Origin: Allostella vacuolata
Lineage (GTDB): Bacteria > Pseudomonadota > Alphaproteobacteria > ATCC43930 > Allostellaceae
Reading direction: 5' to 3'
DNA length: 64,000 nucleotides
Assembly (NCBI GenBank): GCA_006739055.1
Contig: AP019702.1
Location: 4,489,388-4,553,387, forward strand
A program made the position numbers and the translations under genes. Position 1 is the first letter of the stretch, and each line of letters begins with the position of its first letter. Below, piece by piece: positions 1-64,000 of this stretch. A model generated the notes under the pieces. It did not search any database. It worked only from the letters and a program-made list of their open reading frames with translations, and had not been told where the DNA came from.

Positions 1-258
1 GACCCGGGCGAGCTGTTCGACTGGCGCCGGCTGGCCCGCGCCGGGATCGGCTTCTGGCCGGACGGGCTCGAGGCGCCGGTGCCCGATGCGGCCCCCTTCC
101 CGGCCGGCGAGGGACTGGCCCGCCTGGGCGCGTTCGGCTACGAGCTGGACGACCCGGCCGCCACCGTGACCGCCTTCCAGCGCCGCTTCCGCCCGGCGCG
201 GCCCGATGGCCATCTCGACGTCGAGACCCTGTGGCGCATCGCGCGGCTGCGCGGCTGA
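1..258 (+). CDS. C-terminal end of N-acetylmuramoyl-L-alanine amidase-like protein (5' partial)
   Basis: The open frame enters from the left edge and stops at TGA 256-258. The 85 visible residues look like the C-terminal tail of AmiD-type amidases: a linker, then a peptidoglycan-binding fold with LGAFGYELDD, AFQRRFRP and DVETLWRIARL. The catalytic zinc domain would lie outside the window, so the amidase call is inferred from the tail alone. AmiD-type enzymes cleave the bond between N-acetylmuramic acid and the stem peptide. The last codons, IARLRG, sit in the first unit of a 24-bp tandem repeat that continues past the stop. rnpB follows about 100 bp downstream. Any protein with a PG_binding_1 tail would fit equally well. 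Confidence 0.7.
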   Translation, partial: DPGELFDWRRLARAGIGFWPDGLEAPVPDAAPFPAGEGLARLGAFGYELDDPAATVTAFQRRFRPARPDGHLDVETLWRIARLRG

Positions 259-309
259 ACCATCGCGCGCCTGCGCGGCCGAGCCATCGCGCGGCTGCGC
301 GTTGGAAGT
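238..309 (+). repeat. Three-copy 24-bp tandem repeat across the amidase stop codon
   Basis: Units 238-261, 262-285 and 286-309 share the core ATCGCGCG-CTGCGCG. The first unit encodes the final IARLRG and the TGA stop. The second unit has CGA where the first has TGA, and the third diverges in its last third. Read in frame beyond the stop, the units give IARLRG, then IARLRGRA, then IARLRVGS, and the frame closes at 325-327. The pattern fits replication slippage at the gene end. Confidence 0.8.
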
Positions 310-323
310 TTCATGAAGGATCA

Positions 324-352
324 TTGACGCCGCCGCGCCGGCGGGCCAGTTT
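324..352 (+). promoter_or_regulatory. Candidate sigma-70 promoter of rnpB
   Basis: TTGACG (324-329) is separated by exactly 17 bases from CAGTTT (347-352). Initiation 7-8 bases downstream would fall at about 360, where the P1 helix of RNase P RNA begins. The good -35 box and the start-site agreement support the call. The -10 box is weak. Confidence 0.5.
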
Positions 353-359
353 GCCGCCC

Positions 360-799
<440 letters not shown>

Positions 800-836
800 A
801 CCTTCCCGCCCCTGCGGTCGAAGCGGCGGAAGAAGA

Positions 837-851
837 GAACAAATAGAGAAC
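837..851. promoter_or_regulatory. Candidate LexA (SOS) box, GAAC-N7-GAAC
   Basis: GAAC at 837-840 and GAAC at 848-851 are separated by AAATAGA. GAAC/GTTC direct repeats with a 7-base gap are the LexA operator of alphaproteobacteria. The stretch 832-858 is AT-rich against a very GC-rich background. The box lies between rnpB and the mraZ promoter, about 110 bp before the latter. No open frame on either strand starts at a suitable distance, so its target, if any, is unclear. Confidence 0.4.
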
Positions 852-958
852 AATGAACCATTTCCATCCAGAACCGCGAAGTCCTGAAGAATCCTTCTAC
901 CCATAAGTCTCCCTTCTCTAAAACAGAACAATCCCAAGGGATTAGACCGGCCGTTCCG

Positions 959-987
959 TTGACTCCCAAATGGGCCCATGATATCCC
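959..987 (+). promoter_or_regulatory. Candidate promoter of the dcw operon (Pmra)
   Basis: TTGACT (959-964) and TATCCC (982-987) are spaced by 17 bases. The start would fall near 994, leaving a leader of about 97 nt before mraZ. The promoter is embedded in the MraZ boxes, as expected for an autorepressed operon. The -10 box is poor, which is common in this group. Confidence 0.5.
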
Positions 988-998
988 ATGAAATCCCA
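964..998 (-). promoter_or_regulatory. MraZ operator: four TGGGN boxes with 10-bp period
   Basis: Read on the minus strand, TGGGA (998-994), TGGGA (988-984), TGGGC (978-974) and TGGGA (968-964) recur with exactly 5 bases between boxes. MraZ of Escherichia coli is known to bind TGGGN repeats separated by 5 nt and to repress its own operon. Here the boxes cover the interval from the -35 end through the -10 of the candidate promoter. Four boxes is one more than the three described in E. coli. Confidence 0.8.
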
Positions 999-1004
999 GT
1001 CAGG

Positions 1005-1034
1005 ACCAATCGGGGGTCGGTACCAATCGGGGGT
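1005..1034 (+). repeat. Direct repeat ACCAATCGGGGGT in the mraZ leader
   Basis: ACCAATCGGGGGT occurs at 1005-1017 and again at 1022-1034, a 17-bp period. The pair lies just downstream of the MraZ boxes, inside the expected 5' leader. It may bind a regulator or be a slippage product. I know no factor with this site. Confidence 0.6.
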
Positions 1035-1090
1035 TCGGTCTGGGCGGATCGCGGCGGGAGGGGGTTCCCGCACGATCCCGGGGGGAGGCG

Positions 1091-1564
1091 ATGAGCGTGT
1101 TCGTCTCGACATTCGTGAACCGGATCGACCGCAAGGGACGGGTTTCCGTGCCGGCGACGTTTCGCGCCGCCCTCCGGACGCAGGAATTCGAGGGGATCGT
1201 GGCCTTCCCGACCTTGGGCCAGCCAGCCTACGAAGGCTGCGGGATGGATTTCATGGAGCGTCTTTCGGCCAGCGTCGATGAGTTCGACATGTTCTCGCCC
1301 AAGCGCGACGAACTGGCCGCGATCGTGTTCGCCGAGGCCCATCAGCTGGCGTTCGACGGCGAAGGCCGGATCAGCCTTCCCTCCATGATGATCGAGCATT
1401 GCGGGATCGATGCCGAGGTGGCCTTCGTCGGCCGCGGCCGGTCCTTCCAGATCTGGGAACCAGTGGCCTTCCGGCAGCACGCCGCGGAGGTCCGCCGACG
1501 CGCCCTGAGTGAGGGCGCGACGCTCCCCGTCCGTCCGGTTGCGCCGGGGGGAAAAGCGCCGTGA
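1091..1564 (+). CDS. mraZ: Division/cell wall operon repressor MraZ
   Basis: MraZ is a ring-forming DNA-binding protein of the SpoVT/AbrB-like fold that represses the dcw operon. The 157-aa product has two tandem MraZ half-domains, each marked by the D-x-x-x-R signature: DRKGR at residues 13-17 and DGEGR at 89-93. The C-terminal tail after about residue 140 is basic. The ATG at 1091 follows GGGGGAGG at a good distance, and the N-terminus matches the family. It is the first gene of the operon. Its stop overlaps the GTG of rsmH (GTGA). Four TGGGN boxes upstream make autoregulation likely. Confidence 0.95.
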
Positions 1565-2607
1565 TCGGACGGGGAGCGACCCATTCCTACCCGGGCGACA
1601 GCCCGGGTGATTCCATGGCCGGCGGCCATGTGCCGGTGATGCTGCGCGAGGTGCTGGACGCGCTGGCGCCGCGCGCCGGGGCCATCTACGTCGACGGCAC
1701 GTTCGGTGCCGGCGGCTATGCGGGCGCGATCCTCGATCGTGCCGACTGCCGCGTCTGGGGCATCGACCGCGATCCCGCCGCGATCGCCCGCGGCCGCGCG
1801 ATGGCCGGCCGCTACGGCGACCGCCTGTCCCTGGTGGAGGGCTGCTTCGGCGACATGGACCGTCTGCTGGGCGAGCACGGCGTCGCCCGGGTCGACGGGG
1901 TGACGCTCGACCTTGGCGTGTCCTCGCCGCAGATCGACAGCCCCGAGCGCGGCTTCTCCTTCCGCCATGACGGGCCGCTCGACATGCGGATGGGCCAGGA
2001 CGGCCCGACCGCCGCCGACCTCGTCGCCACCACCGAAGAGCGCGATATGGCGGACATCATCTTCCGCTATGGTGAGGAACGGCACGCCCGACGAGTCGCG
2101 CGCGCCATCGTCGATGCCCGGTCGCATGGCCCCATCTCCCGGACGTCGGCGCTGGCGGAAATCGTGCGCCGGGCGGTGCCGCGCTCGAACGATGGGATCG
2201 ACCCTGCCACGAGAACGTTCCAGGCCCTGCGCATCGCCGTCAACGACGAGATGGGCGAACTTGCGCGCGGGCTCGACGCCGCCGAACGGCTGCTGGCCCC
2301 GGGCGGCCGCCTGGCTGTCGTCTCCTTCCATTCCCTTGAGGATCGGGCGGTCAAGGCATTCCTGCGCCAGCGCAGCAGCGGCCCCGACGGCTCGCGCCAC
2401 CTGCCGCCGGTCGAGCGGCCGGCGCCCAGCTTCCGCCTGCTCGGCGGCAAGGCGATCCGACCGGCCGACGACGAGACCCGGGCCAATCCCCGGGCGCGCT
2501 CCGCGCGCCTGCGGGCGGCCGAGCGCACCGCGGCGGCGCCATGGCCGGTAGGCGGCCATACGGGTTACCCCACCGGATCGGCCGCGCGGCGCGGCGGGAG
2601 CGTCTGA
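1561..2607 (+). CDS. rsmH: 16S rRNA (cytosine(1402)-N4)-methyltransferase RsmH (MraW)
   Basis: RsmH methylates N4 of C1402 in the decoding centre of 16S rRNA using S-adenosylmethionine. The family N-terminus [15 protein letters not shown] is followed by the SAM-binding glycine motif [36 protein letters not shown] and [13 protein letters not shown] are all characteristic. The GTG at 1561 overlaps the mraZ stop and gives 348 aa. An ATG at 1615 (MAGGHVPV, 330 aa) begins nearer the conserved core and is a real alternative, but it has no clear Shine-Dalgarno sequence. The gene is coupled to ftsL by TGATG. Confidence 0.95.
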
Positions 2608-2993
2608 TGATCCGGATCACCCTCGCCTTCTGGATCGGGCTCGTGTCCGCGCTGGGCTATGGCGTCTTCCAGGTGAAGTACGAGGTGCAGGAAATGGAAT
2701 CCCGCCTCGTCCAGCTCCATCGCGGCATCGTCGGCGACCAGCAGGCGATCCACGTGCTGCGGGCGGAGTGGAGCTACCTCAACCAGCCCTCGCGCCTGGC
2801 CCAGCTCAACAAGCGCCACCTGCCGCTCGGGCCGATCGCCACCAGCCAGATCGGGCGCATCGAGGACGTGCCGCTGCGCACGGCCGGCAACCCGCCGCCC
2901 CCCGCCCCGCCGATGGTCCGCCACAGCCCGCCGGCCGCGCCGCCGCGGGCGGTGGTCGGCGCCGCCTACACGACCCCGGCACCCCGTCGATGA
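2607..2993 (+). CDS. ftsL: Cell division protein FtsL
   Basis: FtsL is a small bitopic membrane protein that joins FtsB and FtsQ and helps activate septal peptidoglycan synthesis. The 128-aa product has one N-terminal membrane segment (about residues 4-21), then a predicted coiled-coil stretch (VQEMESRLVQLHRGIVGDQQ) and the typical LRAEWSYLNQPSRLAQL motif of alphaproteobacterial FtsL. The C-terminus is a proline-rich tail. The start overlaps the rsmH stop (TGATG) and the stop overlaps the ftsI start (ATGA), consistent with coupled translation. Sequence conservation in this family is low, so position and topology add to the call. Confidence 0.9.
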   Translation: MIRITLAFWIGLVSALGYGVFQVKYEVQEMESRLVQLHRGIVGDQQAIHVLRAEWSYLNQPSRLAQLNKRHLPLGPIATSQIGRIEDVPLRTAGNPPPPAPPMVRHSPPAAPPRAVVGAAYTTPAPRR

Positions 2994-4747
2994 TCCGGCG
3001 CGACGGACCGCCGCCGGTCACCGACCTCGCCGCCTGCCGGCCGCAGGCGCGCGGCAACGCGTTTCGCGGCGGGACGCCCGGCGGGGCGCTGCATGCCGCG
3101 GTCGAGAAGGGCCAGAGCCGGCTGGTCTTCCTGGCCGCGATGTTCTCGCTCGCCTTCCTCGTCATCGCCGCCCGCCTGGTCGACGTGACGCTGCTGGCGC
3201 AGCCGGGCGAGCAGCGCACCGTGCACGCGGCGCCGCGCCCGACCGAGACCGAGCGGGCCGACATCGTCGACCGCAACGGCACCCTGCTCGCGACCAGCCT
3301 GCCGACGCCCTCGCTCTACGCCAACCCCAAGGTGGTGCCCGACGCGGCCGAGGCCGCCCGCCGCCTGGCGCCGATCCTGGTCGGCACCAGCGAGGCCGAC
3401 CTCCGCGCCCGGCTGTCCGAGGACCGCAGTTTCGTCTGGCTGAAGCGCCAGCTGACGCCGCGCCAGCAGCACGACGTGATCCGGCTGGGCATCCCCGGGC
3501 TGGAGTTCCAGCGCGACGAGCGGCGGATCTATCCGCAGGGGCGCCTGGTCGCCCATGTCGTCGGCTTCTCCGGCATCGACCATGTCGGACTGCAGGGGGT
3601 CGAGAAGACGCTGGAGACCCGCATCCGCGGCCAGCAGGAGCCGGTCGAACTCGCGATCGACCTGCGCGTCCAGCATGTGCTGCGCGAGGAGCTGCAGCGC
3701 ACCGTGACCGAGTTCAACGCGATCGGCGCCGCCGGCCTGGTCATGGACGCCCACACCGGCGAGGTGATCGCGCTCGTCTCCCTGCCCGACTACGACGCCA
3801 ACTCCCCCGGCACCGCCAACCCGGAGACGCTCTTCAACCGGGTGACGCTGGGCGTCTACGAGATGGGCTCAGTCTTCAAGGTGCTGACCGCGGCGATGGC
3901 GCTCGACACCGGCAAGGTGACGATGGCCAGCGGCTACGACGCCTCCAAGCCCATTCACATCGCCCGCTTCTCGATCAGCGACTACAAGGGCAAGAACCGC
4001 TGGCTGTCGGTGCCCGAGATCATCAAGTACTCGTCCAACATCGGCGCCGCCAAGATGGCGCTGGATGCCGGCATCGGCACGCAGCGCGCCTTCTTCGAGA
4101 AGCTCGGCTTCCTGAAGGCGCCGCAGCTGGAGCTGCCCGAGCTGGGGGCGCCGCTCGTCCCCAACCCGTGGCGCGAGATCAGCGCCATGACCATCGCCTT
4201 CGGCCACGGCATCTCGGTGACGCCCTTGCATGTGGTGACGGCCGAGGCGGCGATGGTCAATGGCGGTATCCTGCGCAAGCCGACCCTGCTGAAGTACCCC
4301 TACGGGACCCATCCCGACGGCACCCGGGTGATCAAGTCGCGCACCTCCGACGATATCCGCCGGCTGATGCGCCTGGTCGTCACCGACGGGTCCGGCAAGA
4401 AGGCGAACGTCCCCGGCTACCTGATCGGCGGCAAGACCGGCAGCGCCGAGAAGGCGTCGGGCCACGGCTACCGCCGCAAGGCCCTGCTGTCGTCCTTCGT
4501 CGGTGCCTTCCCGATGAACGACCCGCAATACGTCATGCTGGTCATGGTCGACGAGCCGCAGGGCACGATCCAGTCGCAGGGCTATGCGACCGGCGGCTGG
4601 GTGGCCGCGCCGCTCTTCGGCCGCATCGTCGAGCGCATCGCCCCCATCGTCGGCGTCCAGCCGATCGACGAGGACAGCCCGCAGATCCGCCGCGACATGG
4701 TCGTCCAGGCGAGCGCCCCGGGGCGCAGCCCCAATGCGCCTCGCTGA
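2990..4747 (+). CDS. ftsI: Septal peptidoglycan transpeptidase FtsI (PBP3)
   Basis: FtsI is the monofunctional class B penicillin-binding protein that crosslinks septal peptidoglycan with FtsW. The 585-aa protein has a cytoplasmic N-terminus, one membrane anchor (about residues 46-64) and a pedestal domain beginning at IVDRNGTLLATSL. The transpeptidase domain carries SVFK (catalytic Ser294 and Lys297), SSN at 348-350 and KTG at about 482. The length and motif spacing are normal for the family. The ATG at 2990 overlaps the ftsL stop. The last bases overlap the start of murE by 14 bp. Confidence 0.95.
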   Translation: MIRRDGPPPVTDLAACRPQARGNAFRGGTPGGALHAAVEKGQSRLVFLAAMFSLAFLVIAARLVDVTLLAQPGEQRTVHAAPRPTETERADIVDRNGTLLATSLPTPSLYANPKVVPDAAEAARRLAPILVGTSEADLRARLSEDRSFVWLKRQLTPRQQHDVIRLGIPGLEFQRDERRIYPQGRLVAHVVGFSGIDHVGLQGVEKTLETRIRGQQEPVELAIDLRVQHVLREELQRTVTEFNAIGAAGLVMDAHTGEVIALVSLPDYDANSPGTANPETLFNRVTLGVYEMGSVFKVLTAAMALDTGKVTMASGYDASKPIHIARFSISDYKGKNRWLSVPEIIKYSSNIGAAKMALDAGIGTQRAFFEKLGFLKAPQLELPELGAPLVPNPWREISAMTIAFGHGISVTPLHVVTAEAAMVNGGILRKPTLLKYPYGTHPDGTRVIKSRTSDDIRRLMRLVVTDGSGKKANVPGYLIGGKTGSAEKASGHGYRRKALLSSFVGAFPMNDPQYVMLVMVDEPQGTIQSQGYATGGWVAAPLFGRIVERIAPIVGVQPIDEDSPQIRRDMVVQASAPGRSPNAPR

Positions 4748-6233
4748 GCTGATGGCCCGGACGCGCCCGCCGACGCCCGCCGCCCCGCTCCCCGCCGCCG
4801 ACTGCGCCGGGCCCGAGATTCGCGGCCTGGCGCTCGATTCGCGGGCGGTCGCGCCCGGCTTCCTGTTCGCGGCCCTGCCGGGCCAGGCGACCGATGGCCG
4901 CCGCTTCATCGCCGATGCGGTCGCCCGCGGCGCCGTTGCCGTGCTGGCGCCCGAAGGCACCGAGCTGCCGCCCGGCAGCGACGGCGTGATCCTGCTGACC
5001 GACGCCAACCCGCGCCGCCTACTGGCGCTCCTGGCCGCCAGCTTCCACGGCCACCAGCCGGACCGGGTCGCCGCCGTCACCGGCACCAACGGCAAGACCT
5101 CGACCGCCGACTTCGCCCGCCAGCTGTGGCAGCAGCAGGGGCTGGCGTCGGCCAGCCTCGGCACGCTCGGCATCCGGGCGCCCGGCTTCGAGCGCAAGGG
5201 CACGCTCACCACCCCCGACCCGATCGCGCTGCATGCCGCGCTCGCCGACCTGGCCGACCGCGGGGTGGTGCGGGCGGCCCTGGAAGCGTCCAGCCACGGG
5301 CTCGACCAGTACCGGCTGGACGGCATCCGCATCGCCGCGGCCGCCTTCACCAACCTGAGCCGCGACCATCTCGACTACCATCCGGACATGGCCGCCTACC
5401 GCCGGGCCAAGTTCCGCCTGTTCGGCGAGGTCATGGCGCCGGGCGGTGCCGCCGTCCTCAACGCCGACGTGGACGAATTCGCGGCCCTGGCGGCACTGTG
5501 CCGCGACCGCGGCCACCGCGTGCTCGCCTATGGCACGCGCGGCGCCGACATCCGCCTCGTCCGCCAGGACCTGCATCCGGACGGCCAGCACCTGGCGCTC
5601 GAGGTCGGCGGGCGCGCCTGGGAGGTCGACCTGCCGCTCGCCGGCCCGTTCCAGGCGATGAACGCGCTGGCCGCACTCGGCATCGTCCTGGCCGACGGCA
5701 TCCCCGCCGATCGCGCGGTGCCGGCGCTGGCGCGGCTCGAAGGCGTGCCCGGCCGGATGGAGCGGGTGGCCCGGCTCGCCCGCGGCGCCACCGTCTATGT
5801 CGACTTCGCCCATACCCCCGACGCGCTGACCACGGTCCTGGATGCGCTGCGCCGCCACACCGCGGGCCGCCTCGTCTGCGTCTTCGGCTGCGGCGGCGAC
5901 CGCGACCCCGGCAAGCGGCCCGAGATGGGGGCGGCCGTCGGCCGCGCCGCCGACCGGGTGATCGTGACCGACGACAATCCGCGCGGCGAGGACCCGGCCC
6001 TGATCCGGGCGCCGGCCGTGGCCGCGGCCCGCCGCCATGCCGCCGACGTGACCGAGATCGGCGACCGCCGGCAGGCGATCTTCGCCGCCGTCGCCGGGCT
6101 CGCCGCCGGCGACGTGCTGGTGATCGCCGGCAAGGGGCACGAATCCGGCCAGACCGTGGGCGGCCACACCCTGCCGTTCGACGATGGCAAGGTGGCGCGC
6201 CAGGCAGTCGCCGCCGCGGAGGGCTGCCCATGA
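4734..6233 (+). CDS. murE: UDP-MurNAc-L-Ala-D-Glu:meso-diaminopimelate ligase MurE
   Basis: MurE adds meso-diaminopimelate to UDP-MurNAc-dipeptide in the cytoplasm, using ATP. The 499-aa protein has the three Mur ligase domains: an N-terminal UDP-binding domain (GLALDSRAVAPGF), the central ATPase with GTNGKT at 117-122, and the C-terminal amino-acid domain. The DNPR motif at 414-417 is the signature of diaminopimelate-specific rather than lysine-specific MurE. The ATG at 4734 lies inside the end of ftsI. The stop overlaps the murF ATG. Confidence 0.95.
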   Translation: MRLAELMARTRPPTPAAPLPAADCAGPEIRGLALDSRAVAPGFLFAALPGQATDGRRFIADAVARGAVAVLAPEGTELPPGSDGVILLTDANPRRLLALLAASFHGHQPDRVAAVTGTNGKTSTADFARQLWQQQGLASASLGTLGIRAPGFERKGTLTTPDPIALHAALADLADRGVVRAALEASSHGLDQYRLDGIRIAAAAFTNLSRDHLDYHPDMAAYRRAKFRLFGEVMAPGGAAVLNADVDEFAALAALCRDRGHRVLAYGTRGADIRLVRQDLHPDGQHLALEVGGRAWEVDLPLAGPFQAMNALAALGIVLADGIPADRAVPALARLEGVPGRMERVARLARGATVYVDFAHTPDALTTVLDALRRHTAGRLVCVFGCGGDRDPGKRPEMGAAVGRAADRVIVTDDNPRGEDPALIRAPAVAAARRHAADVTEIGDRRQAIFAAVAGLAAGDVLVIAGKGHESGQTVGGHTLPFDDGKVARQAVAAAEGCP

Positions 6234-7663
6234 CCGCCCGTCCGCTCTGGACCACGGCCGAGATCGCGGCCGCCACCGGATCGCCGCCGACCGGCGCATC
6301 CTGGACCGCCGACGGCGTCTCGATCGACAGCCGCACGGTCCGCCCGGGGGACCTGTTCGTCGCCCTGAAGGGCCCCAACTTCGACGGCCACGCCTTCGTC
6401 GGCGCCGTGCTGGCCGCGGGCGCGGCCGGCGCGCTGGTCGACCATGTGCCGGACGGCATGACCGGCAGCGACCGGCTGGTCCTGGTCGACGACACGCTGG
6501 CGGCGCTGACCCGGCTCGGCCGCGCCGGGCGCGACCGCACCCGGGCCAGGGTGGTCGCGGTCACCGGCAGCGTCGGCAAGACCGGCACCAAGGAACTGCT
6601 GCGGCTGGCGCTGGAGGCCCAGGGGCCGACCATCGCCAGCGCCGCCAGCCTCAACAACCACTGGGGCCTGCCGCTCAGCCTCGCCCGGGTGCCGCGCGAC
6701 GTGGACTGGGTGGTGCAGGAGGTGGGCATGAACCATGCGGGCGAGATCGCGGCCCTGGCGCCGATCGCCCGCCCCCATGTCGGCGTCATCACCACGGTCG
6801 GCCCGGTGCATATCGAGTTCTTCCCCTCGGTGGAGGCGATCGCCGACGCCAAGGCCGAGCTCTTCCTCGGCATGACCGCCGAGGGGGCCGCGGTGCTGAA
6901 CCGCGACAACCCGCATTTCGAGCGGCTGGCCGGCCATGCCCGCGCCCGCGGCATCCGCCGCATCCTCGATTTCGGCGCCGCGCCCGGGGTCCACGCGCAT
7001 CTCGATGCGGCCGAGCTCGGCGAGACCGGCAGCACGGTGACGGCGACCGTGGGCGGACGCCGGCTGCGCTACACGCTGGGCGCCCCCGGCCGCCACTGGG
7101 TCCTGAACAGCCTGGCCGCCCTGGCCGCGGTCGATGCGCTCGGCGCCGATGTCGAAGTGGCGGCAGCCGCGCTCGCCGGCATCTCGGCGCCGGCCGGCCG
7201 CGGCGCCCGGCGCGAGGTGGCCCTGCCCGGCGGCGGTGCCTTCACGCTGCTCGACGAGAGCTACAACGCCAACCCCGCCTCCATGCGGGCTGCCTTCGAG
7301 GTGCTGGCGGCGACCCGGCCCGCGCCCGGCGGCCGGCGGATCGCCGTGCTGGGCGACATGCGCGAGCTGGGAGAGGCCGGACCGCGGCTACATGCCGCGC
7401 TTGCCGATCCCCTGATCGCTGCCGGAATCGATATCTTGTTCTGCTGCGGCCCGCTGATGGCGCATCTTGATGCCAGCCTCCCGGCCGCGTTGCGTGGCGC
7501 CCATGTCGCGACGTCCGACGATCTGGCACCGGTCGTCGCCAGCGCGGTGCGCTCGGGCGACGTCGTCACGGTCAAGGGATCGCTCGGAACGCGGATGGCA
7601 CCGATCGTCAAGCGCCTGCAGGCCGGCCCGTGGGGCGGGTCGCCGCAGGCCGCGGCAAGCTGA
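6230..7663 (+). CDS. murF: UDP-MurNAc-tripeptide:D-Ala-D-Ala ligase MurF
   Basis: MurF adds D-alanyl-D-alanine to make the complete UDP-MurNAc-pentapeptide. The product is 477 aa. It opens with LWTTAEIAAATG and the DSRTVRPGDLFVAL N-domain motif. The ATP-binding loop reads TGSVGKTGTKE, a usual alphaproteobacterial version of the family P-loop. SLNNHWGLPLSL and the C-terminal LDESYNANPASM are also family hallmarks. The start overlaps the murE stop in ATGA. A gap of 15 bases separates it from mraY. Confidence 0.95.
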   Translation: MTARPLWTTAEIAAATGSPPTGASWTADGVSIDSRTVRPGDLFVALKGPNFDGHAFVGAVLAAGAAGALVDHVPDGMTGSDRLVLVDDTLAALTRLGRAGRDRTRARVVAVTGSVGKTGTKELLRLALEAQGPTIASAASLNNHWGLPLSLARVPRDVDWVVQEVGMNHAGEIAALAPIARPHVGVITTVGPVHIEFFPSVEAIADAKAELFLGMTAEGAAVLNRDNPHFERLAGHARARGIRRILDFGAAPGVHAHLDAAELGETGSTVTATVGGRRLRYTLGAPGRHWVLNSLAALAAVDALGADVEVAAAALAGISAPAGRGARREVALPGGGAFTLLDESYNANPASMRAAFEVLAATRPAPGGRRIAVLGDMRELGEAGPRLHAALADPLIAAGIDILFCCGPLMAHLDASLPAALRGAHVATSDDLAPVVASAVRSGDVVTVKGSLGTRMAPIVKRLQAGPWGGSPQAAAS

Positions 7664-7678
7664 GAGGCATCCCGGGCC

Positions 7679-8767
7679 GTGCTCTACAACCTGCTCTTTC
7701 CGCTGGCGGACGAATTCACGCCGCTGAACCTCTTCCGCTACCTGACCTTCCGCAGCGGCGGGGCGGTGGTGACGGCGCTGCTCGTCAGCTTCCTGCTCGG
7801 CCCTTCGCTGATCCGCTGGCTGAAGTCGCGCCAGCCGCACGGCCAGCCGATCCGCGCCGACGGGCCGGAAAGCCACCTGCTGACCAAGAAGGGCACGCCC
7901 ACCATGGGCGGCTCGCTGATCCTGATCGCGCTGGCCAGTTCCACCCTGCTGTGGGCGGACCTGTCGAACGGCTATGTCTGGGTGGTCCTGTTCGTGACGC
8001 TGGGCTTCGGCCTGGTCGGCTTCGGCGACGACTACCTGAAGCTGACGCGGCGCAACCATCGCGGCCTGCCCGGCCGGCTCAAGCTGCTGGCCCAGTTCGG
8101 CATCAGCCTGGTCGGCACCTTCTGGATCCTGCAGCTGACCCGCGACCCGCTGTCGACGCAGCTGGCCGTGCCCTTCTTCAAGAACCTGATCATCGACCTC
8201 GGCTGGATGTTCCTGCCGTTCGGGGTGCTGGTGATGACCGGCGCGTCCAACGCGGTCAACCTGACCGACGGGCTGGACGGGCTGGCGATCGTGCCGGTGA
8301 TGATCGCGGCCGGCTGCTTCGCCCTCATCACCTACCTGGTCGGCAACGCGATCTTCGCCAACTACCTGCAGATCCAGCATGTCCCAGGGTCGGGCGAGCT
8401 GACCGTGTTCTGCGGCGCGCTGGTCGGGGCCAGCCTCGGCTTCCTGTGGTTCAACGCCCCGCCCGCCATGGTCTTCATGGGCGACACCGGCTCGCTGTCG
8501 GTCGGCGGCGCGCTCGGCGCCATGAGCGTGATCACCAAGCACGAGATCGTGCTGATCATGATCGGCGGGCTGTTCGTGCTGGAGACGGTGTCGGTCATCG
8601 TCCAGGTCGTGTCGTTCCGGCTGACCGGCAAGCGGGTGTTCCGCATGGCGCCGCTCCACCACCATTTCGAGAAGAAGGGCTGGGCCGAGCCGACCATCGT
8701 CATCCGCTTCTGGATCATCGCCTCCATCCTGGCGCTCGCCGGGCTGTCGACCCTGAAGCTGCGGTGA
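7679..8767 (+). CDS. mraY: Phospho-MurNAc-pentapeptide transferase MraY
   Basis: MraY is the polytopic membrane enzyme that moves phospho-MurNAc-pentapeptide onto undecaprenyl phosphate to form lipid I. The 362-aa product has about ten hydrophobic segments and the family motifs [41 protein letters not shown] and [11 protein letters not shown]. The first two aspartate-rich motifs and the HHH loop form the active site in the family. The start is GTG at 7679; [11 protein letters not shown] is a standard N-terminus. It lies 15 bases after murF and 4 bases before murD. Confidence 0.95.
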
Positions 8768-8771
8768 CGGG

Positions 8772-10160
8772 ATGATCGTCGTCCGCGAATTCGCCGGCCG
8801 CCGCGTCCTGGTGCTGGGCCTTGCCCGCAGCGGGCTGGCGGCGGCGCGCGCGCTGGCCGCGGGCGGCGCGGAGGTGGTGGTGTGGGACGACCGGCCGGCC
8901 AACCGCGAGGCGGCGGCCAAGGCCGGCCTCGCCGTGGCCGACCCCGCGCACGAGGACTGGTCGCAGCTGGCGGCCCTGGTGATGAGCCCGGGCATACCCC
9001 TGACCCATCCGGCACCGCACCCGGCAGTGCTGGCCGCACGCGCGACCGGCGTGCCGGTGACGGGCGACATCGCGCTGCTGCGCCGGGCCCAGCCGGACGC
9101 CCGCATCTGCGCCATCACCGGCACCAACGGCAAGTCGACGACGACGGCGCTGATCGGCCATATCCTGAAGCAGGCCGGGGTCCCGGTCGCGGTCGGCGGC
9201 AACCTGGGCATCGCGGCCCTCGACCTGGCGCCGCTCGGCGCAGGCGGGGTCTATGTGCTGGAGCTGTCGTCCTTCCAGCTCGACCTGGTCGAGGACAGCC
9301 GGTTCGAGGTCGCGATCCTCCTCAACGTGGCGCCCGACCATCTCGACCGCCACGGCACGATGGCCGGCTACATCGCGGCCAAGCTGCGCATCTTCGCCGG
9401 CCAGCGGCCGGGCGACACCGCGATCGTCGGCATCGACGACGCGGTCGCCGCCGCCATCGCCGAGCAGCCGCGCCAGGCGGCACTCGTCCGCATCTCCGGC
9501 GGCGATCGCGCGGCCGATGTCCGGGTCGTGGGCGGCATGCTGACCGACGCCCAGGGCCCGGTCGCGGACCTGGACCTGGCCCCCACCCTGCCCGGCGGCC
9601 ACAACGCCCAGAACGCGGCCGCCGCCTTTGCCGCCTGCCGGGCGCTCGGGGTCGGACGCGATGCGATCGCGGCCGCCCTGCCCCGCTATCCGGGCCTGCC
9701 CCACCGGCAGGAGCTGGTCGCGGTCATCGACGGCGTCGCCTACGTCAACGACAGCAAGGCGACCAATGCCGACGCCGCCGCCTGCGCGCTCGGCTGCTAC
9801 GACGCGGTCTACTGGATCGCGGGCGGCGTCCCCAAGGAGGGCGGCATCGCCAGCCTCGCCCCGTATTTCCCGCGCGTCGCCCACGCCTTCCTGATCGGCG
9901 AGGCGGCGCCGGAATTCGCCCGCACGCTGGCCGGCCGGGTGCCGCACACGATGGCGGGCGACCTGCCCCAGGCGCTGCGCCTGGCCCAGGAGCGGGCGGC
10001 GGCCGAGCGCCGGTCGGGCGCCACCGTGCTGCTGTCGCCGGCCTGCGCCTCGTTCGACCAGTTCCGCGACTTCGAGGACCGCGGCGACCGGTTCCGCGCC
10101 CTCGTCACGTCCCTGCCGGGGCGGCGGGTGATCCTCGATCCGGCGGAGTCCGCGGCATGA
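8772..10160 (+). CDS. murD: UDP-MurNAc-L-alanine:D-glutamate ligase MurD
   Basis: MurD adds D-glutamate to UDP-MurNAc-L-alanine. The 462-aa protein starts with a Rossmann-like UDP-binding domain (VLVLGLARSGLAAARAL) and has the ATP loop GTNGKSTTTALIGHIL. Further family motifs are LELSSFQLD, LNVAPDHLDRHG and YVNDSKATNADA. The DKSAD-type C-terminal region is replaced by SPACASFDQFRDFEDRGDRF, which is normal for MurD. The stop overlaps the ftsW start (ATGA). Confidence 0.95.
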   Translation: MIVVREFAGRRVLVLGLARSGLAAARALAAGGAEVVVWDDRPANREAAAKAGLAVADPAHEDWSQLAALVMSPGIPLTHPAPHPAVLAARATGVPVTGDIALLRRAQPDARICAITGTNGKSTTTALIGHILKQAGVPVAVGGNLGIAALDLAPLGAGGVYVLELSSFQLDLVEDSRFEVAILLNVAPDHLDRHGTMAGYIAAKLRIFAGQRPGDTAIVGIDDAVAAAIAEQPRQAALVRISGGDRAADVRVVGGMLTDAQGPVADLDLAPTLPGGHNAQNAAAAFAACRALGVGRDAIAAALPRYPGLPHRQELVAVIDGVAYVNDSKATNADAAACALGCYDAVYWIAGGVPKEGGIASLAPYFPRVAHAFLIGEAAPEFARTLAGRVPHTMAGDLPQALRLAQERAAAERRSGATVLLSPACASFDQFRDFEDRGDRFRALVTSLPGRRVILDPAESAA

Positions 10161-11278
10161 CCACCATCCCCCGCACCGATACCTCGCTCTTCGGCCAGTG
10201 GTGGTGGACGGTCGACCGCTGGACCGTGTTCGCGCTGGCGGCGATCATCGGCATCGGCGCCGTCATGCTGCTGGCCGCGAGCCCGCCGGTGGCTGAGCGG
10301 ATCGGGCTGGAGCCCCTGCACTTCGTCAAGCGGCAGATGCTGGTGCTGCCGATGGCGATCGCCGTCATCTTCTTCGTCTCGCTGCAGCCGCCGCGGGTCA
10401 TCCGCCGCCTGGCGCTCGCCGTCTTCTCGGTCTCGCTGATCATGCTGGCGATGACCTTCCTGATCGGGGCCGAGATCAAGGGCGCGCGGCGCTGGATCTC
10501 CCTGCCCGGCATGTCGATCCAGCCCTCGGAGTTCGTGAAGCCGACCTTCGCCGTGCTGACCGCCTGGCTGCTGGCCCAGGGCAAGGCCAGCTCGCGCTTC
10601 CCGGGCGGCCTCGTCGCCGTCGCCCTGTTCGCGGTCATCGTCGCCATGCTGCTGAAGCAGCCCGACCTTGGCATGGCCGTGGTGGTGGGGGCGGTGTGGT
10701 TCGTCCAGATCTTCCTGGCCGGCCTGCCGATCCTGCTGGTGGTGGTGCTGGGCGCGCTCGGCCTGACCGGGCTGTTCGGCGCCTACATCCTGCTGCCGCA
10801 CGTCACCAGCCGCATCAACCGCTTCCTCGACCCCGCCGCCGGCGACAGCTACCAGATCGACCGCTCGATCGAGGCCTTCACCAATGGCGGGCTGTTCGGC
10901 CGCGGTCCCGGCGAGGGCACGATCAAGAACTGGTTGCCGGACGCCCATGCCGACTTCGTCTTCGCGGTCGCGGGCGAGGAGCTGGGGCTGATCGCCTGCC
11001 TCTTCATCGTCCTGCTGTTCGCGGTCGTCGTCGTCCGCAGCGTCCTGCGGGTGACCAGCGAGCAGAGCCTGTTCGTCATCCTGGCCGCGGCCGGGGTCGC
11101 GACCCAGCTCGGCCTGCAGGCGATCATCAACATGGCCTCGTCCCTGCACCTGATGCCGACCAAGGGCATGACGCTGCCCTTCATCAGCTATGGCGGCTCG
11201 TCGATGCTGGCGCTGGCGCTCGGCACCGGCATGCTGCTGGCGCTGACCCGGCGGCGCTTCGGCGGCATCGAGCCATGA
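10157..11278 (+). CDS. ftsW: Septal peptidoglycan glycosyltransferase FtsW
   Basis: FtsW is the SEDS-family polymerase that builds septal glycan strands with FtsI. The 373-aa product is strongly hydrophobic, with about ten membrane segments. SEDS motifs are visible: KGARRWI, QPSEFVKP, LLKQPDLGMAVVV and the C-terminal PFISYGGSSMLALALG. The N-terminus (MTTIPRTDTSLFGQWWWTVD) precedes the first membrane segment, as in other alphaproteobacterial FtsW proteins. The start overlaps the murD stop. Its own stop overlaps a five-codon ORF that leads into murG. Confidence 0.95.
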   Translation: MTTIPRTDTSLFGQWWWTVDRWTVFALAAIIGIGAVMLLAASPPVAERIGLEPLHFVKRQMLVLPMAIAVIFFVSLQPPRVIRRLALAVFSVSLIMLAMTFLIGAEIKGARRWISLPGMSIQPSEFVKPTFAVLTAWLLAQGKASSRFPGGLVAVALFAVIVAMLLKQPDLGMAVVVGAVWFVQIFLAGLPILLVVVLGALGLTGLFGAYILLPHVTSRINRFLDPAAGDSYQIDRSIEAFTNGGLFGRGPGEGTIKNWLPDAHADFVFAVAGEELGLIACLFIVLLFAVVVVRSVLRVTSEQSLFVILAAAGVATQLGLQAIINMASSLHLMPTKGMTLPFISYGGSSMLALALGTGMLLALTRRRFGGIEP

Positions 11279-11292
11279 CCGTGCGCCCATGA
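11275..11292 (+). other. Five-codon ORF linking ftsW to murG
   Basis: ATG at 11275 overlaps the ftsW stop. The frame reads M-T-V-R-P and stops at 11290-11292, overlapping the murG ATG (11289-11291). murG itself begins M-T-V-R, so the mini-ORF duplicates its first four codons, with differences only at wobble bases (GTG/GTA, CGC/CGG). No Shine-Dalgarno sequence precedes murG. A ribosome leaving ftsW could step through this frame and restart. Whether it is translated is not known. Confidence 0.35.
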
Positions 11293-12404
11293 CCGTACGG
11301 ATCGTCCTTGCCGCCGGCGGCACCGGCGGCCACCTGTTCCCGGCCGAGGCGCTGGCGCGGATCCTGGTTGCGCGCGGCGCCGAGCCGGTGCTGGTGACCG
11401 ACCCGCGCACCAGCGGCTTCGCCACCGACCTGCCGGGCCTGGCCGTCCACCGCCTGCCGCTGCAGCCGATGCGCGGCGGCGTGGTCGGGCGCATCCGCGG
11501 CGGGCTCGGCCTGTGCGCCGGCACGCTGGCCGCACGCGGCCTGCTGCGCCGCCTGGCGCCCGACGCCATCGTCGGCTTCGGCGGCTACCCCTCGGTGCCG
11601 ACCGTCTTCGCCGGCCGCAACCTCGGCCGGCCGATCCTGCTGCACGAGCAGAACGCGGTGCTGGGCAAGGCCAACCGCATGCTGGCGGGGCGCGCGACCC
11701 GCATCGCCACCTCCTTCCCCACCCTGCGCCTGCTCGATCCGGGGCTGGCGTCCAAGGTCGTCGAGACGGGCAACCCCGTCCGGCCGGCCATCGCCGCGCT
11801 CAACAGGCAGCCCTACGCGCCGCCCGCCGCGGGCGGCCCGATCGAGATCCTGGTGATGGGCGGCAGCCAGGGCGCCGCCGTCTTCGCGACCCGCCTGCCC
11901 GAGGCGCTGGCGCGCCTGCCCGACGCGCTCCGTGTCCGCCTGCGCCTGACGCAGCAGGCGCGCGCCGACGACGTGGAGCCGGTGCGCGCCGCCTATGCCC
12001 GGATGGGCATCCCGGCCGTGGTCGAGCGCTTCTTCGCCGACGTGCCGGACCGGCTGGCCCGCGCCCATCTGGTGGTGTCGCGCTCCGGCGCCTCGACCGT
12101 GGCCGAGATCGCGGCAGCCGGCCGGCCCTCCCTGCTGGTGCCCTACCCGCACGCGGCCGACGACCACCAGACCGACAATGCCGGCCATCTGGTCCGCGCC
12201 GGGGCCGCCTGGCTGGCGCCCGAAGGCACGGTCGACGCGGCCGGCCTGGCCGCCCTGCTGGCGGGCGTGCTGGACGACCCCGCCCGGCTGGCCGCCGCCG
12301 CGGCCGCCGCGCGCGGCCTTGGCCGTCCGGACGCGGCCGACCGGCTGGCCGATGCCGTCCTGGCGCTGGTCGCCATTCCCCCCGCGATGGAGCGCGCGGC
12401 ATGA
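11289..12404 (+). CDS. murG: Lipid II synthase MurG
   Basis: MurG is the peripheral membrane GT28 glycosyltransferase that adds GlcNAc from UDP-GlcNAc to lipid I. The 371-aa protein has the N-terminal acceptor motif [24 protein letters not shown] and [14 protein letters not shown]. In the C-terminal UDP-sugar domain are GGSQGA and [11 protein letters not shown], followed by [16 protein letters not shown]. The ATG at 11289 is preferred because [14 protein letters not shown] is the normal family N-terminus. It lacks a Shine-Dalgarno sequence and follows the mini-ORF. The stop overlaps the murC start. Confidence 0.95.
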
Positions 12405-13852
12405 GGACCATCCCGCTTTCCATCGGCACGATCCATTTCGTCGGCATCGGCGGCATCGGCATGAGCGGCATCGCCGAGGTGCTGCACCAGCTGGGCTACG
12501 CCGTGCAGGGCAGCGACGTCGCCGACGGCGCCAACGTCCAGCGCCTGCGCCGGCAGGGCATCGCCGTGGCCATCGGCCACCGCGCCGAGAATCTGGGGCA
12601 GGCCCAGGTGGTCGTGGTGTCCTCGGCCATCAAGGCCGACAATCCCGAGGTGGCCGACGCCCGCGCCCGCCTGCTGCCGGTGGTCCGCCGGGCCGAGATG
12701 CTGGGCGAACTGATGCGGCTGCGCTGGTCGGTCGCCATCGCCGGCACCCACGGCAAGACCACCACCACCTCGATGGTGGCGGCGATGCTGGACGCGGCCG
12801 ACATGGAGCCGACCGTCATCAATGGCGGCATCATCAACGCCTACGGCACCAACGCGCGCATCGGCCAGGGCGAGTGGATGGTGGTGGAGGCGGACGAGTC
12901 CGACGGCACCTTCATCAAGCTGCCGGCGACGATCGCGGTCGTCACCAACATCGACCCCGAGCATCTCGACTTCTACAAGACCTTCGAGGCCGAACAGCGC
13001 GCCTTCGTCCAGTTCGTCGAGAACCTGCCCTTCTACGGCTTCGCCGTGCTGTGCATCGACCATCCGGTGGTGCAGGCGATGATCCCGCTGGTATCCGACC
13101 GCCGGGTCATCACCTACGGGCTGACGCCGCAGGCCGACGTGCGCGCGGTCAATGTCCGCATCGCGGCCGGCGGCAGCCGCTTCGACGTGGTCGTGTCGGA
13201 CCGCTTCCACGACACCCAGCGGACGATCGAGGGCATGAGCATGTCGATGCTGGGCGAGCACAACGTGCAGAACGCCCTGGCCGCGATCACCGTCGGCATC
13301 GAGATGGGCTTCGACGACGACGTCATCCGCCGCGGGCTCGCGAGCTTCGCCGGGGTGAAGCGGCGCTTCACCCGCACCGGCGAGGCCAACGGCATCACCG
13401 TGATCGACGACTACGGCCACCACCCGGTCGAGATCGCGGCCGTCCTGAAGGCCGCCCGCCAGGCCACCCGCCGCGGCGTGGTCGCGGTCGTCCAGCCGCA
13501 CCGCTACAGCCGGCTCGCCAGCCTGTTCGAGGATTTCTGCACCTGCTTCAACGACGCCGACACGGTGATCGTGGCCGACGTCTACGCGGCCGGCGAGGCG
13601 CCCATGCCCGGCATCGACCGCGACGCGCTGGTCGAGGGGCTGCGCGCCCATGGCCATCGCCATGTCGTGGCGCTCGCCGGCCCGGACGCGCTGGCCCCGC
13701 TGGTGCGCGACACGGCGCGCGCCGGCGACCTGGTGATCTGCCTCGGCGCCGGCTCGATCACCCAGTGGGCGCACGCCCTGCCGGGACAGCTCGACCGCAG
13801 CCAGATCGACCGCAGCCAGGCCGACCGCCATCCGGGAGCGGCCCACGCATGA
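12401..13852 (+). CDS. murC: UDP-MurNAc:L-alanine ligase MurC
   Basis: MurC adds the first amino acid, L-alanine, to UDP-MurNAc. The 483-aa product begins with the dinucleotide-like [18 protein letters not shown], has the ATP loop [11 protein letters not shown] and EADESDGTF, and the C-domain [11 protein letters not shown] and QPHRYSR. The last 20 or so residues carry a short hydrophilic repeat, [12 protein letters not shown], beyond the usual family end. It overlaps murG and murB by ATGA at both ends. Confidence 0.95.
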
Positions 13853-14802
13853 TCGCCGCCCGCCTTCCGCAGCGCCTGGTCGACCGGCTGCCGTCGGTGC
13901 GCGGACGGCTGTCCGAAGGTGCGGCGCTGGCGCCGGTCACCTGGTTCCGCGTCGGCGGCGCGGCGGAGGTGATGTTCCGCCCGGCCGACGCCGACGACCT
14001 GGCCGAGTTCCTGGCCGCCTGCCCGGCCGACGTGCCGGTGACGCCGATCGGCGTCGCCTCCAACCTGCTGGTGCGCGACGGCGGTATCCCGGGCGTGGTG
14101 GTGCGGCTCGGCCGCGGCTTCGCCGGGATCGCCGCCGACGGGCTGCACCTGACCGCGGGCGCGGCCGCCCTCGACGTCAACGTGGCGATCGTCGCCCGCG
14201 ACGCCGGGCTGGCCGGACTGGAATTCCTGGCCGGCGTGCCCGGCACGATCGGCGGCGGCCTGCGCATGAATGCCGGCTGCTACGGCCGCGAGATGGCCGA
14301 CGCGCTGGTCGAGCTGGAGGCGATCGACCGGCAGGGCCGGCGCCACCGCGTGCCGGCGGCCGAGGCCGGCCTCGGCTACCGCCATTGCGGACTGCCGGAC
14401 GACTGGATCTTCACCGCCGCCACCTTCGCCGGCACCCCCGACGAGCCGGACCGGATCGGCCAGCGCATGGCGCTGCTGGCCCGCCAGCGCGAGGAGACCC
14501 AGCCGATCCGGGCGCGGACCGGCGGCAGCACCTTCGCCAACCCGGCCGGCGAGAAGGCCTGGGCCCTGGTCGACCGCGCCGGCTGCCGCGGCCTGCGCCT
14601 GGGCGGCGCGGCGGTGTCGGAGAAGCACTGCAACTTCCTGATCAACCTCGGCACCGCGACCGCGGCCGACATCGAGGGGCTGGGCGAGGAGGTCCGGCGC
14701 CGGGTCGCCTCGACCAGCGGCATCGTCCTTGCCTGGGAGATCCGGCGGGTCGGCGTGGCCGGCACGCAGCGCGCGAATCCCGCTATAGAGGTTTCCCGAT
14801 GA
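13849..14802 (+). CDS. murB: UDP-N-acetylenolpyruvoylglucosamine reductase MurB
   Basis: MurB is the FAD-containing, NADPH-dependent reductase that converts enolpyruvyl-UDP-GlcNAc into UDP-MurNAc. In the 317-aa product the FAD-binding region shows [27 protein letters not shown] and [26 protein letters not shown] holds the family serine used as proton donor, and [19 protein letters not shown] is the C-terminal signature. It appears to be the short type lacking the loop of E. coli MurB. Coupled to murC and ddl by ATGA overlaps. Confidence 0.95.
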
Positions 14803-15719
14803 GCAAACGCGTCGCCGTGCTGATGGGTGGCTGGTCCGCCGAACGCGAAGTGTCGCTGGCCTCCGGCCGCGACTGCGCGGCGGCGCTGCGCGAGGCCGGG
14901 TACGAGGTCGAGACGATCGATGTCGGTCGCGACCTCTCTGCCCTCATCCGCCAGCTCACGCCGCGTCCCGACGTCGTCTTCAACGCCCTGCACGGCACTG
15001 GCGGCGAGGACGGGACGATCCAGGGCGTGCTCGACTTCATGGGCCTGCCCTACACCCATTCCGGCCTGCTCGCCTCGGCGCTGGCGATGGACAAGCCGGC
15101 CGCCAAGCGCATCTTCGCCGCCGCCGGACTGCGCTGCCCCGAGGGCCGGGTGCTGCCGCTCGACCGGCTGGGCGACGGCGAGCCCCTGCCCCGGCCCTAT
15201 GTGCTGAAGCCGACGCACGAGGGCTCCAGCGTCGGCGTGGTGATCGTCCGCGAGGGGCAGAACGCCCCGCCGCCCAGCGTCGGCGACTGGCCGTTCGGCC
15301 GCGACGTGCTGGCCGAACGGTTCATCCCCGGCCGCGAGCTGACGGTGGCGGTGATGGGCGACCGGGCCCTGGGCGCGCTGGAGATCCGGCCCCGCGGCGA
15401 GTTCTACGACTACACGGCCAAGTACGCCGAGGGCGGGTCGCTCCATGTGGCGCCGACCGACCTGCCGCCGGACATCTATGCCGAGGCGCTCGACATGGCG
15501 CTGCGCGCCCATCGCGCGCTCGGCTGCCGCGGCGTCAGCCGCGCCGACCTGCGCTACGACGATACCGGCCAGGGCCGCGGCGACCTCTACCTGCTGGAGA
15601 TCAACACCCAGCCCGGCATGACCCCGACCTCGCTGGTGCCGGAGATCGCGGCGGCGGCCGGATACTCGTTCCCGGCTCTGGTGTCGTGGATGGTGGAGGA
15701 GGCCCGATGCGGCTCCTGA
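14799..15719 (+). CDS. ddl: D-alanine:D-alanine ligase
   Basis: Ddl is an ATP-grasp enzyme that makes the D-Ala-D-Ala dipeptide used by MurF. The 306-aa protein has the N-terminal motif VLMGGWSAEREVSLASG, FNALHGTGGEDGTIQG, PYTHSGLLASALAMDK and the C-terminal LLEINTQPGMTPTSLVPEIA with metal and ATP ligands. The ATG at 14799 overlaps the murB stop. Its own 3' end overlaps ftsQ by 13 bp. Confidence 0.95.
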   Translation: MSKRVAVLMGGWSAEREVSLASGRDCAAALREAGYEVETIDVGRDLSALIRQLTPRPDVVFNALHGTGGEDGTIQGVLDFMGLPYTHSGLLASALAMDKPAAKRIFAAAGLRCPEGRVLPLDRLGDGEPLPRPYVLKPTHEGSSVGVVIVREGQNAPPPSVGDWPFGRDVLAERFIPGRELTVAVMGDRALGALEIRPRGEFYDYTAKYAEGGSLHVAPTDLPPDIYAEALDMALRAHRALGCRGVSRADLRYDDTGQGRGDLYLLEINTQPGMTPTSLVPEIAAAAGYSFPALVSWMVEEARCGS

Positions 15720-16579
15720 ATCTTCGCATCGCGCTCTTCGGCCAGCGCCGCGACAAGACCGGCCGCCGGGTCGCCCAGCGCCGGGTCTGGCCGCGCTGGG
15801 TCCGCCCGGCCGCGACCGCGACGGCGGCCCTGGGCGCGGTGCTGGTGGTGTTCGTCGGCTGGCTCGCCTGGAAGGACGGCTGGGCCGACCGGCAGGCGGC
15901 GGCCGCGCTCGACCAGTTCGTCTTCGCCACCGCCGATGCCGGCCTGGCGGTCGAGGAGATCCTGGTCGAGGGCCGGCTGCACACACCGCGCGAATCGATC
16001 CTGTCGGCGGTCGACGCCCATCGCGGCACGCCGCTGCTGTCGATCGACCCCGGCACCGTGAAGGAGCGGCTGGAGGGGCTGCCCTGGATCCGCTCGGCTG
16101 CGGTCGAGCGGCAGCTGCCGGGCACGCTCTTCATCCGCCTGGTGGAACGGCGCCCGATGGCCGTGTGGCAGCGCCGCGGCCAGCTGGTGCTGATCGACGA
16201 GCAGGGCCGCGAGCTGGGCGACGAGGGCATCGAGTATTTCCCCCGCCTGCCCTTCATCGTCGGCGAGGACGCGCACACGGTCGCGGCCGAGATGGTGGCG
16301 ATGCTGGCAGCCGAGCCCAGCCTGCGCGGCCGGGTCGTCTCGGCGGTGCGGGTCGGCGGCCGGCGCTGGAACCTGCAGCTCGACAACGGCATCGAGGTGC
16401 GCCTGCCCGAGGAGCGCGCGCCGGAGGCCTGGGCCGAAGTCGCTTCGCTCGATCGCTCGCAGAAGCTGCTGTCGCGCCAGGTGACCGTGGTCGACCTGCG
16501 CGACCCCAGCCGCATCAGCCTGCGCCGGGCTCGGGACACCGGCACCGGCCAAGTCGGCAAGAAGGACCGCGACGCATGA
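15707..16579 (+). CDS. ftsQ: Cell division protein FtsQ
   Basis: FtsQ is the bitopic scaffold of the FtsQLB complex. The 290-aa product has a basic cytoplasmic N-terminus (GQRRDKTGRRVAQRRVWPR), one membrane segment at about residues 38-58, a POTRA domain starting near VEEILVEGRLHTPRESIL, and the FtsQ domain with ERRPMAVWQ and DLRDPSRISLR. A GTG 21 bases upstream would add seven glycine-rich residues. The ATG at 15707 is preferred because GGAGGAGG lies just before it. It ends in a chain of ATGA overlaps leading to ftsA. Confidence 0.9.
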   Translation: MRLLNLRIALFGQRRDKTGRRVAQRRVWPRWVRPAATATAALGAVLVVFVGWLAWKDGWADRQAAAALDQFVFATADAGLAVEEILVEGRLHTPRESILSAVDAHRGTPLLSIDPGTVKERLEGLPWIRSAAVERQLPGTLFIRLVERRPMAVWQRRGQLVLIDEQGRELGDEGIEYFPRLPFIVGEDAHTVAAEMVAMLAAEPSLRGRVVSAVRVGGRRWNLQLDNGIEVRLPEERAPEAWAEVASLDRSQKLLSRQVTVVDLRDPSRISLRRARDTGTGQVGKKDRDA

Positions 16580-16610
16580 GGGCGGTCCCATGAAAGCCCT
16601 GGAATCATGA
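16576..16610 (+). other. Two chained mini-ORFs between ftsQ and ftsA
   Basis: ATG at 16576 overlaps the ftsQ stop and encodes M-R-A-V-P-stop (16576-16593). That stop overlaps a second ATG at 16590, which encodes M-K-A-L-E-S-stop (16590-16610). The second stop overlaps the ftsA ATG at 16607. ftsA begins M-K-A-L, so the second mini-ORF repeats its first four codons with only wobble differences (AAA/AAG, GCC/GCT, CTG/TTG). All joins are ATGA. Function as a reinitiation relay is inferred only from this arrangement. Confidence 0.35.
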
Positions 16611-17854
16611 AGGCTTTGGCCCGCCCCCGCGGCCCGATCGTCGCCGTCGACGTCGGCACGACCAAGACGTGCTGCTTCATCGCGCGCGCCGACGAGGGCC
16701 AGTTGCAGATCCTGGGCATCGGCCACCAGGCATCGCACGGCATGCGCGCGGGCACGATCCTCGACATGGAGACGGTGACCACGTCGCTGACCAACGCGGT
16801 CGATGCCGCCGAGAAGATGCTGGGCGACCGCATCCGCGACGTGTTCGTCAACGTCTCGGGCGGCCAGCCGACCTCGCGCATGGTCACGGTCGACATGGCG
16901 CTCTCGGGCCGGGAGATCGACGATGCCGACGTGCGCCGGCTGCACGAGCACGGCCGCGCGATGGTCGAGCCCGGCGACCGGCACCTGCTGCATTCCATCC
17001 CCACGACCTACGTCGTCGACGGCAACCGCGGCATCCGCGACCCGCGCGGCATGTATGGCGAGCGCCTGGGGGTGCAGGTCCACACCATCACCGCTGCGGC
17101 CAGCGCCGTCCGCAACCTGGCGCTCTGCGCGAGCCGCGCCCAGCTGGAGATCGAGGGCCTCGTCTCCTCGCCCTTCGCGGCGGGCCTCGCCTGCCTGGTC
17201 GAGGACGAGATGGACCTCGGCGTCACCATCATCGACATGGGCGGCGGCACGACCTCGATGGCGGTCTTCTTCGACGGCAAGGCGGTCTTCACCGACGTCG
17301 TGCCGATCGGCGGGGCCCACGTCACCAGCGACATCGCCCGCGGCCTGTCGACGCCGACCGTGCATGCCGAGCGCATGAAGACGCTCTACGGCAGCTGCAT
17401 CGGCTCGCCGGCCGACGAACGCGAGACGTTCATGGTGCCCCAGGTCGGCGAGGACGACGACGGCCAGGGCAGCCAGATCCCCAAGTCCTTTCTCGTCGAC
17501 ATCATCCGCCCGCGCCTGGAGGAGACGCTCGAGCTCGTCCGCGCGCGGCTGGAGGCGAGCGGCCTCGACAAGGTGGCCGGTCGCCGCGTGGTGCTGACGG
17601 GCGGGGCCAGCCAGCTCCCTGGGATCCGGGACCTGGCCGGCCAGGTGCTCGACAAACAGGTGCGACTCGGGAGGCCGATCCGCATCTCCGGGCTGGCCGA
17701 AGCGGCGGGGGGGCCCGCCTTTTCGGTCTGTGCCGGGCTGCTGCACTACGCCCTGGTGCAGCGGGCCGAGGAGCCGGCCAACGGCCGTTCCGGCCGTTCC
17801 TCGGAAAAGGGTTACTTCGGCCGCTTCAGTAGTTGGTTGAAGGAGAACTTCTGA
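16607..17854 (+). CDS. ftsA: Cell division protein FtsA
   Basis: FtsA is the actin-like ATPase that tethers FtsZ to the membrane and recruits later division proteins. The 415-aa protein has the phosphate-1 loop VAVDVGTTKTCCF near residue 14, NVSGGQPTSRMV, the phosphate-2 motif TIIDMGGGTTSMAVF, and VLTGGASQLPG. The C-terminal GYFGRFSSWLKENF is the amphipathic membrane-targeting helix. The 1C domain characteristic of FtsA lies between residues of about 80 and 160. The gap to ftsZ is 101 bp and may hold an extra promoter. Confidence 0.95.
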   Translation: MKALARPRGPIVAVDVGTTKTCCFIARADEGQLQILGIGHQASHGMRAGTILDMETVTTSLTNAVDAAEKMLGDRIRDVFVNVSGGQPTSRMVTVDMALSGREIDDADVRRLHEHGRAMVEPGDRHLLHSIPTTYVVDGNRGIRDPRGMYGERLGVQVHTITAAASAVRNLALCASRAQLEIEGLVSSPFAAGLACLVEDEMDLGVTIIDMGGGTTSMAVFFDGKAVFTDVVPIGGAHVTSDIARGLSTPTVHAERMKTLYGSCIGSPADERETFMVPQVGEDDDGQGSQIPKSFLVDIIRPRLEETLELVRARLEASGLDKVAGRRVVLTGGASQLPGIRDLAGQVLDKQVRLGRPIRISGLAEAAGGPAFSVCAGLLHYALVQRAEEPANGRSGRSSEKGYFGRFSSWLKENF

Positions 17855-17892
17855 TGCAAGTCGCTTTTCGTCCGACCACACGATCTGGGGTA

Positions 17893-17922
17893 TCGACAAT
17901 CCCGGTCTACCGCCCCTAGTCT
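17893..17922 (+). promoter_or_regulatory. ftsZ: Candidate ftsZ promoter in the ftsA-ftsZ gap
   Basis: TCGACA (17893-17898) and TAGTCT (17917-17922) are spaced by 18 bases in the 101-bp gap between ftsA and ftsZ. This is the only clear gap within the dcw cluster. Separate ftsZ promoters are known in other alphaproteobacteria such as Caulobacter. The match is modest, and no TTAA-N7-TTAA CtrA box was seen. Confidence 0.3.
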
Positions 17923-17955
17923 GAATCACGACAGCTCCGAACCCGGAGGAAGCCC

Positions 17956-19530
17956 ATGCCGATCAATCTTTCCGTCCCTTCCCACGACGACGTGATCAAG
18001 CCGCGCATCACGGTGATCGGCGTCGGCGGTGCTGGCGGTAATGCCGTGAACAACATGATCCGCGCCAATCTCGAAGGCGTGGAGTTCGTCGTCGCCAACA
18101 CCGATTCCCAGGCGATCGCCCAGTCGCTGGCGACTCGCAAGCTGCAGCTCGGCGCCAGCGTCACCCGCGGCCTGGGTGCCGGCGCCCGCCCCGACGTCGG
18201 CCGCGCCGCCGCCGAGGAGGCGCTGGACGAGCTGCTCGACCAGATCGCCGGCTCCAACATGGTGTTCATCACCGCCGGCATGGGCGGTGGCACCGGCACC
18301 GGCGCCGGCCCGGTGATCGCCCGGGCGGCCCGCGAGCAGGGCATCCTGACGATCGGCGTGGTGACCAAGCCGTTCCTGTTCGAGGGCACGCACCGCATGC
18401 GCGCCGCCGAGAAGGGCATCGAGGAGCTGCAGCGCTTCGTCGACACGCTGATCATCATCCCGAACCAGAACCTGTTCCGCATCGCCAACGAGAAGACGAC
18501 GTTCGCCGACGCCTTCAAGATGGCCGACGACGTGCTGCATTCGGGCGTGCGCGGCATCACCGACCTGATGGTCATGCCGGGCCTCATCAACCTCGACTTC
18601 GCCGACATCCGCACCGTGATGCAGGAGATGGGCAAGGCGATGATGGGCACCGGCGAGGCGACCGGCGACAAGCGCGCCATCGACGCCGCCGAGGCCGCCA
18701 TCTCCAACCCACTGCTGGACGACGTGTCGATGAAGGGGGCCAAGGGCGTCCTCATCAACATCACCGGCGGCATGGACATGACCCTGTTCGAGGTCGACGA
18801 GGCAGCGAACCGGATCCGCGACGAGGTCGATCCGGACGCCAACATCATCTTCGGCTCGACCTTCGACGAGAAGCTCTCGGGCCGCATGCGGGTGTCCGTC
18901 GTCGCCACCGGCATGGACGTGGAAGCCGCCGAGAAGCCGCGCACCGTGATCCAGCTGGTCAGCGACCGTGCCGCCCAGGCGGCCGTCCAGGCCGCCGAGC
19001 CGGCGGCGCCGGAGCCGGTGCGCAGCGCCGAGCCCGCCCGGGCCGCGACCGTCGCCGGCGGCGCCGGGCCCGCCATCTCCCTGCCGCTCGGCGGGCAGAT
19101 GTCGGCCGACGTGCCGCCGACCCCGCCCGGGCGCCACAGCGAGGTGGCTCAGGCCACCTATGTCGAGCCGGCGGCGGCCGCGACCGTCCATGCCGATTCC
19201 CTGTCGATCGGCGAGGAGGTGCCGCTGCGCACCGCGGCCGGCGGCGGCGGCTTCGGCAGCCTGATCCGGCGCGTGACCGGCCTCGACCGCCCGCGGGCGG
19301 CCGGCATGCCGGCCGAGAAGATCGAGCCGTCCTCGATGGCGCCCGCCCCCGTCACCCGGCCGATGGCGCAGCCGCCGGGGCCGCAGGCCCCGGCCGCCCA
19401 CAAGCCGGCCGCGGCCGCGGCACCCAGCCTGCGCGCCCGTCCGTCCGAGAGCGTGGAGCGCAACCAGGCCGCCGGCGCCGAAGAGGACATGCTGGACATC
19501 CCGGCCTTCCTGCGGCGCCAGGCGAACTAA
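17956..19530 (+). CDS. ftsZ: Cell division GTPase FtsZ
   Basis: FtsZ is the tubulin-like GTPase that polymerises into the division ring. Of 524 aa, residues 15-325 form the GTPase core with [13 protein letters not shown], the GGGTGTG loop at 110-116 and [11 protein letters not shown]. Residues of about 330-505 are a long, alanine/proline-rich disordered linker, as is usual in alphaproteobacteria. The conserved C-terminal peptide DIPAFLRRQ binds FtsA and other partners in the family. GGAGG precedes the ATG at 17956. A strong terminator follows 63 bp after the stop, closing the dcw operon. Confidence 0.97.
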
Positions 19531-19592
19531 TCTAAGCGCCTGAAATGAAAGGCGTTTTGGTGTAACACCGCGCAATAATCTTTGAATTGTGG

Positions 19593-19631
19593 GCTCCCCT
19601 CCATCGGCCTAGATGGAGGGGAGCTTTTTTT
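19593..19631 (+). terminator. Rho-independent terminator after ftsZ
   Basis: A perfect 12-bp stem (19593-19604 with 19613-19624) with an 8-base loop is followed by seven T residues (19625-19631). It closes the dcw operon. lpxC begins only 67 bp further on. The best AT-rich stretch that could hold an lpxC promoter (about 19540-19590) lies before this hairpin, so read-through control of lpxC is possible but unproven. Confidence 0.92.
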
Positions 19632-19697
19632 GTGCCCGTTCCCTCCAGCGAACCCGTCGCCCCTGCCCGGCAGGTTCTGTTCCAGCGGAAGGTATCC

Positions 19698-20633
19698 GTG
19701 AACGCGATCAGACCCTCGGCCTGTCCGGCGCCGCGTCGTACCATCAAGTCGGCCATCCACTGCACGGGCGTCGGCCTGCATTCGGGACGGCGGACATTGC
19801 TGCGTCTGGTTCCGGCCGAGGCCGGCACGGGCATCGTCTTCCGCCGCATCGACCTGCCGGGCGGGCCCGAGGTCCGGGCCCTGTGGGACCGCGCCATCGA
19901 ATCGCCGCTCTGCACCACCCTGGTTGAGGACGGCGTCACCGTGTCCACGACCGAGCACCTGATGGCGGCCCTGGCCGGCATGGAGATCGACGACGCCGTG
20001 GTCGAGATCGACGGGCCGGAAGTGCCGATCATGGACGGCAGCGCGGCCCCGTTCGTCTTCCTGATCGAGTGCGCGGGCGCGGTCGAACTGGCGGAGCCGC
20101 GGCGCGCGATCCGCATCCTGAAGGAAGTGCGCGTCGGCGACAGCCGCGCCTGGGCGGCCCTGCGCCCCGGCCCGGCCTCGGCCTTCTCGTTCGAGATCGA
20201 CTTCCCCCATCCGGTGATCGCCCAGCAGAGCTTCGGCGTCACGCTGCACAACGGCACCTTCAAGAACCAGTTGAGCCGCGCCCGGACCTTCGGCTTCCTG
20301 CACGAGGTCGACAAGCTGCGCTCGCTGGGCCTGGCCCGCGGCGGCTCGCTGGACAATGCGATCGTGGTCGCCGACGACGGCATCCTCAACGAGGAAGGGC
20401 TGCGCTACGCCGACGAGTTCGTCCGCCACAAGATCGTCGACAGCATCGGCGACCTGTACCTGGCCGGCGGGCCGATCCTCGGCCGGTTCGAGGGTTTCCG
20501 GTCGAGCCACGCCCTGTCGGCCCGCCTGCTGCGGGCGGTGATGACCGACCCGTCGGCCTGGAGCGTCGACGACATGGTGGAGCCGATGATGACGCCGGCC
20601 TGGGAGACGGGCCCGCTGGCCGCCACCGCCTGA
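19698..20633 (+). CDS. lpxC: UDP-3-O-acyl-N-acetylglucosamine deacetylase LpxC
   Basis: LpxC is the zinc deacetylase that commits UDP-3-O-acyl-GlcNAc to lipid A synthesis. The 311-aa product shows RRTIKSAIHCTGVGLHSG at its start, TTEHLMAALAGMEIDDAVVEIDG with the first zinc histidine, EIDFPHPVI, RTFGFLHEVDKL, and HKIVDSIGDLYL with further zinc and catalytic residues. The frame is open further upstream into the ftsZ terminator. GTG at 19698 is chosen because GGAAGG sits 5 bases before it and it gives the normal N-terminus. Confidence 0.93.
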   Translation: MNAIRPSACPAPRRTIKSAIHCTGVGLHSGRRTLLRLVPAEAGTGIVFRRIDLPGGPEVRALWDRAIESPLCTTLVEDGVTVSTTEHLMAALAGMEIDDAVVEIDGPEVPIMDGSAAPFVFLIECAGAVELAEPRRAIRILKEVRVGDSRAWAALRPGPASAFSFEIDFPHPVIAQQSFGVTLHNGTFKNQLSRARTFGFLHEVDKLRSLGLARGGSLDNAIVVADDGILNEEGLRYADEFVRHKIVDSIGDLYLAGGPILGRFEGFRSSHALSARLLRAVMTDPSAWSVDDMVEPMMTPAWETGPLAATA

Positions 20634-20770
20634 GCCCCGTCCGCCCCCCGTCCCCGGCCGGCGATATCGCGGCATTTCCCCTGCGGGCCCGGGCTTGGTA
20701 TCTATGCGCCAGCCGAGCCCCTTCCGAGGGGCCGGCCGCCCTTATCGCCGAACCTAGTGGGACGAAGCGG

Positions 20771-21592
20771 ATGCCGCGCTCGACGACCATCGCCCGCCAC
20801 CTGATCGCCGCCGGCGCCCTGGCCCTGGGGCTGGCTGCCTGCAGCTCGACCAAGGAAGAGGCCTATGTCGAGCGCCCGGTGGAGGAGCTCTACAACGAAG
20901 GCATGGACAAGATCGCGGAGGGATCCTACCGCGATGCCGCCAAGAAGTTCGACGAGGTCGAGCGCCAGCACCCTTATTCGGTGTGGGCCACCAAGGCCCA
21001 GCTCATGGCCGCCTTCTCCCACTACGAGAACAGCCGCTACGACGACGCCATCGTCGCCCTCGACCGCTTCATCCAGCTGCACCCGGGCAACCGCGACGTC
21101 GCCTATGCCTACTACCTGAAGGGGCTCTGCTACTACGAGCAGATCACCGACGTGCAACGCGACCAGCGCAACACCGACCGCGCACTGGCCGCGCTCACGG
21201 AAGTGACCAAGCGCTTCCCGGACAGCCGCTACGCCCGCGACGCCAAGCTGAAGATCGACCTGACGCACGACCACCTGGCCGGCAAGGAGATGGCGATCGG
21301 CCGCTACTATCTGCGGCAGGGCAACCACCTGGCGGCGATCAACCGCTTCCGGGTCGTGGTCGAGAAGTACCAGACCACCAGCCAGGCGCCGGAGGCCCTG
21401 CACCGGCTGACGGAGGCCTACCTGGCGCTCGGCATCACCGCCGAGGCGCAGACTGCGGCCGCGGTGCTGGGTCACAATTTCCCGGGCAGCGACTGGTACA
21501 CCGACAGCTACCGGATGCTGACCGGCAAGGACCTCGCCCCCAAGAAGGAAGAGGGCTCGTGGATCAGCCGGGCCTGGAATTCCGTCTTCTGA
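20771..21592 (+). CDS. bamD: Outer membrane assembly lipoprotein BamD
   Basis: BamD is the essential lipoprotein of the BAM complex that inserts beta-barrel proteins into the outer membrane. The 273-aa precursor has a lipoprotein signal with lipobox LAAC at residues 21-24 (Cys24 lipidated). It is followed by five TPR-like repeats, for example ELYNEGMDKIAEGSYRDAAK and ALYLA-type motifs. VERQHPYSVWATKAQL and YYLKGLCYYEQI are highly typical of YfiO/BamD. It has its own 137-bp upstream gap and ends at a strong terminator. Confidence 0.93.
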   Translation: MPRSTTIARHLIAAGALALGLAACSSTKEEAYVERPVEELYNEGMDKIAEGSYRDAAKKFDEVERQHPYSVWATKAQLMAAFSHYENSRYDDAIVALDRFIQLHPGNRDVAYAYYLKGLCYYEQITDVQRDQRNTDRALAALTEVTKRFPDSRYARDAKLKIDLTHDHLAGKEMAIGRYYLRQGNHLAAINRFRVVVEKYQTTSQAPEALHRLTEAYLALGITAEAQTAAAVLGHNFPGSDWYTDSYRMLTGKDLAPKKEEGSWISRAWNSVF

Positions 21593-21616
21593 GCCGTCCG
21601 ACCCGGCCGGACGGCG

Positions 21617-21651
21617 AAAAGGCCGGCGGGGTTGCCCCCGCCGGCCTTTTT
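21617..21651. terminator. Bidirectional terminator between bamD and the peptidoglycan-binding gene
   Basis: An 11-bp perfect GC stem (21621-21631 with 21636-21646) with a TTGC loop has AAAA on its left and TTTTT on its right. It can end transcripts from bamD on the plus strand and from the minus-strand gene whose stop lies at 21666. Confidence 0.9.
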
Positions 21652-21665
21652 GCCGTCCCCCGCGA

Positions 21666-22411
21666 TCAGCGCAGGCGGTTGAGAAGCGTCGGGCTGACCA
21701 CCCCGTCGACCGGCATGCCGTTGTCGCGCTGGAACGCCTCGATCGCGCGGCGCGTCCGCTCGCCCATGATCCCGTCGGCCACGCCCGGGGTGTAGCCCTT
21801 GCGCTGCAGGGCGGTCTGCACCCAGGCGACATCCGGGTCGCCGCGCAGCAGCGGCGCGGGCCGCGGCGCATAGAGCGGCTCCGGCCGGGTCGTGTAGGTC
21901 GGCTCGCTCGGCGCCGCCGTGACTGGCGGGACGTAGGACGGCGGCGGGGTATAGGCCGGCGGCGGCGTATAGGAGGGGGCTGGGTGTAGCTGGGCGTCGG
22001 GTAGGCAGGGGGCTGGTAGGCGGGGGGCTGGACCCGCGCATAGACCGGCGGCGAGTAGTAGCGCAGATGGTCGAGCAGCCCCTGCGTCGCCTCGCCGGTT
22101 ATCGGCAAATGGGCATCGGACTGGTACTGCCGGATCGCTGCGATCGTCTGGGCGTCGAGCAGCCCGTCAATCGGGCCGGGCTCGTAGCCATGATCGTCCA
22201 GCTCGTCCTGGATGGCCGTGACCAGTTCGCGGAAATCCACCGCCGGGCCATAGGCCGGCGGACGATAGACCGGGGCCGGGTAGCCCGGCGCCCAGTAGGG
22301 CTGGTAGGGCCCGTAGTAATAGGGATACGGCTGGGCCGCGACTGGACCTGCCAGCACCCCGACACCCACCACCACGGCACCCAGGGCCACGATAGCCAGT
22401 TTCACCTGCAT
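21666..22411 (-). pseudogene. Secreted protein with two peptidoglycan-binding domains, split by a one-base frameshift
   Basis: The ATG at 22411 has GAGG six bases upstream; an ATG at 22417 directly abuts that GAGG and is less likely. The product has a signal peptide (MQVKLAIVALGAVVVGVGVL), a Tyr/Pro-rich segment, a PG_binding_1 domain (LVTAIQDELDDHGYEPGPID) and a PPAYQPPAYPTPSY linker. The frame then breaks in a run of five C on the coding strand (21975-21979). One extra C would restore PPSYTPPPAYTPPPSYVPP and a second PG_binding_1 domain (DVAWVQTALQRKGYTPGVAD) ending at 21666. Both halves look intact and conserved. The break may be a sequencing error, a recent mutation or a phase-variable tract. 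Confidence 0.75.
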
Positions 22412-22439
22412 GATCATCCTCGTCCGGCGTTGGCAGTAG

Positions 22440-26360
<3,921 letters not shown>

Positions 26361-26369
26361 GGGGGGGCT

Positions 26370-26403
26370 GGGCAGCGCCGGGCTTCGGCTACGGCGCCCG
26401 CCC
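26370..26403. terminator. GC hairpin between convergent ligA and methyltransferase genes
   Basis: GGGCAGCGCCG (26370-26380) pairs with CGGCGCCCGCCC (26392-26403), with one or two mismatches and an 11-base loop. There is no T run. It fills the 43-bp gap between two genes that end facing each other, so it could act in either direction. Confidence 0.35.
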
Positions 26404-27858
26404 TCAGCCCACCACCCCCAGGCGCTGCAGGCGCGGCAGATCGCCCGCCCGGAAGCGGGTAAACCCGGGGGCCAGGGCGGCTTCGAGCGCGGCCGGGTCG
26501 AGGACGGTGCGGCCGGCGACGGTGACGCCGCGGCCCTCGCTGGCCAGGCGCCGGGCCAGCGCCCGCGCGGCGCCCGCGGCGCTGGACGACGCCACCGCGG
26601 CCAGCATGTAGGCGGTGCCGCGATCGACCGCGACGCCGCCGCCGATCGCCGGGGCGGCCAGCACCCGGGCCTCCTCGCCGCCGATCGGCAGGGCCAGGGC
26701 GGCGCGGTTGAAGGGCGACAGGCGCGGCAGGCCGGTCGCCGCCGGCATGGCCGCCACCAGCGGCACGACCTGTCCGCCCAGCACCCGTTCCAGCAGCCAG
26801 TCCGCCGCCGCCCCGGCATCGATGCCGGGCAGGCCGGCCAGATCCTGCAGGGTCGCCGGATCCTCCTCCAGGCGCCGCGCCAACGCCGAGAAGGCACCCG
26901 CCTCGGCGGCGGGATCGCCGCGCCATAGCCAGCGCAGCCGGCCGAGGGGCGGCTGCGGCCCGTCGCCGTCGGCCGGCCGGCGATAGACGTCGCGGCGAAA
27001 GGGCCGGCCGGTCAGCAGGTCCTTCAGCGCCTCGCCGCCCGCGTCACGCCCGACCAGGGCCGCCTGTTCCGGCGGGAAGACGAGATCCGGCCGGTTCATG
27101 GCCAGGTCGGCATCGCCCAGATAGGCCAGGCCCGCCTCCGCCATCGCCGCGCGCACCGCGCCGTGCGGCTCCGCCCGCCAGTCGGGAGCGAGGAAGTCGT
27201 GCAGGGCGCTCGCCTCGTCCATCGCCGACAGGGCCTCGACGTAGCGCGCCAGCGTCGGGTCGCGCTCGCCCAGGTCCGGCAGCGCCGCCCGCAACCGGCC
27301 GAGCCGGTCCCGCACCCGCGCCAGCCGCTCCGGCCCCGGCCGGTCGTCGGCCAGCAGGCCGGCACCCTCCAGCGTCCGGCGCAGGGCCGCCACCCCGTCC
27401 ATGCCGGGCCGCGCGGTGTAGCTGACATAGACGAGGCCGCCCGGCCGGACCTTGCGTGCCAGGAAATCCAGCACCCCGCGCCGCGCCGCATCCCCGACCC
27501 AGGTCCAGACGCCGTGCAGGGCGACGAAGTCGAACCCCGCCAGGTCCGAGGCGGCCGCGGCATCGAAGGCCAGGGCGTGGTGCCGGACATTGGGCAGCGC
27601 GCCGGCCTCCGCCAGTTCGCGCCCGGCCGCCACATGGGCCGGGTTGAAGTCGATCGCCTCGAACTCGGCGAACGGGTTGGCCGCCGCCAGCAGGTTGGCG
27701 GTGAAGCCGGTCCCGGCCCCCAGTTCGCAGAAGCGGTAGGGCCGGTCGATCGCCGGATGGCCGGTGCCCGCCAGCGCCGCCACGGTCGCCAGGTGGGCGG
27801 GCGCGATCCTGGGCTGGTGGGTGGCGGGGTAGGCGATCGCGGTCGGGTAGCCGGCCAC
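26404..27858 (-). CDS. Class I SAM-dependent methyltransferase with methyltransferase regulatory domain
   Basis: The 484-aa protein has an N-terminal Rossmann methyltransferase domain: motif I CELGAGTGFTANLLAAANP, then FEAIDFNPAHVAAGRELA and FVALHGVWTWV. A second segment (about residues 210-300, SALHDFLAPDWRAEPHGAV) matches the methyltransferase regulatory domain found behind such enzymes. The C-terminal third is an unassigned alanine-rich region. The substrate is unknown. The start is GTG at 27858, with a GGGCGGG stretch upstream, 20 bases after the pepP stop, so the two are probably co-transcribed. Confidence 0.8.
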   Translation of the reverse strand: MAGYPTAIAYPATHQPRIAPAHLATVAALAGTGHPAIDRPYRFCELGAGTGFTANLLAAANPFAEFEAIDFNPAHVAAGRELAEAGALPNVRHHALAFDAAAASDLAGFDFVALHGVWTWVGDAARRGVLDFLARKVRPGGLVYVSYTARPGMDGVAALRRTLEGAGLLADDRPGPERLARVRDRLGRLRAALPDLGERDPTLARYVEALSAMDEASALHDFLAPDWRAEPHGAVRAAMAEAGLAYLGDADLAMNRPDLVFPPEQAALVGRDAGGEALKDLLTGRPFRRDVYRRPADGDGPQPPLGRLRWLWRGDPAAEAGAFSALARRLEEDPATLQDLAGLPGIDAGAAADWLLERVLGGQVVPLVAAMPAATGLPRLSPFNRAALALPIGGEEARVLAAPAIGGGVAVDRGTAYMLAAVASSSAAGAARALARRLASEGRGVTVAGRTVLDPAALEAALAPGFTRFRAGDLPRLQRLGVVG

Positions 27859-27878
27859 GCGACCCGCCCGCCCCCGGC

Positions 27879-29744
27879 TCAGGCCGCCAGCGGCCGGGTG
27901 GCGCCGGCGAGCCAGGCCCGCGTCGCCTCGTCCACCAGCGGGCCCAGGTCCGACCGCACCCGGCTGTGATAGGCATCCAGCCAGGCGCGCTCGCCCGCCG
28001 TCAGCAGTTCCACGGCCACCAGGGTCCGGTCGATCGGCGCCAGCGTCAGGGTCTCGAAGCCGAGCATCGGCCGCTCCGCCCCCGGCAGGTCGACCGGCAC
28101 CACCGTCACCAGGTTCTCGATCCGGATGCCGTAGGCGCCCGTCTTGTAGTAGCCGGGCTCGTTGGAGACGACCATGCCCGGCCGCAGCGCCACCCCGCTG
28201 CCGCCCTTGGAGATGCGGTGCGGCCCCTCATGCACCGACAGGTAGCTGCCGACGCCGTGCCCGGTGCCGTGGTCGAAGTCGAGCCCGGCCTGCCACAGGG
28301 CATGGCGGGCCAGCGCATCGAGCTGGCTGCCGGCAGTGCCGCGCGGGAAGATCGCCGTGGCGATGGCGATATGGCCCTTCAGCACCCGGGTGAAGCGGTC
28401 GCGCATCTCGGCGCTGGGCTCGCCCACCGCCACGGTCCGGGTCACGTCGGTGGTGGCGTCGGGATACTGGCCGCCGGAATCGACCAGATACAGCTCGCCC
28501 GGGCCGAGCTTGCGGTTGGTCCTGGGCGAGGAGCGGTAATGGACGATCGCCCCGTTCGGGCCCGAGCCGGAAATGGTCTCGAAGCTGCCGCCGCGATAGA
28601 GGTCGCTCGCCGCCCGGAACGCCCGCAACCGCTCCACCGCGTCCAGCTCGTCGATGCCGTGGCCGGCCTCGGCCGCGAGCCAGGCCAGGAAGCGGGCCAG
28701 GGCGACGCCGTCGCGCCGGTGGGCGGCGCGGAAGCCGGCGATCTCGATCGCGTTCTTGCAGGCCTTGGGCAGCATGCAGGGATCGTCGGCCTGGATCGCG
28801 GCCCCGCCGGCGGCCGCGATGCGGTCGAGGACCCAGGCCGGCGCGCTGCCGGGATCGGCCATCAGCCGGGCGCCGCCCCGGACCAGGGCGTCCAGGCGCT
28901 CGCCGAGGGCCGCCGGCGGCTCGACCCGCACCCCGTTGCCGAGATGCGCCGCCATGTCGGCGCCGAGCTTGGCCCGGTCGACGAACCAGTCGACCTGGCC
29001 GTCGCGGTGGAGCAGGGCGAAGGACAGCACGAAGGGGGTGCAGGGCACGTCGCCGCCGCGGACGTTGAGCAGCCAGGCGATCGAATCGGGCGCCGACAGG
29101 ACCACCGCGTCCGCCCCGCCGCCCGCCACCAGGTCGGCGATGCGCAGCCGCTTGGCCGCGGCCGTCTCGCCCGCATAGACCAGCGGATGGGGCACGGCCG
29201 GCGCGCCGGGCGGCGGCGGCTGGTCGACCCACACCGCGTCGAGCGGGTTGCCGTCGACGGCCGCCAGCGTCCCGCCGGCGCCCTCCACCGCCGCCCTCAG
29301 GCGCGCGACCTGGGCCGGGGTGTGCAGCCAGGCGTCATAGCCGATGCGGTCGCCCGGTCGGAGCAGCCCGCGCAGCCAGTCGCCGACCGATTCGTCCGGG
29401 ATCTGGTGCGGGGTCAGCAGGTCGACCGGCACCTCGTCGCGCACCTGCAGAGTGTAGCGCCCGTCGACGAAGATCGCCGCCGTCTCGGCCAGGATCACCG
29501 CCTGCCCGGCCGACCCGGTGAAGCCGGTCAGCCAGGACAGGCGCTGCGCCCGCGCCGGCAGGTATTCCCCCTGGTGCTCGTCGGCGAGCGGCACCACGAA
29601 GCCGGCCAGGCCCCGCCCCGCCAGTTCCGCCCGCAGCAACCCCAGCCGCCGGGAGACCTCGGCGCGAGAGCCGGCCGCCACCGGCGACGCGGGTGGCGCA
29701 TCGCCCTGGTCACATATGGGGGTCGCCGCCGCCTGATCCTGCAT
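27879..29744 (-). CDS. pepP: Xaa-Pro aminopeptidase (M24B, aminopeptidase P)
   Basis: This metallopeptidase removes an N-terminal residue preceding proline. The 621-aa product has two creatinase-like N-domains (GFVVPLADEHQGEYLP, SWLTGFTGSAGQAVIL) and a C-terminal pita-bread domain. Metal-binding residues lie in DSGGQYPDATTDVTR, HGTGHGVGSYLSVHEGP, NEPGYYK and IRIENLV. It is the long form found in bacteria and eukaryotes, not the 440-aa E. coli PepP. A GC-rich bulged hairpin (about 29760-29790) lies in its leader. It is divergent from the DUF1127 gene. Confidence 0.93.
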   Translation of the reverse strand: MQDQAAATPICDQGDAPPASPVAAGSRAEVSRRLGLLRAELAGRGLAGFVVPLADEHQGEYLPARAQRLSWLTGFTGSAGQAVILAETAAIFVDGRYTLQVRDEVPVDLLTPHQIPDESVGDWLRGLLRPGDRIGYDAWLHTPAQVARLRAAVEGAGGTLAAVDGNPLDAVWVDQPPPPGAPAVPHPLVYAGETAAAKRLRIADLVAGGGADAVVLSAPDSIAWLLNVRGGDVPCTPFVLSFALLHRDGQVDWFVDRAKLGADMAAHLGNGVRVEPPAALGERLDALVRGGARLMADPGSAPAWVLDRIAAAGGAAIQADDPCMLPKACKNAIEIAGFRAAHRRDGVALARFLAWLAAEAGHGIDELDAVERLRAFRAASDLYRGGSFETISGSGPNGAIVHYRSSPRTNRKLGPGELYLVDSGGQYPDATTDVTRTVAVGEPSAEMRDRFTRVLKGHIAIATAIFPRGTAGSQLDALARHALWQAGLDFDHGTGHGVGSYLSVHEGPHRISKGGSGVALRPGMVVSNEPGYYKTGAYGIRIENLVTVVPVDLPGAERPMLGFETLTLAPIDRTLVAVELLTAGERAWLDAYHSRVRSDLGPLVDEATRAWLAGATRPLAA

Positions 29745-29817
29745 CGCTCACTCCGAAAGCCGCGGGCCCGAGCCTAAGGGCCCGCCCGCGGCGAGACAAG
29801 GCTTGCACCAAGCGCAT

Positions 29818-29832
29818 TGCTGCAATGCAGCA
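29818..29832. promoter_or_regulatory. Palindrome TGCTGCA-A-TGCAGCA, PhaR-like operator
   Basis: A perfect 7-1-7 inverted repeat lies 84 bp before the DUF1127 start and about 75 bp before pepP on the other strand. It contains CTGC-N3-GCAG, the type of site reported for PhaR, the polyhydroxyalkanoate-responsive repressor of alphaproteobacteria. TTGCAC at 29803-29808 could be a -35 element beside it. No pha gene is in view. Confidence 0.4.
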
Positions 29833-29915
29833 TCTCTGTTGGTGAACGCGGCAGGACAGCTTACCTTTATCAGCGTCAGGCACGGGGGATCGCCCTCGTC
29901 CACAGGAGGTTCGAG

Positions 29916-30269
29916 ATGAACAAGATGACGTCAATTCAGGAGATTGAGGCCCAGGCGCGGCAGATGCGCGCAGAGCAGTTCGGCCGGACCATGTCCGCGA
30001 TCGCCCGGCTCGCCCTTGCTGCACCGCGGAAGATCGGCGCCGCCCTGCGCACCTGGTCGACCCAGCGACAGGCCTATGACGAGCTGATGGCCCTGGACGA
30101 CCGGCAGCTTCGCGACATGGGCCTGGCCCGCAGCGAGATCCCGGCCGTGGTCGCCGGCACCTTCGCCCCCGACTCGTTCCGCGTCGAGGCGCTGCCCGCC
30201 GTCGATGGCGCCGCTGCCGGTGCCAACACCAACGAGCGCAAGCCGGCCGACCTGCGCCGCGTCGCCTGA
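29916..30269 (+). CDS. DUF1127 domain small protein
   Basis: The 117-aa protein carries the DUF1127 (YjiS-like) motif in its centre: AYDELMALDDRQLRDMGLAR followed by SEI. DUF1127 proteins are small, arginine-rich proteins; some in Agrobacterium affect RNA turnover, phosphate and carbon metabolism. The N-terminal helix (IQEIEAQARQMRAEQFG) is hydrophilic. The ATG at 29916 is chosen because a full AGGAGG (29904-29909) sits 6 bases upstream; the open frame continues further back without a better start. A small ORF and a terminator follow, suggesting a two-gene transcript. Confidence 0.85.
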   Translation: MNKMTSIQEIEAQARQMRAEQFGRTMSAIARLALAAPRKIGAALRTWSTQRQAYDELMALDDRQLRDMGLARSEIPAVVAGTFAPDSFRVEALPAVDGAAAGANTNERKPADLRRVA

Positions 30270-30292
30270 GCCCGATCCAAGGCTTGGCCCGC

Positions 30293-30505
30293 ATGCCCAC
30301 CCGCTACGCGCCCCACGGCTATGCGCGAGCATGGCTGAAGGCCCTCGACCGGCTGTTCTGGCTGCCTTCGCGCCTGTTGGCGCGGGTCATCGGAACGGCC
30401 GGCCGGGCGGACGGACCCGTGCGCCCGTTGCGCGCCGCCAACGACAATATCGGCGTCCTGTCGGCCCGGCCCGCCAACTCCAACACCCCCCGCCGCCTCG
30501 CCTGA
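30293..30505 (+). CDS. Hypothetical 70-aa basic protein
   Basis: The frame from ATG 30293 encodes 70 residues with 12 or so arginines and a central amphipathic stretch (ALDRLFWLPSRLLARVIG). The PLRAANDNIG segment resembles the AANDN motif common near the end of small alphaproteobacterial proteins. It lies 23 bases after the DUF1127 stop. The last codons and stop are inside the terminator stem. Function unknown. It could also be non-coding trailer sequence. Confidence 0.5.
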   Translation: MPTRYAPHGYARAWLKALDRLFWLPSRLLARVIGTAGRADGPVRPLRAANDNIGVLSARPANSNTPRRLA

Positions 30506-30540
30506 CCGGCATCGCCGGTCCAGGCGGCGGCGGGGCTTTT
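30488..30540 (+). terminator. Terminator after the DUF1127 transcript
   Basis: A long hairpin has an outer 10-bp stem (30488-30497 with 30526-30535) and an inner stem ACCGGC-ATC-GCCGGT (30505-30519). TTTT follows at 30537-30540. It lies before the convergent prmA stop. Confidence 0.75.
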
Positions 30541-30563
30541 CCTGCCTACCGACGCAGCACCCC

Positions 30564-31433
30564 CTACCGGCGCAGCACCAGCGTGTGCCAGCCGTCGATG
30601 GCGATCCGCCGCTCCAGCCGCAGCCCCTGCCGCCGATAGGCGCTCAGCACCTGGCGTTCCTGCCAGTGCAGCAGCCCGGACAGGATCACGACGCCGCCCG
30701 GCGCCAGCACCCGCCGGATCGGCCGCGCCATGCGCGCCAGCGGCCGCGCCAGGATGTTCGCGAAGACCAGGTCGTGCCCGCCGCGACCGCGCCAGCCGGA
30801 CGGCGACAGCCCGTCGGCCACCTCCACCCGCACCCATTTCGCCACCCGGTTGAGCCGCGTGTTGACCCGCGCGACCCGCACCGATTCGCGGTCGAGGTCG
30901 GTCGCCGCCACCGGCACCCGCCAGACCTTGGCCGCCCCCATCGCCAGCACCCCGGTGCCGGTGCCGACATCGAGCGGCCGCCGCCGCCGTCCGCGGGCGG
31001 CCAGCCGGTCGAGCGCCAGCAGACAGCCGCGGGTCGTCGCATGCTCGCCCGAGCCGAAGGCGGTGGCGGCATCGACCATCAGCGACACCGTGCCGGGCGG
31101 CCCCGGCGGCAGGTGCGAGCCATGCAGGTGGAAGCGCCCGACCCGGATCGCGGGGAAGGATTCGCGTAGCCGCGACATCCAGTCGACATCGGCCTCGCGG
31201 GTGATCTCGGGCGCCGGGATCTCCACCCCGGACGCCATCCCGGCCAGTTCCAGCATCGCGTCGAGCGTGCCGCGGTCGGGCGCCTCCTCGGCATGGAGGA
31301 CGATCCGCCAGTCGCCGCCCGGCGTCAGCTCGAACACCGACAGGGCTTCGCCCAGCGGCTCCAGTGCCTGCGCCACCGCCTGGGCGGCGGCGGCCGGCAC
31401 CACCAGTTCAACCCGCCAGGCGGTCTGCGGCAC
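30564..31433 (-). CDS. prmA: Ribosomal protein L11 methyltransferase PrmA
   Basis: PrmA methylates ribosomal protein L11 at several amino groups. The 289-aa product has the N-terminal L11-recognition domain (WRVELVVPAAAAQAVAQALE) and a Rossmann methyltransferase domain with AFGSGEHATTRGCLLAL, LDVGTGTGVLAMGA and FANILARPLARM. Motif I reads GTGTG where the usual sequence is GCGSG. The GTG start at 31433 gives a normal N-terminus; the frame stays open further upstream within pcp. It overlaps pcp by 26 bp and ends an uvrD-pcp-prmA operon. Confidence 0.92.
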   Translation of the reverse strand: MPQTAWRVELVVPAAAAQAVAQALEPLGEALSVFELTPGGDWRIVLHAEEAPDRGTLDAMLELAGMASGVEIPAPEITREADVDWMSRLRESFPAIRVGRFHLHGSHLPPGPPGTVSLMVDAATAFGSGEHATTRGCLLALDRLAARGRRRRPLDVGTGTGVLAMGAAKVWRVPVAATDLDRESVRVARVNTRLNRVAKWVRVEVADGLSPSGWRGRGGHDLVFANILARPLARMARPIRRVLAPGGVVILSGLLHWQERQVLSAYRRQGLRLERRIAIDGWHTLVLRR

Positions 31434-32037
31434 GGACGGCTCCAATCGATTCGGCAAGAGTGGCAACGATGATCCCGGCCGCCCGGCACTGCGCCTCGGC
31501 AGCCAGTGCGCCGGCTTCCGGCGGCAGCGGCGGCAAGTGCACGAAGCCGGCCGGGATCGCGGCCCCGGTCCGCGCCAGGCGATGGCGCACCGCATAGAAG
31601 ACGTGGTTGCACAGGAAGGCGCCGGCATGGTTCGAGAAGCGGACCGGCAGGCCGGCCGCTTCCAGGGCCCGGCCGATCGGCTCCAGCGGCAGGGTGGAGC
31701 GGTAGGCGTCGGGGCCGTCCGGGTCGATCGCGCTGCCGCGGCGATGCATGCCGGCATTGTCCGCGGTCGCGCTGTCGTCGACGTTGACGGCGAAGCGCTC
31801 GAGGTTGATGGCGTCGCGGCCGCGCGCCAGCCCGAAGGCCACCACCGCCGACGGGCGCACCCCATCGACCGCGGCCAGCAGGTCGCGGCCGGCATCGGCC
31901 CAGACCACGTCGATCAGCCGGGTCTCGACCGCGACGCCGGGCACGCCGGCCCTGGCCAGGTGCTCGACGACGATCGCCGAAGGGTTGTCGGCCAGGCCGG
32001 CGAAGGGCGTGAACCCGGTGACGAGGATCGGCCTCAT
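31408..32037 (-). CDS. pcp: Pyroglutamyl-peptidase I (pyrrolidone-carboxylate peptidase)
   Basis: This cytosolic cysteine peptidase removes N-terminal pyroglutamate. The 209-aa length and the catalytic triad fit the family: Glu80 in LARGRDAINLERFAVN, Cys143 in SNHAGAFLCNHVFY and His167 in AGFVHLPPLP. The N-terminal ILVTGFTPFAGLADNPS is typical. The ATG at 32037 overlaps the uvrD stop (ATGA), and the 3' end runs into prmA. Confidence 0.93.
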   Translation of the reverse strand: MRPILVTGFTPFAGLADNPSAIVVEHLARAGVPGVAVETRLIDVVWADAGRDLLAAVDGVRPSAVVAFGLARGRDAINLERFAVNVDDSATADNAGMHRRGSAIDPDGPDAYRSTLPLEPIGRALEAAGLPVRFSNHAGAFLCNHVFYAVRHRLARTGAAIPAGFVHLPPLPPEAGALAAEAQCRAAGIIVATLAESIGAVRAADRLAG

Positions 32038-34331
32038 GCCTGCCCGGCCTCCTCCGCCCGCTTGACGAAACTGTGGATCACGCTCTTGTCCCCCGCTGTC
32101 TCGAACCGGATCGACAGCTTGTCGCCCTCGACCGCGGTCACCTCGCCATAGCCGAACTTGGTGTGGAAGACCCGGTCGCCGCGCTGGAACGGCACCTTGG
32201 GCGCCGGGCGCGGCGGCACCGCCAGCGCCTTGCCCTCCAGCACCATGGGCGGCGGCCGGGCCGGGGCGAAGCTGGCCCGCGGCTCGCTCGCATTGTAGCT
32301 CCAGCGCGACCCGCCGCCACCGCCCCCCGACCCGCCGCCGAACCCGCCCGAGCCGTAGAGCCCCTGGTCGGCCGAGACCTCGACCACATCCTTCGGCAAT
32401 TCGTCGATGAAGCGCGAGGGGATCGCCGCCGTCCACTGGTTGTAGACCCGGCGGTTGGCGGCGAAGGACAGGTAGGCGCGCTTGCGCGCCCGCGTCAGGC
32501 CGACATAGGCAAGCCGCCGCTCCTCCTCCAGCCCGGCCCCGCCCTTCTCGTCCAGGGCCCGCGGATGGGGAAACAGCCCCTCCTCCCAGCCCGGCAGGAA
32601 GACGGTGTCGAACTCCAGCCCCTTGGCGGCGTGCAGCGTCATCAGGGTGACCATCTCGCCGCCGGAGGCGTCGGCATTCTCCATCACCAGGGAGACATGC
32701 TCCAGGAACCCGGCCAGGTTCTCGAACTCGGCCATGGCGACGACCAGTTCCTTCAGGTTCTCGAGCCGGCCGGGCGCGTCGGGCGAGCGGTCGGCCTGCC
32801 ACATGCGGGTGTAGCCGGATTCGTCCAGCACGGTGCGCGCGACGTCGGTGTGCGGCTGGTCGGCCGCCATCCGCCGCCAGCGGTCGAGGTCGTCCAGGAA
32901 CTGGCCCAGCGCCTTGCGCGCGGCCGGCTTCAGGTCGCCGCCGCCGACGAGTGCGGCAGACGCCGCCGTCAGCGACATGCCGTCCGCCCGGGCGCGCATG
33001 TGGACGATGCGGAGCGCGGCATCCCCCAGGCCGCGGCGCGGCAGGTTGACGACGCGTTCGAAGGCCAGGTCGTCGTCCGGCTGGTGGACGAGACGGAGGT
33101 AGGCCAGCGCGTCGCGGATCTCCTGCCGCTCGTAGAAGCGCGGGCCGCCGAAGACGCGATAGGCCACCCCCAGGGTCAGCAGCCGCTCCTCGAACTCGCG
33201 GGTCTGGAAGCCGGCGCGGACCAGGATGGCGATCGACGACAGCCCGTCGCCCGCGCGCTGACGCGCCTCGATCTCCTCGCCGACCCAGCGCGCCTCCGCC
33301 TCGCCGTCCCACAGGCCGTGGATGCGCACCCGGTCGCCGCCGTCGGATTCGGTCCACAGGGTCTTGCCGAGCCGGCCGGAATTCCTGGCGATCAGGCCCG
33401 ACGCGGCGGCCAGGATCGGCGCCGTCGAGCGATAGTTCTGCTCCAGCCGGATGATCCGGGCGCCGGGGAAGTCCGCCTCGAAGCGCAGGATGTTGCCGAT
33501 CTCGGCGCCGCGCCAGCCATAGATGCTCTGGTCGTCGTCGCCGACGCAGCAGATGTTGCGATGGCCCTGGGCCAGGAGCCGCAGCCACAGGTACTGGGCG
33601 ACGTTGGTGTCCTGGTACTCGTCGACCAGCAGGTAGTGGAAGCGGCGATGGTATTCCGCCAGCACCTCCGGCCGGGTCAGGAACAGGGTCAGGTTGTGCA
33701 GCAGCAGGTCGCCGAAATCGACCGCGTTCACGGTCCGGAGGCGCTCCTGGTACTGCTCGTAGATCCGCAGCAGCCGGCCGCCCGCCACCTCGCCGATATC
33801 CTCCGACGGCACCTTGTCGGGGGTCAGCCCGCGGTCCTTCCAGCGCTCGATCGCCCCCAGCACGACCCGGGGCGGCCAGCGCCGGTCGTCGATGCCCTCG
33901 GCCTGGAGAAGCTGCTTGATCAGGCGCAGCTGGTCGTCGGTGTCGAGGATGGTGAAGTTCGGCTTCAGCCCGACCAGCTCGGCGTGGCGGCGCAGGATGC
34001 GGGCCGCCACCGAATGGAAGGTGCCGAGCCACAGCCCCTCGACCGCGTCGCCGATCATGTGGCCGACGCGCTCGCGCATCTCGCGGGCGGCCTTGTTGGT
34101 GAAGGTGACGGCGAGGATCTGGCTCGGCCAGGCCCGGCGGGTCAGAAGGATGTAGGCGAGCCGGGCGGTCAGCACCCGCGTCTTGCCGGTGCCGGCGCCG
34201 GCCAGCACCAGCACCGGCCCGTCGACCGCCTCCACCGCCGCCTGCTGGGCGGGGTTGAGGCCGGCCAGCCAGGGCGGGCCGGAGACGGCGGCCGCGGCGG
34301 CGCTCGGGACGGAAGCGGGTGATTCGGCCAT
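32034..34331 (-). CDS. uvrD: UvrD/Rep-family DNA helicase
   Basis: This superfamily 1A 3'-5' helicase acts in nucleotide excision and mismatch repair. The 765-aa protein has motif Ia/I LAGAGTGKTRVLTAR (residues 43-57), VTFTNKAAREMRERV, LVDEYQDTN, VGDDDQSIYGWRGA, LEQNYRST, VTLMTLHAAKGLEFD and LAYVGLTRARKR. The C-terminus has a glycine-rich linker and the usual Tudor-like end (GDRVFHTKFGYGEV). The ATG at 34331 follows AGAGGA; a start 21 bases upstream has no such site. It heads the pcp-prmA operon. Confidence 0.94.
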   Translation of the reverse strand: MAESPASVPSAAAAAVSGPPWLAGLNPAQQAAVEAVDGPVLVLAGAGTGKTRVLTARLAYILLTRRAWPSQILAVTFTNKAAREMRERVGHMIGDAVEGLWLGTFHSVAARILRRHAELVGLKPNFTILDTDDQLRLIKQLLQAEGIDDRRWPPRVVLGAIERWKDRGLTPDKVPSEDIGEVAGGRLLRIYEQYQERLRTVNAVDFGDLLLHNLTLFLTRPEVLAEYHRRFHYLLVDEYQDTNVAQYLWLRLLAQGHRNICCVGDDDQSIYGWRGAEIGNILRFEADFPGARIIRLEQNYRSTAPILAAASGLIARNSGRLGKTLWTESDGGDRVRIHGLWDGEAEARWVGEEIEARQRAGDGLSSIAILVRAGFQTREFEERLLTLGVAYRVFGGPRFYERQEIRDALAYLRLVHQPDDDLAFERVVNLPRRGLGDAALRIVHMRARADGMSLTAASAALVGGGDLKPAARKALGQFLDDLDRWRRMAADQPHTDVARTVLDESGYTRMWQADRSPDAPGRLENLKELVVAMAEFENLAGFLEHVSLVMENADASGGEMVTLMTLHAAKGLEFDTVFLPGWEEGLFPHPRALDEKGGAGLEEERRLAYVGLTRARKRAYLSFAANRRVYNQWTAAIPSRFIDELPKDVVEVSADQGLYGSGGFGGGSGGGGGGSRWSYNASEPRASFAPARPPPMVLEGKALAVPPRPAPKVPFQRGDRVFHTKFGYGEVTAVEGDKLSIRFETAGDKSVIHSFVKRAEEAGQA

Positions 34332-34405
34332 GGGTCCTCTAGGATATAGCATGGAGCGGGCCGGCCGGGCGGCGGCGGCCCCCCGCGCCTTCGGGGAGAG
34401 TGTGC

Positions 34406-35389
34406 TCAGGGCGCGGGCAGCGCGTCGGGCCCGAGCCATTCGGCCCGCACCCGATCGATCATCGCATCGGTGAAGAAGAGCCGGACGCGGCCCTGGATAT
34501 GGGCGGCCAGCGCCGGGTCCAGGGCCGCCGCCGACCAGGCCGGGTCGTGCCGCGACAGCACCCACCAGCGGGCGAACCAGCTCATCGAGCGCAGCCAGGT
34601 CAACCGCCGCATCGGCCGGACCCACCCGCGGAGCGGGCCGGCCAGCGCGGACGGCAGGGCCGCCAGCCAGGCGCGCTCGAAGGCAAGCACCTGGTCGGCG
34701 GCGACCGGCTCGGCGTCGGGCGCGCTCCACAGGACCGAGGTCGGCAGGGTGACGTGGGCGACGTCGATCGCCGGCTGGCCGTAGAGCGCCTTCTCCGCAT
34801 CGACGAACATGGCCCGGCCGGCCGCATCGACCACGAAGTTGCCCGGATGGGTGTCCGTGCCGACCAGGGTGCAGGGCGATGGCGGCTGCGGGGCCGCAGC
34901 AAAATCGGCCGCCCAGGCGCACTCCGCGGCCAGCGCCGCGCGCGCCGCTGCGCTGGCCGGCGCGCGGTCGAAATGGACCGCCTGGGCCGCGATCACCGCC
35001 CAGGTGCCGGCGACCGGGTCGGCATGGTCGGCGAGCGGCGCGCGCTCGGCCGGGACAGGCAGGCGGTGGATGGCGGCGAGTGCCTCGGCGATCGCCGGCA
35101 GGTCGCCCGGCACCCGCGCCGGCCGGCCCCGGATCTCCTCGACCAGCAACGCCCCCATCGGCAGGGCAGGGCCGGGCGGGACGACCGCCGCCAGGCGCGG
35201 GACATGGCCGCTTGGCGCCAGGCGGCGGAAGCATTCCGCCTGGTAGGCCAGGTTGTCGGCCGCGGCCAGCGACAGCTGGCTCACCCGCGGCACCCGCGCC
35301 AGCAGTCCGTGCCCGGCGATGCGGACATGGTCGTGGGCGACGCCCGCGCCCGCCAATGGCTGCAGGTCGCCCGGCGTCAGCTCGCCCAT
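34406..35389 (-). CDS. Aminoglycoside phosphotransferase-like kinase
   Basis: The 327-aa product has the APH/choline-kinase fold motifs: the catalytic-loop-like VGTDTHPGNFVVD (His-x-x-x-Asn), and VDAEKALYGQPAIDVAHV for the metal aspartate. RVSQLSLAAADNLAYQAECF and LLVEEIRGRPARVPGD fit the N-lobe and hinge. Members phosphorylate small molecules or assist cofactor and cell-envelope pathways. The substrate here is unknown, and antibiotic resistance should not be assumed. The ATG at 35389 is the most likely start; the frame is open upstream through a less convincing region. It is divergent from the glycosyltransferase gene. Confidence 0.75.
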   Translation of the reverse strand: MGELTPGDLQPLAGAGVAHDHVRIAGHGLLARVPRVSQLSLAAADNLAYQAECFRRLAPSGHVPRLAAVVPPGPALPMGALLVEEIRGRPARVPGDLPAIAEALAAIHRLPVPAERAPLADHADPVAGTWAVIAAQAVHFDRAPASAAARAALAAECAWAADFAAAPQPPSPCTLVGTDTHPGNFVVDAAGRAMFVDAEKALYGQPAIDVAHVTLPTSVLWSAPDAEPVAADQVLAFERAWLAALPSALAGPLRGWVRPMRRLTWLRSMSWFARWWVLSRHDPAWSAAALDPALAAHIQGRVRLFFTDAMIDRVRAEWLGPDALPAP

Positions 35390-35537
35390 CCCCGGCCGGG
35401 ACCGGAGGGCGCAGAGAAGGCGATCGAGGTCGACGAGCAGCGGCAAGGGGAAGAGGCCTCGGGACGAAACGGGAACGGCGCGGAAGCGGGCCCGCCCATG
35501 TATGGTCGGTGCGCCCAGGAGGCAACCGAATTCGCCC

Positions 35538-36221
35538 ATGCCGATCGCCGTCGTCATCCCGACCCTCGACGCCGCCGCCGGCCTGGCCCGGACCCTGGCG
35601 GCGCTGGCGGCCGCCCGGGGCTCGGGCCTGGTCACCGAGGTCGTCGTCGCCGACGGCGGCTCGCGCGACGGCACCGCCGACGTGGCGCGGGCGTGGGGCG
35701 CCCGGGTCGTGGTGGGGCCGCCGGGCCGCGGGGCGCAGCTGGCGGCGGGCACGGTCGCGACGGATGCCGCCTTCCTGCTCTTCCTGCATGCCGACACGAT
35801 CCTCGAGCCCGGCTGGGCCGAGGCCGCCGGCGCGTGGCTGGCGCGGCCCGGCAGCGCCGGGCGGGCCGCCTATTTCCGACTGCGCCTCGACGACGACCAT
35901 CCCGCCGCCCGCCGTCTGGAACGCATCGTCGCCTGGCGCGCGCGCCGGCTCGGCCTGCCCTATGGCGACCAGGGGCTGCTGATCGGGCGGGACTTCCTGG
36001 CGGCACTCGGCGGCTGGCGGCCGCTGCCGCTGATGGAGGACGTGGACCTGGTGCGCCGGATCGGCCGCCGCCGGCTGGACGGGCTGCCGGCCGCCGCCGT
36101 CACCTCGGCCGTGCGCTACCGGCGGGACGGCTACCTGCTACGGCCGGCGCGCAACCTGGTCTGCCTCGGCCTCTATTTCGCCGGCCTGCCGCCGGCGGCA
36201 ATCCGCCGCCTCTACGGCTGA
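35538..36221 (+). CDS. Family 2 glycosyltransferase (TIGR04283-like)
   Basis: The 227-aa GT-A protein starts IAVVIPTLDAAAGLARTLAAL and has VVADGGSRDGTADVA, the DxD-type FLHADTILEPGW, LPYGDQGLLIGRDFLAALGGW and LMEDVDLVRRI. These fit the TIGR04283 family, which often sits beside TIGR04282 as it does here. The donor and acceptor are unknown. An in-frame ATG at 35502 would add 12 residues; 35538 gives the family N-terminus. The last 45 residues suggest a membrane-associated tail. Confidence 0.85.
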   Translation: MPIAVVIPTLDAAAGLARTLAALAAARGSGLVTEVVVADGGSRDGTADVARAWGARVVVGPPGRGAQLAAGTVATDAAFLLFLHADTILEPGWAEAAGAWLARPGSAGRAAYFRLRLDDDHPAARRLERIVAWRARRLGLPYGDQGLLIGRDFLAALGGWRPLPLMEDVDLVRRIGRRRLDGLPAAAVTSAVRYRRDGYLLRPARNLVCLGLYFAGLPPAAIRRLYG

Positions 36222-36230
36222 TCGGCCCCC

Positions 36231-36809
36231 ATGCGACGGACCCTGCTGGTCTTCGCCCGGAAGCCGCAGCTGGGCCGCGTCAAGCGGCGGCTCGCCCGCG
36301 ACGTCGGGCCGGTGGAGGCGTTGCGCTTCTATCGGACGGTGCTGGCGCGGCTGCTCCGCCGGGTCGGCCGCGATCCGCGCTGGGACACGATGATCGCGGC
36401 CACGCCGGACGGCTGGCGTCCCCGCGGATGGCAGGCGAGGCCCCAGGGCGCGGGCGACCTGGGGCAGCGCATGGCGCGCGCGCTGGCATCCTGTCCGCCC
36501 GGGCTGGCGGTGCTGGTCGGGGCCGACATCCCGGCCCTCGGCCGGCGGCATGTCGCCCATGCCTTCCAGGCGCTGCGGACGGCCGACCGGGTGTTCGGCC
36601 CGGCGGAGGATGGCGGCTTCTGGCTGGTCGGCATCCGCCGCGACAGCCGGCCGGCGCCGCGCGATTTCGGCGCCGTGCGCTGGTCGGGCCCGCACGCGCT
36701 CGCCGACGCCTTGGCCGGCTATGCCGGCGATCGCCCGGCAGCCCTCGTCGACCGCCTGGCCGACGTCGACGACGGCCCGGCGCTCTGCCGCAGCCGCCGG
36801 AAGGGCTGA
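36231..36809 (+). CDS. DUF2064/TIGR04282-like nucleotidyl- or glycosyltransferase
   Basis: The 192-aa protein has the family start LLVFARKPQLGRVKRRLARD (in place of the common P-x-x-G-x-x-K-T-R-L), GDLGQRMARAL, VLVGADIPALGRRHVAHAF and VFGPAEDGGFWLVGI. The family includes a protein linked to arsenosugar synthesis, but most members are uncharacterised. No arsenic gene is nearby, so that role is not claimed. It lies 9 bases after the GT2 gene and converges with moaB. Confidence 0.85.
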   Translation: MRRTLLVFARKPQLGRVKRRLARDVGPVEALRFYRTVLARLLRRVGRDPRWDTMIAATPDGWRPRGWQARPQGAGDLGQRMARALASCPPGLAVLVGADIPALGRRHVAHAFQALRTADRVFGPAEDGGFWLVGIRRDSRPAPRDFGAVRWSGPHALADALAGYAGDRPAALVDRLADVDDGPALCRSRRKG

Positions 36810-36812
36810 CCG

Positions 36813-37361
36813 TCAGGAAGCCTTTGCCGCCAGATGCTCCTGCAGGCGGGGCATCAGTTCCACCAGGTTGCAGGGGCGATGGCGGTTGTCGAGCTGCGAG
36901 CGCAGGATCCCCTCCCAGGCGTCGCGGCACGCCCCGGGCGACCCCGGGACCGCGAAGAGATAGGTGCCGCCCGCGACCCCGCCGGTCGCCCGCGACTGGA
37001 TCGTCGAGGTGCCGATCTTGGCGTAGCTGAGCCAACGGAACAGCTCGCCGAAGCCGTCGATGCGCTTCTCGAACACCGACTCGAAGGCCTCCGGCGTGAC
37101 GTCGCGGCCGGTGACGCCGGTGCCGCCGGTCGCCACCACCACGTCGATGGCCGGGTCGGCGATCCATTCGCGGAGCTGGGCCACGATCAGGTCCCACTCG
37201 TCGCGGACGATGCGCCGGACGGCGACGCGGTGGCCGTCGCCGGAAGCCAGCTCCGCCAGCACGCTGCCGGAGCGGTCGTCGGCCGCCGTCCGCGTGTCGG
37301 AAACGGTCAGGATCGCGATATTGACCGCCAGGAACGGCCGGCTCTCGTCGATCTTCGCCAT
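36813..37361 (-). CDS. moaB: Molybdenum cofactor biosynthesis protein MoaB
   Basis: MoaB/MogA-fold proteins adenylylate molybdopterin before metal insertion. The 182-aa product has NIAILTVSDTRTAADDRSG, the substrate loop VVATGGTGVTGRDVTPEA, FGELFRWLSYAKIGTSTIQS, and AVPGSPGACRDAW. This is the short, hexameric MoaB type. The ATG at 37361 gives the standard N-terminus; the open frame extends 40 codons further without support. It follows slt by 22 bases on the same strand. Confidence 0.93.
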   Translation of the reverse strand: MAKIDESRPFLAVNIAILTVSDTRTAADDRSGSVLAELASGDGHRVAVRRIVRDEWDLIVAQLREWIADPAIDVVVATGGTGVTGRDVTPEAFESVFEKRIDGFGELFRWLSYAKIGTSTIQSRATGGVAGGTYLFAVPGSPGACRDAWEGILRSQLDNRHRPCNLVELMPRLQEHLAAKAS

Positions 37362-37383
37362 CGTCAGCCCCTTCACGCCTGGG

Positions 37384-39246
37384 TCAGTCCGCGGATCTCG
37401 CCCCCTCGGTGCTGGCGACCGTCGGGCGCTCGACATCCTCGCCCGAGCCATACACGGGCCATTGGCCGGCGGCAACCGCATCCAGGGTCGCCGGCCGGTC
37501 GCCGAGCCGCCGCTGGTACACCCACATCGCCGCCACCACCCGCTCGACGAACTGGCGCGTCTCGGTGGTCGGGATCGCCTCCATGAAGAGGAGCGGGTCG
37601 TCGTTGTAGCGGATGTCCGACAGCCAGCGCGTCACCCGGCCGATCCCGCCATTGTAGGCGGCGACCGTGAAGATGATGTTGCCGCGGATCTGGTCCTGGT
37701 CCAGCAGGTAGCGGAGATAGCGCTGGCCGATCGCCAGGTTGACGCCGGGATCGTGCAGGTCGCGCCCGCGCAGGCTGTCCGGGCCGATATAGGCGGCGGT
37801 CTTCGGCATGATCTGCATCGGGCCGCGCGCCCCGGCCGGGCTCACCAGGTGGGCGCGGAAGTTCGATTCCTGCTTGATGATGGCGAACATCAGGGCCCGG
37901 TCGACGGTGAAACCGCCCTCCGGCGCCCAGCGCGGCATCGGGTACATGGCGTCGTCGAAGAGCGCACCTTCCGCCTCGCGGATCGCCGCCGTGATCCGCG
38001 ACACCGACCGGCGCAGGCCGGCGGTGCGGGCGAAGGCGACGACCGAATCGGCGATCTCGGTCGGGGCCGCGCGGGCGACGCCGACCAACTCGTCGACGGC
38101 GAGCGCGCTCTCGCCCAACTCCAGCAGCGCGATCGCCCGGCGCATCGCCGGGATGACGATCAGCGCGTCGATCTCGATCTCCGGCCGGTCGGTGCCTTCG
38201 CCATAGGCCGCCAGGTCGCCCAGCTGGCGCCGGGCGAGCTGGCCATAGAAGGTGATCGGATGGTCGGCCGCCTGCTTGAGCGCGGCATGCGCGGCATCGC
38301 CCGCGCCGACGGCGCGATGGGACCGGGCAGCCCAGAAGGCGCCGGCCGCAGTCATCCAGCCGGACAGATCGGACGCCTTGGCCACCATGTCGAAGTGACG
38401 CCGGGCGACCTCGGGCCGGCCGAGCCGCCAGGCCGACAGGCCGGCGAACCAGTGCGCCACCGGCGGCGCCTCGCCATGCTCGGCCGAAACCAGCTCGACC
38501 GCCCGCTCGTCGCGGCCGGCGAAGAAGGCATGCCGCGCGAGATCCCCCTGCACCAGCAGGCGATCGGCATCGGACAGACCGCGCTTCGCGGCCGCCGACA
38601 GGGCCTTGTCGGCGCCGTCGAAATCCTCCTTGGCGAGGAGCTGGCGGACCCGCTGGCGCACCGCCGACATGCGACCGCGCACCTCGCGCGGCTTGTCGAC
38701 CGTGCCGCCCGCCGCGGCCGGCCTGGGGTCGGCCGGATCGAGCAGGGCCGTGGAATCGAACAGGTCCAGCATGCCGTCCACCACCGGCGGCTGGATGCCG
38801 GGCGGCGCGGGGTTGCGCCCCTTGCGCCGCATCGCCAGGGCGTGGATGGCCTTGGCCGACGGCAGGTCGGCATAGAGCTTCATCCAGTCGAACAGCTCGC
38901 GATAGCTGGAGCGGTGGTCACGGTGCATCAGGCGCTCGGCCAGGACATGTCCCATGACGATTTCGTTGGCGATCGACGCAGCGGCCTTTTCCGCTTCCGC
39001 GAACGATCCTTCGCGCATCAGGGTGAAGGCCCGGCGATATCGCTGCACGTCCGCCGCCGCGAGGATGCGGGGAAGACCGTGCTCTCCCCGCCGCTCGGAT
39101 GCGTGGGGCATCCATGCGGCGGACTGCGTATCATCCGGACGGGCGAGTACTGGCCCCGAGACGAGCATAACACCAGCGGACAGCGCAAGCGCCGCCATCG
39201 GCCGGTGCCAGCGGGCCGGGGGGGCCGCAGACAGGTAACCGGACAT
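37384..39246 (-). CDS. slt: Soluble lytic murein transglycosylase (Slt70-like)
   Basis: This periplasmic enzyme cleaves the MurNAc-GlcNAc bond with 1,6-anhydro product formation. From ATG 39246 the protein has 620 residues: a signal peptide (LALSAGVMLVSGPVLA), an alpha-superhelical U/L domain rich in repeats (QGDLARHAFFAGRDERAVEL), and a C-terminal SLT catalytic domain. The catalytic glutamate lies in FAIIKQESNFRAHLVSPAGA, followed by GPMQIMPKTA and VAAYNGGIGRV. An ATG at 39282 would add 12 residues. It precedes moaB on the same strand and lies after the UDG gene. Confidence 0.93.
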   Translation of the reverse strand: MSGYLSAAPPARWHRPMAALALSAGVMLVSGPVLARPDDTQSAAWMPHASERRGEHGLPRILAAADVQRYRRAFTLMREGSFAEAEKAAASIANEIVMGHVLAERLMHRDHRSSYRELFDWMKLYADLPSAKAIHALAMRRKGRNPAPPGIQPPVVDGMLDLFDSTALLDPADPRPAAAGGTVDKPREVRGRMSAVRQRVRQLLAKEDFDGADKALSAAAKRGLSDADRLLVQGDLARHAFFAGRDERAVELVSAEHGEAPPVAHWFAGLSAWRLGRPEVARRHFDMVAKASDLSGWMTAAGAFWAARSHRAVGAGDAAHAALKQAADHPITFYGQLARRQLGDLAAYGEGTDRPEIEIDALIVIPAMRRAIALLELGESALAVDELVGVARAAPTEIADSVVAFARTAGLRRSVSRITAAIREAEGALFDDAMYPMPRWAPEGGFTVDRALMFAIIKQESNFRAHLVSPAGARGPMQIMPKTAAYIGPDSLRGRDLHDPGVNLAIGQRYLRYLLDQDQIRGNIIFTVAAYNGGIGRVTRWLSDIRYNDDPLLFMEAIPTTETRQFVERVVAAMWVYQRRLGDRPATLDAVAAGQWPVYGSGEDVERPTVASTEGARSAD

Positions 39247-39350
39247 CGATCGCCCAATAAGCGGGCGGTTCCGCCCCGGCAAGCAGATTCAGCCCGCGAG
39301 GGCGGAGATTTCTGTGGACAACTTTCCTAAGCGATTGTTTTTCCAGTGCT

Positions 39351-40172
39351 TCAATCCGGGGTTACCAGACGCGACCGGATTGCCAGCAAATCACGCCACG
39401 CATCGCGCTTCTGGCCCGGCGAGCGCAACAGGAAGGCGGGATGGAATATACACATGGCATCAATCGTTTTACTGCCCGCCTCTGTCCGATACTGGTACCA
39501 GCGGCCGCGCAGCTTCATGATCCCTTCGGGGCGATCCAGCATTGCGGATGCCGCCGTGCCGCCGACGAAGATCAGCAGCCTGGGGTCGACCAGTTCGACG
39601 TGCCGGCGCACGAACGGCAGGCACATGGCGATCTCGGCCGCCGTCGGCTTGCGGTTGCCGGGCGGACGCCAGGGCAGGATATTCGTAATGTAGGCTTTTT
39701 TGCGATCGAGCCCGATCGTCGCCAGCATCCGGTCCAGCAGCTGCCCGCTCACGCCGACGAACGGCTTGCCGAGCCGGTCCTCCTCCGCGCCCGGCGCCTC
39801 GCCGATCAGCATCACCTCGGCCTGCGGGTTGCCGTCGGCGAAGACCAGGTTGGTGGCGGTCCCGCGCAGGGCACAGCCCTCGAAGGCGCCGACCGCCGCC
39901 TCCAGCTGGGCGATGTCCTGGGCCGCCGCCGCCAATTCCGCCGAGGAGACGCCCCCCGCAGCAGGCATCGCCGCCGGGGGCGCCCGCCGGACCGGGATCA
40001 CCGTCGCCCCGCCATGGGCCACCGTGGCCGGCGCGCGGGACGTCGGCGCCGGCCGCGGGGGCGCGGGCGGCTCCTCGAATGCCGTGCGGTCGATCGCGAC
40101 GTCGTCGATCGCCTCGTCGGCGCCGATCGCGACCTGCCAACGCAGCAGGGCCAGTGCTTCTTCCGGGCGCAT
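39351..40172 (-). CDS. Uracil-DNA glycosylase, family 4-like, with two of four Fe-S cysteines missing
   Basis: The 273-aa protein removes uracil from DNA by family inference. It has a variable proline/alanine-rich N-terminus (about 75 aa), the motif A region VMLIGEAPGAEEDRLGKPFV, and motif B HPAFLLRSP. Family 4 enzymes bind a 4Fe-4S cluster with CxxC, a Cys before RPPGNR, and a fourth Cys. Here they read FEGC, PWRPPGNRKPT and AMCLPF, so the first and third cysteines are absent. This matches a subtype seen in alphaproteobacteria. The start at 40172 is divergent from ETF-QO. Confidence 0.85.
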   Translation of the reverse strand: MRPEEALALLRWQVAIGADEAIDDVAIDRTAFEEPPAPPRPAPTSRAPATVAHGGATVIPVRRAPPAAMPAAGGVSSAELAAAAQDIAQLEAAVGAFEGCALRGTATNLVFADGNPQAEVMLIGEAPGAEEDRLGKPFVGVSGQLLDRMLATIGLDRKKAYITNILPWRPPGNRKPTAAEIAMCLPFVRRHVELVDPRLLIFVGGTAASAMLDRPEGIMKLRGRWYQYRTEAGSKTIDAMCIFHPAFLLRSPGQKRDAWRDLLAIRSRLVTPD

Positions 40173-40175
40173 GGT

Positions 40176-40210
40176 GCTAGCCTAGCATTTGCCGTATTTC
40201 TGTGACAGAA
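40176..40210. promoter_or_regulatory. Two adjacent inverted repeats between the UDG and ETF-QO genes
   Basis: GCTAG-C-CTAGC (40176-40186) and TTCTGT-G-ACAGAA (40198-40210) are both perfect inverted repeats, 11 bases apart. They occupy the 73-bp divergent gap. Either could be an operator. I do not recognise the binding protein. Confidence 0.4.
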
Positions 40211-40245
40211 GCGCGGGCTCGCTCAACCGTCCGGAGTTCCCCTGC

Positions 40246-41880
40246 ATGCAGCGCGAGGCGATGGAGTATGATGTCGTGATCGTCGGTGGCGGCCCGTCCG
40301 GCCTGACCGCGGCGATCCGGCTGAAGCAGCTCTCGGCCGAGCGCGGGCATGAGCTTTCGGTATGCGTCATCGAGAAGGGGTCCGAGATCGGCGCCCACAT
40401 CCTGTCGGGCGCGGTGCTGGAGCCGCGGGCGCTGAACGAGCTGTTCCCCGACTGGCAGGAACTGGGCGCGCCCCTGAATACCCCGGCCGGCGAGGATCGC
40501 TTCCTCTACCTGACCCGGACGTCATCCTGGCGCCTGCCGACGCCGCCGCAGATGAACAACCACGGCAACTACATCGTCAGCCTGGGCAATGTCTGCCGCT
40601 GGCTGGCGACCCAGGCCGAGGCCCTGGGGGTGGAGATCTATCCCGGCTTCGCCGCCGCCGAGGTGCTGTACGACGAGCGCGGGGCCGTGGTCGGCGTCGC
40701 CACCGGCGACATGGGGATCGGCCGCGACGGCAAGCCGACCGATGCGCACGAGCCGGGCGTCGAGCTGCGCGGCCGCCAGACCATCTTCGCCGAGGGTGCC
40801 CGCGGATCGCTGACCAAGACGCTGTTCGCGCGCTACGCGCTGCGCGAGGGAGTCGACCCGCAGACCTTCGGCATCGGCATCAAGGAACTGTGGGAGGTCG
40901 ACCCGGCCGTGCACCGCCAGGGGACGATCACCCACACGATCGGCTGGCCGCTCGACTACAAGACCTATGGCGGATCGTTCCTCTATCATCTGGAGAACAA
41001 CCAGGTGGCGGTCGGCTTCGTCATCGGCCTCGACTACTGGAACCCGCATCTCAGCCCGTTCGACGAGATGCAGCGGTTCAAGACCCATCCGGCGATGCGG
41101 CCGGTGTTCGAGGGCGGCCGGCGCATCGCCTACGGGGCCCGCGCGATCAACGAGGGCGGGCTGCAGTCGATCCCGAAGCTGACCTTCCCGGGCGGGCTGC
41201 TGATCGGATGCGCCGCCGGCTTCCTCAACGTGCCCAAGATCAAGGGCACCCACACCGCCATGAAGTCGGCGATGCTGGCGGCCGAGGCGATCTACGAGGC
41301 GCTGTCGGTCGAGGACGGCCCGCGCGAGGTCACGACCTATCCCGAGCGGCTGCGCCAGAGCTGGGTGTGGGAAGAGCTGCACGGCGTGCGCAACATCCGC
41401 CCGTCCTTCCGCCGCGGCCTCTATGGCGGGCTGGTCTATTCGGCGCTCGATACCTATCTCCTTCGCGGCAAGGCCCCCTGGACCCTGCACCACCACGCGG
41501 ACCATGAATCGCTGAAGAAGGCGAGCGAGGCACCGCGCATCGAATATCCCAGGCCCGACGGGAAGGTCGCGTTCGACAAGCTGTCCTCGGTGTTCATCTC
41601 GAACACCAACCACGAGGAAGACCAGCCGGTCCACCTGCAGCTGATGGACCCGTCGGTCGCCATCAGCCACAATCTGGCGCTCTACGACGCGCCGGAGCAG
41701 CGCTATTGTCCGGCCGGGGTCTACGAGATCGTCCGGGACGGCGAAGGCGGGGCGCCGCGCCTGCAGATCAACGCGCAGAACTGCGTCCACTGCAAGACGT
41801 GCGACATCAAGGATCCGACCCAGAACATCAACTGGGTGGTGCCACAGGGAGGCGGGGGCCCCAACTACCCGAACATGTGA
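40246..41880 (+). CDS. Electron transfer flavoprotein:ubiquinone oxidoreductase
   Basis: ETF-QO takes electrons from ETF, which serves acyl-CoA and other flavin dehydrogenases, and passes them to ubiquinone at the membrane. The 544-aa protein has the N-terminal FAD motif [36 protein letters not shown] in the ubiquinone-binding region, and a C-terminal 4Fe-4S cluster site with cysteines in [10 protein letters not shown] and [18 protein letters not shown]. The length is normal. ATG 40246 has GGAG nine bases upstream; ATG 40261 is an alternative. A TPR protein gene follows after 12 bases. Confidence 0.94.
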
Positions 41881-41892
41881 GGATCGACCGCG

Positions 41893-43707
41893 ATGCCTGT
41901 TGCCCCGACCTCTCCCGCCGGCCCGCCGAAGCCATCCGGCCTGCGCGCCATCGTCGGCGCGCGACGGCTCCGGCGTGCCCTTGCGGGCGGTGCGCTGCTG
42001 GCGGCGGCGCTCGCCGGCCCGGCCATCGCGGCGGGCGAACAGGCGGCGCTCGATCCCGAGATCGCGGCCGCCCTCGACGCAGCCCGGGGCAAGCCGGGCA
42101 AGACCGCCACCGGCTCCTACCTGGCCGGGCTGCACGCCCAGCGCCAGCATGAGTATGGCGAGGCGGCCGACTTCATCCTGGAGGCGCTGGCCGCCGACCC
42201 GGACGAGGCGGCGCTGCGCATGCGCGCCTTCCAGCTGCTGGTGAGCGAGGGCCGCCTGCCGGAGGCGCTGCGCCTCGCCCGCGGCATCGCCGTCGACAAC
42301 CCCGGGACCGGCCTCGCCAACCTCGCCCTCTCGGTCGATGCCGTCGGCCGCTCCGATCCGGCCGCCGCCCAGGCCTTCCTGCAGCGCATGCCGGACGGCG
42401 GCATCAACCGGCTGGTGGTGCCGCTGGTCCGGGCCTGGATCCAGGCCGAGGCCGGCAACTTCGACGCGGCGCTGGCCGCGCTGGAGCCGCTGCGCCAGCA
42501 GGCGCCGCTGCAGGCCGTGACGGCGCTGCAAGGCGCGCTGCTGCTGGACCGCGCCGGGCGCACGGCGGACGCCGCCGACCGCTACAAGGCGGCGACGGCC
42601 GCCGCCGCCGGCAACCTCCGTCTGACCCGCCTGGCGGCAAACTTCCACATCCGCCAGGGCAATTTCAGCGCCGCCGAAGAGGTCGTGCGACGCTTCGCCG
42701 ACGCCTCCGGCGAGCCCGAGATGCTGGCCGCGGAGCGCGCCCAGATCGCCGCCCGCAAGGCCGACGTGCCGGCCCTGGTCGGCGATTCCAAGGGCGGGCT
42801 GGCCGAGGCGCTGTTCGACATCGCCACGGCCGCCAACCAGCCCCAGTCGCGCGACCTCGCCCTCATCGTCATCCGCCTGACCCTGTCGCTGCGCCCCGAC
42901 CACACGCTGGCCCGGATGCTGCTGGCCGACCTGCTGGAGGATTATGATCGGCCCGAGGCCGCGCGGAAGGTCTATCTGGAGATCCCGGCGGAATCGCCGC
43001 TGCAATGGTCGGCGCGCCTGCGCGCGGCGACCGTGCTCGACAAGATGGATCAGTCCGACGCCGCGGTGGCCGAGCTGCAGAAGCTGGTCGACGAGCGCAC
43101 CGGGCGGCCGGAAGCGGCACTCCGGCTCGGCGACATCCTGCGCGCCCGCCAGCGCTTCCCCGAGGCGGTCACGGCCTACGACGCCGGCATCGGCCGCATC
43201 GGCCGCATCGAGCAGCGGCACTGGTCGGCGATCTATTCGCGCGGCATCGCGCTGGAGCGGGCCAAGATCTGGGACCGTGCCGAGAGCGACTTCCTCAAGG
43301 CGCTGGAGCTGCAGCCGGACCAGCCCTACGTCCTCAACTACCTCGCCTACAGCTGGGTCGACCGCGGCCTCCACCTCGACCGTTCGCTCGGCATGCTGCG
43401 CCGGGCCGTCGAGCTCCGGCCGGACGACGGCTACATCGTCGACAGCCTGGGATGGGTCATGTACCGCCTCGGCCGCTTCGAAGAGGCGACCCGGCAGCTG
43501 GAGCGCGCGGTCGAGCTGCGGCCGCTCGACCCGGTCATCAACGACCATCTGGGCGACGCCTACTGGCGCACCGGGCGGCGCCAGGAGGCCCGCGTGCAAT
43601 GGCAGCGCGCGCTGACCCTGAAGCCGGAGCCCGACCAGGTGAAGCCGATCGAGGACAAGCTGTCGCGCGGCCTCGAGACCGCCGCGAAACCACCGAATGG
43701 CGGCTGA
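41893..43707 (+). CDS. Secreted or membrane-anchored tetratricopeptide repeat protein
   Basis: The 604-aa product has a basic N-terminus and a hydrophobic signal-like segment (about residues 28-46, ALAGGALLAAALAGPAIAAG). The rest is built of TPR helices, such as GSYLAGLHAQRQHEYGEAAD, and near the end YLAYSWVDRGLHLDRSLGML and DSLGWVMYRLGRFEEATRQL. The C-terminal repeats resemble those of periplasmic TPR proteins found next to ispE in related genomes. It probably acts as a protein-protein scaffold. No enzymatic motif is visible. It overlaps ispE by 11 bp. Confidence 0.85.
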   Translation: MPVAPTSPAGPPKPSGLRAIVGARRLRRALAGGALLAAALAGPAIAAGEQAALDPEIAAALDAARGKPGKTATGSYLAGLHAQRQHEYGEAADFILEALAADPDEAALRMRAFQLLVSEGRLPEALRLARGIAVDNPGTGLANLALSVDAVGRSDPAAAQAFLQRMPDGGINRLVVPLVRAWIQAEAGNFDAALAALEPLRQQAPLQAVTALQGALLLDRAGRTADAADRYKAATAAAAGNLRLTRLAANFHIRQGNFSAAEEVVRRFADASGEPEMLAAERAQIAARKADVPALVGDSKGGLAEALFDIATAANQPQSRDLALIVIRLTLSLRPDHTLARMLLADLLEDYDRPEAARKVYLEIPAESPLQWSARLRAATVLDKMDQSDAAVAELQKLVDERTGRPEAALRLGDILRARQRFPEAVTAYDAGIGRIGRIEQRHWSAIYSRGIALERAKIWDRAESDFLKALELQPDQPYVLNYLAYSWVDRGLHLDRSLGMLRRAVELRPDDGYIVDSLGWVMYRLGRFEEATRQLERAVELRPLDPVINDHLGDAYWRTGRRQEARVQWQRALTLKPEPDQVKPIEDKLSRGLETAAKPPNGG

Positions 43708-44695
43708 GCCGGCCGTTCCCGGTCAGGCGCCCCCGCGCCGCGTCCGGGAACATGCGCCGGCCAAGGTCAACCTCTTCCTCCATCTGGTCGGACGCCGGCC
43801 CGACGGCTACCACCTGCTGGACGGGCTGGTCGCCTTCACCCGCTTCGGCGACCGGGTGGAGGTAACGGCGGCCGACTCTCTGTCCCTCTCCGTCGAGGGG
43901 CCGTTCGCCGACCAGGTGCCGGCCGGGGACGGCAACCTGGCCCTGACGGCAGCGGCGGCCCTCCGGGCCGCCCTGGCGGAAGGCGGGGCCGGCGCCAGCC
44001 CCGGGGCTGCCATCCGCCTGGAAAAGCGGGTGCCCGTGGCGGCCGGCCTGGGCGGCGGCTCGGGCGATGCGGCCGCGGTGCTGCGGGCGCTGGCCCGGCT
44101 GTGGAACGTGCCCCCGGGCGTCGACCTGCATGGGCTTGCCGCCCGCCTCGGCGCCGACGTGCCGATGTGCCTGGCCGGCCGCCCCGCCCGCATCGCCGGC
44201 ATCGGCGACCGGCTCGCCCCCTGCCCCGCCTTCCCGTCCCTGCCGATCCTGCTGGTCAACCCGCGCGTGCCGCTGGCGACGCCGGCGGTGTTCCGGGCCC
44301 GGGCGTCCCGCACCGGGCCCGGTGCCTGGCGCGAGACCGTCCCGCCCTTCCCGACCGGCGCTGCCGAGGGGCTGCTCGCCGCGCTGGCCGCGACCGGCAA
44401 CGACCTGACCGACGCCGCGCGGTCCCTGGCGCCGGCGGTCGGCACCGTGCTCGATGCCCTGGCCGGGCTCGACGGCTGCCGGCTGGCGCGCATGTCGGGC
44501 AGCGGCGCCACCTGCTTCGCGCTCTTCGCCGACCCCCCCGCCGCCGCCCGCGCCGCCCGGCGCCTGCGCCGCGCCCGGCCGGACTGGTGGATCGCGGCCA
44601 CCCGCCTGGCCGGGTGGCAACCCGGGGACGTCATCGCAGCGCCTGCGCAGGACAGATCGGGAAAGGGTGGTACAGTACCGGCGACAGAGTGCTAA
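43697..44695 (+). CDS. ispE: 4-diphosphocytidyl-2-C-methyl-D-erythritol kinase
   Basis: IspE is the GHMP kinase of the MEP isoprenoid pathway and supplies precursors for undecaprenol and ubiquinone. The 332-aa protein has the substrate motif APAKVNLFLHLVGRRPDGYH, the ATP-binding glycine loop PVAAGLGGGSGDAAAVL, and the C-terminal RMSGSGATCFALF. It has a slightly long and arginine-rich C-terminus. ATG 43697 overlaps the TPR gene end. Confidence 0.94.
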   Translation: MAAEPAVPGQAPPRRVREHAPAKVNLFLHLVGRRPDGYHLLDGLVAFTRFGDRVEVTAADSLSLSVEGPFADQVPAGDGNLALTAAAALRAALAEGGAGASPGAAIRLEKRVPVAAGLGGGSGDAAAVLRALARLWNVPPGVDLHGLAARLGADVPMCLAGRPARIAGIGDRLAPCPAFPSLPILLVNPRVPLATPAVFRARASRTGPGAWRETVPPFPTGAAEGLLAALAATGNDLTDAARSLAPAVGTVLDALAGLDGCRLARMSGSGATCFALFADPPAAARAARRLRRARPDWWIAATRLAGWQPGDVIAAPAQDRSGKGGTVPATEC

Positions 44696-44781
44696 AGCGG
44701 GCCGCGAGCCCGTCCTCGCGGCGGGCCCGACGCGGTACGACACCGGACTGGCACCGATTGCCCAAGAAGGAGAAGCCAACC

Positions 44782-45441
44782 ATGTCCCTTCGAATCAACT
44801 CCGAGGCGCCCAACTTCACGGCCGAGACCACCCAGGGCCCGATCAATTTCCATGAATGGATCGGCGACGGCTGGGCGATCCTGTTCAGCCACCCCAAGGA
44901 CTTCACCCCGGTCTGCACCACCGAGCTCGGCTACATGGCCGGCCTGGTCCCGGAATTCACCCGTCGCAACACCAAGATCATCGGCCTCAGCGTCGATCCG
45001 GTCGGCAATCACGATCGCTGGGCCAAGGACATCGAGGAGACCCAGGGCCACGCCGTCACCTACCCGATGATCGGCGACACCGACCTCAACGTCGCCAAGC
45101 TGTACGACATGCTGCCGGCCGAGACGGCGGGCGAAGCGGGCAGCCGCACCGCGGCCGACAACGCGACCGTCCGCGCCGTCTTCATCATCGGCCCGGACAA
45201 GAAGGTCAAGGCGATGCTCGTCTATCCGATGACGTCCGGCCGCAACTTCGACGAGGTGCTGCGCCTGCTGGATTCCTGCCAGCTGACCGCGAAGCACACG
45301 GTTGCCACCCCGGTCAACTGGCGCCCGGGCGACGACGTCATCATCCCGCCGGCGGTCTCGGACGAGGCCGCCCGGGCGAAGTACCCCGACGGCTGGAAGA
45401 CGCTGAAGCCCTATCTGCGGGTGGTCGCGCAGCCGAAGTGA
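44782..45441 (+). CDS. 1-Cys peroxiredoxin (Prx6 family)
   Basis: The 219-aa enzyme reduces peroxides with a single peroxidatic cysteine, Cys45 in HPKDFTPVCTTELG. The C-terminal dimerisation region typical of Prx6, PVNWRPGDDVIIPP, is present, so this is not a short 2-Cys AhpC. AAGAAGGAGAAG precedes the ATG at 44782. It lies between ispE and the persulfide dioxygenase gene, and the pair may serve thiol and sulfane-sulfur defence. That link is inferred from position only. Confidence 0.93.
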   Translation: MSLRINSEAPNFTAETTQGPINFHEWIGDGWAILFSHPKDFTPVCTTELGYMAGLVPEFTRRNTKIIGLSVDPVGNHDRWAKDIEETQGHAVTYPMIGDTDLNVAKLYDMLPAETAGEAGSRTAADNATVRAVFIIGPDKKVKAMLVYPMTSGRNFDEVLRLLDSCQLTAKHTVATPVNWRPGDDVIIPPAVSDEAARAKYPDGWKTLKPYLRVVAQPK

Positions 45442-45451
45442 TCGCAAGGCA

Positions 45452-45485
45452 CGGCGCCCCGCCCATCCCCATGGACGGGGCGCCG
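45452..45485. other. Perfect 10-bp hairpin between peroxiredoxin and persulfide dioxygenase genes
   Basis: CGGCGCCCCG (45452-45461) pairs with CGGGGCGCCG (45476-45485) around a 14-base loop. There is no T tract. It could be an RNA stabiliser, a processing site or a Rho-type end. Confidence 0.4.
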
Positions 45486-45533
45486 CGCGCCCGCCGGACC
45501 CGACGATCTCGCGCTGGGGGAGCCGACGACGCC

Positions 45534-46568
45534 ATGATCTTCCGCCAGATGTTCGAGCCCGTCTCCTGCACCTACTCGTACCTGCTGGCCAGCCGCCGCG
45601 GCGGCGAGGCCCTGATCATCGATCCGGTGCTGGAGAAGGTCGACCGCTACCGCCAGCTGCTGCAGGAACTCGACCTCAAGCTGGTGAAGGCGGTGGATAC
45701 CCATCTCCACGCCGACCACATCACCGGCCTGGGGGCGCTGCGGGACCTGACCCACTGCGTCACCGTGATGGGAGAGCAGAGCAAGGTCGACGTGGTCTCG
45801 ATCCGCGTCGCCGACGGCGACACGATCGGGATCGAAGGGATCAGCCTCGATGTGCTCTACACGCCCGGGCACACGGACGACTCGTACAGCTTCCGGTTCG
45901 GCGACCGGGTCTTCACCGGCGACACGCTGCTGATCCGCGGGACGGGCCGGACCGACTTCCAGAACGGCGACCCCCGCATGCAGTACGAGTCGCTGTTCGG
46001 GCGCCTGCTGAAGCTGCCCGACGAGACGCTCGTCTATCCCGCGCACGACTACAAGGGCGACACGGTCAGCACGATCGGCGAGGAGCGCGCCTTCAACCCG
46101 CGCCTGCAGGTCAGGTCGGTCGAAGAGTATGTCGACCTGATGAACGGCCTGAACCTCGGCAACCCGAAGATGATGGACGTGGCCGTGCCGGCCAACATGC
46201 GCCAGGGGCTGGCGCAGGCGGAGATCGCCCGGCGCGGCTGGGCGCTCGGCGCCGACCAGGCGAAGGCGCTGCTCGGCCGCCCCGACGTCGCCCTGATCGA
46301 CCTGCGCGAGAAGCGGGAACGGGAGCGCCATGGCGAGATCCCGGGCGCCCTGCACCTGCCCTACCCCGACCTGCAGGCGAACGTGTCGCCGAGCGGGGTC
46401 CTGCATGTGCTCGGCACCGCGCCGGGCAAGATGCTGCTGTTCTACTGCGCCTTCGGCGAACGCTCGGCGATGGCCGTCCAGGCGGCCCAGGATGCCGGGC
46501 TCCGATCCGCCCGCCATATCGAAGGCGGCATCGACGCCTGGAAGGCCGCGGGCGGCCCGCTCGCCTGA
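45534..46568 (+). CDS. Persulfide dioxygenase-rhodanese fusion protein
   Basis: The 344-aa protein joins an ETHE1/Blh-like metallo-beta-lactamase domain (residues 1-235) to a C-terminal rhodanese domain (about 245-344). The first oxidises glutathione persulfide to sulfite in its family; iron and active-site motifs are THLHADHITGLG (57-62 HLHADH), TPGHTDDSYSF, FTGDTLLIRGTGRTDFQ and YPAHDYKGDTVSTIGEE. The rhodanese active-site cysteine is in FYCAFGERSAM. Fusions of this kind (CstB/PRF type) couple sulfur transfer and oxidation. ATG at 45534 is preferred. The truncated IS5 element begins 25 bases after its stop. Confidence 0.9.
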   Translation: MIFRQMFEPVSCTYSYLLASRRGGEALIIDPVLEKVDRYRQLLQELDLKLVKAVDTHLHADHITGLGALRDLTHCVTVMGEQSKVDVVSIRVADGDTIGIEGISLDVLYTPGHTDDSYSFRFGDRVFTGDTLLIRGTGRTDFQNGDPRMQYESLFGRLLKLPDETLVYPAHDYKGDTVSTIGEERAFNPRLQVRSVEEYVDLMNGLNLGNPKMMDVAVPANMRQGLAQAEIARRGWALGADQAKALLGRPDVALIDLREKRERERHGEIPGALHLPYPDLQANVSPSGVLHVLGTAPGKMLLFYCAFGERSAMAVQAAQDAGLRSARHIEGGIDAWKAAGGPLA

Positions 46569-46616
46569 CCCTGGCCGCCTCTTCCGACGATAGGCCAGCG
46601 GCTTGACGAGTGGCGG

Positions 46617-47295
46617 ATGCTGCCGGTGCATTGCCCGCCCTGGCAGACGGTCTACCGGTGGTTCCCGCGGTTCGTTCGCCAGCTTCTGTTCCGCACGATC
46701 CACGACGTGGCGCTGATGATCGACCGCGAACGGGTCGGTCCGGTGGTTCGACAGGCTCGCCACGAGGGCCAGCCCCAGTGCCGGGGTCGTCGACAGCCAG
46801 TCGGTCAAGGCGCCGTCGGCCGGCGAGCGCGGTTTCGATGCCGGCAAGAAGGTCGTCGGCCGCAAGCGGCACATCGCGGTCGATAGCGATGGCCGGCTGC
46901 TCATGGTCAACCTGACGACGGCCGATATCTCCAACAGTGCCGGCGCCCGGAAGATCCTCGACGCCATCCGCCAGCGGTGGCCCTGGATGAAGCACCTCTT
47001 CGCCGACGGCGCCTACGACCGAAGGCGGTTGCTCGACAAGGCGGCCTGTCGCGACTTCGCCATAGAGATCGTCCAACGCACCGACAGCGAACCGGGGTTC
47101 AAGGTGCTACCCCGGCGCTGGATCGTCGAGCGAACCTTCGGCTGGATGACCCGCTACCGGCGCCTAGTTCGGGACTACGAGGAGCAATTGGACGTCTCCG
47201 AGGCGAAGATCTTCGTCGCCATGGGCAGTCTTCTCGTCAGACGCCTCGCACACCCACAGGCGTTTCCAAACGGACTCCTGGAAGCCGTAGCTTGA
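46617..47295 (+). pseudogene. Degenerate IS5-type transposase
   Basis: The first part (frame of 46617) reads CPPWQTVYRWFPRFVRQLLF and HDVALMIDRERVG. After about 46740 the frame is lost at a REP-like insertion. It resumes in the frame of 46903 as SPSAGVVDSQSVKAPSAGER, GFDAGKKVVGRKRHIAVDSD and FADGAYDRRRLLDK, and ends with RRWIVERTFGWMTRYRRLVRDY. These cover the DDE aspartates (VDSQSV and ADGAYD) and the final glutamate region (VERTFGW). Because the start is missing and the frame is broken, it is not functional. Confidence 0.88.
46743..46763. repeat. REP-like palindrome inside the transposase remnant
   Basis: GTGGTTCGACAGGCTCGCCAC has complementary ends (GTGG/CCAC). It resembles the short TTCGACA-rich REP palindromes scattered through alphaproteobacterial genomes. 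Comparing flanking transposase codons (RERVG before, ASPSAG after) shows roughly 28 inserted bases, which shifts the frame. Only one copy was noticed in this window. Confidence 0.55.
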
Positions 47296-47375
47296 TCCAG
47301 GTCATTGCGCGTGCCGCGGCCAAGGCATAGCAAAGACAGCATGAGCCGCCCTCATCCTCGTCGCAGGGAACGTAC

Positions 47376-48623
47376 ATGCTTGAGGTTCCAAAGGCGATCA
47401 TGAAGGAGACCCCTTCACTCGTCGGAAAGGCACAGGACCAAGCCATCGGCAAGACACGGCGACTATCCGCTCGTGTTTACGTGTTCGCTGTTCTGCTGGC
47501 CGTAGCCATTGGCGTAGGTTTCGGCGCATGGGCGATGTTCCTGCGGCCGATCGAGGTTCAGGTCGCGAGCACCGAGCAAGACGTGCCCGTGCGGGTCTTC
47601 GGCCTCGGGACGGTCGAGGCCAGGGTAACCTCGAGGATCGGGTTCAAGGTGTCCGGCGTAGTGGTCGACCTACGCGCCGATGTCGGCGATCGCGTTGCCA
47701 AGGGCGCGATTCTGGCCCGCCTCGATGACCGTGAGCAGAGTGCGCAGGTCGCCCGGGCAAACGCGATGGTCGAACAGGCCGAAGCCAATCTTCAAAGGGC
47801 GACGGCAAGCGTCGAAAAGGCTCAGGCGAATTACGCGAACGCCAAGAGCATCAACGAGCGTCGGCAGGCGCTACTACTGAGCAACAACACCTCGATCGAG
47901 GCGGCGCAGACGGCGCGAGCGGCTCAAGGCACAGCCCTCGCCGATGTGAGCCTGGCGCAAAGCGATGTCCTGGTGGCCAAGGCCAATATTGGCGATGCCA
48001 AAGCCCAGCAGCGACTGCAATCAACCATATTGGACTTTTACACCCTCGCAGCGCCCTACGATGCCACGGTGACCGCGCGCCTCAAGGAACTCGGTTCGGC
48101 GCTCGGCGCGAGCGATCCGGTGTTCACGCTGATCGACCCAAAGACCGTATGGGCGCTCGCGTACGTCGATGAGAGCAAAGCCGGTGAGATCACGGTCGGC
48201 GAGCCCGCTGAGATCGTGCTGCGATCCCAGCCTGGCAAGCGCATCGCCGGCCACGTCGCGCGCATCCAGCCGGAAAGCGACCGGGTCAACGAGGAGCGGC
48301 GGGTCGAGATCGCGTTCGACACGCTGCCGGCCGAGTTGTACCTCGGCGAACAGGCCGAGGCCCACATCACGACGGTCCGGCTGCCGCAGGCCCTGTTGGC
48401 ACCCGAAGCCGCGATCACAGGGCTCGGCAACAATCAAGGGACCGTATGGACCGTCGAGGACGGGTACCTGAAGCAGCGCAGTGTAAGACTCGGGCACCGG
48501 CTGCTCGACGGGCGCTTTGAGATCACCGGCGGCGTACCGGAGCACGCCCTTGTCGTCACAACGTTGCGCAGCGGACTGCGCGTCGGCCGTGCGGCAAAGG
48601 TCGCCGAAGGGGCAAGTCGATGA
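47376..48623 (+). CDS. HlyD-family periplasmic adaptor of an ABC exporter
   Basis: The 415-aa protein has one N-terminal membrane segment (about residues 32-55, VYVFAVLLAVAIGVGFGAWA), lipoyl-like halves flanking a coiled-coil hairpin (VEQAEANLQRATASVEKAQA), and a beta-barrel region (LAAPYDATVTARLKELG and TLIDPKTVWALAYVDES). Such adaptors link an inner membrane pump to the outer membrane. An ATG at 47400 is an alternative start. ATGA overlap couples it to the permease. Codon third positions use more A and T than in surrounding genes, which fits acquisition with the nearby IS remnant. Confidence 0.88.
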   Translation: MLEVPKAIMKETPSLVGKAQDQAIGKTRRLSARVYVFAVLLAVAIGVGFGAWAMFLRPIEVQVASTEQDVPVRVFGLGTVEARVTSRIGFKVSGVVVDLRADVGDRVAKGAILARLDDREQSAQVARANAMVEQAEANLQRATASVEKAQANYANAKSINERRQALLLSNNTSIEAAQTARAAQGTALADVSLAQSDVLVAKANIGDAKAQQRLQSTILDFYTLAAPYDATVTARLKELGSALGASDPVFTLIDPKTVWALAYVDESKAGEITVGEPAEIVLRSQPGKRIAGHVARIQPESDRVNEERRVEIAFDTLPAELYLGEQAEAHITTVRLPQALLAPEAAITGLGNNQGTVWTVEDGYLKQRSVRLGHRLLDGRFEITGGVPEHALVVTTLRSGLRVGRAAKVAEGASR

Positions 48624-49765
48624 ACTTGGCCTACCGGGACATCAAGCACAATTTCCTGCGTTTCGTCCTGACCAACTTCGGATTGAGCCTGCTGCTCGGC
48701 ATCGTCATCATGATGACCGGCGTCTATGGGGGGCTGATCGATGACGCGTTGCGTCAGGCCCGTGCGGCCAACGCGGATCTCTGGGTGGTCGAGGCCGGGA
48801 CCAATGGGCCGTTCGCCGAATCGTCGCGTATTCCGGGAGACACCAGGGAACTGGTCAGCCGGGTCTACGGCGTGCAGCGCGCCGGGTCTGTCACATATCA
48901 ATCGGTCCAGACTGAATTGAACGGTGCACCGCACCGCCTCTTTCTCATCGGCTTCGAGCCGGGCAGGCCCGGTGGGCCGCGCCAGATCTCGGCTGGCCGC
49001 AACATCTTGCGCAGCCACTATGAAATGATCGTCGACCGTTCCGCCGGTCTTGCGCTGGGCCAGGAGGTCTTGCTGGGGACCCGAGATCACAAGTTTTCGG
49101 TTGTCGGCCTGATGCGGAACGAAGTCACATCATCCGGCGATCCCGTCGCCTATATCACCTTGCGCGACGCACAAGCGCTCCAGTTCGAACTGGCACCCCC
49201 CGCTTCGCGGCGGGAGCAGGCGCGCGGAGGATCCCTGGAAACCAACGACCAGATCAATGCCGTCATCGCCAAGGTGTCGCCCCATGTTCCCGTCGCCGAG
49301 GCCGCGGCGGCACTCTCGCGGTGGAAACACCTCACGGCACTCACGCAGACCCAGCAGGAAACCCTGCTGAGCAAGTTCGTGATCGAAAAGGCCCGCAAGC
49401 AGCAGCTCCTGATCATGGTTCTGCTGGTCATCGTATCGGCCGTCATCATCGCGCTGATCATTTACACGATGACCATGGACAAGGTGCGCTCGATCGCCAC
49501 GCTCAAATTTGTCGGAGCGCCGGATCGCACCATCATCGGCCTCATCGTTCAGCAATCCCTGTCGTTGGGGATCACCGGCTACGTCGCCGGGCTCGCGCTT
49601 GTCTTCACCTTCAGGCCCTTTTTCCCACGGCGGCTCGTGTTCGACCCAGAGAGCGTCGTGGCCGTATTCGCGATCACGATCGTGGTCTGCCTTGCCGCGA
49701 GCACGCTGGGCATTCGGCTCGCGCTGAGAGTGGACCCCGCGGAAGCGCTCTCGGCGGCAGGGTAG
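48620..49765 (+). CDS. FtsX/MacB-type ABC exporter permease
   Basis: The 381-aa permease has an N-terminal membrane helix (about 17-40, FGLSLLLGIVIMMTGVYGGL), a large periplasmic domain, and three C-terminal helices (for example QLLIMVLLVIVSAVIIALII and SVVAVFAITIVVCLAASTLG). MDKVRSIATLKFVGAPDRTI is the cytoplasmic coupling segment of FtsX-like permeases. The layout is the MacB/DevC type, which moves substrates from the periplasm rather than across the inner membrane. Substrate unknown. Confidence 0.88.
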   Translation: MNLAYRDIKHNFLRFVLTNFGLSLLLGIVIMMTGVYGGLIDDALRQARAANADLWVVEAGTNGPFAESSRIPGDTRELVSRVYGVQRAGSVTYQSVQTELNGAPHRLFLIGFEPGRPGGPRQISAGRNILRSHYEMIVDRSAGLALGQEVLLGTRDHKFSVVGLMRNEVTSSGDPVAYITLRDAQALQFELAPPASRREQARGGSLETNDQINAVIAKVSPHVPVAEAAAALSRWKHLTALTQTQQETLLSKFVIEKARKQQLLIMVLLVIVSAVIIALIIYTMTMDKVRSIATLKFVGAPDRTIIGLIVQQSLSLGITGYVAGLALVFTFRPFFPRRLVFDPESVVAVFAITIVVCLAASTLGIRLALRVDPAEALSAAG

Positions 49766-49769
49766 GTTC

Positions 49770-50501
49770 ATGACCGAGCCGGGCAGACAAGCGGTCGTAT
49801 GTGTCGAACGCCTCTCCAAGTATTTCGGCTCGGGAAATGCGCGGGTCGATGCGCTGATCGACATCAACATGGAGGTCTTTCCCGGCCAGGTCGTCGGTCT
49901 TATGGGGCCGAGCGGTTCGGGCAAGACCACGCTGCTCAACTGCATGGCATGCATCCTGGAGCCGAGCGGCGGCCGGCTCACACTCGATGGCGAAGCCGTT
50001 TATGACGACCATTGGCTCAAGGCTGATTTGCGTAGGTTGCGGCTCGACAAGATCGGCTTCATTTTCCAGTATCCCAATCTGCTGCCCTTCCTTGACGCTA
50101 CCGACAACGTCGCCGTGGTGCTCCACCTTGCTGGATTGGGCGCCGCGGCAGCACATAAGCGCGCCGTTGAACTGCTCGATTATCTTGAGGTCGGCCACCG
50201 CAAGCGTGCTCTACCCAAGCAGCTCTCCGGCGGCGAGGCCCAACGCGTGGCGATCGCCCGCGCGCTCGCCAATCAGCCGCGAATTATTCTCGCCGACGAA
50301 CCGACCGCGCCGCTCGATTCCGCGCGTGCGCGCATCGTGATGGATTTGTTGCGGCGGATCGCGATCGACCAGAGCGCGGCCATTATCGTCGTCACGCACG
50401 ACGAGATGATCCTCGACCGCTTCGACCATATCTACCGATTGCGCGACGGCCGACTTGAAACCGACGAGGTTACGCGCGCCCCGGTGGGAGCTGACTACTG
50501 A
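49770..50501 (+). CDS. ABC exporter ATPase (LolD/MacB type)
   Basis: The 243-aa ATPase has Walker A GLMGPSGSGKTTLLNCM, the Q-loop FIFQYPNLLPFLDATDN, signature QLSGGEAQRVAIARAL, Walker B RIILADEPTAPLDSA and the switch histidine VVTHDE. The alanine-to-proline change in DEPTAPLD is unusual beside the common DEPTAALD but does not touch a catalytic residue. It lies 4 bases after the permease. The three genes form a DevBCA-like exporter with no outer membrane partner nearby. Confidence 0.9.
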   Translation: MTEPGRQAVVCVERLSKYFGSGNARVDALIDINMEVFPGQVVGLMGPSGSGKTTLLNCMACILEPSGGRLTLDGEAVYDDHWLKADLRRLRLDKIGFIFQYPNLLPFLDATDNVAVVLHLAGLGAAAAHKRAVELLDYLEVGHRKRALPKQLSGGEAQRVAIARALANQPRIILADEPTAPLDSARARIVMDLLRRIAIDQSAAIIVVTHDEMILDRFDHIYRLRDGRLETDEVTRAPVGADY

Positions 50502-50515
50502 TTTTTCGTTTCGTC

Positions 50516-50538
50516 GCGGCCGTGATCCGTAAGGCCGC
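50516..50538. terminator. Weak hairpin between convergent ATPase and ptsI genes
   Basis: GCGGCC (50516-50521) pairs with GGCCGC (50533-50538) around an 11-base loop. No T tract follows in the plus direction. In the minus direction it is followed by an A-rich stretch, not T. Weak evidence only. Confidence 0.25.
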
Positions 50539-50559
50539 ATGTCCGCTGGGGCATACGCC

Positions 50560-52329
50560 CTACAGGGCGGCGTTGAAGTGCTCGACCAGCACCATGACGT
50601 GGGCCGCGTCGTGGGCCGAGACCGCGCGCGCGGCCATCGTCTGGGCCTCGGCGGCATCGATCGCCCGCAGCCGCTCCTTGACCCGCGGCAGGCTGCCCGG
50701 CGACATCGACAGCTCGCGCAGGCCGAGGCCGAGCAGCAGGGCGGTGAAGCGCGGGTCGCCCGCGATCTCGCCGCAGACACTGACCGGGATGCCGCGCTCG
50801 CGCGCCGCCGTCACCGCGAAGACGATGAGGCGCAGCACCGCCGGGTGGAACGGGTTGTAGAGGCTCGCCACCTGCTCGTCGCTGCGGTCGATGGCCAGCG
50901 TGTACATGGTCAGGTCGTTGGTGCCGATGGCGAAGAAGTCCGAATACTCGGCCAGCGCATCGGCGCCCAGGGCGGCGGCCGGCGTCTCGATCATGGCGCC
51001 GATCGGCGGCAGCGGGTCGGCGATCGCCACCCCCTGGCGGCGCAGGCGCCGCGCGGTGCGCTGGATGATGGTGCGCGCCTGGCGCATCTCGCCGACCGAG
51101 GTCAGCATCGGCAGCAGGATGCGGATGGAGCCGTGCGCCCCCGCCCGCAGGATGGCCGCGATCTGCGTCTCGAACAGGCGCGGCACCTTCAGCGAATAGC
51201 GGATGGCGCGCAGGCCGAGCGCCGGGTTCGGCCCCTCCGGGAAATGGGCCGCCAGGGCCGGCGCCCGCTTGTCGCCGCCGATGTCGAGCGTGCGGATGGT
51301 GACGATGCGATCGTCCAGTCCCTCGACGACCGCGCGCAGCATCTCGTACTGCGCATCCTCGTCCGGCAGGTCCTCGCGGTTCATGAACTGGATCTCGGTG
51401 CGCAGCAGGCCGACCCCGTCGGCACCCAGCACGCGCGCCTCGTCGACCTCGGCCGGCAGGTCGATGTTGGCGTTGAGCGAGACCGCGACGCCATCGTCGG
51501 TGACCGCGGGCAGTCCGGCGATCGCCACCAGCCGGCGGCGCTGGCGGGCGAGTGCTGCGCGGCGCCGGCGATAGGCGGCCAGCGTATCGGGCGTGGGGTC
51601 GAGGATGACCTGCCCGCCGACGCCGTCGACGATCACGGTCGCCCCGGCCCCGGTGCCGGCGGCGGCATCGAGCAGCCCGCGCACGCCCAGCACGGCCGGC
51701 AGGTGCAGGGCGCGCGCCATGATCGCCGTGTGGCCCTCGACCCCGCCGGCGGCGGCGGCGAAGCCCAGGATCTTGGCCGGATCCATCAGCGCCGCGTCGG
51801 CCGGGGTCAGTTCCTCGGCCAGGATGATGGAGCCGTTCGGCACCCGGGCGAACGACTGGTAGGCGGTCTGGGTCAGGTGGCGCAGCACGCGGTGGCCGGC
51901 GCCGCGCACGTCGTCCACCCGCGAGCGGATGGTCGGGTCGGCGATCGCCAGGAAGCTGTCGACGATGGCTGCCAGCTCGGTCTCGAGCGCGGCCTCGGCA
52001 TTGACCCGCTGCTCGGCGATGCGGCGGTCGACGCCGCGCACCAGGCGCGAGCCGGACAGCATCTGCCGGTGCACCTCCAGCAGGGCGACGGCCGCTTCCT
52101 GGGCCGATTCCGGCAGGAGCTCGGCACGCATGCGCAGCTTGTCGATCTGCTTCAGCGCGGCGTCGACCGAGCGGCGGAAGCGCGCCCGCTCGGCCTCGAT
52201 GCCGTCGGCCGGGATGGGATAGGCGGAGACGGACACGACCCCCGGGTCGTGCAGGTGCAAGGGGCCGATGGCGATCCCGGCCGAAACCGGCAGGCCGGTC
52301 AGCACCCGCTCCGGCCGGTCAGTCCTCAT
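50560..52329 (-). CDS. ptsI: Phosphoenolpyruvate-protein phosphotransferase (enzyme I)
   Basis: EI takes phosphate from phosphoenolpyruvate and passes it to HPr. The 589-aa protein has the HPr-binding N-domain, the phosphorylated His200 in GGVEGHTAIMARAL, and the PEP-binding domain with VGLLRTEIQFM, RTLDIGGDKRAP, FFAIGTNDLTMYTLAIDRSD, and Cys in VSVCGEIAGD. There is no N-terminal GAF domain, so it is EI and not EI-Ntr (PtsP). It overlaps the HPr gene by 11 bp and ends the hprK-rapZ-EIIA-HPr-EI set. Confidence 0.94.
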   Translation of the reverse strand: MRTDRPERVLTGLPVSAGIAIGPLHLHDPGVVSVSAYPIPADGIEAERARFRRSVDAALKQIDKLRMRAELLPESAQEAAVALLEVHRQMLSGSRLVRGVDRRIAEQRVNAEAALETELAAIVDSFLAIADPTIRSRVDDVRGAGHRVLRHLTQTAYQSFARVPNGSIILAEELTPADAALMDPAKILGFAAAAGGVEGHTAIMARALHLPAVLGVRGLLDAAAGTGAGATVIVDGVGGQVILDPTPDTLAAYRRRRAALARQRRRLVAIAGLPAVTDDGVAVSLNANIDLPAEVDEARVLGADGVGLLRTEIQFMNREDLPDEDAQYEMLRAVVEGLDDRIVTIRTLDIGGDKRAPALAAHFPEGPNPALGLRAIRYSLKVPRLFETQIAAILRAGAHGSIRILLPMLTSVGEMRQARTIIQRTARRLRRQGVAIADPLPPIGAMIETPAAALGADALAEYSDFFAIGTNDLTMYTLAIDRSDEQVASLYNPFHPAVLRLIVFAVTAARERGIPVSVCGEIAGDPRFTALLLGLGLRELSMSPGSLPRVKERLRAIDAAEAQTMAARAVSAHDAAHVMVLVEHFNAAL

Positions 52330-52609
52330 CGAAGCCCGCCATCACCAGGCGAGCCAGGGCTTCGACCGCTTCGGTGGCGTCGGCGCCCCTACCGGCGATC
52401 ATCAGGTCGGTGCCGGGCCCGGCGGCCAGCATCATCAGCCCCATGATCGAGCTGCCGCACACGGACGTGCCGCTGCGCTGGACGGCGATGTCCGCCTCGA
52501 AGGTGGCGGCCAGCTTGACGAACTTGGCCGCAGCCCGCGCATGCAGGCCGCGCTTGTTGACGACCATGACGCTACGGCGGACCGCCGAAGGGTCGAGATC
52601 GGCCGTCAC
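52319..52609 (-). CDS. Phosphocarrier protein HPr
   Basis: The 96-aa HPr carries phosphate from EI to EIIA on His23 (NKRGLHARAAAKFV). Ser54 in CGSSIMGLMML stands 31 residues after the histidine, like Ser46 after His15 in Bacillus HPr, which is the site phosphorylated by HPr kinase. An hprK gene is in the same set. The first ten residues form a short N-terminal extension. The ATG overlaps the EIIA stop. Confidence 0.94.
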   Translation of the reverse strand: MTADLDPSAVRRSVMVVNKRGLHARAAAKFVKLAATFEADIAVQRSGTSVCGSSIMGLMMLAAGPGTDLMIAGRGADATEAVEALARLVMAGFDED

Positions 52610-53010
52610 CGCCCCTCCGACAGGAGCTGGGAGGCGACGTTTATGTATTTGCGCCCGGCCTCCTGGGCGGCAGAGACGGCCGGCAGCAGCTTGGCCGACG
52701 TCCGGACCGAGGCGAGCTTGATCAGCATCGGCAGGTTGACGCCGGCGATCACCTCCACCCGGTTGGGCTCCATCACGGAGATCGCCAGGTTGGACGGGGT
52801 GCCGCCGAACATGTCGGTCAGCAGGACCACGCCGCCCCCGGCGTCGACCGCCCGGATGGCGTCGATGATGTCCTGTCGCCGACGCTCCATGTCGTCCTCC
52901 GGCCCGATGCAGACGGAGGCGATGTTGGTCTGCCTCCCGACGACATGCTCCAGCGCGGCGACGAACTCGTCGGCCAGGCGGCCGTGGGTAACCAGAACCA
53001 TTCCGATCAT
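52606..53010 (-). CDS. Mannose-type PTS EIIA protein
   Basis: The 134-aa protein has the PTS EIIA-Man fold: IGMVLVTHGRLADEF with phosphorylated His9, and VVLLTDMFGGTPSNLAI. No EIIB, EIIC or EIID sugar components are nearby. In alphaproteobacteria this EIIA works with HPr and EI as a regulatory relay rather than a transporter. It lies 66 bases after rapZ and overlaps the HPr gene. Confidence 0.92.
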   Translation of the reverse strand: MIGMVLVTHGRLADEFVAALEHVVGRQTNIASVCIGPEDDMERRRQDIIDAIRAVDAGGGVVLLTDMFGGTPSNLAISVMEPNRVEVIAGVNLPMLIKLASVRTSAKLLPAVSAAQEAGRKYINVASQLLSEGR

Positions 53011-53075
53011 GAATTTCTCACCGTTCCGCGGGAGGTCGGTTCATTGGGGCCCGGCATGGCGCGACGCTCGGCATG

Positions 53076-54020
53076 TCAGGATGCACGATCGACGTCGCGA
53101 TGATGGATGCGGGCGGGAAGGCCGGCGGCGGCGAGCCAGGCGGCGAGCCGTTCCGACACGTAGACCGAGCGGTGCTTGCCGCCGGTGCAGCCGATCGCGA
53201 TGGTCAGGTAGCTCTTCCCCTCCTTGGCGTAGCGCGGCAGCAGCGGCGCCAGCCAGCCCGTCAGCCCGTCGAAGAAGGCCGGGAAGTCCGGATCGGCCGC
53301 CACCCTGGCGCCCACCGCCGGATCGCGCCCGGTCAGCGGCCGCAGCACCGGATCGTAGTGCGGGTTGTCGAGGAAGCGGACGTCGATGACGAGGTCGGCC
53401 TCCCGCGGCAGGCCCTGGCGATAGGAGAAGGACATGACCGAAATCGCCAGGCGCGGCGCGGCATCCAGCGCGTAATGCCCTTCCAGGATGCGCTTCAGCT
53501 CGGCCGGCGGCAGGGCGGTCGTGTCGATGACGAGGTCGGCGCGCCGCCGCAAGGGCCAGACGATCTCGCGCTCGCGGCGGATGCCGTCCAGCACCGGCCG
53601 GTCGGTCGCCAGCGGGTGGCGGCGCCGGGTCTCGGTGAAGCGGCGCCCCAGCACCTCGTCCTCGCAATCGAGGAACAGCAGGCTGGTGCGCCGGCCGCTC
53701 TCGCCGGCGATGCGGTCGAGGAGGGCGAGGGAGGTGGGGGCGGCGAAGTCGCGGGTGCGCACGTCGATGCCGATCGCCATCGGGCGCGGCGCCGGGGCGT
53801 CGGCGTGCAGAAGACCGGCCAGCAGCACCAGCGGGGGATTGTCGACCGCCTCGTAGCCGAGGTCCTCCAGCGCGCGCAGCGCGGTGGTCCGCCCTGCGCC
53901 CGACAGGCCGGTGACGATGACCACCGCCGGCCGGCCGCCGTCGGCCGGGCGCGGTTCCTCCCCGCGACGGACCTCGGAGGCGTCGTCATCCCGGGTCATG
54001 GAGAGGGCCGGCCCGCTCAT
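53076..54020 (-). CDS. rapZ: RapZ-like RNase adapter / nucleotide-binding protein
   Basis: RapZ in E. coli binds small RNAs and guides RNase E; its role in alphaproteobacteria is less clear. From ATG 54020 the product is 314 aa. Walker A is GLSGAGRTTALRALEDLGYE, with arginine instead of lysine, which is common in this group. VLFLDCEDEVL-like, RRRADLVIDTTALPP, DVRFLDNPHYDP, FFDGLTGWLAPLLPRYAKEG and IGCTGGKHRSVYVSERLA are family hallmarks. Starts at 54059 (overlapping hprK) or 53999 are possible; no clear Shine-Dalgarno sequence decides. It lies between hprK and the EIIA gene. Confidence 0.9.
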   Translation of the reverse strand: MSGPALSMTRDDDASEVRRGEEPRPADGGRPAVVIVTGLSGAGRTTALRALEDLGYEAVDNPPLVLLAGLLHADAPAPRPMAIGIDVRTRDFAAPTSLALLDRIAGESGRRTSLLFLDCEDEVLGRRFTETRRRHPLATDRPVLDGIRREREIVWPLRRRADLVIDTTALPPAELKRILEGHYALDAAPRLAISVMSFSYRQGLPREADLVIDVRFLDNPHYDPVLRPLTGRDPAVGARVAADPDFPAFFDGLTGWLAPLLPRYAKEGKSYLTIAIGCTGGKHRSVYVSERLAAWLAAAGLPARIHHRDVDRAS

Positions 54021-54036
54021 GGCGGCGGCATTATGA

Positions 54037-54471
54037 TCAGGCGAGGTTGGAGACGGCAAGACGCACCTTGGCTGCAGCCGAAACCGAAAGTAGATCGAGG
54101 CGGATCATCGGAACGCGCAGGCCGAGCAGGTCGCGCGACCCCGCCTCGGGCAGGCGCTCCACCTGGGCGGGCGGGGTGGCGGCCACGATCAATCGCAACG
54201 TCACCGCCTTCTCGTGCGGCAGTCGCACGATCCCGAGCCCGCGCACCTCCAGCAGCCCCGCGATCGCCGGCGGGGCGGACGCCGTCAGCGCGTCTCCCCC
54301 GCGCACCAGCCGCGTCTGGTCGTCGGCGACCAGACGCGCGCCGCCGTCGATCAGGCGCAGCGCCAGGTCCGACTTGCCGGACCCGCTCGCCCCCTCGATC
54401 GCGACACCCGCCCCGCCGATCGCGACCGTGGTCGCGTGCAGGAGCAGCCCCGGTCCGGATGGATCGTCCAT
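54037..54471 (-). CDS. hprK: Short HPr kinase/phosphorylase (HprK)
   Basis: The 144-aa protein is the truncated alphaproteobacterial form of HprK, with the C-terminal kinase core only. It has Walker A GASGSGKSDLALRLIDGG, RLVADDQTRLV and EVRGLGIVRLP. Full-length HprK of Gram-positives is about 310 aa. It would phosphorylate Ser54 of the HPr encoded in the same set. It appears to be the first gene of the minus-strand operon. No chvI/chvG two-component genes, often upstream in relatives, are present here. Confidence 0.9.
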   Translation of the reverse strand: MDDPSGPGLLLHATTVAIGGAGVAIEGASGSGKSDLALRLIDGGARLVADDQTRLVRGGDALTASAPPAIAGLLEVRGLGIVRLPHEKAVTLRLIVAATPPAQVERLPEAGSRDLLGLRVPMIRLDLLSVSAAAKVRLAVSNLA

Positions 54472-54637
54472 GGCGCGGCACCTTAGTGGAGGGCGAAGGC
54501 CCAGTCTCGTGCATTGTCCGGTCCGCTGAGGCCGTCCGGCCAGAACGGCACCCGGCCCCGCCCGTCCATACCCTGGCCGGAACCTTCCGCGACGTGCATC
54601 GTTCCGGCGACTGCGTCGATGCCTCGGGAGTCTCGCC

Positions 54638-55429
54638 ATGGTCCGAATGCGACTTGTCCTGGGCCTGCTGGCAACGGCCGGCGCCCCCCTGATCGCCGGC
54701 ACCACCACCCGCGCGGCCGACCTGGTCGCCATCACCGACCACGGCGAATTCCTGCAATTTTCGTCCGGGAACCCGCGCGAGACGATCCGCCGGGACCTGC
54801 AGGGCATGGGTCTGCCGCTGGTCGGGATCGACGTGCGGACCGCCGATGGCCAGCTCTATGGCATCGACCGCGGCGGCGCGATCCATCGCATCGATGCCGG
54901 CACGGCGATCGCCATCTTCCAGGCGCGACTATCGGTCGCACTGGTGCCGGCGGAATCCTACCTGGTCGATTTCGATCCGGTCGCCGACCGGCTGCGGGTC
55001 ATCGGCGCGGGCGGGCAGAACCTCCTGGTCGATGTCGACACCGGCATTGCCGCCGTCCACAGCCCGGTGCGCCACGCCGCCGGAGTCCCGGCGGCGCGCA
55101 TCGCGGCCGGCGCCTACAGCCACACGGCCGGCGGCGCGGCCAGCCGCCGGCTGCACCTCTTCGACGGCGCCAGCGGCACCTACGGCCTGCTCGACCCGCC
55201 CGAGGACGGCATCGTGCGGCCGATCAGCCAGTCCCCCGGCCGGTCGGCCGACGCCGCCGACATCGCCAGCCATGGCGGGCGCGACCAGGGCTATGCCGCG
55301 ATCAACAACATCCTGCACGTCTTCGACGTCGCCACCGGCCGGGCCAGCGCGATCCAGGCGATCGGCACCGGCGCCACCGGCCGCGCCGGCCGGATCATCG
55401 ACATCGCGGTCCTGCCGCCGATCCGTTGA
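54638..55429 (+). CDS. DUF4394 domain secreted protein
   Basis: The 263-aa protein has a signal peptide (MRLVLGLLATAGAPLIAG, ending near ARAADLV). The mature part has repeated beta-propeller-like segments typical of DUF4394: LVGIDVRTADGQLYGIDRGG, YLVDFDPVADRLRVIGAGGQ and NLLVDVDTG. GGGAG-type purine-rich sequence seven bases upstream supports ATG 54638. Function unknown. It is divergent from hprK and followed by a terminator. Confidence 0.85.
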   Translation: MVRMRLVLGLLATAGAPLIAGTTTRAADLVAITDHGEFLQFSSGNPRETIRRDLQGMGLPLVGIDVRTADGQLYGIDRGGAIHRIDAGTAIAIFQARLSVALVPAESYLVDFDPVADRLRVIGAGGQNLLVDVDTGIAAVHSPVRHAAGVPAARIAAGAYSHTAGGAASRRLHLFDGASGTYGLLDPPEDGIVRPISQSPGRSADAADIASHGGRDQGYAAINNILHVFDVATGRASAIQAIGTGATGRAGRIIDIAVLPPIR

Positions 55430-55431
55430 GG

Positions 55432-55462
55432 CCCGCCGCCGGCTGACAGCGGCGGCGGGTTT
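55432..55462 (+). terminator. Terminator after the DUF4394 gene
   Basis: CCCGCCGCCG (55432-55441) pairs perfectly with CGGCGGCGGG (55450-55459) around an 8-base loop and is followed by TTT. The stem is strong; the T tract is short. Confidence 0.7.
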
Positions 55463-55506
55463 CGATATTGCTGGGCGTCCCGTCCCCGCCGCCCGCAGGA
55501 ACCGCC

Positions 55507-56544
55507 ATGACCAGCCCGACCGCCCTGCCCGACCGCTTCGCCGACGTCGAGGCGGTGGAGGAATTCATGACCCGCCCGACCGCCGCCCTGCAGGCCGACC
55601 TGGCCGCGGCGCCGGGCGACATCCTGGTCCTGGGCGTCGGCGGCAAGATGGGGCCGACGCTGGCGCGCCTCGCCAAGCGCGCGGTGCCCGACCGCCGCGT
55701 CGTCGGCGTCGCCCGCTTCAGCGAGCCCGGCCTGCGTGAGCGTCTCGAAGGTTGGGGCGTGGAGACGCTGGAATGCGACCTGCTCGACCGCGAGGCGGTG
55801 ATGGCGCTGCCGCGCCTGCCCAACGTCATCTTCATGGCCGGGCGCAAGTTCGGCTCGTCGGGCGCGGAGGACCTGACCTGGGCCATGAACGTGCTGGTGC
55901 CGGCGACGGTCGCCGAGGCGTTCCAGCGGTCGCGGATCGTCGCCTTCTCGACGGGTTGCGTCTATCCCTATGTCGATGTGCGCTCGGGCGGCGCCACCGA
56001 GGACATGCCGGCGGTGCCGCCGCCCGGCGCCTATGCCGCCACCTGCGTCGGGCGCGAGCGCATGTTCGAGTATGGCAGCCGGCGCTGGGGCACCCCCGGC
56101 CGGCTCTTCCGCCTCAACTACGCGATCGATACCCGCTACGGCGTGCTGCACGATGTCGGCCGCAAGGTGCTGGCGGGTGAGCCGGTCGACGTCACCATGG
56201 GCCATGTCAACGTCATCTGGCAGGGCGACGCGAACAGCCAGGCGCTGCGCTGCCTGGCCCACGCCACCACGCCCACCCGGCCCATCAACATCACCGGGCC
56301 GGAGACGGTCAGCGTGCGCGCGCTGGCCCACGCCTTCGGCCGCCGCTTCGGCCGCGAGGCGATCGTCACCGGCACCGAGGCCGACAGCGCCTGGCTCAAC
56401 AATGCCGGGATGGCGGCGCGGCTGTTCGGCTACCCCACCGTGCCGCTGGACGCGATGATCGGCTGGGTCGCCGACTGGCTGGTGGCCGGCGGCGCCTCGC
56501 TCGACAAGCCGACCCATTTCGAGACGCGGGATGGAAAGTACTGA
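55507..56544 (+). CDS. NAD-dependent epimerase/dehydratase family protein
   Basis: The 345-aa extended SDR protein has a nucleotide-binding motif [29 protein letters not shown], and [17 protein letters not shown] where Ser/Thr of the SDR active site lies. The following tyrosine region is [15 protein letters not shown], with C-V-G-R in place of the usual Y-x-x-x-K. Catalysis by the standard triad is therefore doubtful. AGGAA precedes ATG 55507; an upstream in-frame ATG is less likely. It overlaps the GNAT gene by 14 bp. Confidence 0.82.
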
Positions 56545-57379
56545 CGCCCGGCCGCTCCGGCCGGACGATGCCGCCGGCCTGACGCACCTGTCCGCCGAGG
56601 CCGGCTGGAACCAGACCGCGCTCGACTGGCGCCTGATCCTTGATCACGGCGCCGGCGAGGGCATCTTCGCGGCCGACGGGCAGCCGCTCGCCAGCGCCTG
56701 CCGGGTGCCCCTGACGCGGCACAGCGAGTGGGTCTGCATGGTGCTGGTGACGCCGGGCGCGCGGCGCCGCGGCTACGCCACCCGGCTGATGGCCCGCCAG
56801 ATCGCGGCGATCGAGGCGGCGGGCCGGGTGCCCGGCCTGGACGCGACCGAACTGGGCCGGCCGGTCTACGAGAAGCTGGGCTTCCGGCCCCTCTTCGCGC
56901 TGTCCCGCTATCGCGCCACCCGGCCGCGCTGGCCGGTCGACTCCGCCCCGGGCATCCGCCCGCTCACAGCCGACGACCTGCCGGCGCTGGCCGCCTACGA
57001 CGCGGCCGCCACCGGGGGCGACCGCGCCTTCCTGCTCGACCACCTGCTGCGCCGGCTGCCGCAGGCCGCCTGGGTCGCGAGCGAGGACGGGCAGATCCGC
57101 GGCTATGCGCTCGGCCGCGACGGGCTGAAGGCGAGCAGCATCGGGCCGCTGGTGGCAGACACCCCGGCGATCGCCATCGCGCTCGCCGCCGCGGCCGGGC
57201 TCGCGATCGCCGGCCCGACGGTGATCGACGTGCCGGACGCCGCGGCCGGGCTGGTGGCGATGCTCGAAGCCGCCGGCTTCGTGCGCGAGCGCGGCTTCAC
57301 CCGGATGGTCAAGGGCACCGATGCGGCACTCGACCGCACCGGCGCGCTCTATGCCCTGGCCGGCCCGGAGTTCGGGTAG
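56531..57379 (+). CDS. GNAT family acetyltransferase with two GNAT-like halves
   Basis: In the 282-aa protein the N-terminal half is a GNAT domain: [40 protein letters not shown] with the acetyl-CoA loop (R-R-x-G-Y-A), and [10 protein letters not shown]. The C-terminal half (from [16 protein letters not shown]) resembles a second acetyltransferase fold of the Acetyltransf_18 type. The substrate is unknown. It is coupled to the epimerase-like gene and converges with the M81 gene. Confidence 0.85.
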
Positions 57380-57386
57380 CCCCTGG

Positions 57387-58868
57387 TCAGGGCTGCGCGT
57401 CGGGCACCAGCGGATAGGTGGGGCGGTTCAGCTTGCGGAAGCGGAACAGCGAGTAGTCGGAGCTGGTGACGCCGACCCCGTCGCATTCGACGATCTGGCG
57501 GGCGATCGGCTTGAAGCCGGCGCGGTAGTGGATGCGGCTCTTCAGGACGAGGTAGCGCTTCTGGGTCGGCTCGATGCCGACCGAGCGGAAGCAGCCGAGG
57601 TCGAACGGCTCGTGGTGCTGCTCGATGACGACGATCTGCATCGGGCCGGTGTCGAGCACCGCCGAGCGGCCCATGTGGGCGCGGGTCCCGGTCGACATCG
57701 GACCGGTCACCGTGAACTGCCCGTCGGTGATGGCCCTGACCGTGCCGGTCACCTCCAGCGGCTCGCCGGCGCGGCCGATCGCCGGCATGTCGGTGCGCCC
57801 GCCGAGCGGCAACGTCACCCGGGCGCCGACCCCGGCCGCGACCATCGCCGCCACCGCGGCCGGGTCGACCACGCCAAACACGGCGACATCCTCCAGCCCC
57901 TGGCGCATCGCCTCGGCGATCACCGCCATGGTGTCCTGGGTCCCGCCCGAGGCGCAGTTGTCGGCATGGTCGATCAGCAGCACCGGACCATCGGTCATCG
58001 CCTTGGCGCGCGCGACCGAGGCGGCGAGCGGCTCGGAGTCGTAGACGAAGTCGGCCCGGTGTTCCCAGGCCTGGTCGAGCAGCTCCAGCGCGGCGCGGGC
58101 CGCCCGCTGCCCGTCGCCGTCGGCGACCGCGACCACGCTCAGGCCCGGCTGCGGGATGTCGGCCATCGGGAAGCCGCCGAAGACGCTGACCGCCAGCAGC
58201 CCCTCGGCCTCCTGGGCGATCGCGCGCTCGATCAGCGGGCCCATCGGCGCCTCGTCATGCCCCATGCGCAGCGTGTGCGGGATCATCGGCCGGCTGCCCC
58301 AGGCCATCGCCGGGACGATCTTGCCGGCCGCGGCATCCAGCACGATGCGCCCGGCATGGGCGCCGGCCGCCGCCATGTCGATGTGCGGATAGGTCTTGTA
58401 GCCGACGAGCGCGGTGCAGTTGCGCACCATGCGGTCGGTCATGTTGGCATGCAGGTCGAGGGCGACCGCGATCGGCAGATCGGGCCGCAGGCGCCGGATG
58501 CGCTCCAGCAGCGTCCCCTCGCCGTCGTCGGTGGTCTCGGCCACCATGGCGCCGTGCAGGTCGAGGAACAGCAGGTCGCAGCCGGCGTCGACCGCCTCCA
58601 GGATCGCGACCGACATGCGCTCGTAGGCGGCGGCCTCGACCGGCCCCGACGGGGCGGCGCTGGCCGCGATCGGCGTCGCAACCCGGCAGCCGGCCTTCTC
58701 CGCCAGGGCGAGGAAGGCCCCGAAACCGGTGTTCGTGCTCTGGAAGGCCTCCCGCGCCGCCGCCCCGAACCAGGGCTCGCCCGAGCCGCGCCCGAAGCGG
58801 GCAAGCGGCGTCGGGACCGGGGAGAAGGTGTTGGTCTCATGCTTCATCATCGCGACGACGGCGCGCAT
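57387..58868 (-). CDS. M81 family metallopeptidase (MlrC/microcystinase C type)
   Basis: The 493-aa protein begins VVAMMKHETNTFSPV, the family signature that includes a zinc ligand, and has FLDLHGAMVAETTDDGEG, VALDLHANMT, GYKTYPHIDM and DHADNCASGGTQDTM. Named after MlrC, which cleaves linear microcystin fragments, family members hydrolyse amide bonds in unusual peptides. ATG 58868 gives the standard N-terminus. It is divergent from the Liv-type importer, so a role in using imported peptides or amino acid derivatives is plausible but inferred. Confidence 0.9.
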   Translation of the reverse strand: MRAVVAMMKHETNTFSPVPTPLARFGRGSGEPWFGAAAREAFQSTNTGFGAFLALAEKAGCRVATPIAASAAPSGPVEAAAYERMSVAILEAVDAGCDLLFLDLHGAMVAETTDDGEGTLLERIRRLRPDLPIAVALDLHANMTDRMVRNCTALVGYKTYPHIDMAAAGAHAGRIVLDAAAGKIVPAMAWGSRPMIPHTLRMGHDEAPMGPLIERAIAQEAEGLLAVSVFGGFPMADIPQPGLSVVAVADGDGQRAARAALELLDQAWEHRADFVYDSEPLAASVARAKAMTDGPVLLIDHADNCASGGTQDTMAVIAEAMRQGLEDVAVFGVVDPAAVAAMVAAGVGARVTLPLGGRTDMPAIGRAGEPLEVTGTVRAITDGQFTVTGPMSTGTRAHMGRSAVLDTGPMQIVVIEQHHEPFDLGCFRSVGIEPTQKRYLVLKSRIHYRAGFKPIARQIVECDGVGVTSSDYSLFRFRKLNRPTYPLVPDAQP

Positions 58869-58958
58869 CGGCAGGGTTCCTCGGGGCGGGGCAGGCGGCG
58901 GATTGGCCTTCCATCGTCGGCCGTCCGGGGGCCCTTCGTCAACGCAACCGCAGGTCGC

Positions 58959-58987
58959 TTGCATGGCAAGGGCCGAGCCGGTACGTT
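58959..58987 (+). promoter_or_regulatory. Candidate promoter of the liv operon with an overlapping inverted repeat
   Basis: TTGCAT (58959-58964) and TACGTT (58982-58987) are spaced by 17 bases in the 193-bp gap between the M81 gene and livG. A perfect inverted repeat CTTGC-ATG-GCAAG (58958-58970) covers the -35 box and could be an operator. No other gene is seen in this gap. Confidence 0.35.
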
Positions 58988-59061
58988 CCGCATGGAGAAA
59001 GAGCCGGACTCAAGAATACCGGCCGCCAGGGAAGCGACATTTCAAAGAGACGGCCGGGGGC

Positions 59062-59809
59062 ATGGCGGGCGAATACATCCTGGAGACCCGGGATCTCACC
59101 AAGGAATTCATCGGTTTCGTCGCCGTCCGCAAGGTCAACCTGCGGGTCAGGCGGCACTCGATCCATGCCCTGATCGGCCCGAACGGCGCCGGCAAGACCA
59201 CCGTCTTCAACCTGCTGACCAAGTTCCTGCGGCCGACCGGCGGCCAGATCCTCTATAACGGGCAGGACATCACCCACACCAAGCCGGCGGCCATCGCCCG
59301 CAGCGGCATGGTGCGGTCGTTCCAGATCTCGGCGGTATTCCCGCACCTGTCGGTGCGCGAGAACGTCCGCATCGCCCTGCAGCGCCCGCTCGGCACCTCG
59401 TTCCATTTCTGGAAGCCGGAACGCTCGCTGGAGGCGCTGCACGCCCGCGCCGAGGAGCTGATCGAGGACGTCGGGCTGACCCAGTACCGCACCGCCGTCG
59501 CGGGCGAGCTGCCCTACGGCCGCAAGCGCGCGCTGGAGATCGCGACCACGCTGGCACTCGAGCCGGAGATGATGCTGCTCGACGAACCGATGGCCGGGAT
59601 GGGGCAGGAGGATATCGGCCGCATCGCCGATCTGATCCGCCGGGTGGCGAAGAACCGCACGGTCCTGATGGTCGAGCACAACATGAGCGTCGTCGCCCAG
59701 CTGTCGGACACCATCACCGTGCTGCAGCGGGGCGAGATCCTGGCCGAGGGGCCCTACGCCGACGTCTCCCGCAACCCGGCCGTGGTCGAGGCCTACATGG
59801 GCACGGGTC

Positions 59810-59817
<8 letters not shown>
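59062..59817 (+). CDS. livG: Branched-chain amino acid-type ABC importer ATPase LivG
   Basis: The 251-aa ATPase has Walker A GPNGAGKTTVFNLL, the LivG-typical VRSFQISAVFPHLSVRENV, Walker B MMLLDEPMAGMGQED and the switch LMVEHNM. The ABC signature is ELPYGRKRALEIATTLAL, the LivG variant of LSGGQ. ATG 59062 gives the normal start; the frame is open upstream. It overlaps livF by 8 bp. Confidence 0.92.
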
Positions 59818-60514
<697 letters not shown>

Positions 60515-60554
60515 AAGAAGACCGGGCCTCGGCATCACAGGGAAGGAACATGGC

Positions 60555-61763
60555 ATGAAGCTGAAGCAGGCATTGCTCGCGGGTGCCGCGAGCGTTCTGT
60601 TCGCCGGCGGCGCATCGGCGCAGATCTCCGGGGACGTCGTGAAGCTCGGCATCCTCAACGACCAGTCGTCGCTCTATGCCGACATCACCGGCCAGGGCTC
60701 GGTCGCCGCCGCCCGCATGGCGGTCGAGGACTTCGGCGGAACGGTCAACGGCAAGAAGATCGAGATCGTCTTCGCCGACCACCAGAACAAGCCCGACGTC
60801 GGCTCCAACGTCGCCCGGCAGTGGTACGACCGCGACGGGGTCGATGCGATCGTCGACGTTCCCACCTCGTCGGTGGCGCTGGCCATCGCCGCGGTCAGCA
60901 AGGAGAAGAACAAGGCGTTCCTCAACTCCGGCGCCGCCTCCTCCGACCTGACCGGCAAGTCCTGCCAGACGACCACCGTCCACTGGACCTACGACACCAT
61001 CGCGCTGTCCAAGGGCACGGGCGGGGCGGTGGTGAAGGCCGGCGGCGACAGCTGGTACTTCCTGACCGCCGACTATGCCTTCGGCCATGCGCTGGAGCGC
61101 GACACAGGCGACGTCGTGAAGGCGGCCGGCGGCAAGGTGCTGGGCCAGGTCCGCCATCCGCTCAACACGTCCGACTTCTCGTCGTTCCTGCTCCAGGCCC
61201 AGGCGTCGAAGGCCAAGGTCGTCGGGCTCGCCAATGCCGGCGGCGACACCATCAACTCGATCAAGCAGGCGTCGGAGTTCGGCATCGTCGCGGGCGGCCA
61301 GAAGCTCGCCGGCCTGCTCGTCTTCGTCAACGACATCCATGCGCTGGGCCTGCAGACGGCCCAGGGGCTGCAGCTGACCGAGGCCTTCTACTGGGACCAG
61401 AACGACGAGACGCGCGCCTTCTCGACCCGGTTCGAGGCGATCATGAAGAAGAAGCCCAGCATGATCCAGGCCGGCGTCTACGGCGTGGTGCTGCACTACC
61501 TGAAGGCCATCAAGGAGGTGAACTCCGACGAGGGCGAGAAGGTCGTGGCCCAGATGAAGAAGATGCCGGCCAATGACTTCATGACCAAGAACGCCGTCCT
61601 GCGCGAGGATGGCCGCCTCGTCCGCGACATGTACCTCTTCGAGGTGAAGAAGCCGAGCGAGTCCAAGGGCCCGTGGGACTACTACAAGCCGATCCGTACG
61701 ATCCCCGGCAACGAGGCCTACCGTCCGCTGAAGGATGGTGGCTGCCCGTTCGTCAAGGGCTGA
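60555..61763 (+). CDS. Periplasmic substrate-binding protein of the Liv-type importer
   Basis: The 402-aa protein has a signal peptide (MKLKQALLAGAASVLFAGG) cleaved near ASAQ. The mature part is a type I periplasmic binding fold: VKLGILNDQSSLYADITGQG, ARMAVEDFGG, VDAIVDVPTSSVALAIAAVS and YFLTADYAFGHALERD. The family binds branched-chain amino acids, but also amides, urea, or aromatic acids, so the ligand is not assigned. The gene sits between the ATPase and permease genes. Confidence 0.92.
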   Translation: MKLKQALLAGAASVLFAGGASAQISGDVVKLGILNDQSSLYADITGQGSVAAARMAVEDFGGTVNGKKIEIVFADHQNKPDVGSNVARQWYDRDGVDAIVDVPTSSVALAIAAVSKEKNKAFLNSGAASSDLTGKSCQTTTVHWTYDTIALSKGTGGAVVKAGGDSWYFLTADYAFGHALERDTGDVVKAAGGKVLGQVRHPLNTSDFSSFLLQAQASKAKVVGLANAGGDTINSIKQASEFGIVAGGQKLAGLLVFVNDIHALGLQTAQGLQLTEAFYWDQNDETRAFSTRFEAIMKKKPSMIQAGVYGVVLHYLKAIKEVNSDEGEKVVAQMKKMPANDFMTKNAVLREDGRLVRDMYLFEVKKPSESKGPWDYYKPIRTIPGNEAYRPLKDGGCPFVKG

Positions 61764-61791
61764 CCGGAAGCCTGGAGCGAGGCCGAAGCGG

Positions 61792-62679
61792 ATGTTCGAG
61801 CTCATCGGCATACCCCCGCAGGCGCTGTTCGGACAGCTCCTGATCGGGCTCATCAACGGCGCCTTCTATGCCATGCTGAGCCTGGGGCTCGCCGTCATCT
61901 TCGGCCTCCTCAACATCATCAACTTCACCCATGGCGCCCAGTACATGATGGGCGCCTTCGTGGCCTACCTGTGCCTGACCCACCTGGGACTGGGCTACTG
62001 GGGCGCCCTGATCGTCGCGCCGATCCTGGTCGGCGCCTTCGGCATCCTGCTCGAGCGCACGATGCTGCACCGGCTCTACAAGCTCGACCATCTCTACGGG
62101 CTCCTGCTGACCTTCGGCATCGCGCTGATCGTGGAGGGCTTCTTCCGCCACCTGTACGGCTCCTCCGGCCTGCCCTACGCCATCCCGGCGGAGCTGCGCG
62201 GCGGCTACAACCTCGGCTTCATGTTCCTGCCGACCTACCGCGCCTGGGTGGTCGTCGCGTCGGTCATCGTCTGCTTCGGCACCTGGTTCGTCATCGAGCG
62301 CACCCGGCTCGGCGCCTACCTGCGCGCCGCGACCGAGAACCCGACCCTGGTCCAGGCGTTCGGCATCAACGTGCCGCGCATGATCACGCTGACCTACGGC
62401 TTCGGGGTGGCGCTGGCCGCCTTCGCCGGGGTGATGGCGGCGCCGATCTACCAGGTGAGTCCGCTGATGGGCGCCAACCTGATCATCGTCGTCTTCGCCG
62501 TCGTCGTCATCGGCGGCATGGGCTCGATCATGGGCGCCATCGTCACCGGCTTCGCGCTCGGCGTCGTCGAGGGGCTGACCAAGGTCTTCTACCCCGAGGC
62601 GTCGAACACGGTGATCTTCGTCATCATGGCGATCGTGCTGACCATCAAGCCGGCCGGCCTGTTCGGCCGGACTGCATAA
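61792..62679 (+). CDS. livH: Liv-type ABC importer permease LivH
   Basis: The 295-aa permease has about eight hydrophobic segments and LivH motifs LLIGLINGAFYAMLSLGLAV, FGLLNIINFTHGAQYMMGAF and RAATENPTLVQAFGINVPRM, with the coupling-helix region and VVIGGMGSIMGAI. ATG 61792 is selected; the open frame begins within the end of the preceding gene. It lies 28 bases after that gene. Confidence 0.93.
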   Translation: MFELIGIPPQALFGQLLIGLINGAFYAMLSLGLAVIFGLLNIINFTHGAQYMMGAFVAYLCLTHLGLGYWGALIVAPILVGAFGILLERTMLHRLYKLDHLYGLLLTFGIALIVEGFFRHLYGSSGLPYAIPAELRGGYNLGFMFLPTYRAWVVVASVIVCFGTWFVIERTRLGAYLRAATENPTLVQAFGINVPRMITLTYGFGVALAAFAGVMAAPIYQVSPLMGANLIIVVFAVVVIGGMGSIMGAIVTGFALGVVEGLTKVFYPEASNTVIFVIMAIVLTIKPAGLFGRTA

Positions 62680-62688
62680 GGGACGACG

Positions 62689-63636
62689 ATGGACCGCGCG
62701 ACCCGCATCACCTTCCTCGCCATGCTCGTCGTGCTGGCGGTGGCGCCGTTCGTCCTCTACCCGATCTTCCTGATGAAGGTGCTGTGCTTCGCGCTGTTCG
62801 CGTGCGCCTTCAACCTGCTGGTCGGCTATGTCGGGCTGCTGTCGTTCGGCCATGCCGCCTTCTTCGGCTCGGCCGGCTACGTCACCGCCTACACGGTCAA
62901 GATGTGGGGGCTGCCGCCGGAGCTGGGCATCCTGCTGGGGGCGGCCACCGGGGCGGGCCTCGGCCTCGTCATCGGCTGGCTCGCCATCCGCCGCCAGGGC
63001 ATCTATTTCGCGATGATCACGCTGGCCCTGTCGCAGATCGTCTTCTTCTATGCCCTGCAGGCGCCGTGGACCGGCGGCGAGGACGGCATCCAGTCGGTGC
63101 CGCGCGGCCACCTGTTCGGCCTGATCGACCTGCACGATCCGATGGCGATGTATTTCACGGTGGCGGCGATCTTCGTCCTCGGCTTCCTCTTCGTCTACCG
63201 GGTGATCCACTCGCCCTTCGGGCAGGTGCTGAAGGCGATCCGCGAGAACGAGCCACGCGCCATCTCGCTCGGCTACGAGACCGACCGCTACAAGCTGCTG
63301 GCCTTCGTCCTGTCGGCGACCCTGGCGGGCCTGGCCGGCGGCACCAAGTCGCTGGTCTTCCAGCTCGCCTCGCTGACCGACGTGCAATGGCAGATGTCGG
63401 GCGAGGTCGTGCTGATGACGCTCGTCGGCGGCCTCGGCACCATCTTCGGGCCGATCGTCGGCGCGGCCGTGATCGTCACCATGCAGAACTATCTGGCGGA
63501 GTTCGGCTCCTGGGTCACCATCATCCAGGGCTTCATCTTCGTCGTCTGCGTGCTCACCTTCCGCCGCGGCATCGTCGGTGAGATCATCGGGCGATTCGGC
63601 CCGAAGGGGGCCGCCCCGACCGGCGGCGGGCATTGA
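62689..63636 (+). CDS. livM: Liv-type ABC importer permease LivM
   Basis: The 315-aa permease has hydrophobic helices and LivM motifs ALFACAFNLLVGYVGLLSFG, HAAFFGSAGYVTAY, RRQGIYFAMITLALSQI, LKAIRENEPRAISLGY and LVGGLGTIFGPIVGAAVIV. It completes a full importer with LivG, LivF, LivH and the binding protein. The gap to livH is 9 bases. Confidence 0.94.
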   Translation: MDRATRITFLAMLVVLAVAPFVLYPIFLMKVLCFALFACAFNLLVGYVGLLSFGHAAFFGSAGYVTAYTVKMWGLPPELGILLGAATGAGLGLVIGWLAIRRQGIYFAMITLALSQIVFFYALQAPWTGGEDGIQSVPRGHLFGLIDLHDPMAMYFTVAAIFVLGFLFVYRVIHSPFGQVLKAIRENEPRAISLGYETDRYKLLAFVLSATLAGLAGGTKSLVFQLASLTDVQWQMSGEVVLMTLVGGLGTIFGPIVGAAVIVTMQNYLAEFGSWVTIIQGFIFVVCVLTFRRGIVGEIIGRFGPKGAAPTGGGH

Positions 63637-63646
63637 GCCGCCGCCC

Positions 63647-63679
63647 GGGCGATCCAGCCACCCTGGGCGATCCAGCCAC
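63647..63679 (+). repeat. 18-bp tandem duplication before the VOC gene
   Basis: GGGCGATCCAGCCAC occurs at 63647-63661 and 63665-63679. The copies differ only in the bases between them. It looks like a recent slippage event in the 55-bp gap between livM and the VOC gene. Confidence 0.7.
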
Positions 63680-63691
63680 AAGGAACCGGAC

Positions 63692-64000
63692 ATGAAGATC
63701 CAGTCGCTCGGCCATGTCGTGCTCAAGGTCCGCGACCAGAAGCGGGCCGAGCAGTTCTACAACGGCGTCCTGGGCATGCCGATCGTCGCCCGCTTCGACC
63801 GGCTGAACATGACGTTCTTCAGCCTCGGCAACCATCACGACTTCGCCATTGCCGCGATCGGCGACGACGCCCCCGCGCCGGTCAAGGACGGCGTCGGCCT
63901 GGCCCATGTCGCCTTCAAGATCGGTGACGAGCTGGCGGTGCTGAAGAGTGCCAAGACCGAGCTGGAGGCGGCCGGCATCGCCGCGGTCGCCGCCGACCAC
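63692..64000 (+). CDS. VOC superfamily (glyoxalase/dioxygenase-like) protein, 3' partial
   Basis: The frame begins at ATG 63692 behind AAGGAACCGGAC and runs off the window after 103 codons. IQSLGHVVLKVRDQKRAEQF, YNGVLGMPIVARFD and GVGLAHVAFKIGD match paired beta-alpha-beta-beta-beta modules of the vicinal oxygen chelate superfamily, with likely metal histidines His8 and in GLAHVAF. The exact enzyme cannot be told. It is probably co-transcribed with the liv genes. Confidence 0.85.
   Translation, partial: MKIQSLGHVVLKVRDQKRAEQFYNGVLGMPIVARFDRLNMTFFSLGNHHDFAIAAIGDDAPAPVKDGVGLAHVAFKIGDELAVLKSAKTELEAAGIAAVAADH

Follow-up and report, generated by a model that had tools for sequence, protein, structure and literature searches.

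Termination-reinitiation at ATGA, the four bases shared by an upstream stop and a downstream start, is an established route of translational coupling between neighbouring genes (PMC6728339, PMC10666635). The available part of one study of this process reports that adding 14 nt between E. coli gene pairs cut reinitiation by 40-80% and that adding 38 nt nearly abolished it, that H. volcanii lost reinitiation altogether at 22-23 nt, and that the two E. coli pairs examined needed no more than the final 15 nt of the upstream gene (Huber and others, PMC10666635). MIRUs, mobile repeats of many mycobacteria, bring in an ORF that lies on a start codon and couples to the gene through a -4 spacing, and expression is thought to be little disturbed (Supply 1997, as quoted in the accessible part of PMC12548453). 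The synthetic leaders of bicistronic designs and nfORF boosters carry an internal ribosome-binding site in a short ORF that feeds the next start (PMC13255528, PMC12548453). Tiny ORFs that alter translation of the next gene in cis are also described, among them the iraD upstream ORF (PMC5574718) and the pssL, baxL and axe-txe minigenes (PMC8708949).

We analysed the ftsQ-ftsA junction of the star-shaped bacterium Stella vacuolata (a genus now renamed Allostella; PMC12488387) within a stretch of 64,000 nt, hereafter the window. The initial annotation of this DNA had described ftsQ, two mini-ORFs and ftsA as linked by three successive ATGA overlaps, and the sequence agrees at every base (Table 1). 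It had also described the second mini-ORF as a copy of the ftsA start MKAL, and the differences between the two are indeed synonymous only (AAA/AAG, GCC/GCT, CTG/TTG). Both mini-ORFs fit within 31 nt of a tight gene series, and without such a relay the two genes would be separated by a gap of 27 nt. Because each of the three 4-nt overlaps shifts the frame by one, ftsQ and ftsA lie in the same frame. An upstream alternative start for ftsA was excluded: no ATG, GTG or TTG lies in frame between the in-frame stop at 16577 and the ATG at 16607, which is therefore the earliest possible start.

Table 1. Features discussed in the text, numbered from the first base of the window
Feature	Position	Strand	Remarks
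Mini-ORF between mraY and murD, GTG ACG GGA TGA	8764..8775	+	closed
Mini-ORF MTVRP* between ftsW and murG	11275..11292	+	copies murG start MTVR
ftsQ	15707..16579	+	last codons include Shine-Dalgarno-like AAGGA; stop TGA 16577-16579
AAGGA, SD-like, inside ftsQ	16562..16566	+	9 nt before ATG 16576; anti-SD duplex -6.3 kcal/mol
ATGA joint 1, ftsQ stop/mini-ORF 1 start	16576-16579	+	
Mini-ORF 1, ATG AGG GCG GTC CCA TGA = MRAVP*	16576..16593	+	5 sense codons, 18 nt
GAGGG, SD-like, inside mini-ORF 1	16578..16582	+	7 nt before ATG 16590; -6.7 kcal/mol
ATGA joint 2, mini-ORF 1 stop/mini-ORF 2 start	16590-16593	+	
Mini-ORF 2, ATG AAA GCC CTG GAA TCA TGA = MKALES*	16590..16610	+	6 sense codons, 21 nt
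ATGA joint 3, mini-ORF 2 stop/ftsA start	16607-16610	+	
ftsA	16607..17854	+	own SD weak
Plain ATGA overlap	32034..32037	-	plain in S. vacuolata, ATCC 35155 and SJ646

The junction shares features with each of the described systems and departs from each. The -4 nt overlap of classical coupling, with ATGA common to stop and start, is present at all three joints; the coupling literature, as far as its available text goes, concerns ordinary gene pairs, whereas here ORFs of 5 and 6 codons stand in series across the 27-nt gap (PMC6728339, PMC10666635). Like MIRUs, the mini-ORFs sit at a start codon with -4 spacing, but the Stella units are only 14-17 nt long, are locus-specific and in several cases resemble the start of the adjoining gene (PMC12548453); they differ between loci rather than forming one dispersed repeat family. 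Delivery of ribosomes to the next start by a short ORF that contains a binding site is also what we propose here, although bicistronic and nfORF leaders are synthetic and the Stella units are natural, repeated and arranged in an operon-like series (PMC13255528, PMC12548453). The Stella units would resemble the iraD ORF and the minigenes in acting in cis, yet the available parts of those reports describe no start-copying chain between serial genes (PMC5574718, PMC8708949), and the two-codon ORF of axe-txe differs from the 5 and 6 sense codons seen here. Each part has a precedent, in ATGA coupling, in short leader ORFs, minigenes and bicistronic designs, and most of all in MIRUs. What appears new is their combination, serial micro-duplications at operon joints that copy a start and close the frame; we found no description of these in titles and abstract openings that included few subscription papers. 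A search for ftsA and ftsQ together with translational coupling, again with few subscription papers covered, returned nothing.

We compared the junction among S. vacuolata (G000), Stella sp. ATCC 35155 (G001), S. humosa (G002) and the MAG SJ646 (G003). All four genomes share the FtsQ C-terminus KKDRDA, and the added bases follow the stop. SJ646 joins ftsQ and ftsA by a plain single ATGA. One 14-nt closed unit precedes the ftsA ATGA in ATCC 35155 (GTGAGGACCTCGCC, with a GTG start) and in S. humosa (ATGAAGTCGCCGGC); compared by eye, the latter and the adjoining ftsA start, ATGAAGTCCCTGGC, have 12 of 14 bases in common. S. vacuolata carries a 14-nt and a 17-nt unit, of which MRAVP* matches the position of the unit in S. 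humosa and ATCC 35155, while the 17-nt unit (MKALES*) occurs at this junction in S. vacuolata only.

Similar variation was found at further junctions. At ftsW/murG, a 14-nt unit is present in S. vacuolata and S. humosa, and a plain GTGA in ATCC 35155 and SJ646. The junction at 32034-32037 holds a 17-nt closed mini-ORF (MTRALA*) in S. humosa, alone among the four genomes, and at another junction SJ646 carries a 17-nt unit that copies the start, the remaining genomes read there showing differences of other kinds. With the plain overlap taken as ancestral, the gains at Stella junctions are 14, 17, 14 and 17 nt, all of them 2 mod 3.

Candidate ribosome-binding sites were evaluated against 500 random sites of the window, whose anti-SD duplex energies had 5%, 25% and 50% quantiles of -6.7, -4.6 and -2.4 kcal/mol. 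The GAGGG inside mini-ORF 1 falls at the 5% quantile and the AAGGA inside ftsQ between the 5% and 25% quantiles; the sequence at the latter site, AAGAAGGA, is conserved across the four Stella genomes. The SD of ftsA itself, inside mini-ORF 2, gives -4.1 kcal/mol, weaker than the 25% quantile and stronger than the 50% quantile. Judged as a bicistronic design, with the SD within the leader, mini-ORF 1 offers a site of -6.7 kcal/mol to the ATG at 16590, and mini-ORF 2 offers ftsA only -4.1. In the predicted RNA fold of 16531-16680 the start codons are mostly unpaired (0.89, 0.75 and 0.68), and no feature bearing on the relay was seen in it.

The reading that we favour, with a rough probability of 0.6, is that micro-duplications of a start region persist when they close on themselves and preserve termination-reinitiation; translation of the mini-ORFs, the coupling and the duplication events are all inferred from the sequence. 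Under this model, the mini-ORFs would be small tandem duplications of the ftsQ-ftsA start region, first of 14 nt and then of 17 nt. Because the copied start begins with ATGA, a duplication of 2 mod 3 closes on itself, and a ribosome restarting at the first ATG would reach a stop that overlaps the next ATG. A phase-0 duplication, by comparison, would start ribosomes in the wrong frame across the ftsA start. Duplication would thus account for the start-copying, and closure for which duplications persist.

The same model would assign roles to the three binding sites. The site inside ftsQ may now serve mini-ORF 1, the GAGGG, presumably created at the duplication joint, may serve mini-ORF 2, and ftsA, with its own weak site, would be fed by termination-reinitiation over the three 4-nt overlaps. 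A bare 27-nt gap would be expected to lose most of the coupling, since reinitiation drops with distance in the available data (PMC10666635), which could be restored by the two mini-ORFs, 18 and 21 nt long and joined by 4-nt overlaps. Unit sizes of 14-20 nt also fit, because an upstream minimum of 15 nt has been reported in the accessible part of the same study (PMC10666635).

Elsewhere in the cluster, the ftsW/murG junction is of similar design, as had been claimed, with a single mini-ORF, MTVRP*, copying the murG start MTVR; start-copying is real in both the ftsA and the murG units. The companion statement that the remaining junctions of the cluster use a single overlap proved incomplete: mraY/murD carries a closed mini-ORF, and several junctions, murF/mraY, ftsI/murE and ddl/ftsQ among them, are not ATGA junctions at all.

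A separate observation concerns the mraZ-rsmH junction, where about 83 bases (window 1497-1579) are identical in G000, G001 and G002, synonymous sites included, and nearly the same in SJ646. The junction folds as two strong hairpins (-62 kcal/mol over 110 bases), the second of which encloses a GTG (position 1561) overlapping the stop codon of mraZ. Upstream of mraZ, at 361-802, lies an RNase P RNA (RF00010, 268.5 bits), the sole Rfam match at gathering thresholds within window positions 1-20000.

We then surveyed junction phase in 2.62 Mb of S. vacuolata plus the window (2.684 Mb, 46% of the genome), comprising 2,410 genes and 1,717 same-strand junctions with starts from a simple gene caller. 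Phase was defined as the distance, modulo 3, from the first base of the stop to a downstream NTGA start 3-40 nt away. Phases 0/1/2 were 5/22/12 after [AG]TGA stops, two of the five phase-0 cases being closed double chains, and 15/15/10 after TAA/TAG stops; by this comparison, such chains are more frequent than chance. The 15 junctions with ATGA stops comprise nine single closed units, two double chains and four whose phase is in frame, with an intervening stop in one of these four. Every ATGA-stop junction outside the in-frame phase is therefore a closed chain (11/11), and no unclosed phase-0 junction after an ATGA stop was found in the sample. Closed ATGA units measure 14 nt (six), 17 nt (six) or 20 nt (one). 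After GTGA stops, 12 of 13 phase-1 junctions close at the start; of the three in phase 0, two would let a restart run out of frame for 905 and 638 nt beyond the start, and in the third a restart would stop 7 nt before the downstream start.

Sequence likeness between closed units and the starts that follow them was modest. After ATGA stops, similarity was 4.1 of 10 against 3.3 in shuffled controls (n=9, p 0.055), and after GTGA stops 3.5 against 2.75 (n=12, p 0.036); with copy similarity so weak on average, not every unit is a recognisable copy. A further result runs against the proposed mechanism. CTGA stops followed by NTGA starts also favour phase 1 (10/39/15), a bias that arises without an overlapping ATG, GTG or TTG and is absent when CTGA is followed by other starts (61/67/65). 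This bias lies outside termination-reinitiation and counts against it as the explanation of phase.

The main competing account holds that the units are neutral debris: slippage copies beside a self-initiating ftsA, with untranslated mini-ORFs and a closed phase that reflects chance or some other cause. The CTGA bias, seen where no restart is expected, speaks for it, as does the free variation in unit number within the genus. We nevertheless consider it unlikely, if still a serious contender. Debris would not predict that the Stella length changes relative to the plain overlap are all 2 mod 3, that all ATGA-to-NTGA junctions outside the in-frame phase close in the S. vacuolata sample, or that the SD of ftsA is weaker than that of either mini-ORF.

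Junctions outside Stella bear on the same choice. In 78 non-Stella alphaproteobacterial loci with 903 junctions, phases 0/1/2 were 1/28/5 after [AG]TGA, 12/13/9 after TAA/TAG and 3/2/3 after CTGA, so that the CTGA bias of Stella was not found in these loci. Among the [AG]TGA phase-1 cases, 26/28 close exactly at the start, and the lone phase-0 case is a closed two-step chain. Most of these phase-1 cases stem from one junction, mraY-murD, which was read in 48 loci: there, phases were 1/20/2 after [AG]TGA and 9/6/4 after TAA/TAG, giving the closing phase in 20/23 loci with the former stops and in 6/19 with the latter (Fisher p 0.0004 for phase 1 versus the rest, kinship ignored). The other six loci have two CTGA stops, one non-NTGA start and three longer gaps. 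Since related species are not independent, the phase p values are too small. With mraY-murD left out, the ratio of phase 1 to phase 0 is 8:0 after [AG]TGA and 7:3 after TAA/TAG.

Close relatives show both states of the mraY-murD junction. Among Parvibaculum-titled loci, a GTGA stop goes with a distance of 7 in L069, L073, L084 and L095, and GTAA or ATAG with a distance of 6 in L072, L076 and L083. The dependence of mraY-murD phase on stop codon type speaks against neutral debris.

We also counted chains in 142 genomes of the class, anywhere in the sequence rather than at junctions and with lengths picked after Stella. Chains of 14+14 occur in 44/142 genomes and of 13+13 in 33/142; for 17+17 and 16+16 the figures are 31/142 and 26/142, with 43 and 42 matches. 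That chains with 13- and 16-nt steps exist at all, and that the raw 17+17 and 16+16 counts are so alike, speaks for neutral debris. Once matches are merged, 14+14 chains occupy 62 places counted by hand (61 with one overlapping pair joined) against 34 for 13+13, and those both copy-like and stop-free number 30 (29 with the overlapping pair joined) against 10. For 17+17 against 16+16, merged places are 37 and 33, open places 32 and 18, and copy-like open places 16 and 6 (binomial p 0.05). Collectively, these counts support the closure reading weakly, because they were taken regardless of gene context and for lengths suggested by the Stella units themselves.

Two alphaproteobacterial genomes stood out in this count. 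G127 (2.7 Mb) has four 14+14 ATGA chains at four places, and G076 (2.8 Mb) has nine 14+14 matches at five places, partly as arrays. These are possibly other lineages rich in such units.

Within Stella, the double-chain pattern ATGA-N(9-14)-ATGA-N(9-14)-ATGA was searched in the four genomes, with sequence matches not limited to junctions. It yielded 65 matches: both steps are 2 mod 3 in 12 (10 loci when an S. humosa array is merged), both 0 mod 3 in 34, the phase that coding sequence should favour, and mixed in 19, and none of the 65 has both steps 1 mod 3. The S. humosa array (G002:C1:5154123-5154194), assembled from three overlapping matches, reads as a diverged 17-nt unit and, after it, three more that are identical. 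S. vacuolata has a second 14+17 chain, at G000:C1:176764-176798, before a LysR-type regulator gene.

Besides those at ftsA and murG, the S. vacuolata sample holds nine closed ATGA chains. By Pfam, the genes that follow encode the LysR-type regulator, a respiratory nitrate reductase alpha chain, a PLDc_N protein, a methyltransferase, an oligopeptide-type ABC ATPase, a sigma-54 response regulator, an AMP-binding enzyme, a 4'-phosphopantetheinyl transferase and a cyclic-nucleotide-binding protein (the last from its first 195 residues only); none of the nine is a division gene by this assignment.

The ftsQ-ftsA chain itself appears confined to Stella among the loci surveyed. The initial annotation had suggested looking for start-copying mini-ORFs before ftsA across alphaproteobacteria; of 80 ftsA loci, 8 lacked an upstream gene that could be read and in 1 the neighbour faced the other way, which left 71 read, 2 of them Stella, and an ATGA-to-ATGA mini-ORF precedes ftsA in 0/69 readable non-Stella loci. 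The survey took the nearest same-strand upstream gene, not always a confirmed ftsQ (in L101 this gene is 827 nt away).

These results also bear on the proposal that the relay tunes FtsA. Its reinitiation part remains the best reading, on sequence evidence only, and its FtsA-specific part finds no support. A dedicated regulator of the FtsA:FtsZ ratio, in which each relay step leaks ribosomes and unit number sets FtsA dosage, could draw on the differing number of units between species and on the SD-like sites before both mini-ORFs. We judge it very unlikely: SJ646 has no unit at all, the surveyed non-Stella loci lack the mini-ORF before ftsA, and in S. vacuolata such chains also stand before nine genes from unrelated families. 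The mini-ORF units look less like a device dedicated to ftsA than like something that overlapping genes generally give rise to. Least credible of all is a relic of frame, in which the upstream gene once ended at the next ATGA and 3' indels shifted its stop, leaving open a -1 frame with the look of a mini-ORF; it could explain the CTGA bias, since those stops share no bases with an ATG, GTG or TTG, but it is disfavoured at ftsQ-ftsA, where the FtsQ C-terminus is unchanged among the four genomes and the added bases lie beyond the stop, and TAA/TAG stops are unbiased.

Extending the self-closing duplication model beyond this locus, the 14-, 17- and 20-nt stop-start-SD modules could form an expandable class of tandem units at operon joints, of which the S. 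humosa array would be an example; copies would come and go with closure kept, and operons would have a cheap relay that can evolve. We see this as possible but lean against it. The general rule belonging to that extension, that a start codon overlapping an upstream stop must be the next start, lie in frame or be closed, is equally tentative.

Little was found in the literature on how overlaps tolerate insertions, though ATGA coupling is common. If the model is true, Stella joints show insertions that leave coupling intact by self-closure. The mraY-murD phase, held mainly when an [AG]TGA codon exists, suggests that such restart codons are really used. If borne out, this pattern would allow reinitiation in living cells to be tested from sequence alone, and the Stella units would be a natural counterpart to bicistronic expression designs.
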